Source: Cymodocea nodosa
Taxonomy: Eukaryota > Streptophyta > Magnoliopsida > Alismatales > Cymodoceaceae
NCBI GenBank assembly: GCA_036874045.1
Contig: CM072335.1
Span: 12,296,001-12,360,000 of the forward strand
DNA length: 64,000 nt
Direction: 5' to 3'
A program made the position numbers and the translations under genes. The notes below the pieces were generated by a model that saw only the letters and a list, made by a program, of their open reading frames with translations, ran no database searches and was not told where the DNA came from. Positions 1 through 64,000 of the stretch are shown in pieces (the first letter of the stretch is position 1; each line of letters opens with the position of its first letter).

Positions 1-1650
1 TTGTAATCATTAAGTTAGATTTATGCACGTGTTACAATTAAATGCTTTAGTATATCATGTGAAATGCACATGTTTAACTCATTAAGTTAGCATAACTGTA
101 CACGTTGGGTTACATGAATGCACACTAAGGTAACGTGTTACGTTAGCAGCTTATTTCTTTATTACACGTGTTTTATAGTTAAATCAACGAAGTAAGTCCA
201 TTGAGTTATCTGTAACTCCACGAACCATTTATTTTCTAATATGCCATTATAGCGATTGTAGAAACAAGACAGTTGAAAGAAAAACCACGATTACACGTAT
301 CACATAGGAATTCACTTGTGGAAGGGAGAAGAAATCATCGTCGTTGATATGAATAAAGGAAATCAAACCGATCATCTAAGCAAAAGCAATTACCACTAAA
401 GAAATATAAAAGAAAAGAAGAAAAGACGAAGGGTGTGTGTGTAGAGGAGGATAACTGAGCTATCTGCAAGCAGCATCAAAAGTTCTCTGAAGTTCCACAC
501 CAACCAACCATCACCACCACCACCATAATCACCAACCATCGGAGGTCTGTGAGGATACTTTCCTGGTGTCGGGTCGATTCCGAGCCAAACATAGTGCTTG
601 ACAACCACTATGAGGAGTGATCGCGTCGCAGGAAGGGAAGCCATTTTCACCAAGCACTGACTCATATCTCAAGAGATAGTAAAGCTTCTAGCCTTGGTTT
701 CGGGTTGATGCTAGTATGCTGAAGAGGAGATCATCTTGCAATTCTGGACTCGCGATTCTATAGGGAGAGGAGGCAGAATTGTAAGTGATTAAGTTTTCAA
801 TGGTGTAATCACGTAGCATGTAGTGATGGAAGTATTTACTGTCGATAGAAAATTTTTACATTTCACCTTTCGTTCATTTTCATGAACATCTCAAAACAAA
901 ATACCAAAAACAACAACTTATCTATGTTTGTATTTCGTATTTAAGTGTTGTATTATTTGTTTTGTATTGTGATTAAAATTATCATTGTCAGTATTGTGAA
1001 TGTTTTATGTTTGTTTGATTCAGAAAATAGATACTAGTTTTACAGTTTACTGAAATTGATTCGTTCAAAATACTTAAAGATTTTAATGGTTACTATTTGA
1101 AATATCTGAATGTTAGTATTGCCTAATGATAAATCCAATGTTCACTAACATTAAAGAGCTTAATTGATGTTATTTACAATCTGTGGAACCGCCCAATGGT
1201 TGGCTGAATTCCTTTGTAAATAGCAGTATTAAACTGGAAAGATAGGCTCGTGGAGTTAACTTAAGTCCACAAGATTAGTCCGTTGAGTTAGCCATAACTC
1301 CACGAACTTAGTCTGTTGTGTTAACTGTAACTCAACGAAGTGATTACTGAACACATTAAGTATAATAAAAACGAAATAGTACATAATTCCTACTCAATTC
1401 TCTATGGGATCGACCTGTACTTGCACACAAATACAATATACACTGTGCACTTGTAGTTAAAATACAAATTGGAATTAATATCTAATTTGTGTGAAAGGTT
1501 GTTTGTTTACTTCTAAAAAGAAATTATTGATATAAGCATAAGGATAAATTAACCAAATAAAAAAAATAAAAGTTAACAAATGCAAGTTTTCTGGTGATGT
1601 TACCTATGAACTAAACAAGTTCTCTAGTGCAGCCTAAAGCTAACCAAACA
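1..1650 (+). mobile_element. 3' part of an L1-family LTR (element A, 5' LTR)
   Basis: This is the end of a long terminal repeat whose start lies before the window. From about position 165 it can be followed along the LTRs at 38258-40423, 48162-50439 and 61766-63976 (minus). Shared blocks include the run around 165-300, the G/A-rich block at 400-450 and the segment ending in AACCAAACA at 1650. A degraded primer site begins eight bases later, so this is the 5' LTR of a plus-strand element. Bases 1-160 diverge more from the other copies. The LTR contains many TTGAGTTA / TAACTCAA inverted motifs, for example at 1275-1340. Confidence 0.75.
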
Positions 1651-1657
1651 AGTTTTT

Positions 1658-1680
1658 TTAGCATTGTTTCCAGGGAATTG
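1658..1680 (+). promoter_or_regulatory. degraded primer-binding site of element A
   Basis: The sequence at 1658-1680 aligns with the intact site at 40431-40448 (TGGCACCGTTGCCGGGGA), which resembles the tRNA-Asp primer site used by many Athila and Ogre-type plant gypsy elements. Several substitutions suggest that it would no longer prime. Confidence 0.55.
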
Positions 1681-1755
1681 AGTAGCTAAGCAATTGTAAT
1701 AGCTGTTTTGTTTTAATAGCAAGAGTGTTGTGTGTTTTCTTCTATAATTGAGAAT

Positions 1756-3333
1756 ATGGCATATGCTTATGCTCAAAGATTTCTAAAACATGTAGTTAGC
1801 ATATGTGAATTTTGGATTTCTGAAGGTCACGACATTTTTGATTGTTTGAAATTGAGACGTTTGCAGATGGTTAGATCACATGAACAACAAATGAATTATC
1901 TTTAGTATAATAGAGCTGAGTATGAGAATCCTATGATTTACCCAAGTGATGGTCAGTATAGAATGTGTAATATGTTGAGAGACACAAAAGTTTGGGATAG
2001 GTATGATAGACTAGAGCGTAGTATAGAGCAAAACATGGACAAATTGAAACACTTTATGTGTCAGCAATAAGAAGTCAACCAATTAAACTATAAGGAAGCA
2101 TATTCAGAACCTAAAATGGATATCATTTACGAAACTGAAAAAACCATAATGAAAATTGATCAAAAATTGAATGTAATGAGATTAGATGATTTGGAAAGAA
2201 AACTAAAAGCATTGGACAAATATACAATGAAAATACAAGTTATGCAACAGGACAATGAAAATTATAATGTTATAGATCTGCATAATTTGTAAGATATACA
2301 GACAAAAGCAAATACTAATGCAAGAGAATTTAAAGAACGTACTTTAAAACTAAAAACAATTGAAGATCATAATCACGAAAATGATATACAAGAACATCAT
2401 GAGAGTAATGAAAATCTGGAAGATGTATATATAACATTAAGATCTGGAACTGATATACCACCAAGAATTCAAAATAAAAATAATATGAAGGTGGATAAGA
2501 GCAATAATCAAAATGATAATGAGAATGTAATATCCGAAAATATAGAAATCAATGAAGAACAATCTGAATCTGCTAATGAGACTAGAAATGATCAAACAAA
2601 TCAAATGAAAGAAAAAGAATCTTTTAAATCACAATCTTTAGCACCCTATCCTGAAAGATTACAACAAACAATACCTGAAAAACAAGAAAAAATTAGAGAA
2701 ATTTTTGAAAAAGTACAAGTTAACATTCCTTTGTTAGATCTATTGCAGAAAATACCACCTTGTGCTAAATTTCTGAAGGATTGGTGTACTAAGAAAAGAG
2801 AGCGAAAAGTTCTTAGGAAGGTCTTTTTAGCTAAGCAAAGTAGTTCCCTATGTTTGCTACAAATTCCTAAAAAGTTATCTGATCCTGAAATCCCTGTTAT
2901 ATCATGCACCATAGGAAATACCATTCTAGAAAGAACCTTAATAGACTTAGGTGCAAGTATAAATGTTATGCTAAGTGATATATTTGCATCCTTAGGATTA
3001 GAAGTCTTAACCCCTACTAGTACGGTTATTCAATTAGTTGATAGATGTATAAGATACCCTAGAGGAAAAATAGAGGATGTCTTGATTAAAATCAAAAACT
3101 TTATATATCCTATTGATATTGTAATTTTGGATTCCCAACAAATTAAGCATAAAAATAGTGATTCATCTTTAATTTTGGAAAGGCCATTTTTAGCAACATC
3201 AGGGGCTGTTATAAATTGTAAAAGTGGAGTAATGAAGTTATCATATGGCAATGAGGACACTCAATTAAACATTTTCAAACCAGAAAAGTTTGAGGAGTTA
3301 GAAATGTCCTTATGCAAGATCGTGTGTAATTAG
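1756..3333 (+). pseudogene. element A gag C-terminus plus aspartic protease (Athila-like gypsy), broken
   Basis: The reading frame opens with MAYAYAQRF at 1756 and runs to 3333. Three in-frame stops interrupt it (near 1903, at 2068-2070 and at 2290-2292). An uninterrupted stretch starts at 2485 (282 aa). The early part has a CxxC...H remnant of a zinc knuckle. The middle part has the block VNIPLLDLLQKIPPCAKFL, typical of the gag-protease linker in Athila elements. The end is a retroviral-type protease with the active-site triplet in the Athila form DLGAS and a later LERPFLAT block. Element B carries the same gag frame at 40563-41612 with fewer breaks but lacks the protease. No reverse transcriptase follows. 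Confidence 0.8.
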
Positions 3334-4145
3334 TTAGATTTTCTCAAGTAATATAAATTGAGTAAAATCAAAGTTGGAAGTGAGTTCCCTTTCGGTAATA
3401 ACTCCAAAGAGAAATTTCTTAAAAGACTTGAAGATACTTGGAGATGAGAGCTGAAAGTCATCCAAAGGAACTCTACAACAACAAAGCTATTACCTAAAGA
3501 TTTAAGTGTTGTCATATCTACAAAAGGAAAGTTTTTATTATGTTTGTGTTTTCATGATTAATTCCTCTTTGCATTACATCATTAATTGAAAAAGAAAACC
3601 TATCCACAAGGGATGTTGTGGAGGAAATTCTAAAAGGTGTTCTTTTAGAAGAGTTTCATGTAACTTTATGGGAGTCCATAAAGTTATGCAGATAACTATA
3701 CAAGGGTGCGTATAATTAGCACGGTAACTATATGAGGGTTCATATAGTTAGAGGGAGAACTTGACAAAAGATCGGTACATTGTCAAGTTGATTTTGCTTT
3801 GAGTAAAGCTGTAGTACACCAGGTTTTAAGTGAATCAAAAACTCCTAAGGATAGTGAATTCTTGAGTAGGGACATAAGGAGTGGATGTACCTTGGTTGAG
3901 GGGAACCACTATAAATTATTTGTATGATTTAATCTCTATTTAATTTTCACATTTACTAGATTTAAAAAGAGATCAAAAATACTATGAAATCTACATTATA
4001 CTTAATTCACCCCTTCTCTTAAGTATAAACATTTCCTAACATCTGTATTAATCAATATTCTTAATTTACTTTCACAAATAACAAAATTAATTGATTAAAT
4101 ATGATTACTTACGTTTTGCACATATCATCAAAATATAATACTCAA
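3334..4145 (+). mobile_element. LTR-like relic, composite
   Basis: No gene is visible. The stretch at 3640-4020 looks like the R/U5 part of a plant Copia LTR: a GGAACCACTATAAA block near 3900 is followed by a CACCCC block near 4010. Bases 4035-4142 match the right end of the L2 LTR (compare 35235-35347), including the terminal CTCAACA. Boundaries and target duplications were not found, so this is debris of at least two insertions. Confidence 0.4.
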
Positions 4146-4488
4146 CACATTAAGTTACTTCTAACTTAGCGAAATGTTCTTCCTTTTCTTTTGTAAGTAC
4201 AAATTGAGTTATGCTATGCTAACTCAACGAGTTCTATCACGTGAATTTCCTTTCTATACACATGAATTTATGACCTTTAACATTTTCTCTCTCTAGGTCG
4301 TTAAATTATTACTAACTTAACGAATTGTTCTTCCTTGTCTACTCGTTAAGTTACTAACTCAATGAGTTATGCACATGATATATGCTAACTTAACAAGTTG
4401 TGCACACGATATATGTTCAACCTTTTAAGTACACATTGAGTTATGCTAACTCAACAGGTTACACTGACTTATAAGCCTATAAATAAAT
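4146..4488. repeat. irregular TTAAGTTA / TAACTCAA motif region
   Basis: The motif seen in the LTRs recurs here at irregular spacing in both orientations. It resembles the middle of the L2 LTRs (34600-35100 and 57940-58450). No reading frame or element end is visible. Confidence 0.5.
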
Positions 4489-4708
4489 GTTGAGTTACCT
4501 AACTCAACAAGTTCTTCTTTCTATTTTTACATGTTAAGTTACCTAACTCAACAAGTTCTTCATGTTGTCTTTACACATTAAGTTATCTAACTCAATGAGT
4601 TCTTCATGCTATCTTTACACGTTAAGTTATCTAACTCAATGAGTTCTTCCTTCTATATATACATGTTAAGTTACCTCTAACTCAACGAGTTGTCCCTTAA
4701 CTTAATGA
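4489..4708. repeat. 44-bp tandem repeat, five units
   Basis: Units begin at 4489, 4533, 4577, 4621 and 4665, an exact 44-bp period. Each unit holds a small inverted repeat of the form TTAAGTTA-(2 to 4 nt)-TAACTCAA followed by GAGTTCTTC or a close variant and a pyrimidine/AT-rich spacer. The last unit is more diverged. Confidence 0.8.
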
Positions 4709-7700
4709 GTTCTTCTAGAGTTCTTTTAACTATCTTGTGTAGCATCCATTTGGCTTATTTAACTTTTGTTTGGCTTCAATGCTTCATCTATACCTGTGAA
4801 ATACATCTTAAATCCTCACATAGATTTTTGCATTATCAAAACATAAGGGTTCTAACACTTATGTCATGTTTATAGAATTAGTATTTTCAATTCAGTATTA
4901 ATTATTACTTTTTTGTGTTAAGCTTTTCTTGTTTTATAATTTGTTAGGTATATGTTTATGGTTCCTTTTAAAAATAAACTTTTTATGTAGGGGCTTGCTG
5001 GCAAGCCAAATGTATGACACTACAAAAGTGATTGCAAATAATCTTATTTATCTAATATATATAAGTTCGTATGTGAGAAATGTGGCATGAACTATCCACA
5101 CACATTATTTGTGTCATGTTATTTCCATCTAACTAGTGATATGGATTATTTGTGTCACGTTGTATTATTTGTGTACACATGTTATCTTGTTGTTTCTTGT
5201 AGGATTATTTGTGTCTTCCCATACTTCAAGGTAAACTACTATTACCATTTTTTTATTTTTTACAACATTGGTCTTATTTTATATAATGCTTCTCTTGTAT
5301 TTGTTAATAAGATTGCATTTACGCAATAAATGATATACATATAAAAGTAACTATTTATGGAGAAGAAATAGCAAAATTTAGGAATAGAAAGTGTAAATTA
5401 TCGTAAAATGTATTGATAGCTTGTAATGTTGATATGAAATTTGTTTATATTCTTATTAGATGAGAATGATCAACTATTGATGCTAGAGTACTTTAAGTTG
5501 CAATATCTTGACCTAATGGACTTCAAGTCCTACCTAGTAAGTATTTTTTTTAAAATTCAAATATAATTTAAATTATATTTAAACTAATACTTATTTTAAT
5601 GTATGTAAATTCTACTTAGTAAGCATTCATTTTCCAAACTAGTTGAATTTTATTGTTACTATTTATAGCTTTTAGACACTTTCTTTTTGTAACTTTCTAA
5701 GTGTACAAATAAACCTTAAAGTCACCTTTTATATGCCTTGTAATCTCCGACAACCTCGTCAAACATGCACCATGTCGATGAATGGCCAATCCAACCTCTT
5801 CCTTTCCAACCTCTAACCTTAAGAAAGCTGCCATCACCTTTCTATCAAGCCTCCTACGCCTTGATTGCAAGGCCCTGCAAGCTTGCTAGAAGCGTCAAAG
5901 CCTTGTCAAACACCGCCATCGTTTTCTGGTGGGGGCACTTATAAAGACCCTCGTTTCACTCATTGAGAGGACCAAACTTACAAGCACTTGAACCTCCGAA
6001 AATCCTTAGCCCCACTACAAGCCTGATGATAGAAACCACTTACTTCTTCAACTCTGGTGAACAATCACTGAACTTTGATTGATGTTCTCAACTCTGATGG
6101 CCCACTTCCAACTCCAAGGAACCTCTATCCACCCCAAATCATCTACAAGTCATCAAAACAAGCTTCTGAACATTCCGTATGATCTCTGCAAAGGCACTTT
6201 CGCATTGACTTGTCGTTTCCATTAAACTTCGATGGCCCACAACCATCTTTGATGATCCACGACCGACTTCTAACAATCCACAGCATGCATCGACAACCTT
6301 AGGAGCCCTCCCTAGCATGTCATCCATATTCCCCGTCGTTCGTTGAAGTAAGCGTACACTCTCAAACCCTTGTTGCAACAATCAACGGTTATTTCCAATG
6401 GCTATTTTCGACAACCATCTCCAGCAACTAATTTCAAGTGAACTTCTTGAATGCCACAATAGTACTATTTATTCCTTCATCCTCGTCTTTATTCCTAGAA
6501 AATAATTACTCCAAACTCACAAGAGGTGTCATAACAGATTTGGTTTCAATTACTCTGTCGATGGTATCTCTGGCAAGCAAGGGAGTTAATTTCTTAATTT
6601 TATCATCTCACTTAAATCTATATCATCTAAAATTGCCTTTCATAATCAAAGTAATCTTTCATAATTTAAAAATCATCTTTATAACCAAGAAATAATCTTT
6701 AAGCAATAATGCTCTTTACCATTAAAAACCACCTTCCATATTTACAATCACCATCATGACTTTAATCTTCATCTTATAATCCAAAAACTATAACTTAAAA
6801 ATCTTCATCTTATTATAGTCTAAAAATCTTCATCTTATAATCCAAAAAACTGTAACTTCAAAATCTTCATCTTATGGTTTTACTCACACCTAACTCTTGT
6901 TTGTAAATTCCCTACACAAGCCTTACGTGCAAATTGCTCGTCTCCACATTAGACTATACAATAAAAAATTTGTTCTACTTAATTGAGCAAGGGACATCTT
7001 CAAGAATCTTTTCCTTTGATCTCAGGGGCAAGTAAACCTTCCCTAATTGTTGAGGCATGCGCTTAGTCGTGAAAAATTGCTAGACCACCCCTACTGTGGG
7101 TTTCTCCCCCAACTTCCCCACCAACTACCGAATGCAGTTTGAAGTCACCTGGCTTGGTGCAACCCCTGCTGCCATATAAATATCTACGAAGCCCTACCTC
7201 TAGCTAATCTTCATGTACGCAAATAGAGCCTTCCCTATGCTCGCTAAAGCTATCTACCCTATCCTTACTGCTTGAGGAATCTCAAACCATGTTCGAGATC
7301 ACTCAAACGCTGGGTGATCGAGGAAGTTGGCCCCTCAGCCATGAAATGAGTAACGTTCGTCCATGAAGAGCCTGCTTCATCTTCAGCTTATGAACGACTT
7401 ATTTTTCTTTCCACGTCCAGGTTTTCCATTACCTAGGTGACCGAAGCTAGCTTTGTTTTTAACATCTCTAAGAATAATAGCTAGATATCCCCGTGGAATA
7501 CCTGTATAAGTTTTTCTCTCTTTTTTTTTGCGATAATGTTAACGCCTTCGGACCCGAGCTTTACTGATGAAAGATGAAATGCTGTACATACGTTGATGAG
7601 TCGTTACATCACAAGCTCTGGGATTTTCACTAGACTTCTGAAAATCACATTCATTTTGTAGATGTTCTTCTAGGTAACAGACATTTGCCACCTTCATAGA

Positions 7701-8002
7701 TCTCGACCACACAGTTACCACTTTTCCTAATGTCCGGACCAGCATCAGATCCAAATACAAGTAAAAATTATTGGACAAATTCGCCGAAATATTCTAACAC
7801 ATCGGATACAACGAAAGTGAAATTGATGGTTGACATATACAAGACTCTGCAAGAGACCGATTCAAAATTAGTGACCGAACAGGCCCCGGCAAATCCACCG
7901 ACGAGTGATTGCAAAATACACATGATACATAACCAGGAGACTAAAGGACCGGGTAGATTATTACAAGAAAAGAATGACCTGCGTATGAGCTGTTCGTATA
8001 TA
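4709..8002. other. intergenic region downstream of BIG, no gene recognised
   Basis: No credible gene is seen. Short open frames at 4690-4875, 5087-5329 and 6438-6695 have no recognisable domains. On the minus strand at 7300-6960 a broken frame contains a block (YLPLRSKEKILEDVP) loosely like plant retroelement gag-linked proteins, which is weak evidence. Roughly 8002 down to 7500 is the likely 3' untranslated region of the BIG gene, but I could not fix a polyadenylation site. Confidence 0.4.
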
Positions 8003-11000
8003 TCAAGAATTCAATAATATTGGAGCTATGGATGAAACAAAAATTTCGCTGAGAACATTCTGGATTTCTCCTGAACTATGTTCACACCTGACAAGATTAA
8101 CTAAAAAGGGGAAGAAGCGCGGAACGTGTTTCCTGAATGAAGCTCGATCCAGACTGTTCAGAACTTGCATTGCCTGGACACCCAAGAAAGTTCGAGCGGC
8201 CAATTCCTCTTTTTTGGCGGAACCTAATGGAAGCATCCAATGCAGGATCTGCCGGCTGTCTGAAACTACTTGTGTAGGTTGGCATTCAGCACAGTTAAGG
8301 TATATCTGTAGAATCTTCTCACAGACTGCTACTAGTTGGGCTTCTACATCTATCTCTTCAGCCGTTGATCGGTTATCCGTAAGAAGACTCCGTAGAATCC
8401 TAAGGTAGCTTTGGTGGGATTCGTTCTCAAAGAGAACTAGTGGTGGCTCCGCTAAATCCAATCGAGCACAAGCTCTTTGAAACTTCTGCTGTAGAGATGT
8501 TTCCATGCTCACTTCAGTCGAATGTGATGCAATCAGCGAAAGCATCTCCAAGAGAATTTTTGCATGGGCAGATGAGAAGGATTGAGAATGGTTATCATAC
8601 AAGCTTGTAATAGTCTGCAAGGAAAAGCATTCCATTAGTTAAGCACCTGAAAGTCAAATCACATAAATGACATACATGTTCAAGCACGAAGGTTACGCTG
8701 GAAAGGCTGAAAGCTAGCTTATTAAATGGCACTTGCTATAATTGTATATTGTATGATATTCCATAAGAGTGTTACAAGTAGAATGAAAAACGATATTCTT
8801 AGATCAATTCCAAATTCACAAAGATGAAAGCTCACTGAACAATCAAGCTCGTGTAGGTAGCATTGTCAGATGGGATAAAGGAAACTAGGCAGTTTTGATA
8901 AATGAAACTTGCAAATTGCACCTGACTGCCGATTATTAAAGAGGTAAAAACTAAAATTTTCTGAACACCTAGGAGGTTCATCCCTTCATTTACCTGTTCC
9001 TAAGCCCAAACAAAGGAAGGTTAGTGTTAAGTAAACAGCTAGCTGTAAAAACTAATCAATCTCTCATTAACATGAATCCTCAAGATAATTCTTGGATGTA
9101 ATTCTCTTAGCAACACACTACAATGGACCTTAGGGTACAATGAAAAGAAAACAAAAAAGAAGCATTGCACACCTTAGATATAACGTTCTTAAGCTAAGGG
9201 CTCTAGATCAACATTCGAATACAAATGAAAATAAGCAAAATTTCTCACACCATAATAGATGGGTGTAGATAAAGAAGTTGGTCCAAAACACAAAAATTAA
9301 GCTAGCATCTTGGAATATAAGAACTTTAAAAGATAAAAATATAAAATTAGTGGATATAATGATAAAAAGAAAAATTAACGATATTATGCTTGCAATAAAC
9401 TAGATGTGTTAATTGAGAATAGTAGTTTTAAATTATGGTATAAAGGAAAACATAAGCATCATAATGAAGTTAAAATAATAGTTGAAGTGTTGAAGTGTGG
9501 TAATTCCTATTGAAGTGGTGAAGTGTATAGGTGAAGTAAGGATAAAGTGGTTAACTAATTTTTTTAATATAATTTTAAAAACAAAGAAGATGCCAAATAA
9601 ATGGAAAAGGAGTTCTTTAATATATATATTTAAGAATAAGGGAGACAAACAAAATTGTAATAATTATTGTTGTATTAAGTTAATAAGTTATGATATGAAA
9701 TCATAAAAAAGGATAATTGAGAAAAAACTAAGACATATAACTAAAATTATAGAAAATTAATTTAGATTTATGCTTAGTAGGCCAATAATGAAAGCTATTC
9801 ATTTACTTAGACAACTAATAAAAAAATTTTAAGTTAAAAAAGAACTTTTATATGATTTTCATTAATTTAGAAAATGCTTATGATAGAGTACCTAAAAACC
9901 TATTGTGTGGCTTTAAAAAAAAAGAGTATTAATATTGTAAAGGACATGTATGAAAGAGCACTTATTAATGTTAAAATTATAGAAGGAGAAACTAACAAAT
10001 TTTCAATAGATTTAAACCAAGAGTCCTCTCTAAGTTCATATTTATTTGTCTTGGTTATGGAATAAATTGTTAAGGAAACTCAAGGAGAAATACCCTCATG
10101 TATACTGTTTACTAATGACAAGTTTAGTTAATGAAAGTAAAAAATTAATCCTAAATTAGAATTATTGAGAGATACAATGAAGACAGGATTTATAGTGAGT
10201 AGATCAGAAACTAAATATATAAAATGTAGGTTCAATGAAAATAAAAATAAATATATAGGAATATACTTAAATGACCATGAGATTCATAAAAGTAAAGCTT
10301 TTAAATACTTGAGATCTATAATAAGTAACAACGATGAAATTATTAAGGATGTTATTCATAGAATTAAAGTAGAATAAATGAAATGAAGAAATCATTCTTA
10401 GGCATTATATGATAGAAGGATACACTTAAAATTAAAAGAAATATTCTATAAAATTGTTATTCACCCAACTATATTTTATGACTTAGAATACTAGGATATA
10501 AAATATAACCATATTTAAGAAGTTAGTGTTATGAGAAGCACATACTTAAATGAATGAGTGGTAATACTATAAGAGAAGTTAAAAAATAATTTTATTAATA
10601 ATAGAATAGAAGATGCACAAATTGAAGATAAGAGGAAATCAACTTAGATAATTTGGTCATATACTTATAAGACCAAAGAATGCACTAATTAAGAGAAGAG
10701 AATCAATTAGTATAAAAGACAATAAAATTAGTAGAGGAAAACTTAAAAATAATTAGTTAGACATTGTGAAAAGAAATTTAAATTCATGTAATTTAACCAA
10801 AAATTTGACTATAAATAAAGATACATGAAAGAAAAGAATTCATGTGGCTAACCTCACATAGTATGATTGTAGCTCAAATTGTTGTTGTAGCTAAAATTTT
10901 TGGATCATTGTAAAAAAAAGACATCTAGGAACACTAAGTTCACACATCGGGTAGGCTTGGGAAGCAAGGAATGTCTGTTTCCATTCACATATTTGTAGAC

Positions 11001-14000
11001 TGTAGTAACTTAAGTACATGTAGCAAGAACTTCCAAAAAAGGTACATTTTGCGTGATAATAAATAGATGGGAGGTAAAGAATAATAACGGAAAGTACCTG
11101 TACCAAATGGAGTTCTACAGCAATATGGCCCTTCATTCTGATAATGGTATAGTTTGCTTCCTCCATATCATTTTCTTCTGTATCACTGTGAGCAAATTCA
11201 TGTTCAGGGTAAAACTCTGTGTCAGAATTACCTTGAGCAACATCAGGTATTTCAATTTCCTCCATTGTTCCAACTATTTTCACAAATTCCGAGAATGTTG
11301 ACACCACAGCTGCTTTTAGTGACAGTAAAATCTCACTCCATTCTTTTTCTGAGAGTTTGCTGCTTAAATTACCCGTCAAGCGCAGTAAAGCAGCAACACT
11401 TGTGCTTGTAGAACTATGATATGGGCTTCTTATGAAACCTGTAAGAATGGAAATAATATTTGGAAGCAGACTCCGGACCATTTCAAAGAAATTAGCGTAC
11501 AAATCCACCAAAGACTGTTCTGCAATTGACTGAGTCTGTGAATTCCACAAATCCTCATCCTGTTGTGCAGAATCACTCCACTGAGATGCCTCTGGGTTAT
11601 TACTCATAAGACGTGAATCACTAAATATGGGGAAAACAACAGACTTGAAAACACACATCCAAAAGGGACTCGTGAAAAGGTTCCCATGATCCTTAAGGAT
11701 GTTAAAAAGAACTTCAAGAGCTCCTTTTCTGATAGGTGCTCTGGGATCAGACGTTAATCTTGATAAACCTGAAAGTGCACAAAAGAGTTTCCATTAATGC
11801 TGCATATCAAAATCCAATATAGCTTCACAGAAAACCGAACTTCACGACATACCAGCAAGAAGGGGAACCCAATAGCTAACATGATCATCTTTATCTTTGA
11901 AAATATTACTGTCTGAGGCATCTCCATTAACAGAACTACATGCCACAATCTTATCATAGCATACCAAACCACCCTCTGCAAGTTTAACAGCACAAAACCG
12001 AAGAAAAGCAATAGCATTGAGACTAACATCACTATCAAATTTGCTGTTTGTGAAGGTAATAAGACATTTAACACAATCTGTGAAGGTTGTAGTCTCAGTC
12101 TCGGTTATGTAGGGAAAATAATCCCGGACTATCTTTTCCATGGTTTCAAAAGCCAACAGAACAATATTCTTACGCTCATCAGCAGCAGCAGTTGTGAAGA
12201 CCTAAAAAACATTGTTCTTAGAAATTTGGAAGAGAATGAACTCAAACTGAGAAAACAAAGACAAATGCATGTATGACAGGTCAAAAAGATTCAGGCAATA
12301 CCATAAAGACACTTTTCCATCCAGACTTCACATTACTAACCCGACTTAGAACCATCTGAGAAATGCATCGAACTATTAGCTCCCTGATTTCTGCTGAACC
12401 GCTTTTCTGCATAACTATCACAAAAGGTCTCAGAAATTCATTTTGGAAATTATAGTTTGCCAATTCCTCACGTTCCAAAAATTTCATTGCCAATTGTCTC
12501 AATGAATCCATCACAAATATTGCAACAGATAAATTTTCTGATATCCCAACAGAGACAAAGAAATCTGAAAGAACATTCCATATGCGAGACCACACCAATC
12601 TGATACGGTTCATATTGTAATGCCTGGAGACAAGATAAAATTTTGGTAAATGTTAATATTTTATATATTGTAAATAGAACTGTCATGCAATTGACGTCTT
12701 TCTGATTTATTGAGTTGAATCAGAAGACTTACGCAATTTCAACTATTTTTGTAAGACTGAAAACACGAGGGTCAGTAGGAGATTGTAGCTCAGTCATTGA
12801 CACCTTGCAAAGTGCCTTGACAAATGATACTATAGCCTCACTATTCAACCTCTGGCTGTGAGCAAATATGTGATTTAGCTCAAATGTACCGATTTGGTCT
12901 AACAAATTTAAGTTTGAAATAAAGTTGCTAATCTGTTCAGGACTAACTAGTCCTGAAGCATTGATTCCAAGTGTAGTACTGTCATAAGAACCTCCCCTCA
13001 CAACAGCCATCACAGCAGGATTCTGGAGAGCATGTGCTTTTTTCTTCACAGATTGGGCAGCTAGCGATTTATGGTGCTTTTCATCTGTTTCACTATGAGG
13101 TGAAGAGAAAAAGGATGCATCTGTTGGAGCACCCTCCCCTAACAGATGTAGGTGCTCAAAGCGAGACAAACAAGTTAAAATATGTTCCCAGGCTTCTTGT
13201 AAGTGGTTACCATCTTCAATGGCAATGGATATAATAGCCTGTATGACACACATCACAATGAAAAGCAAGAGAAAATTGAATAGTGGCATATAAAGTTGAT
13301 TTTCATATCCTAGAGTACTGCAACTTTCATCCAGTAGGAAAACTACTACTAACAAAAAATTGAAACTAAAGAACAGGAACAGTTTTTCAGGAAATACAGG
13401 CTTTTGGAAGTTATGGAGATCTCTCCACAGCAGGAAATCTACAGTTTGCAAGGCCAAATAAGTTGGAGCTGAATAAAATGAATTAAAAAGCCTTGAGGGC
13501 TAATGTAGGCCTGACATCGGAGTAAATTGTTGCTAATTCTTGCTTATTTCTTTGAAAAATCCCAAATTGATCCTCAATAATGAAGGTAACATATATTAAT
13601 AGTAGAAATCCTCATGTTTACTAATACACTAATACAAAAATTTAAACATTAGAACTTAGAAGGAAATCTCTTTTTATGTGATTTTGTCGAAAAATTACAT
13701 ATCAGATGCCAATGAAATTCTTACTTTCACAGCATCCACGTTCTTTTGCTTCATGTCAGCAGCATTATGCAGGTAGGTGAACTTCGCAACAGATGTAACA
13801 AAAGCATCTCTTTGTGTCTGCATAGACATCACTGAAGTAACATGTACAGCGCTTCGAAATCCTTGCAAACAACAATAAGTTGCAGACTTATCCTGACTCT
13901 GATCAAGGGTAACACTAAATGCAGCCATCATTGGGGCCCAGCAAGCCTCCACCATAAATCTCAATATGGTCGCATCTGTCATAGCATAAAATATAGGCCT

Positions 14001-17000
14001 GGAACATCATAGAAAAGGGTATGTAAGCATAAAATATTATAAAGCAACCACCTTTTACGAACTAAAACCATCTTACTCTGATTTGCCACTCTTTGCTTTA
14101 AATTGCTCTTGAATATGTTTAATGAGCAAGTCATTTGCACCTAATGGTTTTTCTTCAGGCTGTTTCCACATTACCAAGTTCAAAATATTATCTAGACCCA
14201 AAAGCCTATTGATGCCATTAACCTGCCTGTGTTGAGGAACTGACAAGTCAACTTTCATTTTTATTTCATTGCTTACAATGTCATCATATAAGGATCCCAA
14301 ATAGCCTTCTGGTAAATCATTTCCATCATCTATCCCACGATTATTGCGAATAAAATCTGCCTTAGACATCTGTTTGGGCCAAACATAAGATAAAATAAGA
14401 ATCATTTCGGTTCAAAGTAAGAAACCTGGAACCCAAGAAAACCTACCTTATCTTTGACCATGTTATTATGAGCATCTGTGTTGAGCATTATAACAGAATA
14501 TGCCAGAACATAAGCTGTGTCTGCACTGGTAAATGAACTGGGGTTACATTTACAATAGCGTTCTGCAAACTTTTCCATAATGCGATCAATCTTTTGTGCT
14601 TCTCCTGGTAACCTGAAGCCACGCAAGAAAAATCTGATTGCTTCACCAAAACTCATTCCTTCAAAATTTAAGGAATCCACATATGCATGCATAACTTTCA
14701 AAGGAAATTCTTCTCTGTCACCAAGATAATCTCCAATCATTGTTTCATTTAATCCAGAAGCATTTTTCAAAAAAGAGGCCACTGCTTCAGGAGAACTACC
14801 AATCTTCTTGGCGCTGATCAAAAATTCAATGCCCTTGGATGGTTTCTTATTAAAAAGAGTGATGCCTTTCTGCAGATAACAGCAAAAACGGTATTACTGA
14901 TATGCGTAACTAAAAACACAGAGAGAAATATTACAATCAGTAATATCTGCACCTGAATTTCCATTTTGTAGGCCCGACATTGCTCAAGTGTAAGAGCATG
15001 ACACAGTCCCGAATTCAATTCAGGTTGCAAATCAAATTCAATTCCTGCTCCATCTTCTCCAGATACTGGACTCTCAGTGGGTATGTCTACTTCAGGATTT
15101 TTTGGAGAAAATTCCCTAACGTGCAACTGTTGATCCATCCAAATCCCCATTGACTTAATAATACAAGTCAGACATTTGACAGATTCAAGACGGAATGTCA
15201 TATCCTGTGCAAGAGATAATGTTGTTGTTGAACCAGGAGGTACACCAAGAGCAGTTTTGAGAAGGCCATTGACAGTCCTGTAAATATCTGATGTAATTAA
15301 AAGTGTTTTAATAAAAGTTGATTCACAGACACTATGATACTAGATGCAAAGGTCATTGCCCCTGCAGAAAAGGGTGTATGGACCAGTGAAATATAGATAC
15401 ATCATTAGTTGCAGTACGGTAGACAATTTCTGTCAAGGTAATTAAGGTGGGTGCCTAGGTGGCTAGGACCACACATTGGAGGCCTGTCTTGTCTTGCCTT
15501 AATTAAGCAGATCTTCTATCAGATATATTGAATTAAATATATGTTTTAAGGTTTTCTCAAATATTTTTCCTAGCAAAAAACTTAAACAGATGTATTTTTT
15601 GATGAAGTATGACTGAAAAATACATAATTATTGAAATATATAATTATATATATTACTGAAATATACATATTAGTATTATTACACTTCATATTTTGAGGTT
15701 ATCTTAGGATTATTTATGTATTTAAATGTTATTAAGAAATTAACAGAGTCAAAAGTATACACAATTATTATTAATTATGTATAAGCATATATAATATATA
15801 CTTAAGAAATTAAAAAATTAATATTTAATTAGGTGTCCAGTCACCTTTTCCTTAATAACTTTGTTTTCTGTGACAGATTAGGATTTTTCATAAAAACATC
15901 AGTCAGAAACCAAAATGCATTAGGAAGAAATTTATGATTCACATAAGAACTTTCTTACCTTTCAAAAATATTAGGTGAATCCACATCACAATCATAATTT
16001 ACAAATATATCAATAATAATCTGTGGATCCTGAAAGATTTTCTCCAGCAAGTTGAGAACAGTCAATTTTTGAAGAAAACTAGGCTGAAGCACATTTTCAA
16101 GAACTCGAAGGATAAGCATGGGAAAGAAGATTCCTATCTCTCCTTTCAGCCCAGACCTGAACCTCAAAATTAAGCTTATGAAAATAGAACATAACAGCTG
16201 AAAGACGCTCATCACTGAGAGTGCACTGTTCTTCAACATAGACAGACAAAGATATTGCTTGATGGCACCAAGAAATCTGCACAGATAATTTGTCAATATC
16301 TACCAAAACTCTTGATTTTTGAGAATCAATTTTCAGTTGCAAAATTAAAGCATAACTGCTTAAGTCCATAGATGACAGTAGTTGATCATAAGATACTAAG
16401 GTGCCATGGTGTTGTGCCGTCATGTCATGATGTGTAGGTGCTATTATTAATTCAAAAAAATCTTTTGCAGATTTTTATTTTTTTATAATATCTGTAATGC
16501 ATTATTATATAAAATGATGCATTAATATATAGATAAAACCCAGTTAACAAGTATCAAACTTTTTTAAAACATCAAATAATAAAAGATGAAAAAACACATT
16601 CAAACAACGTCTGCCTTCAAGTTAATGGGACAGATGAATTATCAAAAATGGCACTAGAGAAGATTTCCATTGGATGGAAGGAACAATTGTCAATTTTTTG
16701 ACTTATTGGCATGACATCAAAGATGTGGGGGACAGAACATGGAATTAGACATCACATATGTTGGCAAATTTTCAATGGCAATTCTCAACTTCTTTGACTT
16801 AATGACATGACATCAAAATCAACAAGGTAATTTTGTCGATAAATGATGATTTGCTACATTTCCATCATAATGACTCCAATATATCAAAATTTTACTAATA
16901 TGTGTTTTTTCAACTTAGTAAAATTTGACATGAAGCCAAAGTTGAATTTCTTTATCCAAATCCTATTCTTCCAACCATAATCAAGGTTCATGACATCCTC

Positions 17001-20000
17001 TTCCCTAAGTATAGAATTATCAGCAAAGGTTATGTGGAAGTTATGTTATGTTATGTTATGGGGTGTTATATGGATATCCAATTAAGGATCCATTTAATCC
17101 TCTTATATATACGCATGTACCTCTTCACTAATAGAGATAAAAAATTCTAGTTTATTATTTTTGTCACATGATATCTAAGCATCGGTAAACTAGGTTTTTT
17201 TCCTCTCCTCTTTTCCTTCTTCCACCATCGATTAGCCGTTGACATCCCTCTACCAACTCATGCCACAAAACCACCACTACCACCATCCTCCCAATTTAGA
17301 ATCTCATCCATCAAGTCTCTTGTTCAGTTTGGTCAATGGTTCCCCCATGTTTCATGGGAGACAACGATGTTTCAATTATGTGCACTACATCTAATGATCT
17401 AGGTTGTTAGTCATGTCATCTCTTATAGGTACCTCTAACCTAGGGTTCAATCGAGAGGTCATGTCAACTTTGAAAAGGGATAATCTAGTTGTGGTTTGTA
17501 GGTGAAAGTGTGGAGGTTGTCTCCACTAATGCATTTGGCTGACGTTCATCTATCCAACATTTGTGGTCAAGCTTGATCGCTTCTATCCAACTTCCAACTT
17601 GGATTTATAGTGTTGGCATAGCAACATGAACAATTGGTTTGGTCATAATTCTAAGCTTGTTTAGTGGGTATACTATTTGATTGTAGAATCATAGCATGGT
17701 TACAGGGGATCTGTTAATTAAAAGTTTTGTCCCTATTTCGAAAAAACTAAATGGTTCAAATTACATGTTATGGACCCAAAGCTTTGAACTATCGTTACTA
17801 TACATAAGAAACTCTCTCATCTAACTATTGATCCGTCAGATGACAAGGTAGATACTTATGCTAATTGGTTGGCCAATTATGCTATAATAGTATCTTGAAT
17901 GTTGGCTAGTATGGAGTCTTTAGTGGCACAAGGTGTGACTATGGTACACCCTGCTCAAGAAATCTAGTTGTCTTTACAAAACACATATGAATATAAGAAA
18001 AATATTGCAAAGACCTTTTAAGTGTACAGTTATTTAATCTACAAGGTAATCAAACACTATAAGATTATTATAGTGTTATATAGGGACTCATTCAAGAACT
18101 TGATATCTATCAACCTCCTATTGCAAATATTTCTATCATCTGTAGGTATCGTGAGGAACTTGCTGTTGTTGCTTTTTTATCAAGGTTGCATCCTAAGATT
18201 TCATGATAGATCAAAGGACAAGTGTTAGGTGCAAATCATATGCTTAATTTAGAAGCAACATTTGCTAAGGTTTTACATATCTCTACATCAAATTCATCAA
18301 TATCTATATATGAAACTTCCATAGCAACTTCTTCATCCCCAAGTTGAGGTCAGACTAGAACACAAAAGTAGAGTGAAGTGTCATCACTGTGGTAAGATGA
18401 GACACAAGGAAGATAAGTGTTGGGACAAACATGATAAACTAGAATAAACCAAAGTAACAATTGAATCTCCCAAGCTAGCTACACCCAACCCCTCAAATAG
18501 TTCACCCATGGTGCAAATATCTAAGGCAAACTATACTCACTTCTTGTAATTACAAACTATTGACTCCTCAACGACAATGGCCCTTACATCCATTTCAGGT
18601 ATAAGACTAGCTACAGTAACAAGGGATGAAAACCCTTGGATAGTAAACTCAAGAGCCTCTAAGCATATTATAAATAATTCTAACATTTTCACTCATTTAC
18701 AACACCTATCAAATCTTCATAGTGTTACCATTGTAGATGGTAGCTCTTGTCAAATTTCTAGTAAGGGCACAATATAGGCCACTTCCAAAATTTGACTAAG
18801 AACATATTATATATTCCTAAACTTCTAATTAATTTACTTTTTAAGTGTCATTACTACACAACTTTCATGTTATATGACCCTTTTTTCATTTCATTGTACC
18901 TTTCAGGATTTACAAACAAGGGTGAGAATTGATTTGGGTTGTAAACAAAGCATTAAAATATACATCCTTATTCGTGATACACCGTCACACAAGTTCATTA
19001 CACTATTCTCTTCTACTAAGTCATTTATTCTATGGCATTACCGATTGGGTCATCCCTCTCCAAAAGTTTCGTCAAACTCTTCCATGAATCTCTTTATCTA
19101 AGTTTAAGTATAAGTCATGTTAACTTTGGTAAAAATAGTTGTATATCCTTTTTTCATATTCAACTTGCCTTTAATCATTGCATGTGATTTTGTCTACTGT
19201 GATATCTGAGGGTCAAGTTGTGTGGTGTTTATCAATGATTATTGGTATTATATTATTTTTCTTGATGATTATTCTCATGTTTGTTGAGTGTATCTTTTAA
19301 AAGATCATCAAAATATTATAACCATTGTTTAAAATTTTTTGTTAAAGTGAAAACTCAATTTTTTGTTACTCTTAAATGTTTACATACTAATAATATCTTA
19401 AAGTTTATGAGCACTACCTTTCAAAATTATTGTGTTTTTCAAGGGACCATTCATCAAAGCATTTATCCTCACACCTCACAACAAAATAGGATAGCTAAGT
19501 AGAAACATTGTCATCTTTTGAATATCACTCACACTCTTCTTATTCAAATGCATGTATCCAAGTACTTCTAGTTTGATATTGTCCTCATTGTTGCCTATCT
19601 TGTTAACCATATACCCTCAACACCTCTTAGTAAGATGGTGCCTCTTTGTCATCTCTTCCTTGAAAGGGAGTTGTTTGGTTTGACTCCATGGGTGTTTGTG
19701 TGTATTATGTATGTTCAAAACCTTATCTCCAAGTTGAATAAGCCTGATACTAAGGTCATCAAGTGTATTTTTGTAAGTTATTCAAGAAATCAAAAAAGGT
19801 ATCATTGTTATCATCTTCCTACCAAATGGTATTATACTTCCACTAATATTACATTTTTTAAGGATCAATCGTATTTCTCTGTTGAGTTTGATACTTCCAT
19901 ATCTTTTATACCTGTTCCTACCCCTATTCCAATAAGTATTGACTCTCAAGAAGAAGATGGTAATACTAATTCTAGTAGTAATAGTACTTCAGATCATCCT

Positions 20001-23000
20001 CTACAAGTGTATTAATGACATCAACTACCTTTAATGTCTTCGTAGGTCATCCCTACTACACCCTCTAATGTAGATCTTCCACCCTTTATTAAACCTAAGC
20101 CTAAATCTGATCCCAATTATAATGACCTTCATATTGCTCTTCGAAAAGGTATGTAGTTATGCACACATCCTATTTTCAACCATGTTTCTTATAATCACTT
20201 GACTCCTTGTTGTTGTGCTTTTGCTTTAACTCTATCCTTTAAGTCTATTCCAAGGATATATCAGGAAGCTCTACAGCTACCTACTTGGAAAGCAACAATG
20301 AATGCAGAAGTGGATGCTTTATGGTCTCGTGACACATGGGAGTTGGTTTTTTATCCTACAAAACTAAATGTTGTTTCTTGCAAATAGGTGTTCACTATTA
20401 AGCACAAACTAGATGACTCTATTGATAGATATAAAGCACATTTGGTGGCCCACAAGTATACACAAGACTATGGTGTTAATTACACTAAGATATTCTCCCT
20501 AGTAGTCCAACTAAATTCTATCAAGGTGCTTTGCTCCCTTATCATGAACAAGCAATGGCCCCTACACACCAACTTAATGTGAAGAATGTTTTCTTATATG
20601 AAAATCTCTCTAAGAAGATTTATATGAAACAACTGCCGAACTATGTTACTTAAGAGGAGTCTAGGGTATGCATGTTAAAAAAGGTCATCTACAACTTGAA
20701 GCAAAGTCTTTAAGCTTGGTTCAACAAGTATAGTTAGGTTTTGTTCCATGAAGGATTTTGGAGGTGTGTTGTAGATCATTCTATTTTCATAAGGAAAACA
20801 TTGATCGATTGTCATTCTAGTCATATATGTGGATGACATTCTTATTACAAGTAGTAATGCTACTGGTATTGCTAGAACAAAGGAACACTTTGCTATAGTG
20901 TTTACCACAAAAGAAATGAGATCAAATTATTTCTTAGGAATTGAATTTACTTACTCAAAAAAGGTGATATTGTCACAACAAAAATATGCTCTAGATTTGT
21001 TAATGGAGACTATCTAGGTTGTAGACCTAAGGCTACATCAATTGAACTTAATCCAAAATTTTGGAATACATCCTCAAAGAAACTAAATGATCTAAAGCAA
21101 TACAGGAGATTAGTATGCATGCTCATTTACCTTCAATCACAAGACTTGATATAGCCTTTATTGTTAATTTGTTGAATTAGTTTATGCATGAGCCACAACA
21201 AGTACACTGTGTTGGTGTTCAAAGAATCCTTGCTTATATCAAAGGCACACTAGGCCAAGGGTTGTTGTATCAAGCTAATGGACATCTAAAGATAGAAACT
21301 TTCTCAAATGTTGAATATGCAGGTGATAGGGTAGACAGAAAATTTACTTCGAGGTATTATACCTATGTTGAAGGGAATCTTATTATATGAAAGAGTAAGA
21401 AATAGAATGTTGTCTCATATTCCAGTGTCGAAGCTAAATATAAGTCTATGGTAGAAATCGCCTATAAGCTAGTTTGGTTGAGATCACTTCTAAAGGAATT
21501 TGGTGAAGTAGTGTAGAAACCAACACCTATGCATTGTGATAATCAAGTTACTATATATATATCCAAGAATGAAACTTTTCATAAGTGTATCAAACACATT
21601 GAGGTAGATTATTACTACATTCAAGACTTGATGGTCAAAGAGATCATATCTACTCCATATGTTACAATCTTTTGAGAAGCTTACTAGGGTATTTGAAAAT
21701 ATTTGTAATAACTAGGTATGACTAATATGTCATCCAACTTGAGGAGGAATGTGGATGTTATGTTATGTTATAGGGAGTTATATAGATATCCAATTAAAGA
21801 TCCATTTAATCCTCTTGTATATGTATGTGTACCTTTTCACTAATAGAGATAGAAAAATCTAGTTTATCATTTTTATCATAGGTTAAATGGTTGCCCTTCA
21901 TAGAAAAAATGGAAAACACAAAAATATATAACTACAACCCAAGCTATAATCTCATGTAGAGTTGATCACATGAATCCTTTTCTTTTAAGTATTTCTATCA
22001 ATTGTCAAATATACAATTAAATTACATAAATTTAAAACACAGAAATATAACTCAAAAAATATAAAAATTCTCAACTACTACAGATATGTATTAAATAATG
22101 GAATAATGAAGACCAAATATAACTTAAACACTCGTTCACTAATTGCCACTTTAATGTGCACTCAAGCTTACCGTAATAAGCTTATGTATTATAATGCAAA
22201 ATTCTATGCTGATATAAGTTTGAATTGTCGAACACTTAATATACATTTTTAGTATCACGTTACATATTCATGTGAAATCATGTTTATTTACAACCTAAAA
22301 AGTTTAATTGTTGTAAGCTCAATGAGCAAAATCATGTTCTTACTGTTATTTCATGTTTTGCATTATTGTTAACTAATAATCCTATGATCAAGCATGACCA
22401 ATCTTGGTTTTGTGAAAGAACATAGTTCTTATTGCTATAATGCTTGTTCTACTCATGTGAGTCATTTTTTTATTTTAATGTTTTACAGATTTTTCATGCA
22501 ATATTTCCTCATACTAATGCTCCATCTAGCCGACCTTACAAAGTGTGATTAAGACATTGATTGTTGTCACTAATACACCACCTTTCACCTGTGACTTATT
22601 GCTTTTAAGACACACCTAGGATCCCTCGCTACTCAAGCCTTAGAAATTAGAACCATATATTTGCTTGTAGTCATAAGTTCATTTGGTATTTGTTCATGAT
22701 ATTTTTCAACATATATTAAAGGCCTGTTTGTGTCTTGAGAATGAATAAACGATAAAAGGGAAACCACAAGAAATTGAAATTGATGGGATTTTTTTTTCTT
22801 TGACCAATTTTCTGATGTTTGTACTTGATACAAGGAACAACTAGAAATTGTTTGTGCTTGTCAATGGAAACAAATAGAAAATGATATTTTTTGTTACTCA
22901 CTAATCAAAAAACATACAATTCTCTTAACTATTTTATCAAATACATTCCTTACATCTTAAACCACTTAATTACAAACATGAAAAAATATAAAAATTTCCA

Positions 23001-26000
23001 AATTAGAAAGAAAACATTATGAACTAATTTGAATATGTAGTTATTAGAGTCTTTCTATATTTGGTTATTATTATTATGTATTATAGGTTATTGGATATCC
23101 ATTTACCCAAAACCTTATATATATCTCATTTTAACCCTTCATTAGTAGTTAATTCAATTTTCATTTCTCCCATCACACGGTAGCAGAGCCTAGGCTAATC
23201 CAAACCTAGTCGTCAGCAACCTAGTCATCAGCCTTCACCACAGAAGTCACCTTCCCACCACCATGGAAACCACTGTCAACCCCTTGCACCACCCACAAGG
23301 ATCGTTTTTCATCAAATCTCCCACCCAAAGGCCCCTTCCTTTACAGCCAGAGCCACTGCAAAGCCCCTTTATCCTCCAAAACAGACAAAAGCCTTCCATG
23401 GCTGCCTTGGGAGGGACCATCCAAGTCCTCCTAGGCCATAATCAGCCATGTTAGTGGTCACATTGCTATTATTCCCCATGTTTTAGACCACTAAAATCCT
23501 CAGATCACTCTTGTTTGTGTGTGGGCACATCTGTCTACATTATTAGCACCTTCAGACTGCTTGGTTGTGTATCTGGATGGTGTTCATGCAGTGAAATTGC
23601 CATAGTTTTCACTCCTGCTGGACTTCAGATCTGAAAAGAACTGTTTTTGACTGTTTGTGGCAATCATGGCATCAAGAAAAAAATCAGTCAAGAATCTTAT
23701 AAGTGTATCCAAGAAGTTGAATGACAAGAACTACCTCCTATGAGCAAAAAGTTTCGAAACTTTCATTGTGACACATAGGAAATTGAAGCATCTCATAGAT
23801 CCTCCTCCTGATGAGAAACATGGAAAATATTAAGATTGATATGTAAATGATGCAGCAATAGTCTCATGGTTAGTGAACAGTATAGAGCCCCATGTCACAC
23901 ATGGTGTTATGATGTTTTGTCCAGAAAAGAAGATTTAGGACACATTACAGATTACATATGGACATGAAAAAAAAATCTCCAAAATATTTGAGATTTATGA
24001 GCAGTTGTTTACACTCCAACAGAGTGATAGATCAGTATTAGAGTTTTATGCCACTCTACATACTCTGTTAGATGAGCTTGACATATATTTGCCACTAATC
24101 ACTGATGTCTACAAGATGCATCATTATCAAGATGAACTTGCAATTGTAGTATTTCTCTTTAGTCTCAATCCAAATTTCACGTCACAGATTAGTGGACCAA
24201 TTTTGGGAGAATTCCAAATATTGACACCACATCTTCCAGGATTCCAAGGATTTCTACTGCTATTCCAACATCCACTACAAATTAGTCTGCCTTAGTGGCT
24301 TGACTTGAACATGGCTAAGGTGGCAATCAAGGAGGACATGTAAGCAGCAAAAAGAGATGTGGATCACCATGTCAACATCATGGATGCATAGAACATTGTT
24401 CTAACCATTTCTAGGACAAGTTTGGGAAACCCTCTTAGGCTAATGCCTTCACTGAGGATACATCTTCCAAACCATCCACTTCATGTACATTGTCAGCTAC
24501 ACAAACAGTCATCATCTCTCAGACCAATTATGAGCATTTCTATAGTTTCAAGCTATTGATACCACTACCACAATGTCACACGCTACCACCACCTTAGGTT
24601 TAGTGCCTTCATTGCTTTCAAGGACAATTCCTGAATTATAAACTTTAATGCCTCTTGGCATATATTAGGTACACTGTGACATTTTCACCTGATTATCTCA
24701 TTTGTCTAATACTCAATCTATTTCCATTGCTAATGGCCATTTTTGCCCTCTTCCTTGATAACCCTAAATATATGTACCTAATTTTCTAGTAAACCTATCC
24801 ATTGGTGCTATCATTGAACAATTACTTTGATAAGGGACATTTTTTCCTTTTTACTATACTTTTCAAGACTTGTAGATAATGAGAGAATTGGTTTGGATTG
24901 TAAGCAAAGGTTGAGAGTGTGCCATCTAGTTTATGATGAGATACCTCATGGTCTAGCTTCTTTAGCATCTACAACCAAGTTGTTAATTCTATGACATTAT
25001 CATTTGGGTCATCTTCATCGTAGGTTGCTTTAAACTTTACCTTGGATTTTAGTGTCCCCTTTTGATTGAGTTGATCATTTGAGTAAACATCATCATGCTA
25101 CCTTTTATCATTTATGTTAGTCACTTGTAGGTGATTCATTGTGATATTAAGGGTTCTACTAGAGTTGAGATGATTTCTAGTCACAAATATTATATTATAT
25201 TCATTAATGACTATTCTTGTGCATGTTAGGTTTATTTGTTGAAAGATCATCGTCACATTTGAAATATCTCATCACTACTTTATCTAATAAATAGGAGTCT
25301 TCCACTCCTTTGGATAGTGAAACTCCCTTATGGCATCTTTGTCTCAACACAAATGTGTTCTCTCTTCCTCTAAAAGTTTTTAGGTGTGTAACTTTTATAT
25401 AAGATCTAACTCCTAATCCATCATGTCTTGAATCCTGTTAGGCAATAACCACAGCAATATTTGTGAGGATAACAATAAGAAAGCAAATCTCCCAAATATT
25501 GCAAGGCTAAAAGAACCTACTATAGGCATTCATAAAAGATCTATCTACAATCCAAAGTTCAAATATCATACAAGGGTTGTTGCTAAACAAAAATTTCTAC
25601 AGCTACTATAGCTATATACAGGCAGCCTCTCCATCACCTTGCCCCATGTCTTGATCAAGCTTTTGGATCTAAAATAAAATAAAATATAATGAGCTAAAAC
25701 CCCATAAGTAATTTTCTAATCAATCAATGATAATAAATTCATCAAAAGAACATTTATAGCATGAACAAAGTAACCATAAATTTACTAATATCAAATACTA
25801 AGTGAAAAATATAGAAATTGATACAAGTGTCATCATTCTAAAGAAAATAAACTAAAAATCAACATTCTCAATATATCATATTAAGAAAATCTTTCTCAAA
25901 AGATTTTGCTAAAACAAAACTTAATGATATATTTAAGTAGAAGAATATGTAACTAAGTTAAATGCAAGGAAAAATGCAAAAGGTGCAAAGAAAAGTCAAG

Positions 26001-29000
26001 TCAAAGAAAGAAAAGAAGGAATCAAGATAAAGATTCAAGACAAGCAAAGAGCTCATGAACAACAAATTCAAGATGGAGGGAAGCTTGAAGAAGTTAAGGA
26101 TGCAAGGAGAAGATGAAGACTAAATTATTGATGTAATAGTGTGTGTCCTTAGGAAATATTATAAATTCCCTTAATGCTTTCTCATGCTAGACATATCATA
26201 TAGGAAATATAGAATAAATTCACGTACTTAGATTGACCTATTCATACATCTAGCTAAGTAGTCATTCTACGCCAGGAGTACACTTAGGCACTAGACCCAG
26301 ATCAACATACTGATTTTGGTACAAACACATCACTTTACCATGAACAACATATTGATTATCAATCTCAAATGCCATTCTAGAGGACAAACATGCATTTTCT
26401 CACTAGAGCAAAAACAACATACTGTTATTATAAATCAGCATACCATTTATTTCATAAGGATTTAGGACTTAGAGCATTCAACATACCGATCATCATGTAG
26501 GAAGACTAGGGTTAACATGGCCAACATACTGACATACCAAAGTTCCAATCAGTATACCAATCCAAGTGACCATTAAAGAAACGGCATACCAACTGAAAAC
26601 AGAAAGTGAATTTACCCATTGTATTTTCTCTTCTTGGCCATAAACACTTATAACTATCCCTAGAGCCATGCAATGTACACCTCTAACAATCCAATGCTTC
26701 CAACATTTAAATCACAATTTCAAGCATTTTTAAAGGCATTTCAAGGCTGGATAAAGTTGCACTCACATTACATTCAAGAGCACATCAAAGAGGAGTTAGA
26801 TCTTCACTCTTTGTAAATTGATTTACATTTTTAATTAGGTAACTTAGCTCACCGAGTTATGATAAGAGCTCCTCAATTGTGAAGAGGCAGACTTGGCAAA
26901 ATTGTCCAAGGCAATGAACCTAATGGAATTGACTAAGGGTGGACTTGGTGGTCTTGACCAAAACAGCAGGGCAAAGTGTTAGTCTATAACAACACGATTG
27001 TAAATAGTAGGGTGTTGGTCTAGAATAACACTAGATTTAGTGTAAGGCTCAAGCGGATTTGCTTGAGAAGTGGACATAACTGATTACTGAACCACTAAAA
27101 ATATTATTATTCCTGTGGTTATGTGTTTTACTTCATTTTATTCATAATTATTTTGCTTTTGCATTGCATATTCGTTAAGAAATTGAATAATTGATTTAAA
27201 AGTTGGTTAAAATTATAAAATCACTATTTACCTCTTCTCTAGTGAAGTCTTTCAAACTTATTATACTTAAATAAATTATTAACACCCATATTTCTTATGA
27301 AACCATACTGTTTCAATACCTTACATTTATTTTCAATTTTTTCTCATTTCATACAGCTTACAAACTATTACTGCATGCAAGCCTTATGACACAAGCCCAA
27401 ATTATCACATTTCAACCCTATGATGGAGCTTAAATAATATCATATACCAACTTTATGATGGTGCTCAAATATTCAACTAGCCTCTCTAATTATGCACATA
27501 ATACTACAATACCAACCCCCATAGCTAGGCTTAAATCATAGCCCCACTGCATCTTTCATTATATATCAATGCTCATCTCTTTCACAACAGAACAGGTCTT
27601 TGTCAAATATATATATACATATATATGCCAAAAGAAACAAACAATGGTTTTCACATTTCTTGAGTACAAGGTCATACAAGATAACAAAACTATAACATTC
27701 ATAATTGTCACAAAGAAGTCTTCTAAAATTTATAATGAGAACATGATAAATCTCATAAAATGTTGTCACGTAAAGCTTATTTGAAAGATCTACTATATCT
27801 CAAAATCTGTTTAAAGACAGCTATATCCCAAAATATTGCCTCATAAAGACATACAAAACTATTCACAAGAGTAATTACACCATAGTACACATTTTAGGAC
27901 TTTACGTTTTGTTCAACATTTATCACTAGAATAATCTCATTAATTCACTGAATAATCAAAATAGCTAAAATATATTTTTTGAATGATATCATTAAAAATA
28001 CTTACATAGTAGGCTTGATCTAATTATTTTAGGACTCTCTCTCTCTCTCTCTCTTTAAGTTTTTTTTAAGAAATTACAGAATCATTAATAATTTATTAAA
28101 GCCAATTGTATCTTGCAGACAAAAGAGGTCTCACTTCTCAGACTTGTCAACAGTTAGTACATTGGGATCATACTAACCTCATATCGTAACGTAATAGTAA
28201 ATGACAAATTACACATAAGCTTCGACTTACTTCTCATTTGTCCGCCAGAGATGACCAGCATTATCAATCACAATCTTCAGTAACTCCAAAGACAGAACCT
28301 TTCCCCGCAATAAAAATTGATCATCGGGATTATCCTGTGTAGCAAACTTCATTGACAATTTGCACAGGTTTCTAAAAAGAAATAGTCCATCGTCCCTAAT
28401 CTTGCTCCCTCCCCCTGAGCTCCCACCATCAGCCAATTCCCCCTTCCCTAGCTCACTCCCACTGTCCACATACTTCACTGACATCTCCCTCCCTCTAAAC
28501 TGACTATGATCCTCCACTTCACTGCCCTCCATAACATCACTAATGAAACTTTGTGCAAATTGCATGATATTCGAATCATTCAAGCTCTTATCGGAGAGAT
28601 CCAATATATCCAGGATTGATATCACCTTGATCTTCACCTCCATTGCATCAACCTCCACCCTCGCAAACACAATCAACAGAATCTGAACCAGAACAGCCTT
28701 GGCGCACACCTGGTTCGCACCGCTCTGGCTACTCAAATACACGTTGTAGAGGCACTTAACCACATTTACCAAACACTCCCCTCGCAAAAGCGCCACTGGG
28801 GATCTCACTGCGGCAATCAACACCCTCAGCACGGCAAGCTCCACAGACTCATCCCCAGCCGCGCACTTGCACACTGCCTGGACCAACCTAGCTGAGACGC
28901 CACTCTCGCCGTCGATCTCCCCTTGCACAATTCCGTGGGAAAATAGCTTCTGCACACATTCAAGAGCGGGCTCTACAACCTTGGTGGACCCGGAGTCGAG

Positions 29001-29243
29001 AGCGAGGAGGAGAGGGGCGATCACAAAGTCAGCGTCAGTAGTGGAGAGGCCGTAGATGGAAGAGGAAGAAGAGGCAGTGGAAGGGTCCTGGGGAAGGGTT
29101 TCGAGCCTGTCAAGGGTGGCCTTGCAGGATGAGACAAGGTTGGAGTGCTTCCTCCAGGCGACGTTCTTTATGATCTTGTCGAGGGAGGGGCCGAGGATCC
29201 TGCCCGCCGTGGAGGCGCCACCGAGGACCTGGGAGGATGCCAT
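8003..29243 (-). CDS. BIG1: brefeldin A-inhibited ARF guanine-nucleotide exchange factor, BIG1/BIG4 type
   Basis: The product loads GTP onto ARF GTPases at the trans-Golgi network/early endosome to recruit vesicle coats. Coding exons (minus): 29243-28231, 16276-15959, 15277-14953, 14869-14447, 14369-14077, 13998-13725, 13238-12733, 12623-12302, 12201-11853, 11768-11098, 8614-8003. All introns are GT-AG. The exons sum to 5106 nt (1701 aa), close to the usual length of this family. The order is DCB region (exon 1), HUS domain with its NYDCD box near residues 431-435, Sec7 domain at about 566-745 with the catalytic glutamate in FRLPGEAQ (E642), then HDS repeats to the C-terminus. The start at 29243 (MASSQVLGG) matches the family; an in-frame ATG lies 24 nt upstream. 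No frameshift or stop is seen. Assignment to the BIG1/BIG4 branch rests on blocks such as LQPSFLQK and is an inference; BIG2/3 are less likely and BIG5 is excluded. Confidence 0.93.
9285..10870 (+). mobile_element. RTE-type LINE relic in BIG intron 10
   Basis: Fragments of one LINE protein occur in order on the plus strand, antisense to BIG. An endonuclease start ([13 protein letters not shown]) lies near 9303. A deletion follows, then reverse-transcriptase blocks: [15 protein letters not shown] near 9600, an [14 protein letters not shown] block near 9855 and the [12 protein letters not shown] to [13 protein letters not shown] block at 9940-10065. The catalytic FADD box is degraded near 10110. 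The last part ends with the RTE C-terminal pattern ([15 protein letters not shown] near 10660, [10 protein letters not shown] near 10835). Many stops and frameshifts make it dead. No poly-A tail or target duplication was located. Confidence 0.8.
17044..17166 (+). repeat. Copia-1 5' LTR with adjacent primer site
   Basis: A 123-bp LTR. The following bases, 17167-17184, resemble the initiator-tRNA-Met primer site of Copia elements (a TGGTATCAGAGC-like run continuing into ATCGG) with several mismatches. Confidence 0.8.
18360..21690 (+). pseudogene. Copia-1 gag-pol remnant
   Basis: A zinc knuckle ([15 protein letters not shown]) lies near 18378. The protease site region [12 protein letters not shown] near 18640 has lost its DSGA triplet (NSRA here). 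The GAG-pre-integrase block [11 protein letters not shown] is near 19030. The reverse-transcriptase part runs from [20 protein letters not shown] near 20290 to an intact [10 protein letters not shown] catalytic box at 20829-20858. RNase H follows near 21310 ([15 protein letters not shown]). Stops and frameshifts separate these pieces, so no functional protein can be made. Confidence 0.85.
21756..21878 (+). repeat. Copia-1 3' LTR
   Basis: Direct copy of 17044-17166. It is preceded by a short purine-rich tract (GAGGAGGAATG near 21741). Confidence 0.8.
21879..23059. other. intron 1 spacer, no feature recognised
   Basis: AT-rich DNA without a credible frame or repeat boundary. Confidence 0.4.
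23060..25420 (+). mobile_element. Copia-2: truncated Copia relic in BIG intron 1
   Basis: An LTR-like segment at about 23077-23177 resembles the Copia-1 LTR (a TTATTGGATATCCATTTA block) and is followed at 23178-23190 by a primer-site-like GGTAGCAGAGCC. A gag-like frame starts near 23667 (MASRKKSVK) and includes the 24005-24295 stretch ([20 protein letters not shown]), typical of Copia gag. Degraded GAG-pre-integrase and integrase fragments follow up to about 25400. No reverse transcriptase or 3' LTR is seen, so the element is truncated. Confidence 0.65.
25900..27300 (+). mobile_element. Copia-type LTR-like relic in BIG intron 1
   Basis: The segment near 27070-27110 (a GTGGACATAACTGATTACTG block then GAACCACTAAAAATATT) has the layout of the R/U5 part of long Copia LTRs, and a CTCTTCTCTAGTGAAG block near 27232 looks like the LTR end. 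No paired LTR or internal domain is present, so a solo LTR is possible. The limits are approximate. Confidence 0.4.
28035..28054. repeat. (CT)10 microsatellite
   Basis: Ten perfect CT units in BIG intron 1, about 180 bp downstream of exon 1 in the sense of transcription. Confidence 0.95.
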
Positions 29244-29520
29244 GGGAGGAGGACGAGATGGGGACAATGGTGGAGATCAGATCTTGGCGTGGGGATGCAT
29301 GGAGGTTTGCGTTCAGTGGTGGAATTGGGGGAGGAGGAGGAGGGAGGAACGGAGGTACGGGTGGTGGAATTGCGATGGTGCTTTTCTTCCCACTTGACTC
29401 CTTCAGAGGTCAGGTCTTTGGGGATCAGGGAATCGCACGTGATATACACGTGTTCTTCGTAAGGAAATGGGCATGTGGACGCCATTGACTTGCGACTTCG
29501 GTTTTCCTGCTTTACTAAAT
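29244..29520 (-). promoter_or_regulatory. 5' leader and proximal promoter of BIG
   Basis: A GC-rich block upstream of the BIG start, clearly different in composition from the AT-rich DNA beyond 29520. It includes the in-frame ATG at 29267. An ACGTGATATACACGTG run near 29437-29452 has two ACGTG cores. Neither a TATA box nor a transcription start can be fixed from sequence alone. Confidence 0.45.
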
Positions 29521-30708
29521 ACGCGTCAATTCGGTTATCTTACTCTTCCTGCCCATCCATTGCAATTTCAATCAAGTTCATTGGATCTCTAAGAAAGAGG
29601 TTGATATATCTATTTATTAAAATATTTTTCTATTAATTAATTATTTCTACATCGTTAATATTCATATTAATATTATGAAATACTTAAATAATTTTAAAAA
29701 TCAATATCCAAATTATTATTATTTATTATAATATTTAATTATTAAATAATATAATCTTAAAATTATACAAAAATAATTATTTTGCATTTTAAAAGTTAAT
29801 AACGTAATGATTTGATAATATTAATATAATAGAATATAGATACTATTTTAATAACGTAATGATGTTGAAAATGAAACTACGTTACATTATTTACAACTAA
29901 GGTAGAACATATTGCAATAGGTTTACGTAACATCTTCATGTATTGTTAAATTAAATGATTAAAGCATAAATTTTACATTTATAATCGTAAATACAATATG
30001 CCTATTGTATTAAGTTGTGCAAGTATGAGTCGAATCTATAAAGAATTTGTCTTAAATAATTTATTGAAATGATTATTCGATAAAATATCTACATCATTAA
30101 ATCCATAATTAAAACTCTAATCATATGTAATTAAGTTACAATTTATATAAATATAATAAAAATTTCAAAGATAGCACAAAACCTATTAAATTCTAAAGCT
30201 AAAAACTAGAAAACTCAAGATAATCAATGTTTTCTTGTCATTAGAATCACAAAAATTAAGCTCAATTTCTAACTCTTCTTCCTTCCAATTTGGACACTAA
30301 AAATTCTATAGAAAATATTAGTTCCAAATTTTATCAAGTTATCTTTAAAGTGATTTCCATGACTAACTCGCTCTAGGATGTTGCCAAAGTCAGATTTACG
30401 AATAGTGCACAAAATGATTCTAAAAACTTTTCAAAAAATCATCATTGGTGTAAAAATCATAACTCAATCAAATCTCAAGAAAACACCACAAAATCAATGC
30501 AACTTGAATGTTAACTCGTTGTTCTAAGGAAAATTTACAAAAAATCATTTCAAAATGCATAGAAGTGAAGCAACATGAAGGCGTCAAGCATAATTTCTAA
30601 CGCTCAACTAGTAAAATTGAATAGATGCTACATTCGAAAGATAAATCTAAAAATCAAAGAAATACATTCTTAAAAGTTCCAAAAATACTATAGACGTATT
30701 ATACACTT
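29521..30708. other. AT-rich intergenic spacer
   Basis: No frame, repeat or element end recognised. Confidence 0.5.
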
Positions 30709-32388
30709 GGGGCCTATTTGTGCACCTAGAATTTGAATTCCGTAGAATTTAAATTCTATAGAATTTAATGGAAAGAATTCAAATTTTAGGTGTTTGTGCA
30801 TGTTTAGGAATTTAACGGAAATTAAAATTTAGATGTTTGTACACATGACAAAATTGAAGAAAATTGATTTTTAATAAAGTTAAGTAACAAATTAAAGTAA
30901 TTAGTGAAAAAATAATTAATCAAGGAATGAATTACTTACATTAATAAATAAACATATTATTAAATTAAATATTTATATATCATTTATCAATTAATTAAGT
31001 ATATCATTATATAAAATAAATCAAAAATTACAAAAATTGATAACTTTTTAGTTATATTACATGTTTAAAATAACAAAAGGTTAATTATAAATTCTATATT
31101 CCTCGTAATGTACAAAAAAATGTATATTACAAAAAATCTGCTCATTATGATGTTTGTAATACTCTTATTCACGATCATCTCACATTACATACATAATATT
31201 TTCTCAAAATTTATCTACAATTTCTTTCTTTTGCTCCTATGTGTTATTCTTAATAGTGTTAATTATTTCATATTGTTCTTTTACATTTGTAGAGTCTTCA
31301 ACTTGTATATCACATTCATCTTGTTGTTGTTACCTCCTATTTCTTTATTGTAATCATCAATTACTTTCAACCAAGTATCAACTCATATCTTTCCATCAGA
31401 AGTTTTACCATTACCTTCCTTAATAACATCACACACCTTTCTTAATATTATCTCATCTGCTTGAACACTTCAACTAAAATAAGATCTTCCACTACCTTTC
31501 TTGTTTTCCACGGTGACTAGAATGTTTACATGTGCATTCACGAACAAACAATGCTTCATGATTTTGGCTTACCGTTTTGTGGTCGTAACAGGAAGTTTTG
31601 CTATCATTTTGGAATTTCTACAATATCTACAATTAACATCGTTGATAAAATCATGATGCAAATCAAATGCAAATAATGTACCTTTGACAGGTGAGCAAGT
31701 GAGCTTCCACCAAATAGCACAAGCGATTGGAAGCTTCGACAAGTAGCTGTGATGGCTCTACGGAAGCTTCGATAGGTGAGCGAGGGTAGGAGTGAGGGTG
31801 AGCGACGATAGTTGCGATGGCGATGGTGAGGGCTCTATGGAAGCTTCGACAGGCGAGTAAGGGTAGGAGCGAGGGTAAGCAACAACAATTGCGACAGCGA
31901 GGGCTCCATGGAAGCTTCGACAAGCAACTATGACGGCGAGCGGAAGTGAAGTCAGGTGCAAGTGATGACTCGCAGAAGCTTCGACAAGTGAGCAAGGGCA
32001 GGAGCAAGGGTGAGCAATGACAGTTACGATAGTGAGGGCTCTATGAAAGCTTCGACAAGCAGCTGCGACAACAAGTGGAAGTGAAGTTGGGCGTGAGTGA
32101 TGGCAAGCAGAAGTTTCAACAGGCAAGCAAGGGCAGGAGTGAGGGCAAGCGACGACAAGGGTGAGGGCGAGTGCAAGGGGGAGGGTGTGGTTGGGGGTGA
32201 GCGAGAGGGCAAGCGTTGAGCGTAAGGGTGAGGGCGAGGGTGAGGGCAAGCATCGAGCACGAGTTTGAAAAATGAATTCTAACCTTTTAGGTTGGGAATT
32301 CATTTTCCAAAATGCACAAACACCTCATGACTCAGAATCTGACAAAAAAAATTTTCAATTTCGTTAGATTCCAAGTGCACAAACCCCC
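30709..32388. mobile_element. candidate DNA transposon with terminal inverted repeats
   Basis: The left end (GGGGCCTATTTGTGCACC, from 30709) matches the inverted right end (GGGGGTTTGTGCACTTGG, reading down from 32388). A second block, AGGTGTTTGTGCAT, recurs in inverted orientation inside both ends (near 30788 and 32325), so the repeats span roughly 100 bp with gaps. A broken minus-strand frame at about 31480-31290 (EIILRKVCDVIKEGNGK) is faintly like the Myb/SANT-type proteins of PIF/Harbinger elements. No transposase and no certain target duplication are seen. PIF/Harbinger or hAT are both possible. Confidence 0.6.
31690..32265. repeat. GC-rich minisatellite, units of about 65-80 bp
   Basis: The phrase GAAGCTTCGACA or a close variant recurs near 31731, 31763, 31841, 31911, 31977, 32048 and 32110, alternating with GAGCGAGGGTAGGAG-like and GGGCTCTATG-like blocks. 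It is far more GC-rich than its surroundings. Open frames across it on the minus strand only reflect the composition. Confidence 0.8.
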
Positions 32389-33891
32389 ATTGAAGTACTT
32401 ACAAAACAAGCTATAACACGACATATAACTTAGAGAAATTGAATTGTACAACATATAACAAAATAGAGCTCATACTGGAATTTACACCAAATAAAATATA
32501 CACGCATTCACAAGGGTTAGGAGTTAGTTTTATGCATAGCATTCACACATTCACATGAAGCAACTATTTTCCACGAGATATATTGTAAAATAATTAATAT
32601 TCTTAAACAAAATTATTATTCAAATAACATCCTACATGTGCACATAACAAATAAATTAAAAACATAAATATTCATACACATATGATATGAAAAATTGATA
32701 TTTAAGGAGGAGGATCTCTCCTCTCCAATATACCTTTAAGTTCTTCACCTTCCTTCAAGTAAGAGCTCCCTTTTGACCTTGAATCATGTCAATCCATCGT
32801 ACCATAGGGTTGTCACCACTTGTAGCACATCCAAAAGAAGTCTTCTAGAGTTTCCTTAAAGTGGTGGTTGCACGCCCTCAAACCACTTCCAAGATGCATA
32901 GATTTGTTGGCTTTCCTCTTCAACTTTGATGCTTCCTAATTACTTCACCTTGAAGATCACGTCCTAAACTCTTCCAATGCTGCACATGTGTCTCTAATAC
33001 CACCAAAGTCACCTATGGAGATCCTTCTATATGACGGCTTGGAGTGGAGAAGAAGAGGTCATTTAAGATGAGGGGGAAGACGCCTAAGCTCACCAACCTT
33101 GGAGGAAAACTTTTCCACAATCTTGGATGGAAGAGGGGGGTTGAAAATTGGAGTTGGAGTTGGCCTTGCTACGTGGAGGAGAAAGGGGAGATGATTCTTT
33201 CTTTGGTCTACCATTCACTTTTGTCTTCCATTGTTATTCATCTATGGAAAGGGTTCAAACTCTTTCCAATTTGAGACCTCCTAAATTAAGCAAGTCTTGA
33301 TGATTGATTGATTGATTGGAAGTATGAATTGGATGACCATGGGTTATTGATTTCTCATGATTTTATTCAAGGGTCCACATCCTTCACCATTATCAACAAC
33401 TAAAAAAATAACATTAAATTACACATAAATTCCTACTAGATTATAAAGTAAAAATGAAATGTGCATAATATATTGCTTGTTCAATTGAAGATTATTTGAT
33501 TTCATATCTTAATAATAATTCTTTTAAAACATGCATGAAATCAATATATAAATTTACTTATATCTACACATGGGCTAATTTACTAGGTGTTAATTTAATA
33601 AAGGATAACTTTCTACATTAACGACTATTTAATCCTAATTCATGCATATGTCTAAAAATATGATTTACATGTAATTCCACATTAAAACATATATATTTGC
33701 ACTTTATAATCCTTAACATGCATGAATTAACATATATAAAATGCAAAAATTGATACTTTATAATTTGTGTTGTGCTTAAATATTATGAATGCAACAAACA
33801 CTAGCTGATTACAAATTGAAAAATTAGAATACAGAGATATACTATGATAATAGTAGTGCAATAAATCTATTAAAGAATATAGTACTTCATT
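32389..33891. other. intergenic spacer, nothing recognised
   Basis: AT-rich DNA with a small (GATT)n run near 33300. An open frame at 33044-33274 has no recognisable domain. Confidence 0.4.
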
Positions 33892-35347
33892 TGTAGGATT
33901 GAAATACTATGCAAGAGGGGGGTGAATTGTATTTTTCAACATTTTCATTTATAATCGAAACTTCAAGATTAAAACAATTTGAAACACTATTTTATTCATT
34001 TCTTTTATTCAACGTTTCAATTATAATATATAATTCAATTCTCTTTAGAAATTTTAGATACAATAATATAACAATACAATGCTTCATCTAATCAATTTCA
34101 TAATTATAAACAAAGAAAACTAAATTGCAGAATTAAAAATATTTTTCCATATTTAAGATTTTCCTTTTCTTCTTCTTTTGTAAATCTTTAGTGACAAATA
34201 TATGACATTCTCCTCTTTGCTGAAGTTGCTTCCTTTTGAGAGTTTTTCTCTTAAGAGGTGTGTCCTTGTAAGTATATTTCTTTAAGAGTGTAGGGATACT
34301 TTAATCAACGAGAATTCTGTCTTTTATAATCAATTTTCATTTCATGCATATCCTCCACGTTCATCTATGATCAATCTCCACTCTTCATGTCTTCTATTTT
34401 ACTTTCAAATTCAAATTTTGAAATACGCATATTCTGGTCCATGTTTTCCTCTCAAATTTTCTTGAATCATTTTGAATTATCAATCCTGAATCATTTGAAA
34501 AATTTCTTACAAAATAAACTTTTTTTTTCAAAATTTTTCATCAAATGTAATAATAAGATGTTGTGTTAATACTAATTAAATACATAAAATAGAATAGACT
34601 TATAACTCAATGTGTCTAATTCAACGAGTTCAACATGTGCCATACATGTGACATGCTTTGTTGGGTAAAATGATAACTCAATGAACTAACTCTATTGTGT
34701 TATTGACACTTAACGAACTAGTATATATAAATGTTAAACAATAATGTATTTATCATGAGCAAGAATAATAACTTTATAAGTTTATAACGCTAACCTAATG
34801 TGTTGCCTTAGTATACAATTTAGCAACTCAACACGTATAGTTATGTTAACTTAATGAATTAAATATGTACAACTCACGTGATACAATATAACATTCGTAA
34901 ACTTTAAATTCAATATATGCATAATACTAACTTAACAAGTTCGTTCATAAAACTTAATGTTTTATTCATTAACTCAATGAGTTCTTACGTGACCTCTTTT
35001 TAACCTTTAAGCTTATAACTCAATGAGTTCTCATGTGACCTTTTTACAAAAAGAATGCTAACACAACAAGTTGTCTAACGTACACTATACATAATATATA
35101 AATATGAAATAACAAACATATTGTACTTTATAATAAAAACACATGTTAACTTAATGTTTAGTTATATGAAAAGTTAGTATAACTTAATAACTAATTATGT
35201 AACTTAGCATAATTTCAAATCTATTATAAATAAGTATATAACATTAAACTTTTTATGTATTAATTGATGTTCTTAATTTACTTTCACAAACAACATTAAT
35301 TGATTAAATATGATTATTCACACATCATCAAAACATAATACTCAACA
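33892..35347 (-). mobile_element. L2-family LTR, 3' LTR of a minus-strand element
   Basis: A 1456-bp LTR that starts TGTTGAGTATTATG on the minus strand at 35347 and ends CCTACA at 33892. It matches the solo LTR at 57096-58726 over its length, including the AAGAGGGGGGTGAATT block near 33913. A polypurine tract lies directly upstream on the minus strand, which fixes orientation and identifies it as a 3' LTR. It contains many AACTCAAYGA motifs. Confidence 0.75.
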
Positions 35348-35365
35348 ATCTTCCCCTTTTTGATG
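35348..35365 (-). promoter_or_regulatory. polypurine tract of the L2 element
   Basis: On the minus strand the run AAAAAGGGGAAGAT abuts the LTR start at 35347, the standard place for plus-strand priming in LTR elements. Confidence 0.7.
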
Positions 35366-35754
35366 ATTACAAAATCATATTAAATCAATATAGAAAATAT
35401 GTTTAACTCAACGAAGCACCTTCATTGGATTAAATTTTAATTTAACAAACATGTTTGTTGACTTAAGTTCACTTAAGCTTATTTTTGTTGTTTGTATCTA
35501 TATTAAACTTTGATAAAATGTGAAACACATTTGCAAGAAATGTATTGTTCAAACATTCATACATAATACAAACACTACATTTGTATTCAGAAAACAAGTA
35601 AAATAGACAAATGGCATTACATTCATTTATTCCTTTGAAGAATATCTCTTATAACATTACAAATCTTATCTCCTAGATGCCTAATATCAATTATGATGTC
35701 ATTCAGTTCTACATCTAAGTCAGGAGGTAGCTTGGATTGCTATTGTACTTGATC

Positions 35755-35815
35755 TAAATAAGTTTGTTGTTATTGTTGTTGTTGTTGTTCAAGTGGTTGT
35801 TGTTGTTGTTGCTAC
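35755..35815. repeat. (TTG)n / (CAA)n microsatellite
   Basis: Imperfect trinucleotide runs between the ORFX-like relic and the L2 polypurine tract. Confidence 0.75.
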
Positions 35816-35899
35816 AACTAGTATTTTAGCAAATCCTTAATATTGAAAGTTGTCGTGCCTTTTATTTCAAATGGTTATTCAGATAAATTCAATTGACTT

Positions 35900-36947
35900 G
35901 AACTCATATACTATAGTTGATATGTGAAACATCAAATTAATTTATCTGAATTTTGTTAAATATGTCATAAGTTGCATATAAACAATTTCTACTTACTTCC
36001 AAATTGAGTCAAACTCTTTGAAATAAATTTGCATGTAATATATTTACAATGAACCTAGCTTCTGCATTTAGATTTTCCATTAATCTCATTTTAGAATATA
36101 CATCTAGATTTTTTGATAAAAACTAAATGTCCCATTTTAGTTATCTGACTATGTCAAATTTGTTTGTAACAACAATACCTTCATTTCTTAATCCTAAAAC
36201 TTCAAAAATCAATTCAAGAGATAAAGTAAACTCTTGTTGACCAATTTGAGTTTTCAAAATATTCTCATTCTCTACTAAATTACTGTAAAAAGCTGTAATA
36301 AGCTCTTTGTATTGTTTCCATCTAGTTTCAACTAGTAAGAATTATATTAAGCCTTGATATTCAAACATATCTCTGATGTCCATTAAATTTCAGAATTTAG
36401 TTGGTCTAGCATGGAAAATTTGACAAGTAATCGAACTATGGTATTTCTATAATGCTACATCAGATCTAAAATATAATAAATTACCTTGAATATCTAGGGT
36501 TTAGTATTCAAAAGGTGATACCTAAAGCCTAGATTCTAAATTTAATTCTTCTTTTGGAATCTCTTCTTCGAAATGAATGTCTTATTGTTCCTCTGTCATA
36601 ACATTTTCTTAAAGCTGCTCTGGTAAGTTTGATTCTTCAGGTTCAACAATGTAAAAAACGTTATCAATATCTTCAACATTCATTAATTCAGTTTCTACAG
36701 AATGTTTATTTTCCTCAAATTTAGCAGCCCTTGTATTTGTCTATATATCTTTAGTTTCTTTAATAGATATTTGCATTTCTTTCTGCTGTGAATCCTTAAG
36801 TTCTATATCTGTAGATTCTGAAATAGACCAATTAACTTTAAGCTCTTCTAGAGTCTTTTCTTTTTCAATGACCTCTACTCTAAACAATTCAACCTTTGAA
36901 CTGGTTATTACATCTCTCCTCCTTTTTGATGATGACAAAACATTCAA
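35900..36947 (-). pseudogene. ORFX-like protein of the L2 element, broken
   Basis: The frame begins MNVLSSSKRR at 36947 and runs with several stops to about 35900. The middle matches the ORFX of elements B and C in pattern: an I(R/K)D(M/L)FE(Y/F)QGL block, then AFYSNLVENEN, then LSLELIFEVLGLRNEGI against LELLHNIFGLKNEGI in B. This resembles the widespread putative plant transposon protein family associated with gypsy-type elements (naming is an inference). In this element it lies just upstream of the 3' LTR, the position of env-like ORFs in Athila elements. A long acidic, low-complexity N-terminus precedes the domain. Confidence 0.6.
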
Positions 36948-37400
36948 TATAGGTATTCTCCCACTTTGTCATAATTAAAAAGGGTATAGCAAGGTGGAAA
37001 ACAATCAGAGTAGTGTAAAACTAACATTTTATTGCAATAGAAAGAAATTTATACATTATGTTTTCAAAAGTAGGAAAAATCGAAATGGTTCCAAAAATGG
37101 TGGGTTTCAAAAACAAACCTACCAAAAAGTAGGCAAAATTGGAATGTTTCAGCGAAACGTTCCAATAGGAACTTAAAGTCCAAAAGAGATACCTACCAAA
37201 AATAAGAGGATTTCGAAATGTTTTAGTGAAACGTTTCAAAAGGCTTCTAGTTCTAACTAAAACTCTCTAAAGGCTATTTAAAAACAATCCAATAATATGT
37301 GCAATCAAAATTTCAAACAATCTAATAGAAAATGATGCTCTCCCTAAATATGTGCCTTCAGATTGAAAGTAATAATTGTTTAAAAATCAAGAAAATCAAG
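36948..37400 (-). other. junction region between the L2 element and element C
   Basis: Homology to element B stops at about 37400, inside the F-box gene. The DNA between here and 36948 has a recurring GAAACGTTTC-like palindromic phrase (near 37150 and 37225) and a purine-rich AAAAAGGAGGAG run on the minus strand near 36918. No protein domain is seen. Confidence 0.4.
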
Positions 37401-37434
37401 TTGGTACTTCAAATCTATTAGGCCTTGCTATATT

Positions 37435-37809
37435 TCATTCTTCTCTAGTGATAGGATTTCTAATCAAAATATTGGGCAATAGAATTGCATACCTTGGTTC
37501 GGTTCGATAAATAATTAATCTTTCATCTATCCCCATAATATAATCTATTCCTTCTAATATATTAGGTGGAATTTTAGTAGTTTCTTCTATATTTAAATAT
37601 TCATAACTGATTGAATTGCGATTAAATAACTTCCATAAAAATCCATCTCTAATATTAGTCATTTTTGTAGCTTGTAGTCCATGAAAATATTTTTCTCTGA
37701 CACAATCTTTAATTTCTTTTGACACACAACACAATCTGCACAGATTTTTAGCTAATAAATTACTTAGTATTTCCCTCAATGCATCTAGTGGTAATTTCAT
37801 CAATTCCAT
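37435..37809 (-). pseudogene. F-box cargo gene of element C, truncated copy
   Basis: 124 codons from MELMKLPLDALREIL, closely matching the first third of the F-box protein at 45258-46190 in element B. The N-terminal F-box is intact in pattern (LP..ALREIL..L..K.LCRLCCVSKEI). The frame stops at 37435 just after the NPITREE block, where the B copy reads NPITGEEWN, and homology ends near 37400. It is preceded on the minus strand by a hairpin-rich spacer and by the end of the displaced gag domain, the same layout as in B. It belongs to the older element C and is separated from its upstream part by the insertion of B. Confidence 0.8.
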
Positions 37810-37869
37810 CTATTGTAATTCTGTATAACATAAATAAAATTTAGCAAAGATAAAATTAACATAGCTACT

Positions 37870-38257
37870 TACATACCCTCGTGGAGTTAGGTCATAACTC
37901 AATGGACTAAGTTCATTGAGTTAAGTAATAACTAAGTTCATTGTATTAAGTAATAACTAAGTTCATTGAGTTAAGTAATAACTCTATGATATTACTAACT
38001 ATAATTAAACTTACTTTTTTTTTCTTTTTATATTTTTCTACTTACTATATCATACATAGTTACTTCAATCATACTGCTTCATTTAGTTTCCCTCTCAAAG
38101 GAGGTATCAACTTCATTAACAGTTCTATTGACAAGGTTAAATACTACTTGCATTGGCAATCCTCTAGTAGGTCTAACTTCTATTGATTACTTCTATTTAG
38201 GGGGTATATTTCTATTCATATTTTGATTTTGAATAGCAACATTTCCAAATACATGAT
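37870..38257 (-). mobile_element. element C segment downstream of the B insertion: gag end and hairpin spacer
   Basis: On the minus strand, 38257-38060 continues the gag-like sequence interrupted at 50445. The B element shows the same sequence without a break around 44890-45066. It is followed by a spacer with repeated TTGAGTTA / TAACTCAA motifs at 37985-37875. The five bases ATGAT at 38253-38257 are the left target-site duplication of element B. Confidence 0.8.
38253..38257. repeat. left target-site duplication of element B (ATGAT)
   Basis: Matches 50440-50444. Removing B and one copy restores a continuous match between element C and the gag end of element B. Confidence 0.9.
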
Positions 38258-38752
38258 TGTTTAGAATGAAAAAGTGCATATTATTAATGGTTAAATGATG
38301 GTTAATTGCATAATATTTAGCTTATCATATGAGAATTAAACCATTATGTTATAATTGCACTGTTATATGCTTTAATTGAAGAATCTACTTATTTTTGGGG
38401 AATTAATGTTAATTTAGTATATTTATGAACTGTCGGTAAGTTGCAGGCTGTGAAATTCTTAAGTATCCGAATTTTCTGATATTTTGAACAGTTATGTTTA
38501 ACATACCGAACAAATTTGAACAGTTATGTTTAACATACCGAACAAACTCGGACAATTATGTTTAAATTGCCGAACATTTATGTTTTGAGAGAATATTTTA
38601 TTATTTCCAGATGTACATGTGTCGAAACTAGAATGAATGACTTAAGTGAACTTTCGGTGAGTTATCTATAACTATTTGAAACTACAGCTGGGCATCAGAT
38701 AGTTATCCCTATAACTCTTCGAAATCTCTTTGTATTTATAAAATAGTTGAGG

Positions 38753-38760
38753 ACACGTGT
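38753..38760. promoter_or_regulatory. G-box palindrome in the L1 LTR
   Basis: ACACGTGT. The same site is present in the other L1 LTRs (near 48722 and 63474). G-boxes are bZIP/bHLH binding sites, so a role in driving the LTR promoter is plausible. Confidence 0.45.
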
Positions 38761-38887
38761 TATGTTCTAGATAAGTGACTTAAGTGGATTTTCGGTGAGT
38801 TAGCTGTAACTATCCGAAATGCATCTGAGCATCGGATAGTTAGACTTGTAACTCTCTGAAATGTTATTTTATGATTAAACTACTACT

Positions 38888-38897
38888 GACACGTGTC
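38888..38897. promoter_or_regulatory. second G-box palindrome in the L1 LTR
   Basis: GACACGTGTC, a perfect 10-bp palindrome, repeated in the 3' LTR near 48857 and, with a change, near 63338. Confidence 0.45.
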
Positions 38898-40430
38898 GAG
38901 ATCTGGTAGATTTACTTAAGTTATATATCGATGAGTTAATTGTAACTATCCAAAATGCATTTGAGCATCAGATAGTTAAGTTTATAAGTATCCGAAATGC
39001 ACCTAAGCATCGGATAGTTAAATTTATGCACGTATTTTATAGTTAAATCAATGAAGAAAGTCCGTTGAGTTATCTGTAACTCCACGGACTATATATTTTC
39101 TAATATGCCACTGTAGCGGTTGTAGAAACAGGACAGTTGGAAGGAAAAACCACGTTTGCACGTATCACGTAGGGAGAAGGAAGCATCGCCGTTGATATGA
39201 ATGAAGGAAATCCAACCGATCATTCAAGCAGAAGCAGTTACTACTGAAGAAATATAAAAGAAAAGAAGAAAAAAAGAAGAAGGATGATCGATGTGTGATC
39301 GATGGACGCCTAGTGGTGTAGAGGAGGATCGGCGTCGCAATTTTCCGAAGTATCACACGAACCATTGTTATCACCATCATCACCACCATAATCACCAACC
39401 ATCGGAGGTCTGTGAGGATACTTGCCTGATGTCGGGTCGATTCCGAGACAAACACAGTGCTTGACAACCATTGTGAGGAGTGATCACGTCGCGGGAAGGG
39501 AAGACATTTTCACCAAGCGCCGACTCATATTTCAAGAGATTGTAAAGCTTTTAGCCTTGGCTTCGGGTTGATGCCTATATGCTGAAGAGGAGATCATCTT
39601 GCAATTCTGGACTTGCGATTCTATAAGGAGAGGAGACAAAATTGTAAGTGGTTTAATTTTCAGTGGTGTAATCGCATTGCAAGTAGTGTCGGAAGTATTT
39701 ACTGTCAAGTGAGATTACTTTACATTTCACCTTTCGCTTATTTCCATGTTCACATCAAAACAAAAATACCAAAAACAATTTATCTTTGTTTGTATGTTGT
39801 ATTTGAGTGTTGTATTGTTTGTGTTGTATCGTGATTAATGTTATCTGTATCAGTTTTGTGATTATTTTATGTTAGTTTTAATTTTACAGTTTACTGAAAT
39901 TGGTTCGTACAAAAAACTTAAAGATTTTAATGGTTATTGTTTGAATCATCTGAATGTTAGTATTGCTTAATGATAAATCCAATGTTAACTAGCATTAAAA
40001 AGCTTAATTGATGTTATTTACAATTTGTGGAATCGCCCAATGGTTTGTGGAGAAACAGGCTCGTGGAGTTAACTTAAGTCCACGAGGATAGTCTATTGAG
40101 TTAGCCATAACTCAACGAACTTTGTCTGTTGAGTTAACTGTAATTCAACGGAGTGCTTATTGAATATAAATTTGAATTGTTAACAATCAAACAGTTCTTA
40201 AATTCGTTAGTAATTCCCTATGGGATCGACCTGTACTTGCACACTGATACAATAGACACTATGCACTTACAGTTAAAGTACAAATTGGAATTAATATCTA
40301 AATTGTATTAAAGGTTGTTTGTTTACTTCTAAAAGAAAGAATAGGCATAAAGATAAATTAACTAAGTAAAAATAGAAGTAACAAATCCAAGTTTTTCTAG
40401 TGTAGTGCTGGGAAAACCAAATAAGTTTTA

Positions 40431-40448
40431 TGGCACCGTTGCCGGGGA
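40431..40448 (+). promoter_or_regulatory. element B primer-binding site
   Basis: TGGCACCGTTGCCGGGGA, seven bases after the LTR. It resembles the tRNA-Asp-type primer site of Athila and Ogre-group elements with one change in the conserved run. Confidence 0.85.
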
Positions 40449-40562
40449 ATTGAATTGAATTGAGTTGAAGTGAATTGAATTGAATTGAATTAATATAAGT
40501 AACTGTTAGAGCTATTTCGTTTTAATAGTCAGAGTTGTGTGTTTTCTTTTGTAATTTAGAAT

Positions 40563-41612
40563 ATGGCATATGCTTATGCTCAAAGATTTCTGAAACCTAT
40601 AATTAGCATATGTGAATTCTGCAATTCTGAAGGACACGACATTTCTGATTATTTTAAATTGAGACGTCTACAGATTGTTAGATCCCATGAACAACAAATG
40701 AATTATCCTCAATATAATAGAGCTGAGTATGAGAATCCTATAGTTTACCCAACTGATGGTCAGTATAGAATGTGTAATATGATGAGAGACATTGAAGTTT
40801 GGGATAGCTATGATAGACTAGAGTATAGTATAGAGCAAAATCTAGACAAACTGGAATACTTTGTGTGTCAACAACAAGAAGTCAACCAGTTAAACTATAA
40901 GGAAGCATATTCAGAACTTAAAAAGGATATAATTTACGAAACTGAAAAAACCATAAAGAAAATTGATCAAAAATTGAATGCAATGAAATTAGATGATTTG
41001 GAAACAAAATTAAAAGCATTATACAAAAATGCAATGAAATTACAAGTTATGCAACAAGACAATGAAAATTATAATGTTATAAACCTGCATAACTTGCAAA
41101 ATATACAACAAACAGAAAACACTAATGTAAGAGAATTTAAAGAATGCACTTTAAAACTAAAAACAATTGAAGATCATAATCACGAAAATGATATACAAAA
41201 ACATAATGAAAGTAACGAAAATCTAGAAGATGTATGCGTAATATTAAGATCTGGAACTGATATACTACCAAGAACTCAAAATGAAAATGATATGAAGGTG
41301 GACAAGAGTAAAAATCAAAATGATAATGAAAATGTAATAGCTAAAAATCTAGAAATCACTGAAGAACAATCTGAATTTGCAATTGAAGTTAAACATGATC
41401 AAACAAATCAATTGAAAGAAAAAGAGTCTTTGAAATCAAAATCTTTAGCACCCTATCTTGAAAGATTACAACAAATAATTCTTGAAAAACAAGAAAAAAT
41501 CAGAGAAATTTTTGAAAAAGTACAAGTTAACATTCCTTTATTAGATTTATTACAGAATATGCCACCTTGTGCTAAATTTCTGAAGGATTGGTGTACTAAG
41601 AAAAGAGAGTGA
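40563..41612 (+). CDS. element B gag C-terminal part (Athila-like), truncated
   Basis: 349 codons from MAYAYAQRFLKP, about 115 nt after the primer site. Residues 18-29 form a CxxC...H zinc-knuckle-like motif (CEFCNSEGHD). The middle is highly charged and probably coiled coil (repeated KLKALYKN / KIDQKLN stretches). The end has the Athila linker VNIPLLDLLQNMPPCAKFL and stops at CTKKRE. Element A has an arginine codon (CGA) where this copy has TGA at 41610-41612, so the stop looks like a CpG transition. Beyond it the frame continues only to about 41652, where homology to A ends. The N-terminal gag domain, normally placed before this part, is at 43881-45066. Confidence 0.75.
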   Translation: MAYAYAQRFLKPIISICEFCNSEGHDISDYFKLRRLQIVRSHEQQMNYPQYNRAEYENPIVYPTDGQYRMCNMMRDIEVWDSYDRLEYSIEQNLDKLEYFVCQQQEVNQLNYKEAYSELKKDIIYETEKTIKKIDQKLNAMKLDDLETKLKALYKNAMKLQVMQQDNENYNVINLHNLQNIQQTENTNVREFKECTLKLKTIEDHNHENDIQKHNESNENLEDVCVILRSGTDILPRTQNENDMKVDKSKNQNDNENVIAKNLEITEEQSEFAIEVKHDQTNQLKEKESLKSKSLAPYLERLQQIILEKQEKIREIFEKVQVNIPLLDLLQNMPPCAKFLKDWCTKKRE

Positions 41613-41652
41613 AAAGTTCTTAGAAATGTTTTTTTAGCTGAGCAAAGTAGTT

Positions 41653-42780
41653 TCACAGATTGGTAGTCAGGAGGAAGAATAAAGAGTAGAAAATGAAGAG
41701 GCTGAAAGAAGCCATTTGGACAAAAATAATTTCACAGATTCCACTGAAGAGCAAGAAACTCTTCAACAAATTATGGAAAGAATTCAAGACAGAGTGGAGA
41801 GTTTTGCTGGCTCACCACCACAGACAGAAGCAAAAGAAAAAATTCAGGAATCTAAAGAGAATGTTCAAATGCAGCCTATGCTAGAGGAAGATCAAGTACA
41901 AACCTCTCTAGAGTAACAAAGTCACCTTCCTGACCCAACTGAAACAACAATTTTGAATGAAGTACATTTTTGTAGTCGGGAAGCTTATACCAAATACCAA
42001 GAAATAAGGGGTTACGATATTATTTACAGTAGACTAGTAAATTGGGATGAAATGCAAGAAATCAAAGATCTATTTGAATTCCAAGGTCTACTGTAATTTA
42101 TATCTCAAGAAAGAGGGCATGTAGTATATGAGAATTTAGTGCCCTGTTTCTATGCAAATTTAAGAGAAGGAGAAGGAGGATTAATTTCAAACATGGAGGA
42201 AGCTGATGTACAAATAACACTAGAGCTTCTCCACAATATATTTGGTTTAAAGAATGAAGGAATAAAAATTTTGGAAGATACAACTACAGTTGAATAGACT
42301 GAACAACAAATTAAGGATTGTTTAGCTATCAATCCTAGTGTGCCATTATTAAACAGATTGAAGCATTTAAATGGTAAAGCACACATGGAAGCAAACATTC
42401 TGATTAAGAATGCTTATCAACGACAAGGCCATGACATAGAATTAAGTCAATTTGTCAAATGGGCCACATATGTAGTTGTAAATAAGATCCAAATAAATTG
42501 GTCTGCAGTTTTTATCTCCAAGTTGAAAATAGTGAAGAAGAAATTATTTTATGGAGATTTGATTCCACTATTGATGGTGGACTGTATCGATTTCACTAAA
42601 TGGACATAAAAAAAGATCAGATCTAGAACCATTTCAGTGAAAGAATACAGGAATTTTGTAGCTGCAGAACTAGTTGTACCTTCTAGAAGAATTGCAGGAG
42701 CAGTAGAGAGGATGAATCAATTAGAGCAGCAATTAGAAAAACTCCAGAAGGAAGTAGATGAACTTAGGCATAGAGATTAA
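41653..42780 (+). pseudogene. ORFX of element B (plant-transposon-like protein), broken
   Basis: The frame can be followed from the junction at about 41655 (QIGSQEE block) through MDKNNFTDSTEEQETLQQ at 41716 to the stop at 42778-42780, with internal stops near 41914, 42095, 42297 and 42607. An acidic, Gln-rich N-terminus is followed by a conserved domain (EIKDLFEFQGLL, then LVPCFYANLREGEGG, then LELLHNIFGLKNEGI, then KAHMEANILIKNAYQ) and ends in a short coiled coil (LEQQLEKLQKEVDELR). The CFYANL-type block is a hallmark of the putative plant transposon protein family often found in gypsy-type elements; its biochemical role is unknown to me. The same protein is encoded on the minus strand in element C. 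Confidence 0.65.
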
Positions 42781-43199
42781 ATTGTATTGTTCGTCTACTT
42801 GAGTAAAATTGTATGAAATTGTATGATGTACTTGTAATGTAATTGATTCATATTAATGAATATAATTTTTCAGATGCAATTTTCATACATGTTTGGATGT
42901 GAAATGAATGAAATTTATTGAATATTATGTAATTGTGGAACTTTATGAATGAATATGTAACAGATTTACAATTTGCTGAATGACAGGATAACTGCTTAAA
43001 AATTTCTACATGTTATAAGGTAAAATGTAAATTCTGCATAACATAAAATGACCTGCAAGTTAAATCTTTATATAATGTTCAGATTTAAATGTATTTTAAT
43101 CAAAATGAGGCATTAATGACATAGATTTAACTTTATTACAGTTAGTAGAATGACAAAGAAAAAAAACAGAATAGAAAACTTACAAGAGTGAAGCTTAGA
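42781..43199. other. noncoding spacer after ORFX in element B
   Basis: AT-rich sequence with no frame. The minus-strand counterpart in element C is about 52537-52100. Confidence 0.5.
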
Positions 43200-43204
43200 A
43201 GTTG

Positions 43205-43450
43205 CCAAGTGTTAACTCAACGAAGTAAGTCCGTTGAGTTAACCGTAACTCCACGAGGTCAGTAATATAATATAAGGTCACTCCGTTGAGTTATCTATAA
43301 CGCAACGAAGTTAGTTCGTGGAGTTAGCAACAATAACCAACTATGTTCTGTTGAGTAATCTGTAAGTCAACGAGGTTAGTTCGTGGATTAAGCAGAACGA
43401 TTATTCTTTTAACCACGAACGAAACTTCGTCGATTTAGCGGTTACCAAAA
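43205..43450. repeat. hairpin-motif array between ORFX and gag domain, element B
   Basis: At least six half-sites of the TTGAGTTA / TAACTCAA or TAACTCCACGA type occur in both orientations. Pairs such as CGTTGAGTTA-(4 nt)-TAACTCCACG can fold into short hairpins. The equivalent array in element C is at 51835-52095. Confidence 0.7.
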
Positions 43451-43880
43451 TTTAAAATTAGTAGTGGTACACATACCCATAAAAACAGGAACCACGATGC
43501 ACGTTGCAAGACACATTCTTGCAACGACATTTATTCACTTTATGGATATGCAGTATATATATGAAACAGAATGTTATTTACGAGTTACCAGAACTTTTAA
43601 AAGAAAGGAGAAGGCGTTGGAGGAACTGGAAGGAGAAGCAGCTGATTCAACTTCATCCGATAACAAATATTTATAGAATGGAAAGCTTCAAACTAGTATG
43701 TAATTAATCTTCTGCTATTTATTTATGAGCACATGGACTCGTTCTCTAAGTACTAAACGATTAGTAAGAACACCTACCTAGTAATTTTCATTGCAGAGGA
43801 GTATTGAAAAATTTTCTGAACTGAACTTTAACGAAATTCTTTAGGGTGTAGCTAACCTTTCTTTAAAAGAGAACGTAGAG

Positions 43881-45066
43881 ATGGCTACTCCAGTAGAAAA
43901 ACCATTAGGAGAAATTCTGTATCTTGAATTAGTTGATGAACCTTCATGTATTCGATTGCCAAACTTTGAGGGAGATAGGTTTGAACTGAAATCTAATTAT
44001 ATTAGTCAATTGCCACATTTTCATGGATTAGAAAGAGATGATGCCTATTATTTCCTTAGAGAATTTAACGTAGTTTGTCAAATGATGAAAATGCCGAACA
44101 TGAGTATAGATGCTATTAAACTTAAATATATCCCTTTTTCTTTAAAAGATAGCTAAGAGATGGTTATATACTCTATCGCCTAATTCAATTTCTACATGGA
44201 CTGAATTTTGGTCTGTTTTTCTGAAAAAATATTATCCAACACATCAAACGATTAAAAAGAAGAAAGAAATATTAATGTGTAGCCAAAAACAGGGTGAATC
44301 ATTCTGGAAATATTTTGAAAGATTTAAAGATTTATTGACTCAATGTCCATATCATGCAATGAGTAAAGCACAATTAATAGGTATAATTTATGAAGGCATA
44401 GATGTTTCAAGAAAATCTTTATTAGAATCTACTTGTCAAAATGGATTTTTAAAATTATGTCGTGAAGAAGCATGGGCATATTTAGAAAATTTTGCAAAAA
44501 TAACTGCATAGTGGGAAAATTCGGTTGAAGCTATTGCAGATAAAAGAATATTGCCAAGAGGAATGCATGAAATATATTCCAATACTATGCTTGAGGTGAA
44601 ATTAAATGAATTAACAAAGAAAATAGAAGAGTTATCATTAAATCAAAAGCTAGCAGAAAAGAATGCAAACATAAATGACTTAGATATTATTTATGCTAGA
44701 AACCATAGAGATAACTTGGGAAATTCTTATCATCCTAATTGGAGAAATCACCCGTATTTATCTTGGAGAAACAACAATTTCTAGGGAGGAGAAAATATAA
44801 ATGAGAAGATCATAAGTTATGAAGTATTAATTGAACAAGGAGTTAGAATAGAGAAATTAGAAAAGATAATCCAACAAGTAAATAATCGTATAGAATTTAT
44901 ATTTGGAAATGCTGCAAATCAAAATCAGAATAGAAATATATCACTTAGATAGAAGGAACCAATGGAAGTTAGACCTATTAGAGGATTGCCAATACAAGCT
45001 ATACCTAATCTTGTCAATAGAACGGTTAATGAAATTGATACCTCTTCTAGGAGGGCAGCTGAATGA
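43881..45066 (+). pseudogene. element B gag N-terminal (retrotransposon gag) domain, displaced and frameshifted
   Basis: The frame begins MATPVEKPLG at 43881 and ends at 45064-45066. The pattern is that of the Ty3/gypsy gag capsid-like domain: LPHFHGLERDDAYYFLREF, then IKLKYIPFSLKD, then RWLYTLSPNSISTW, then FLKKYYPTHQTIKKKKEI, then ESFWKYFERFKDLLTQCPYH. A 2-nt deletion near 44150 (seen against element C) shifts the frame at the SLKD block, and stops lie at 44509 and 44782. The position is odd: in ordinary elements this domain precedes the zinc-knuckle part, whereas here it lies 2.3 kb downstream of it and after ORFX. Confidence 0.8.
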
Positions 45067-45129
45067 AGCAGCATATCTGAAGCAACTATCTGTATGTATA
45101 TATGTTTTTTTTATTTTTATTAGTATCGT

Positions 45130-45205
45130 AGAGTTATTTTTTTTTAACTCAACGAACTTAGTCTATTGAGTTATGCCTTAACTCCACGAGGGTGTGCAGT
45201 AGTTA
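45130..45205. repeat. hairpin-motif spacer between gag domain and F-box gene
   Basis: AACTCAACGAACT, then TTGAGTTATGCC, then TTAACTCCACGAGG. The equivalent motifs occur at 37875-37985 in element C. Confidence 0.65.
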
Positions 45206-45257
45206 TGTTAATTTTTGTCTCTGCTAAATTTTTGTTTTTATTTTACAGAATCGACAA

Positions 45258-46190
45258 ATGAAATTAATGCAATTACCGTTGGATGCACTAAGGGAAGTAC
45301 TAAGTAACTTGTCAGCTAAAGATCTGTGTAGGTTGTGTTGTGTATCAAAGGAAATTAAAGATTGTATTGAAGAAAAATATTTTCAGGGACTACAAGCTGC
45401 AAAAATGACTAAGATTAGAGATGGATTCATATGGAGGTCATTTAATCGTAGTTCAAATACCCATGAATATCTGGCTATGGAAGAAACTACTAGAATTCCA
45501 CCCAATGCATTAGAAGGAATAAATCATATTATGGGGATAGATGAAGGATTAATCATATACAAGACGAGACCAAGGTTTGCAAGTTTATTATTACTTGATA
45601 TTTTGATAAGAAATCCTATAACAGGAGAAGAATGGAATATAGGAAGACCTAATAGATTTGAAGCACCAATTGTAAATTGTGGGTCAGCTTTAATATTTTC
45701 TGATAAAAATTCTACAATTCCTGAAAAATTATATTATTGTAGACCTATAGGAAATTGGGGTGAAGATTTACGCTTAAGTGTGTATAATTTTCTAAACAGA
45801 TCTTGGAATGAAAATATTATGATATATCTAGGACAGAAATCATTAATTAACCAAACACATGTCATACTTGATGGATATATCTATTTAGTCACAAAGATAT
45901 CAATAGCATATATATCTGATTTATACATAGTGAGCATAGACAATTATGATGAATATATAGAAATTTTACCTATACCGAGTGAAATAGCTAAACCACCATC
46001 TACAGAATTTAATGAAATTCAAATAGGAATGTGGTATAATGAAGAAGATGATCCTACTTTATGTTTTATAAGATGGTGGGATGAACTTATGAAATTTCAA
46101 ATATGGATTATGGAAGACATGAATGAATGGAAGTGGGAAGAGGAGTATATTGAAATAGATGTAGAAATAGAAACTACTACATTACCTTAG
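45258..46190 (+). CDS. F-box protein carried as cargo by element B
   Basis: 310 codons from MKLMQLPLDALREVL. Residues 5-45 match the F-box pattern (LP..ALREVLSNLSAKDLCRLCCVSKEI), the segment that binds SKP1 in SCF ubiquitin ligases. The rest has features of an F-box-associated domain: NPITGEEWN near residue 120 and IGMWYNEEDDPTLCFIRW then FQIWIMEDMNEWKWEEEY near 255-300. The stop at 46188-46190 is followed in the same frame by 68 more codons with plausible domain sequence (PKKFVWTDTFIPFV), ending at 46397, so the original protein was probably about 379 aa. Element C carries a truncated copy in the same position. Expression and substrate are unknown. It is either a captured host gene that is still partly open or a recently broken one. 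Confidence 0.85.
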   Translation: MKLMQLPLDALREVLSNLSAKDLCRLCCVSKEIKDCIEEKYFQGLQAAKMTKIRDGFIWRSFNRSSNTHEYLAMEETTRIPPNALEGINHIMGIDEGLIIYKTRPRFASLLLLDILIRNPITGEEWNIGRPNRFEAPIVNCGSALIFSDKNSTIPEKLYYCRPIGNWGEDLRLSVYNFLNRSWNENIMIYLGQKSLINQTHVILDGYIYLVTKISIAYISDLYIVSIDNYDEYIEILPIPSEIAKPPSTEFNEIQIGMWYNEEDDPTLCFIRWWDELMKFQIWIMEDMNEWKWEEEYIEIDVEIETTTLP

Positions 46191-46397
46191 AACCAAAAAG
46201 GATCCCTTTCTGCATTACATATCATTAATGGTAATACACTCGTATTTGGAATTTATAATATATTGCATGTTTACAAATTAAGAAGGAACAAGAACTACAT
46301 TAAAACAGAATTAATAGCAAGAAGAACTATGCCTAAAAAGTTTGTTTGGACTGATACATTTATTCCATTTGTTTCTACTTTTCAATCATGTTCTTAA
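46191..46397 (+). pseudogene. in-frame C-terminal extension of the F-box gene
   Basis: Continues the frame of 45258-46190 after one TAG, with no further stop until TAA at 46395-46397. The residues (LHIINGNTLVFGIYNILHVY, then FVWTDTFIPFVSTF) look like the end of an F-box-associated domain rather than random sequence. Confidence 0.6.
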
Positions 46398-48148
46398 GCT
46401 GTGATTTTGTGTGTTTAACGTTGTGTATTATGCATTTATTTTTAGAAAAAAAAAGAAATTTTGAAGTTTTCATGTTCATTTTATAAAAAAAAACAAACAA
46501 AACAAAATATCAATCCAGTTTGTTGGTATCTGTTCTGGAAAACCAACTGGCTTGCTTGTGAGCCACCAAAGGCATAGGAGCCTAGGTTCCACACAAGACA
46601 CTGAATTATCAATATCTGTTAAATGTTATTTTGTTATATATTATGTGTTTATCTGGGAATGAAAAGTTTTTCAAAATCAAAAGTCGGAATATGCAGAAGG
46701 AGATACAAATGGAACAAGGTATGTAACCAATTACTTATCCTAAATTTTAAATCAAACAAAACTTTATTCATTCCTGCTACAATTACTGTATTTATTGTCA
46801 AATCTTTTACGTTGAGGACAATGCAAAATGTAGGTATGGGGGGGAGGTAATTAAAGTAACAGCCATGTAAGTTTGTTAATTAAAGGAATTAAAATAGTAC
46901 TGCAAAGTTTTGAGGAAATTGAAAATTTTTATGAACTTGCTGTAACTATCCGATAATTGAGACTGTAAAATCTTTATAAACTGCTTGAATGTTATATTTA
47001 GAAGGCTATAGAAGATGCTATAGAATTTATTATTTATGCAAATCTAAATATAATATCTTATGATTTTTCTGAATTTCATGAGTTTAATAGTTTTACGATT
47101 TTAAAATGGAATCAGAATGCTTAATGAAAAATTAGTAAATTATCTGAAGTCCTGAAGGAGCTGAGATGTGAATTCTAGATTAAATGAAACACATATGATG
47201 AAAGATACATTTACTTTGGCTGATTGAACTTTTAGAATGATTTATGTGTAGATCTTATTAAACTGCAGATAAAGTATGAGCTTATTGTTATGAATTCATA
47301 TTTTTAGTAAATGATAGAAGCAGGATTATATGAGATTGGTGTTTTACTACATCTGTATTAATGAAATATGTGCATATACAATATGTGATTAATGCTTTGT
47401 TTTGTGTGTGCATTTTATTTTAAAGAAAAAAAGCAAAAAGAAAAAAAAAGAAAAAGGAAAAAAACTTTGAAAGTTTATTGACTTGTTTGATCATGAGCCT
47501 TTTGTACTTGAGCAGATAGGTATGTAAGGATTGTTAACCTGAAAAAAGACTCTTAAAATCTGGCAACCTAAGATCCTGATCAGATCTGGGATTATTGATT
47601 GAAAGCTCGTTACATGGGTACATTAGAAAGCTCTTATATGATTCAAGCTTGTCAAATTAACTTTTTTTTAAAAAAAAAAAACATATACTGTTCTGAAAAG
47701 ATACAAGTGTTTTGTGAAATACAGATATCTTATGAATCGAGTATATTTTCTGTTATCTAGAATTGCTGAAATATGAATCTGGAATTGACTTTTGAAGTTG
47801 TTTAATGGAAATACAAATCTTTATTCTACTTGTCTTAATCAGATTGAATTGGATTGTACTTTGATTCGTATGTTGAAATTTCTTCTAGAAAATCTTATTG
47901 GAAAATTCAGGATGACAGATGATGAAAAGAAGAACAAACGATAATATAATTAACACCTATATGAAGATGATATACTTTGTATGTAATTTACATATATTCC
48001 AAATATCTTTGCAGGTTGATTACTGAAACATACAGAATATATTTTTATGCTAAGCAGAAGAAAAAACAAAAGGGGAAGAATTAATTCTAGCACTTTTTGA
48101 AAGACTAATTAATTAGATCTTAGTTTGCTAAGGGACTAGCAAAATTTA
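46398..48148 (+). other. 3' noncoding region of element B
   Basis: No protein domain is seen. At 46811-46848 the run GTTGAGGACAATGC followed by TAGGTATGGGGGGGAGG resembles the conserved motif with an extra polypurine tract found near the end of pol in Athila/Tat-type elements. If so, the F-box gene occupies the place where pol would end. Poly-A runs occur near 47440 and 47672. Confidence 0.5.
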
Positions 48149-48161
48149 GATATGGGGGAAG
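48149..48161 (+). promoter_or_regulatory. element B polypurine tract
   Basis: GATATGGGGGAAG directly before the 3' LTR start at 48162. The same tract appears in reverse at 63977-63989. Confidence 0.85.
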
Positions 48162-50439
48162 TGTTTAGAATGAAAAAGTGCATATTATTAATGGTTAAAT
48201 GATGGTTAATTGCATAATATTTAGCTTATCATATGAGAATTAAGCCATTATGTTATAATTACACTGTTATATGCTTTAATTGAAGAATCTGCTTAATTTT
48301 GGGGAATTAATGTTAATTTAGTACGTTTATGAAATGTCGGTAAGTTGCAGGCTGTGAAATTCTTAAGTATCTGAATTTTCTAATATTTCGGATAGTTATG
48401 TTTAATATACCGAACAAACTCGGACAGTTATGTTTAACATACTGAACAAATTCAGACAGTTATGTTTAACATACCGAAAAAACTCAGACAGTTATGTTTA
48501 ACAGACCGACTATGTATCGGATAGTTATGTTTAAATTATCGAATAGTTATGTTTTGAGAGAATATTTTATTATTTCCAGATGTACATGTGTCGAAACCAG
48601 AATGAATGACTTAAGTGAACTTTTGGTGAGTTATCTTTAACTATTCGAAATTGCAGTTGGGCATCGGATAGTTATCCCTGTAACTCTCCGAAATCTCTTT
48701 TTATTTATAAAATAGTTGAGGACACGTGTTATGTTCTAGATAAGTGACTTAAGTGGATTTTCGGTGAGTTAGCTGTAACTATCCGAAATGCATCTGAGCA
48801 TCGGATAGTTAGACTTGTAACTCTCTGAAATGTTATTTTATGATTAAACTACTACTGACACGTGTCGAGATCTGGTAGATTTACTTAAGTTATATATCGA
48901 TGAGTTAATTGTAACTATCCAAAATGCATTTGAGCATCCGATAGTTAAGTTTATAAGTATCCGAAATGCACCTAAGCATCGGATAGTTAAATTTATGCAC
49001 GTATTTTATAGTTAAATCAATGAAGAAAGTCCGTTGAGTTATCTGTAACTCCACGGACTATATATTTTCTAATATGCCACTGTAGCGGTTGTAGAAACAG
49101 GACAGTTGGAAGGAAAAACCACGTTTGCACGTATCACGTGAGAATTCAATCGCGTAGGGAGAAGGAAGCATCGCCGTTGATATGAATGAAGGAAATCCAA
49201 TCGATCATTCAAGCAGAAGCAGTTACTACTGAAGAAATATAAAAGAAAAGAAGAAAAAAAGAAGAAGGGTGATCGATGTGTGATCGATGGACGGCCAGTG
49301 GTGTAGAGGAGGATCGGCATCGCAATTTTCTGAAGTATCACACCAACCATCGTTATCACCATCATCACCACCATAATCACCAACCACCGGAGGTCTGTGA
49401 AGATACTTGCCTGATGTCGGGTCGATTCCGTGCCAAACACAGTGCTTGACAATCACTGTGAGGAGTGATCACGTCGCGGGAAGGGAAGACATTTTCACCA
49501 AGCGCCGACTCATATTTCAAGAGATCGTAAAGCTTTTAGCCTTGGCTTCGGGTTGATGCTTGTATGCTGAAGAGGAGATCATCTTGCAATTCTAGACTTG
49601 TGATTCTATAGGGAGAGGAGACAAAATTGTAAGTGGTTTAATTTTCAGTGGTGTAATCGCGTTGCAAGTAGTGTCGGAAGTATTTACTATTAAGTGAGAT
49701 TACTTTACATTTCACCTTTTGCCCATTTCCATGTTCACATCAAAACAAAAATACTAAAAACAATTTATCTTTGTTTGTATGTTGTATTTGAGTGTTGTAT
49801 TGTTTGTGTTGTATCGTGATTAATGTTATCTGTATCAGTTTTGTGATTGTTTTATGTTAGTTTTAATTTTACAGTTTACTGAAATTGGTTCGTACAAAAA
49901 ACTTAAAGATTTTAATGGTTACTGTTTGAATCATCTGAATGTTAGTATTGCTTAATGATAAATCCAATGTTAACTAGCATTAAAAAGCTTAATTGATGTT
50001 ATTTACAATCTGTGGAATCGCCCAATGGTTGGCCGAATTCCTTTTTAAATAGCAGTATTATAAAGAAGAAACGGGCTCGTGGAGTTAACTTAAGTCCATG
50101 AGGATAGTCTGTTGAGTTAGCCATAACTCAACAAACTTTGTCCGTTGAGTTAACTGTAATTCAACGAAGTGCTTATTGAATATAAATTTGAATTGTTAAC
50201 AATCAAACAGTTCTTAAATTCGTTAGTAATTCCCTATGGGATCGACCTGTACTTACACACTGATACAATAGACACTATGCACTTGCAGTTAAAGTACAAA
50301 TTGGAATTAATATCTAAATTGTATTAAAGGTTGTTTGTTTACTTCTAAAAGAAAGAATAGGCATAAAGATAAATTAACTAAGTAAAAACAGAAGTAACAA
50401 ATCCAAGTTTTTCTATTGTAGTGCTGGGAAAACCAAACA
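48162..50439 (+). repeat. element B 3' LTR (L1 family)
   Basis: A 2278-bp LTR, near-identical to 38258-40423 over long stretches, starting TGTTTAGAATG and ending AACCAAACA. It retains three short segments missing from the 5' LTR. Confidence 0.9.
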
Positions 50440-50444
50440 ATGAT
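50440..50444. repeat. right target-site duplication of element B (ATGAT)
   Basis: Pairs with 38253-38257. Confidence 0.9.
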
Positions 50445-51459
50445 CTAGATGATTGTTTAATTGTTGAATTATCTTTTCTAACTTCTCTATTCTAGATCCT
50501 TGTTCAATTAATGCTTCATAACTTATATTTTTGTCATTTATATTTTCTCCTCCCTAGAAGTTATTGTTTCTCCAAGAAAGATTCAGATGATATCTCCAAT
50601 TAAGGTTATAAGAATTTTCAAAGTTATCTTTCTGGTTTCTAGCATAAATAATATCTAAGTCATTAATATTTGCATTCTTTTCTACTAGTTTTTGATTTAA
50701 TGATAACTCCTCAATTTTCTTTGTTAACTCAGTTAATTTAACTTCAATCATAGTGCTTGAATCTATTTTATGCATTCTCCTTGACAATATTCTTTTATCT
50801 GTAATAGCTTCAATCGAGTTTTCCTATTGAGCAATTCTTTTTGCAAAGTTTTCTAAGTATGCCCATGCTTCTTCACTACACAGTTTTAAAAATCCATTCT
50901 AACAAGTAGATTCTAATAAAGATTTAGTTGAAACATCTATGCTTTCATAAATTATACCTATTAATTGTGCTTTACTCATTGCATGATGTAGGCATTGAGT
51001 TAGTAAATTTTTAAATCATTCAAAATATTTCCAAAATGATTCTCCCTACTTTTGGCTACACATTAATATTTCCTTTTTCTTTTTAATCATTTGATGTGTT
51101 GGATAATATTTTTCTAGAAAAACAGAGCAAAATTCAATCCATGTAGAAATTGAATCAAGCGACAGAGTATATAACCATCTCTTAGTTGTGTCTTTTAAAG
51201 CAAAAGGAATATATCTAAGTTTAATAGCATCAATACTCATGTTCGACATTTTCATCATTTGACAAACTTCGTTAAATTCTCTAAGGAAATAATAGGCATA
51301 TTCTCTTTTTAATCCATGAAAGTGTTGTAATTAACTAATATAATTAGATTTCAATTCAAACCTATCTCCCTTAAAGTTTGGCAATCGAATACATGAATGT
51401 TCATCAACTAATACAAGATATAGAATTTCCCTTAATGGTTTTTCTATTGAAGCAGTCAT
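50445..51459 (-). pseudogene. element C gag N-terminal domain, broken and split by element B
   Basis: From an ATG at 51459 (MTASIEKPL) the minus-strand frame follows the B copy at 43881-45066 block by block (MMKMSNMSIDAIKLRYIPFA, then RWLYTLSLDSISTW, then FLEKYYPTHQMIKKKKEI). It keeps the frame at the site where B has a 2-nt deletion but has its own stops, for example after YIS near 51330 and after CSQK at 51046. It ends at the element B insertion and resumes at 38257. Confidence 0.8.
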
Positions 51460-51834
51460 ATCTTCGTTCTCCTTTAAAGAAAGGTTAGCTACACCCCTAA
51501 GGATTTCGTTAAAGTCTAATTCAAAAAATATTTCTATACACCTCTATGTTGAATAATCCTGTGTAAGTGTTCTTACTAATCGTTTAGTACTAGGAGAACG
51601 AGTCCATGTGCTCATAAACTCTTAACATAAAGTAAAATAGTAGAAGATTAATTACATACCAGTCTGATACTTTGTTTTCAATAAATAGTTGTTGACGGAT
51701 GAAGTTGAATCAACTACTTCTCCTTCTAGTTCCCCAATGAATTTTCTTTTCTTTCCTCAAGTGTTGGTAACTAGTAAATAACATTCTGTTCTATATTTAT
51801 AATGCACGATATTTCATTCGTGGCTAAAAGAATA

Positions 51835-52095
51835 ACCATTCAGCTAAATCCACAAACTAACCTCGTTGAGTTACAAATAACTCAATGGACTAACATCAGT
51901 TATTATTTCTAACTTAACGAACTAGTCTTGTTGAGTTACAGCTAACTCAACGGACTAGCTTCGTCGCCTATTTGCTAACTCCACGGACTAACTTCGTTGA
52001 GTTACAGATAACTCAACGGAGTGACCATATATTTTATTATTGACCTCATGGAGTTAAGGTTAACTCCACGAACTTCGTTGAGTTAACACTTAGCA
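51835..52095. repeat. hairpin-motif array between ORFX and gag domain, element C
   Basis: Dense pairs such as CGTTGAGTTACAGATAACTCAACG (near 51992-52020) form near-perfect stems with 4-6 nt loops. It corresponds in position to 43205-43450 of element B. Confidence 0.75.
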
Positions 52096-52537
52096 AATTT
52101 TTCTAAAACTTATTCCTCATATTAACTTCAATATATATATATTCTCTTGCATTTTATCAACTTAAATAAAGTTAAATACATTTCATTAATGCAGTGTTCT
52201 AATTTAAACTCCTTTAAATCTAAACATTATATGCATATTTAACTTATAGTTCATTTCCTGTTATGTAGAATTTACATTTTACTTTTTGTATGCAGATATA
52301 TTCAAACATTATCCAATCATCATGCATTTAACCATGCCATTAATAAAATTGTAAAATAGTCTTGCAAATCTTTAAACAACTATATAATATTCATCTTCAA
52401 TACAGTTCTCAATTAAATCATTCATTCACAATTACACAAATTCAAAAACATCATGTTGTTCAAACATTCATATATATAAATGTTTACATTTACATATAAT
52501 CAGACATTTTTTAGTATAAGTAGATGAACAATACATT

Positions 52538-53561
52538 TTAATCTTTCTTCCTAAGTTCATCTACTTCCTTATGGAGCTTTTCTAATTATTGTTCTAATTG
52601 ATTTATATTCTCAATAGCTCCTATAATGTCTTTAGAAGGTCCAGTAATCGAAATAGCAGCTACAACATTATAATTTTTATATTCCTTCACTAAAATGGCT
52701 CTAGATCTTATCCTTTTGGATGTCCATTTCGTGAAGTCAATATTGTCCTCCATTAATACTGGTATCAAATCTCCATAAAATAGTTTCTTCTTTGCAGACT
52801 TTATCTTTGACTGGAAGACTTGACACTAGTTAACTTGATTTTTATTTAACAAATTGACTCAGCTCAATGTCATCGCCATACCTCTAATAGATAGTTTTAA
52901 CTAAAATGTTTGCCACCATGTGTGCTTTCCCATTTAAATACTTCAATCTATTCAGTAATGACACACTAGGGTTGATGGCCAAACATTACTTGATTGCTTG
53001 TTTTGTCCATTCAGTTGTAGTTGTATTTTCTAGGATTTCAATGCCATCATTTTTCAGTCCAAAAATATTGTGGAGAAGCTCTAGTGTTATCTATACATTA
53101 ACTTCTTCCATGTTTGGAATTAAATTTTCTTTTTCCTCCCTCAAATTTGCATAAAAGTAGGGCATTAAATTTTCATATACTACATGCCCTTTTTGTTGAG
53201 AAATAAAGTTCAGTAGGCCTTGGAATTCGAATAATTCCTTAATTTCCTCCATTCTAGTCCAATCAACTGGCCTATTGTAAATAACATCATACTCCTTTAT
53301 CTCTTGATACTTGTTGTATGCTTCCTAACTCCAAAAGTGAACATTTAAAATAGTTGCTTCAGACGGGTCAAGAATTTGGATTTGTTGCTCTAGAGGGGTT
53401 TGTTCTTGAATTCCTTCCTCAAAATGCTGAACTTGTGTTTGTTGGAAATGATCCGGAGATTCTTGCAATTCAGTTCCTCTTTCTGTCTGTGGTGGAGAGT
53501 CGATAGAACTCTCCACTCTTTTTTCTTATACTCTTTCAATTAATTGCTAAAGAGTCTCTCC
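52538..53561 (-). pseudogene. element C ORFX, C-terminal part, broken
   Basis: Minus-strand frame homologous to 41716-42780, from the ETLQQLIERV block next to the Copia-3 insertion to the stop at 52540-52538 (ELRKKD end). It contains the EIKELFEFQGLLNFISQQ, YFYANLREEKENL and LELLHNIFGLKNDGI blocks. A segment present in B around 42440-42480 is rearranged or missing near 52830. Several stops are present. The N-terminal part lies at 61194-61765 on the other side of Copia-3. Confidence 0.75.
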
Positions 53562-54530
53562 TGTTACAGGTAAAACCGATCGTTCAGTCAACTTTCTATG
53601 ACACGATTATGAAACACTCACCTCTTAACTCACCGAAATTGGAAGTGAAGAGTAAGAGAAAGAAATAACACAATGAAGATACAGGATTTACGTGGTTTAG
53701 CAACAGCCTATGTCCACGGAGAGTTAATGGTTCTTCTATGAGCTTCGGTACAAACAATCGCATAGTTTTACAATATTATAAAGGTTTATATACTACCCAA
53801 CTTAGGGTTAATAAATCTTTAATTACATTCAAACCATTATAGTAGAGAAATAATGCTTCAGAGAAGGGACTCTCAATTTCAAAGCATTATCTTCCTAACT
53901 TTCTAAAAACTGCAACACTTCAGATGGTTATAGACTTAACTATCCGAAGAAATTCTTCTTTCTTCATTTGTTGTAATGGGCGATACTATAGTAGGTTAAC
54001 TATCTGAAGAGATTCGGTATTTCGGATAGTTACTGACTTAACTGTCCGAAAATCCACTTACTTCTCTTTCTCTGTCCTTTCAAAATGGTCTACCGTTAAC
54101 TCTCCGAAAATTGTATGTCTTTCGGATAATTACTGTCTTAACTATTTGAAAACTCACTTAAGTGTCTCTTCAGTTATTTTGGAAGGTTCTGCCATTAACC
54201 TTCCGAAAGCTTATGATTTTCAGATAATTACTACTTAACTATCCAAAGATCCACTTAAGTTACTACTTTTCGGATACTTGGCTTCTTAATTGTCTGATCG
54301 TATACATAAGTGTCCTTTAAGTTTCCAGATGGTTACAACTAGTAACCCTTCGAAATCTTTTGACTTTCCGATAGTTAGCTCAAAGCCTCCGACTAAAACT
54401 TTATTTTTGGATACTTAGGCTTAATAACCTATCGAAAATATAAATCTACCGAATACTTAATGTTAACAAGCTTTCGACTGAACCTGGACTTCTTATGGCA
54501 TACTCTACACCTGTACTACCTGTCCTAACA
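53562..54530 (-). repeat. Copia-3 3' LTR
   Basis: 969 bp, direct copy of 60223-61193. It is rich in TAACTATCCGAA-type motifs in both orientations, similar to those in the L1 LTRs. Confidence 0.9.
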
Positions 54531-57095
54531 ATCTCCCACTTGAAGTTTGACACAATGATCAAAGAAAAAATCAATCTCTACTCTCGGCTTACAGATTATT
54601 GCAATAATAGCTCAAGTAATCATCAACTCTTCATCTTCTTCTTCTTTTCAATTATTTAAGAGACCAATTAAGGCCATACAGAGCCTTAATTTCTGTAGAT
54701 TCAAAACTTTGGTTAGCATATCTGCAACATTTTCAGCTCTAGTAATCTTTTGCAGATCTAACCTGTTTTGCTCTATCTCTTCCCTTATGAAATGAAATCT
54801 CATTCTTATATGCTTGGACCTTGAATGAAACTTCAGATTTTCAGCTAAATAAATGGCACTTTGATTGTCATAGAACAGAATGCTTCTTTTTTGTTTATGT
54901 CCTAATTCAGCTAGTACATTCTCTAGCCAAATTCTTTCTTTAGCTGCCTCTACTACTGCAACATATTCAACTTTTGTGGTCGAGAGTGCAACAATACTTT
55001 GCAGCTTGGATCTCCAGCTAATTGCAATACTTTCTATGCAAAAAACATAGTCTGAAGTACTTCTGCTTTTATCCAACTCTCTTCCCAAATCAACATCATA
55101 GTAGCTAATCAATTCAATTGGTCCTTTCTTAAAATTCAGATCTATATCTAGGGAATATCTGAGTTATATGAGTATCTACAATACAGCAGACCAATGCTTA
55201 GCTCTTGGATCTACCATATACCTACTGACCACTCCCACTACATGAGATATATCAGGTCTTATGCATATCATGGCATACATTAAACTTCCCACTACAGAAG
55301 CATATGGTATTCTAGACATTTTTGTCCTTTCTTCTTCAGTCTTAGCTAACTGATCTTTAGACAACTTGAAGTGGGGTCCGAGAGGTAGTTCAATTTTTCT
55401 CTTATTTGAGATATTAAATTTCCTTAGTACCTTTTCTAGGTACTTCTTCTAATTTAATCTCAAAGTGCCTACCACTCTATCTTGGATAATTCTCATACCC
55501 AAGATTTGCTTGACTTCTCCCATATCCTTCATGTCAAATTCTTTTGATAGTTGTCTCTTTAATTGCTTAATCTGTTCCATACTAGAACAAGCAATTAACA
55601 TATCATCTACATAAATCAGTAGAATAATGAAGTAATCGTTAAACAGTTTTATATAGCAGCAATAGTCTGTATCACATCTTTTGAAGCCTAGGGTACAAAT
55701 AAATGTATCAAATCTCTTGTACCATTGTCGTGGTGCTTCAAACCATACAAACTTTTCAGCAATCTACATACTGTCTTTCTTTTCTTGCTAGTTATTACAA
55801 ATCCTTCTAGCTGCATCATGTAGAGTTCTTCTTGCAAGTCACCATGTAGGAATGTTGTCTTTACATCCATTTGCTCTAAAAGCAAATTTTCTATAGCAAC
55901 AATGCTTAAGACTATTCTTATAGTATTCATCTTCATAATAGGAGAGAATACTTCTGTATAATCTATGTATTGAATTTGCTAAAAACCCTTGACGACAAGT
56001 CTGGCTTTATATTTCTTGCTGCCATCTGGTTGTTCTTTCATCCTGAACACCCACTTGTTTCCTAGGATTTTCTTTCCTTCTAGCAATGAAGTTAGCTCCC
56101 AAGTTTTATTCTTCTCTAGGGACTTCATTTCTTCTTTCATTACTAACTCCCATTTGTGTGCATCACTTGCACAGATTGCTTCCTGATATGTTTCAGGTTC
56201 ACCATCATCCGTCAATAACATATAATTGAATGATGGTACATACCTTTCAAGTTGTCTGGAAATCCTTCTAGATCTTCTAAGTTGTCTGGTGACAACTTCA
56301 TCTTCTTGATCATCTAGATGTTCTTGTTGTTCACCCTCTAGAAGCTGAATTTCTTCTACAGGTTCCTTGTGAGGTTGTTCAACATCATTATCTAAACTGA
56401 TCTTAGTAGTACTTTTAGATTGAAGCTCTGACTACTGTTCATCTGTACTTTCTCTGTGCTTGTACATCTTGGATTCAATAAATGTGACATCTTTTGCATG
56501 GATTATTTTCTTGGTTTCTTCTATCCAGAATCTGTAACCAAAATAATCATTACCATAACCAATGAAATAACATTTCTGTGATTTTAAATCCAGCTTATCT
56601 CTTTTGTCACTATTCAAGTGGACAAATGACTTGGATCCAAAGACTTTTAAGTGAGCATAGTTGACCTCTTTCCCTATCCACAATTCTTTAGGGTTTTTGA
56701 GCTCCATTGGGACAGATAGTCCTCTATTTATCAGATAGGCGGTTGTATTGATAGCTTCTACCTAGAATGTCTTGGGAAAACCTGCATGTAGTCTCATGCA
56801 TCTTGCTTGTTCATTCAAGGCCCTATTCATCCTTTTAGCAACTCCATTTTGTTGTGGAGTTCCAGCTACAGTCCTCTGCCATCTAATCCCTTGCTCCTCA
56901 TAGTAAACTTTAAATTCATGACTATCATATTCTCCTCCATTATCTGACCTAATGGATTTGATTTTTCTTCCACTCTGATTTTCCACTTCTACCTTCCATT
57001 TCTTGAAGACTTGGAAAACTTCAAACTTCTATTTCAGAAAATAAACCCATACCTTCCTTGTAGTGTCATCAATGAAGGTGACATAATAGAGAGCA

Positions 57096-58726
57096 TGTAG
57101 GATCATATGGCTACACAAGAGGGGGGTGAATTATGTTTTTCAACATTTTCGAATATAATTGAAACTTTAAAACTCAAAAACAAGTCGAGACACTATTTTT
57201 ATAAAATTATTTTTATTCAAGGTTTCAATTACAATATACAATTCAATTCTCCTCAAAAATTGTAGATGCAATTATATATCGATACCATATTTCATCTATA
57301 CAATTTCATAACTACAAACAAAGAAAACTAATTTGCGGAATTTAAAACATTTCTCCTTGTTTGAGATCTTTCTTCTTCTTCTTTTCTTTCTTCTTCAGCA
57401 ATTCTTTAGTGACGAATATCTTGTCTTTCTTTGCTTCATGGAATTTGCTTTCTTCTGATACTTTAAATCTTTAGTGACATAATCTAACTTTTTCTACTTC
57501 ACTGAATTTTCTTCCATCTGATACTTCAAATCTTTAGTGACATATATCTTACCTTTTTATGCTTCACTGAATTTTCTTCCACCTGAGAGCTTTTCCCCGA
57601 AGAGGTGTTTTTAATCCTTGAAAATATTTTTCTTTTGGTGTGCAAGGATAACAATCAATGAGAATTCTATGCCTTTTATACTATATCTTCATTTTATGCA
57701 TATCCTCCACGTTTAATCACTATCAGTCTTCCACTTCTTCATGTCTTTTCTTTTTCCTTCATCGAAATACACACGTTCTGACCCACATTTACATTTTAAA
57801 TTTTCTTTAATTATCAATCCTGGATCTTTGAAAAATTTCTTGCAAAATAAACTTTCTCTTCTAAAATTTTTCATCAAATATAATAAGAAGTCGTTACTTT
57901 AGTGTTAACTAAACAAGTAACACAAGTATATATATAACTTAACGTTTCTAACTTAACGAGTTCCTCATGTGCCAACTCACGTGACAAGTACTATAGTTAA
58001 CTCAACGAACTATCTCTGTGGTGTTACGCTAACTCAATGAACCATCTCCGTTGTGTTACGATAACTCAACGAACCATCTCTATTGTGTTACGCTAACTCA
58101 ACGAACCAGTAATAGACAAATGTTTTTATAATAAGAATTTTACCACGTGCAAAAATAACAACTTAAGATTATAATGCTAACCTAACGCGTTGCCTTAGTA
58201 TTCAATATAGCAACTCAACGTATTTAGTAATGTTAACTTAACAAGTTAAACATGTGCATCACGTGTGATACAATATAACATTCGTAACTTATAATTTCAC
58301 CACGTGTACAACACTAACTTAACGAGTTCGTCTATTCTTTTACTCACTAACTCAACGAGTTATCACGTGACTTATTTTAACCTTTAAGCCTCTAACTTAA
58401 CGAGTTCTCACATGATATCTATATGAACAACACTCTAACCTAACGAGTTGTCTAAACGTTCACTGTTCATGATACAGAAAATATAACTTTAAAACATATC
58501 ATGCTTTTCAATAAAAACACACGTTAACTTAACGTTTAGTTAAATGAGAAATTAATGCAACGAAATGACTAGTTATTAACTTAGTATAATTTCAGATCCA
58601 ATACAGACAAGTATTTATATCAGTAAACTTTTTCTGTATTAATTGATGATTTTAATTTCTTTTCACAATCAATAGTAATTAAGCAAATATGATTATTTTC
58701 TTATCATCAAAACAAAATACTCAATA
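57096..58726 (-). mobile_element. L2-family solo LTR nested in Copia-3
   Basis: 1631 bp homologous to 33892-35347, flanked by the duplication GAGCA (57091-57095 and 58727-58731). Removing it and one GAGCA rejoins the Copia-3 integrase frame. No internal region is present, so it arose by LTR-LTR recombination. Orientation on the minus strand is assigned from the L2 copy that has a polypurine tract. Confidence 0.88.
57998..58109. repeat. 32-bp tandem repeat in the L2 solo LTR
   Basis: Units start at 57998, 58030 and 58062 with a partial unit at 58094, each opening with TAACTCAAYGAAC and ending with TGTGTTACG or a close variant. Confidence 0.8.
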
Positions 58727-60222
58727 GAGCACCTCCTAAAGAACTGATTGGGGAAGGCCCCCACACATCTGTGTGAACCAACTCCAATTTCTGTGACTTA
58801 GGATCATGAGGAGTCTTGGCAAAGCTGACTTTCTTCTGGTTTCCCTCAATGCAGTCCTCACATATCCCTAAATTGACATTCTTCAACTTAGGGATTTTCC
58901 CTTTTACCACTAAAACCTTCAGTCCATTCTCACTGAGGTGTCTCAGTCTTTTATGCCATAAGTCAATGTCTTCAGTATCACTGACTGCTGCAATAGTGTC
59001 ATCTTGATCCGATGTTAGATATAAGGTGTTAATCCTCTATCCTGAGGTAATAATTCTTGCACCTTTGGTTACCTTCCATTTGCCTGCACCAAAGGCAATC
59101 TGATAACCATCATTATCTAGGAAACTTATGGAAATTAAATACTTTGCAAGATCAGGAACATATCTGACCTCTTGCAATTTTCATATCCCTTGTTTTGTTT
59201 TTATGTGTACCTCTCCTATTTCCAACACATCCAAACTTGTGTTGTTAGCTAGGTACACCTTTTTCATAGGAGTTACACGATAATTGTGCAACAATTCCTT
59301 CCTGTAGGTAGTGTGGAATGAAGCTCCTAAGTCTAGTACCCATGAGTCAATTGAATTGTCTACACAGCATACTAGGGCATCATTTGAAACATAAGAGACA
59401 ACATTTGCACTTGCTCCTTCTAATTCCTTCCATTTGCTGTCTTTCTCTGGAGCCTTGCACTATGACTTGAAGTGCCCCCATTGATTGCAGTTCCAACATT
59501 TGATATCTGATCTCACTTTACTAGTACCTCTAGACTTTGACCTTCCTTTGGATTTAAATTGTTTTGATTTACTTCTCCCTCTATTTTCAACTCTAAGGGC
59601 AGAAGTTGAAGCTGACAATTCACTTTTTCTACGAATGTCCTCACTCAAAATTAAATCTCGGATGTCACTCATTTTGAACTTCTCATGACCTAGTGAACTA
59701 CTTACACTAGTCACGACAAGAGACCAACTTTCTAGTAATGAGGATAATAAAATCAAGGCCCTAACTTCATCATCAAATACTATATCTACTGAATGTAGTT
59801 GATTTAAAATAGTATTTAACTCATTAACATGGTCTGTAACATTTCCACTTTCATGCATTTTTAGATGAAATAATCTACGCATGAGAAATACCTTGTTGGC
59901 GACTGATGGCTTCTCATACATGTTGGACAAAGCTTTCATCAAGTCAATTGTTGTTTTCTCCTTGGCAACGTTTGAATGAACGTTCCTTGCCAGTGACAAC
60001 CTAATGAGACCTAGAGCTTTTCTGTCCAGCAACTCCCACTCTTCTTGATCCATCTTCTCTAGTTTTCTTCCAAACAGAGGTTGATGAAGATCCTTCTAAT
60101 ACAAACAGTCTTCTATCTGAGACCTCTAGTATCCGAAATCTTTTCCATCGAACTTCTCGATCCTGAGCTTTCTATTGTCTGCCATTCTATTAAATTGAAA
60201 AACCTTTGGCTCTGATATTAGT

Positions 60223-61193
60223 TGTTACAGTTAAAACCGATCGTTCAGTCAACTTTTTATGACACAATTCTAAAACACTCACCTCTTAACTCATCGAAAC
60301 TGGAAGTGAAGAGTAAGAGAAAGAAATAACACAATGAAGACATAGGATTTACGTGGTTCAGCAACAGCCTACATCCACGGAGAGTTGAGGGTTCTTCTAT
60401 GAGCTTTGACACAAACAACCACATAGTTTTACAACATCATAAAGGTTTATATACTACCCAACTTAGGGTTAATAAATCTTTAATTACATTCAAGCCATTA
60501 CAGTAGAGAAATAATGCTTCGGAGAAGAGACTCTCAATTTTGGAGCCTTATCTTCCTAACTTTCTGAAAACTACAACACTTCGGATGGTTATAGACTTAA
60601 CTATCCGAAGAAATTCTTCTTTCTTCATTTGTTGTAACGGGCGGTACTATAGCAGGTTAACTATCCGAAGAGATTAAGTATTTCAGATAGTTACAGACTT
60701 AACTGTCTAAAAACCCACTTACTTCTCTCTCTTTGTCCTTTCGAAAGGTTCTACCGTTAACTCTCCGAAAATTGCATGTCTTTCAAATAGTTACTGTCTT
60801 AACTATCCGAAAACTCACTTAAGTGTCTCTTTAGTCATTTCGGAAGTTTCTGCTATTAACCTTCCGAAAGCTTATGATTTTCGGATAGTTACTACTTAAC
60901 TATCTGAAGATCCACTTAAGTTACTACTTTTTGAATACTTGGCTTCTTAATTGTCCGATCTTACATATAAGTGTCCTTTAAGTCATTCCGGATGGTTACA
61001 ACCAGTAACCTTCTGAAATCTTCTGACTTTCGAATAGTTAGCTCAAAGCCTCCGACTGAAACTTTATTTTCGGATACTTAGGCCTAATAACCTACCGAAA
61101 ATATAAATTTACTGAATACTTACTGTTAACAAGCTTTCAATTGAACCTAGACTTCTTGTGGCATACTCCACACCTGTACTACCTGCCTTAACA
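60223..61193 (-). repeat. Copia-3 5' LTR
   Basis: 971 bp, pairs with 53562-54530. It is followed on the minus strand by the tRNA-Met-type primer site. Confidence 0.9.
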
Positions 61194-61765
61194 TCTCCCT
61201 CTTCAGTGGAATTTGTCAAGTCATTTCCTTTTTGTTTAGTATGTACTTATTCAACTTCTTCTATTTTGTCTTCCTCTTGACTACCAATCTGCATTGTCAC
61301 TGTTCTTTCTAATTCTATGGTAGATTGAGATGGAGTCATGGGCACAATATATTCTACCCTATTTGTTTATTCTACTTGTATAGGCTGTAGACTAATTTCA
61401 ACCTATTTTTCTTCTTTTCTTTGCTCTTGCTGCTACTACTCCTACTCCTCCTCAGATTCGGATGGCAGATCTACAAAAATGGTCTTTTTAGGCCCTGCTA
61501 ATAGTATAGGCTCTGATTTAATTTCTACTTCTACAGTCTCAAACACTATCTCCGTTCCTTTCCTTCTTCTAAATAACTGTGTCTAATCTTCCTCTTCTTC
61601 TTTTTTTAACTCTAAGTTAACAAAAATAAGCTCTACAGGTACTAGCTCTTCCTGTTTCATTGTTTCTATAATTACTAGTCTCGAAGGACCAACTTTAGTT
61701 TCTGTTGCAGCTAGTGATCTAACTGCTTCTTGATGTCTTTCCACCTTAATTTTATATTAGGCCAT
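61194..61765 (-). pseudogene. element C ORFX, N-terminal part
   Basis: Minus-strand frame from an ATG that directly abuts the L1 LTR at 61766, with a stop at codon 3 and others later. Blocks such as VGPSRLVIIETMKQEELVPV and the QIGSQEED segment link it to the L2 ORFX and to B at about 41660. It is acidic and Glu-rich. It is split from its C-terminal part by Copia-3. No primer site lies between it and the LTR. Confidence 0.6.
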
Positions 61766-63976
61766 TGTTTGGGTTTTCCCAACACTACACTAGAAAAACT
61801 TGGATTTATTACTTCTATTTTTACTTAGTTAATTTATCTTTATGCTTACTCTCTATTTTAGAAGTAAACAAACAACCTTTAATATAATTTAGATATTAAT
61901 TCCAATTTGTACTTTAACTGCAAGTGCACAGTGTCTATTGTATCAGTGTGCAAGTACAGGTCGATCCTATAGGGAATTGCTGAAGAACTTGAGAACTGTT
62001 CGTTTGTTAACAATCAAATTTATATATTCAATAAGCTCTCCGTTGACTTACAGTTAACTCAACGGACTAAGTTCGTTGAGTTATGGTTAATTCAATAGAC
62101 TAACCTCGTGAACTTAAGTTAACTCCACGAGCCTATCTCTTCTTTATAATACTGCTATTTACAAAGGAATTCAGCCAACCATTGGGCGATTCTATAGATT
62201 GTAAATAACATCAATTAAGCTCTTTAATGTTAGTTAACATTGGATTTATCATTAAGCAATACTAATATTCAGATAATTCAAACAGTAACCATTAAAATCT
62301 TTAAGTCTTTTGAACGAACTAATTTCAGTAAACTGTAAAACTAAAATAAACATAAAACAATCACAACACTGACAAAGATAACATTAATCACGATACAACA
62401 CAAACAATATAACACTCAAATACAACATACAAACATAGATAAATTATTTTTGGTATTTTTGTTTTAATATGAACATGGAAATGGGTGAAAGGTGAAATGT
62501 AAAGTAATCTCACTTGACAGTAAATACTTCCAACACTACTTGCAACGCAATTACACCACTGAAAATTAAACCACTTACAATTCTGTCTCCTCTCCCTATA
62601 GAATTGCAAGTCCAGAATTGCAAGATGATCTCCTCTTCAGCATGCAGGCATCAACCCGAAGCCAAGGCTAAAAGCTTTGCAATCTCTTGAAATATGAGTC
62701 GGCGCTTGGTGAAAATGGCTTCCCTTCCCATGACGCGATCACTCCTCACAGTGGTTGTCAAGTATTGTGTTTGGCTCGGAATCGACCCGACATCAGGCAA
62801 GTATCCTCACAGACCTCCGATGGTTGGTGATGATGGTGGTGATGATGGTGATGATGATGGTTGGTGTGGTACTTCAGAGAATTGCGACGTTGATCCTCCT
62901 CTGCACACACTGTCCGCCCATCGATCACACACCCTTTCTTTTTTTTTCTTCTTTTCTTTTATATTTCTTCAATAGTAACTGCTTCTACTTGAATGGTCGG
63001 TTGGATTTCCTTCATTCGTATCAACGGCGATGCTTTCTTCTCCCTGCATGATTAAATTCCTGTGTGATACATGAAAACGTGGTTTTTCTCTTCTAACTGT
63101 CTGTTCCTGCAACCGCTACAGTGGCATATTAGAAAATATATAGTTCGTGGAGTTACAGATAACTCAACGGACTTTCTTCGTTGATTTAACTATAAAAAGA
63201 CGTGTATAAACTTAACTATCCGATGCTCAGATGCATTTCAGATACCTATAAACTTAACTATCCGATGCTTAGATGCATTTCGGATAATTACAGATAACTC
63301 ATCGATATATAACTTAAGTAAATCTACCAGATCTCAACACGTGTCAGCAGTAGTTTAATCATAAAATAACATTTCAGAGAGTTACAGGTCTAACTCTCCG
63401 ATGCTCAGATGCATTTCGGATAGTTACAGCTAACTCATTGAAAATCCACTTAAGTCACTTTCCCAGAACATGACACGTGTCCTCAGCTATTTTATAAATA
63501 AAAAGAGATTTCGGAGAGTTACAGGGATAACTATCCAATGCCCAGGTGCAATTTCGGATAGTTATAGATAACTCATCGAAAGTTCACTTAAGTCATTCAT
63601 TATGGTTTCGACACGTGTACTTCAGGAAATAATAAAATATTCTCTTAAAACATAACTGTTCGGCAATTTAAACATAACTATCTAATACATATTCGGTCTA
63701 TTAAACATAACTGTCTGAATTTGTTCGGTATGTTAAACATAACTGTCTGAATTATTAGAAAATTCGGATACTTAAGAATTTCACAACTTGCAACTTACCG
63801 ATAGTTCATAAATGTACTAAATTAACATTAATTCCCCCAAATTAAGTAGATTCTTCAATTAAAGCATATAACAGTGCAATTATAACATAATGGCTTAATT
63901 CTTATATGATAAGCTAAATATTATGCAATTAACCATCATTTAACCGTTAATAATATACACTTTTTCATTCTAAACA
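61766..63976 (-). repeat. L1-family LTR (3' LTR of an element continuing beyond the window)
   Basis: 2211 bp homologous to the element B LTRs on the opposite strand: it begins TGTTTAGAATG (minus) at 63976 and ends CCCAAACA at 61766. The bases to its right are the family polypurine tract, which marks it as a 3' LTR. No primer site follows on the other side. Motif arrays of TAACTATCCGA and TTGAGTTA types are conserved. Confidence 0.85.
62694..62975 (+). other. conserved open frame antisense to the L1 LTR
   Basis: 93 codons (MSRRLVKMASLP...) running opposite to retrotransposon transcription. Related frames lie at 665-396 and near 49516-49226 and 39535-39165. A middle segment with GIDPTSGKYPHRPPMVGD is recognisable in all four LTRs. 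The copy in the element B 3' LTR has TGA where this one has CGA. Whether it is ever translated is unknown. Confidence 0.3.
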
Positions 63977-64000
63977 CTTCCCCCATACCTAAATTTTGCT
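63977..64000 (-). promoter_or_regulatory. polypurine tract and internal edge of an L1 element beyond the window (element D)
   Basis: On the minus strand, TTTAGGTATGGGGGAAG leads directly into the LTR start at 63976, matching the tract of element B at 48149-48161. The element body lies to the right of the window. Confidence 0.8.

Follow-up and report, generated by a model that had tools for sequence, protein, structure and literature searches.

An F-box gene that appears to belong to a family of LTR retrotransposons in Cymodocea nodosa

The window, by which we mean the whole stretch of 64,000 nucleotides of Cymodocea nodosa DNA analysed here (assembly GCA_036874045.1, contig CM072335.1, positions 12,296,001 to 12,360,000, forward strand), is plant DNA: it contains a host gene with DCB, HUS and Sec7 domains, and its retroelement proteins match plant records. 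The host gene (minus strand; domain matches at 28227-29273 and 14402-14890) has the domains of BIG-type ARF guanine exchange factors, and to its right lies a nest of retroelements. The central one, L1 (plus strand), is inserted inside an older relative on the minus strand, C, directly behind the gag of the latter. C is further interrupted by a copia element (53562-61203, minus strand) with a copia gag (PF14223) and LTRs of about 980 bp that are 90% identical. Fragments at 33912-35345, 7-148 and 4042-4145 are about 71-78% identical to part of the interior of this copia element (57116-58724). Another relative, E, is inserted in C at 61769-64000 (minus strand, LTR to 63976), with its remainder outside the window. 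We had considered this segment as the 5' LTR of C; the polypurine tract in front of its LTR (61769-63976) identifies it instead as the 3' LTR of E. A further member of the family, element A, lies on the plus strand from about 158 to at least 3333; its LTR is related, and it has an ORF1 and a protease-like frame, after which it is cut off. Dotted through the LTRs and spacers of the family (43211-43258, 45144-45191, 40062-40150 and others) is a short motif, in part self-complementary, around ACTCAACGAA...TTGAGTTA; it is also found outside the family, at 34674 and 58028-58104.

Self-comparison and reading of the ends delimit L1 as a complete LTR element at 38258-50439. The 5' LTR (38258..40423) matches the 3' LTR (48162..50439), the same five bases, ATGAT, flank the element on the left (38253..38257) and on the right (50440..50444), a primer binding site-like sequence, TGGCACCGTTGCCGGGGA, is present at 40431..40448, and the polypurine tract ATGGGGGAAG (48152..48161) adjoins the 3' LTR; an identical tract precedes the LTR of E at 63976. 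The primer binding site resembles the 3' end of a tRNA that we take to be tRNA-Asp. L1 is thus an LTR retrotransposon by its two LTRs, target duplication, primer binding site and polypurine tract. A sequence-only reading of this DNA had placed an F-box frame between the gag and the 3' tail of such an element, and all of these landmarks bear it out. The two LTRs differ with a p-distance of 3.65% (K2P 0.038 over 2164 sites), which at a rate of 1.3e-8 changes per site and year gives L1 an age of about 1.5 million years.

The interior of L1, all on the plus strand, begins with ORF1 (40560..41612), which combines a degenerate zinc-knuckle-like start, judged by eye and matched by no Pfam zinc-knuckle model, with a gag/protease linker and has homologues in element A and among the gag/protease proteins of plants. 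It is followed by the broken remnant of ORF2 (41656..42780), homologous to C, a capsid-type gag ORF (Retrotrans_gag, PF03732; 43881..44784) that is interrupted by a frameshift (near 44146) and a stop (44509), a spacer (44785..45257), the F-box gene (45258..46397) and a 3' noncoding tail (46398..48151). The tail contains no ORF of at least 80 amino acids and has no second copy within the window, except for 24 bases around the polypurine tract.

The ORF1 and protease frame of element A has 46 plant and metagenome relatives at 30-47% identity, mostly recorded as uncharacterized, hypothetical or gag-asp_proteas, which by their motifs we take to be Athila-type proteins. They also cover the protease-like frame of element A, for which the Pfam Asp_protease_2 model alone gives only E 0.014. 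The homology of ORF1 of L1 to element A ends at 41652, before the protease, and the matches of the 46 relatives to ORF1 of L1 likewise stop there; their matches to L1 are confined to 41235-44766, and none begins between 41652 and 43500. L1 therefore does not carry gag, protease, RT, RNase H and integrase together as an autonomous element would, a verdict for which the chief grounds are that the protease is missing and that too little room is left, since only some of the relatives extend into RT. No RT of the L1/C family was identified in the window. As L1 has no recognisable pol, it must have moved with enzymes from its relatives.

The F-box frame of L1 is 379 codons long and is interrupted by one stop codon only, at 46188. 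Its product matches PF00646 over residues 4-41 (E 1.7e-10, 40.8 bits, cut-off 20.5) and hence contains an F-box domain. The frame includes a stop-free run of 320 codons, as against a longest run of 186 codons in 500 dinucleotide shuffles of the L1 interior. The C-terminal half is FBA-like: TIGR01640 (F_box_assoc_1) matches residues 171-334 with E 2.5e-6 and 27 bits, under its curated cut-off of 37.9, and FBA_1 gives a weak match (E 0.033, 14.5 bits, cut-off 21.1). In this arrangement of an N-terminal F-box and an FBA-like C-terminal half the protein may resemble the FBA-type plant F-box proteins, but no relative of it was found at E<=10 in the protein database: there was none at E<=1e-3 among 849 candidates and none at E<=10 among 5156 candidates retrieved with a two-row alignment as query, although the word filter of the search may still hide distant relatives. 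Such an absence is surprising for a plant F-box protein. The control query, ORF1 and protease of element A, returned 46 relatives at E<=1e-3 out of 1628 candidates, the best at 6.7e-70 and many of them from named plants, which shows that plants are present in the database. In viral_contigs no relative was found for the F-box protein, the element A ORF or gag. Among solved structures the best E values for the F-box protein, 0.34 and 0.47 (bacterial chaperones) and 0.09 with the alignment, were taken as chance.

A second F-box copy lies in the older element. C can be followed on the minus strand from 61768-61204, across the copia interruption, through 53561-50440 and, across L1, through 38251-37401, where homology ends. 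The first of these segments (61204..61768) is the upstream part of its ORF2, split off by the nested copia element; the second (50440..53561) holds ORF2 and the capsid gag, in the order seen in L1 and with stops of its own in gag; the third consists of the gag tail and spacer (37810..38251), joined to 50444 before L1 was inserted, and the F-box copy (37401..37809). The latter retains the first 136 codons with one stop, at 37437, the remainder being missing; it matches PF00646 with E 3.5e-9 and is 74% identical to the L1 protein (tblastn, 137 positions). The sequence-only reading had noticed this copy, with gag upstream, in the slot equivalent to that of L1, and the alignment upholds and extends it to 37809-37401: gag tail, spacer and F-box of C (38251-37401) are colinear with L1 44900-45669, and the correspondence includes the ATG and, just before it, an ACAG splice-acceptor-like end of the spacer (AG ending at 45248 in L1). 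With the homology of C ending at 37401, the comparison of the slot is limited to its 5' side. The F-box is present in both of the copies whose slot falls in the window, A and E being cut off before it.

The divergence of the two copies bears on when the gene arrived. At fourfold sites L1 and C differ at 6/26 positions in the F-box, 7/58 in gag and 16/56 in ORF2, and the noncoding neighbours show a K2P of 0.20-0.33. The F-box thus shares the divergence history of its surroundings, as one capture predicts, and since the junction and spacer also align, a single capture of the F-box gene is the likeliest origin. An arrival of the gene in the element ahead of the multiplication of the copies, as the earlier reading held, is accordingly supported by its presence in two of two slot-bearing copies, the alignable upstream junction and the matching fourfold and noncoding divergence; the converse possibility raised with it, that both elements had hit one and the same host F-box gene, fails on the shared junction and divergence.

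The earlier reading also proposed a Ka/Ks comparison of the cargo copies, and this reveals a depletion of amino-acid changes over 133 codons. We compared the differences with a permutation null that keeps the numbers of each kind of base change and randomises their positions (5000 shuffles). Between L1 and C the F-box shows 36.5 nonsynonymous differences against 51.8 expected, and none of the 5000 shuffles was as low. Relative to the null the N/S ratio is 0.37 in the F-box, 0.43 in gag (0/5000; the count takes in some 36 codons that follow the stop at 44782 shared with C) and 0.49 in ORF2 (0/5000), that is, the depletion is about the same in all three; for ORF1 of L1 against A it is 0.65 (48/5000). 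The control frames gave 1.49, 0.85 and 0.82 in the LTR and 1.01, 1.13 and 0.99 in the spacer. A maximum-likelihood model with kappa, which together with the permutation supersedes an NG86 omega that ignores transition bias, puts omega of the F-box at 0.136 (LRT p 4e-10; 0.05-0.25 in a bootstrap of 100), compared with 1.6 at p 0.18 for one wrong frame and 2.8 at p 0.01 for the other. The value is model-dependent, as dN over the fourfold-site distance is about 0.45. The controls are imperfectly neutral, with one LTR frame at 1.49 (4968/5000 nulls at or below) and one wrong frame at omega 2.8, but these deviations are upwards, opposite to the F-box signal. The F-box contains 1 stop where 2.8 are expected, which is no significant depletion (933/5000 as low), and the differences by codon position (22, 15 and 31 at positions 1-3) form a weak pattern by themselves. 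Taken together, these results make it clear that the F-box gene was under selection during the history of the copies, in direction if not in strength, for the part that two copies can address, the 136 of 379 codons covered by C, i.e. the first third of the protein. Both copies decayed after insertion, so the measured constraint probably understates that of the active phase. Both the purifying selection and the displacement of the capsid gag go beyond what had been noted from the sequence before.

The position of this gag is itself unusual. In L1 some 2.3 kb separate the gag/protease linker from the capsid gag, which lies downstream of it and 3' of ORF2, and in C (51475-50444, minus strand) it is likewise 3' of ORF2, so that the order ORF2-gag-F-box is common to both. 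In three of the 46 relatives (P0010, P0023 and P0035) a single protein holds the capsid, followed by the linker and the protease. The matches of these capsid parts fall at 43941-44766 in L1 and at 51393-50467 in C, and those of the linker parts at 41451-41642 in L1. The remaining 43 relatives, of which many may be fragments, have no capsid match. ORF1 of element A runs on into the protease and leaves no room for a capsid in front; like that of L1 it opens, by eye, with a degenerate zinc-knuckle-like stretch, and the best relative, P0001, which comes from a metagenome, starts with what looks by eye like a regular knuckle. The gag of L1 probably ends at 44782, because this stop is shared with C. 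We had entertained an end at 45064 and dropped it: the stops at 44782, 44950 and 45064 are all common to L1 and C, the stop at 44509 being L1's own, and the stretch behind gag, 44902-45066, shows no coding constraint (N/S ratio to null 1.43). In front of the capsid gag a candidate TATA box and 5' UTR intron (43554..43796, plus strand; GT at 43696, AG ending at 43796) are conserved in C, and this TATA-like box and GT...AG pair hint that capsid and F-box may form a 3' unit of their own in transcription or splicing. A fusion of gag and F-box by splicing was also considered and discarded, as joining the apparent donor and acceptor, read by eye, runs into a stop.

We take the family of L1 and C to be probably related to the Athila lineage of plant Ty3/gypsy elements. 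It resembles Athila in its 5-bp TSD, tRNA-Asp-like primer binding site, long LTRs and further sense ORF, and differs from it in a capsid gag that stands 3' of ORF2 instead of before the protease, in the F-box gene and, in the case of L1, in having no recognisable pol. TR-GAG elements are non-autonomous LTR elements with gag only; L1 is like them in having LTRs, primer binding site, polypurine tract and gag without recognisable pol, but it adds the start of ORF1, ORF2 and the F-box gene, which places it outside that class. Nor does it follow the canonical Ty3/gypsy order GAG-PROT-RT-RH-INT (as given in the available text of PMC6317226), since its capsid gag is not in front of the protease. In having a 3' sense ORF in both slot-bearing copies, constrained like the core genes, L1 and C recall the plant LTR elements whose extra sense ORFs stand between pol and the 3' LTR (aORF-3S, eORF-3'F), e.g. 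those with env-like ORFs, but unlike the reviewed aORF/eORF elements their extra ORF encodes an F-box protein. The word 'F-box' is absent from the main text of a review of extra ORFs (PMC7264820) and from the main texts of PMC13317346, PMC11963269, PMC6317226 and PMC3726574. The closest published likeness is a flax copia element that carries an F-box protein between its LTRs, as L1 does (PMC5142383). It differs in that it is a copia element whose RNase H is close to the 3' LTR; the available text presents one insertion, described as a transduplication, and neither a selection test nor a second copy in the same slot. Apart from the flax case, the titles and abstract openings of the papers listed, among which subscription journals are mostly uncovered and single mentions are possible, name no LTR element family that has retained an F-box gene as one of its ORFs.

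We consider it rather probable that L1 and C represent an Athila-related family that gained the F-box gene once, before it spread, and kept it because the protein helps the element, being expressed with the capsid gag and serving as an SCF adaptor against a host protein. The gene would have been acquired ahead of the spread of the copies and, along with the capsid gag, would be expressed from the 3' part of the element through a spliced or internally started RNA. As the F-box domain suggests, the protein would bind SKP1 and recruit host SKP1 and cullin into an SCF ubiquitin ligase, its C-terminal domain would pick the target, and the host protein so marked for destruction would most plausibly be a factor that limits the element. 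The benefit would most likely be the element's own, since the protein was under selection while in the lineage of the element.

Two known systems indicate what such a target might be. The P0 protein of poleroviruses is an F-box silencing suppressor that promotes degradation of AGO1, according to the available text of PMC11371168; P0 and the L1 protein are each a genetic parasite's own F-box protein, a likeness by analogy only. The VANC proteins of Arabidopsis VANDAL elements are anti-silencing proteins and, by analogy only, are like the proposed L1 F-box protein as products of an accessory plant-TE gene directed against silencing, but unlike it they are bound to DNA motifs in their targets (available text of PMC5735166). 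By these analogies a host silencing factor would be the most attractive target, and a disarming of host silencing in the manner of P0 is a plausible conjecture; the turnover of the element's own proteins, host translation and the cell cycle may also provide targets. VANC is not known to be an F-box protein. We advance more tentatively, as something that may well be wrong, the larger proposal that gag in this family was split and reordered, with a nucleocapsid-like knuckle, linker and pol first and, in a separate 3' block, the capsid together with an element-owned F-box protein that would set the ubiquitin machinery of the host against a factor for silencing or restriction, after the fashion of P0.

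Retention for the benefit of the element has to be weighed against other histories of the gene. It is unlikely that the F-box is a passive passenger, captured once from the host and copied without use, so that the selection signal would date from its life in the host. Captured genes are frequent in plant LTR elements, with 672 in rice and 1343 in sorghum in the available text of PMC3726574, the flax element has an F-box protein (PMC5142383, in part), and both visible F-box copies are broken; the depletion, however, was measured on differences that arose after the split, when both elements already had the gene behind the same junction. Improbable also is a service to the host, in which a domesticated F-box gene and the element copies would exchange sequence and so be kept alike. 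F-box genes do duplicate by retroposition, and an F-box 'LTR-gene' is described for Thlaspi arvense in the available text of PMC8764390, but the frame of L1 sits between gag and the 3' tail of a complete element, with an upstream structure that is matched in a second element, and no relative of its product was found among the database proteins, plants included. About as improbable is it that the copies captured paralogous host F-box genes independently, with selection acting on each gene in the host: the maximum-likelihood synonymous distance of the F-box (0.93) does exceed that of gag (0.34), but it is probably inflated by the codon-frequency correction, the spacer can be aligned between the copies, as can the acceptor-like stretch ahead of the ATG, and the fourfold differences, 6/26, match the noncoding neighbours. 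That a chance frame acquired an accidental F-box likeness, for which nothing beyond the AT-rich sequence speaks, has a negligible probability and is ruled out by the PF00646 match at E 1.7e-10, a stop-free run above that of all 500 shuffles and codon-structured substitutions.

Two diverged copies behind one junction, with selection at the level of the protein, thus leave us with a retrotransposon that appears to own a ubiquitin-ligase adaptor. In genome annotation such elements could be misread as a host F-box gene next to a stray gag. The displaced capsid gag calls into question the assumption of a fixed gag order in plant Ty3/gypsy elements, and the F-box-bearing family of L1 and C offers a concrete, testable candidate for the action of a retroelement against host control.
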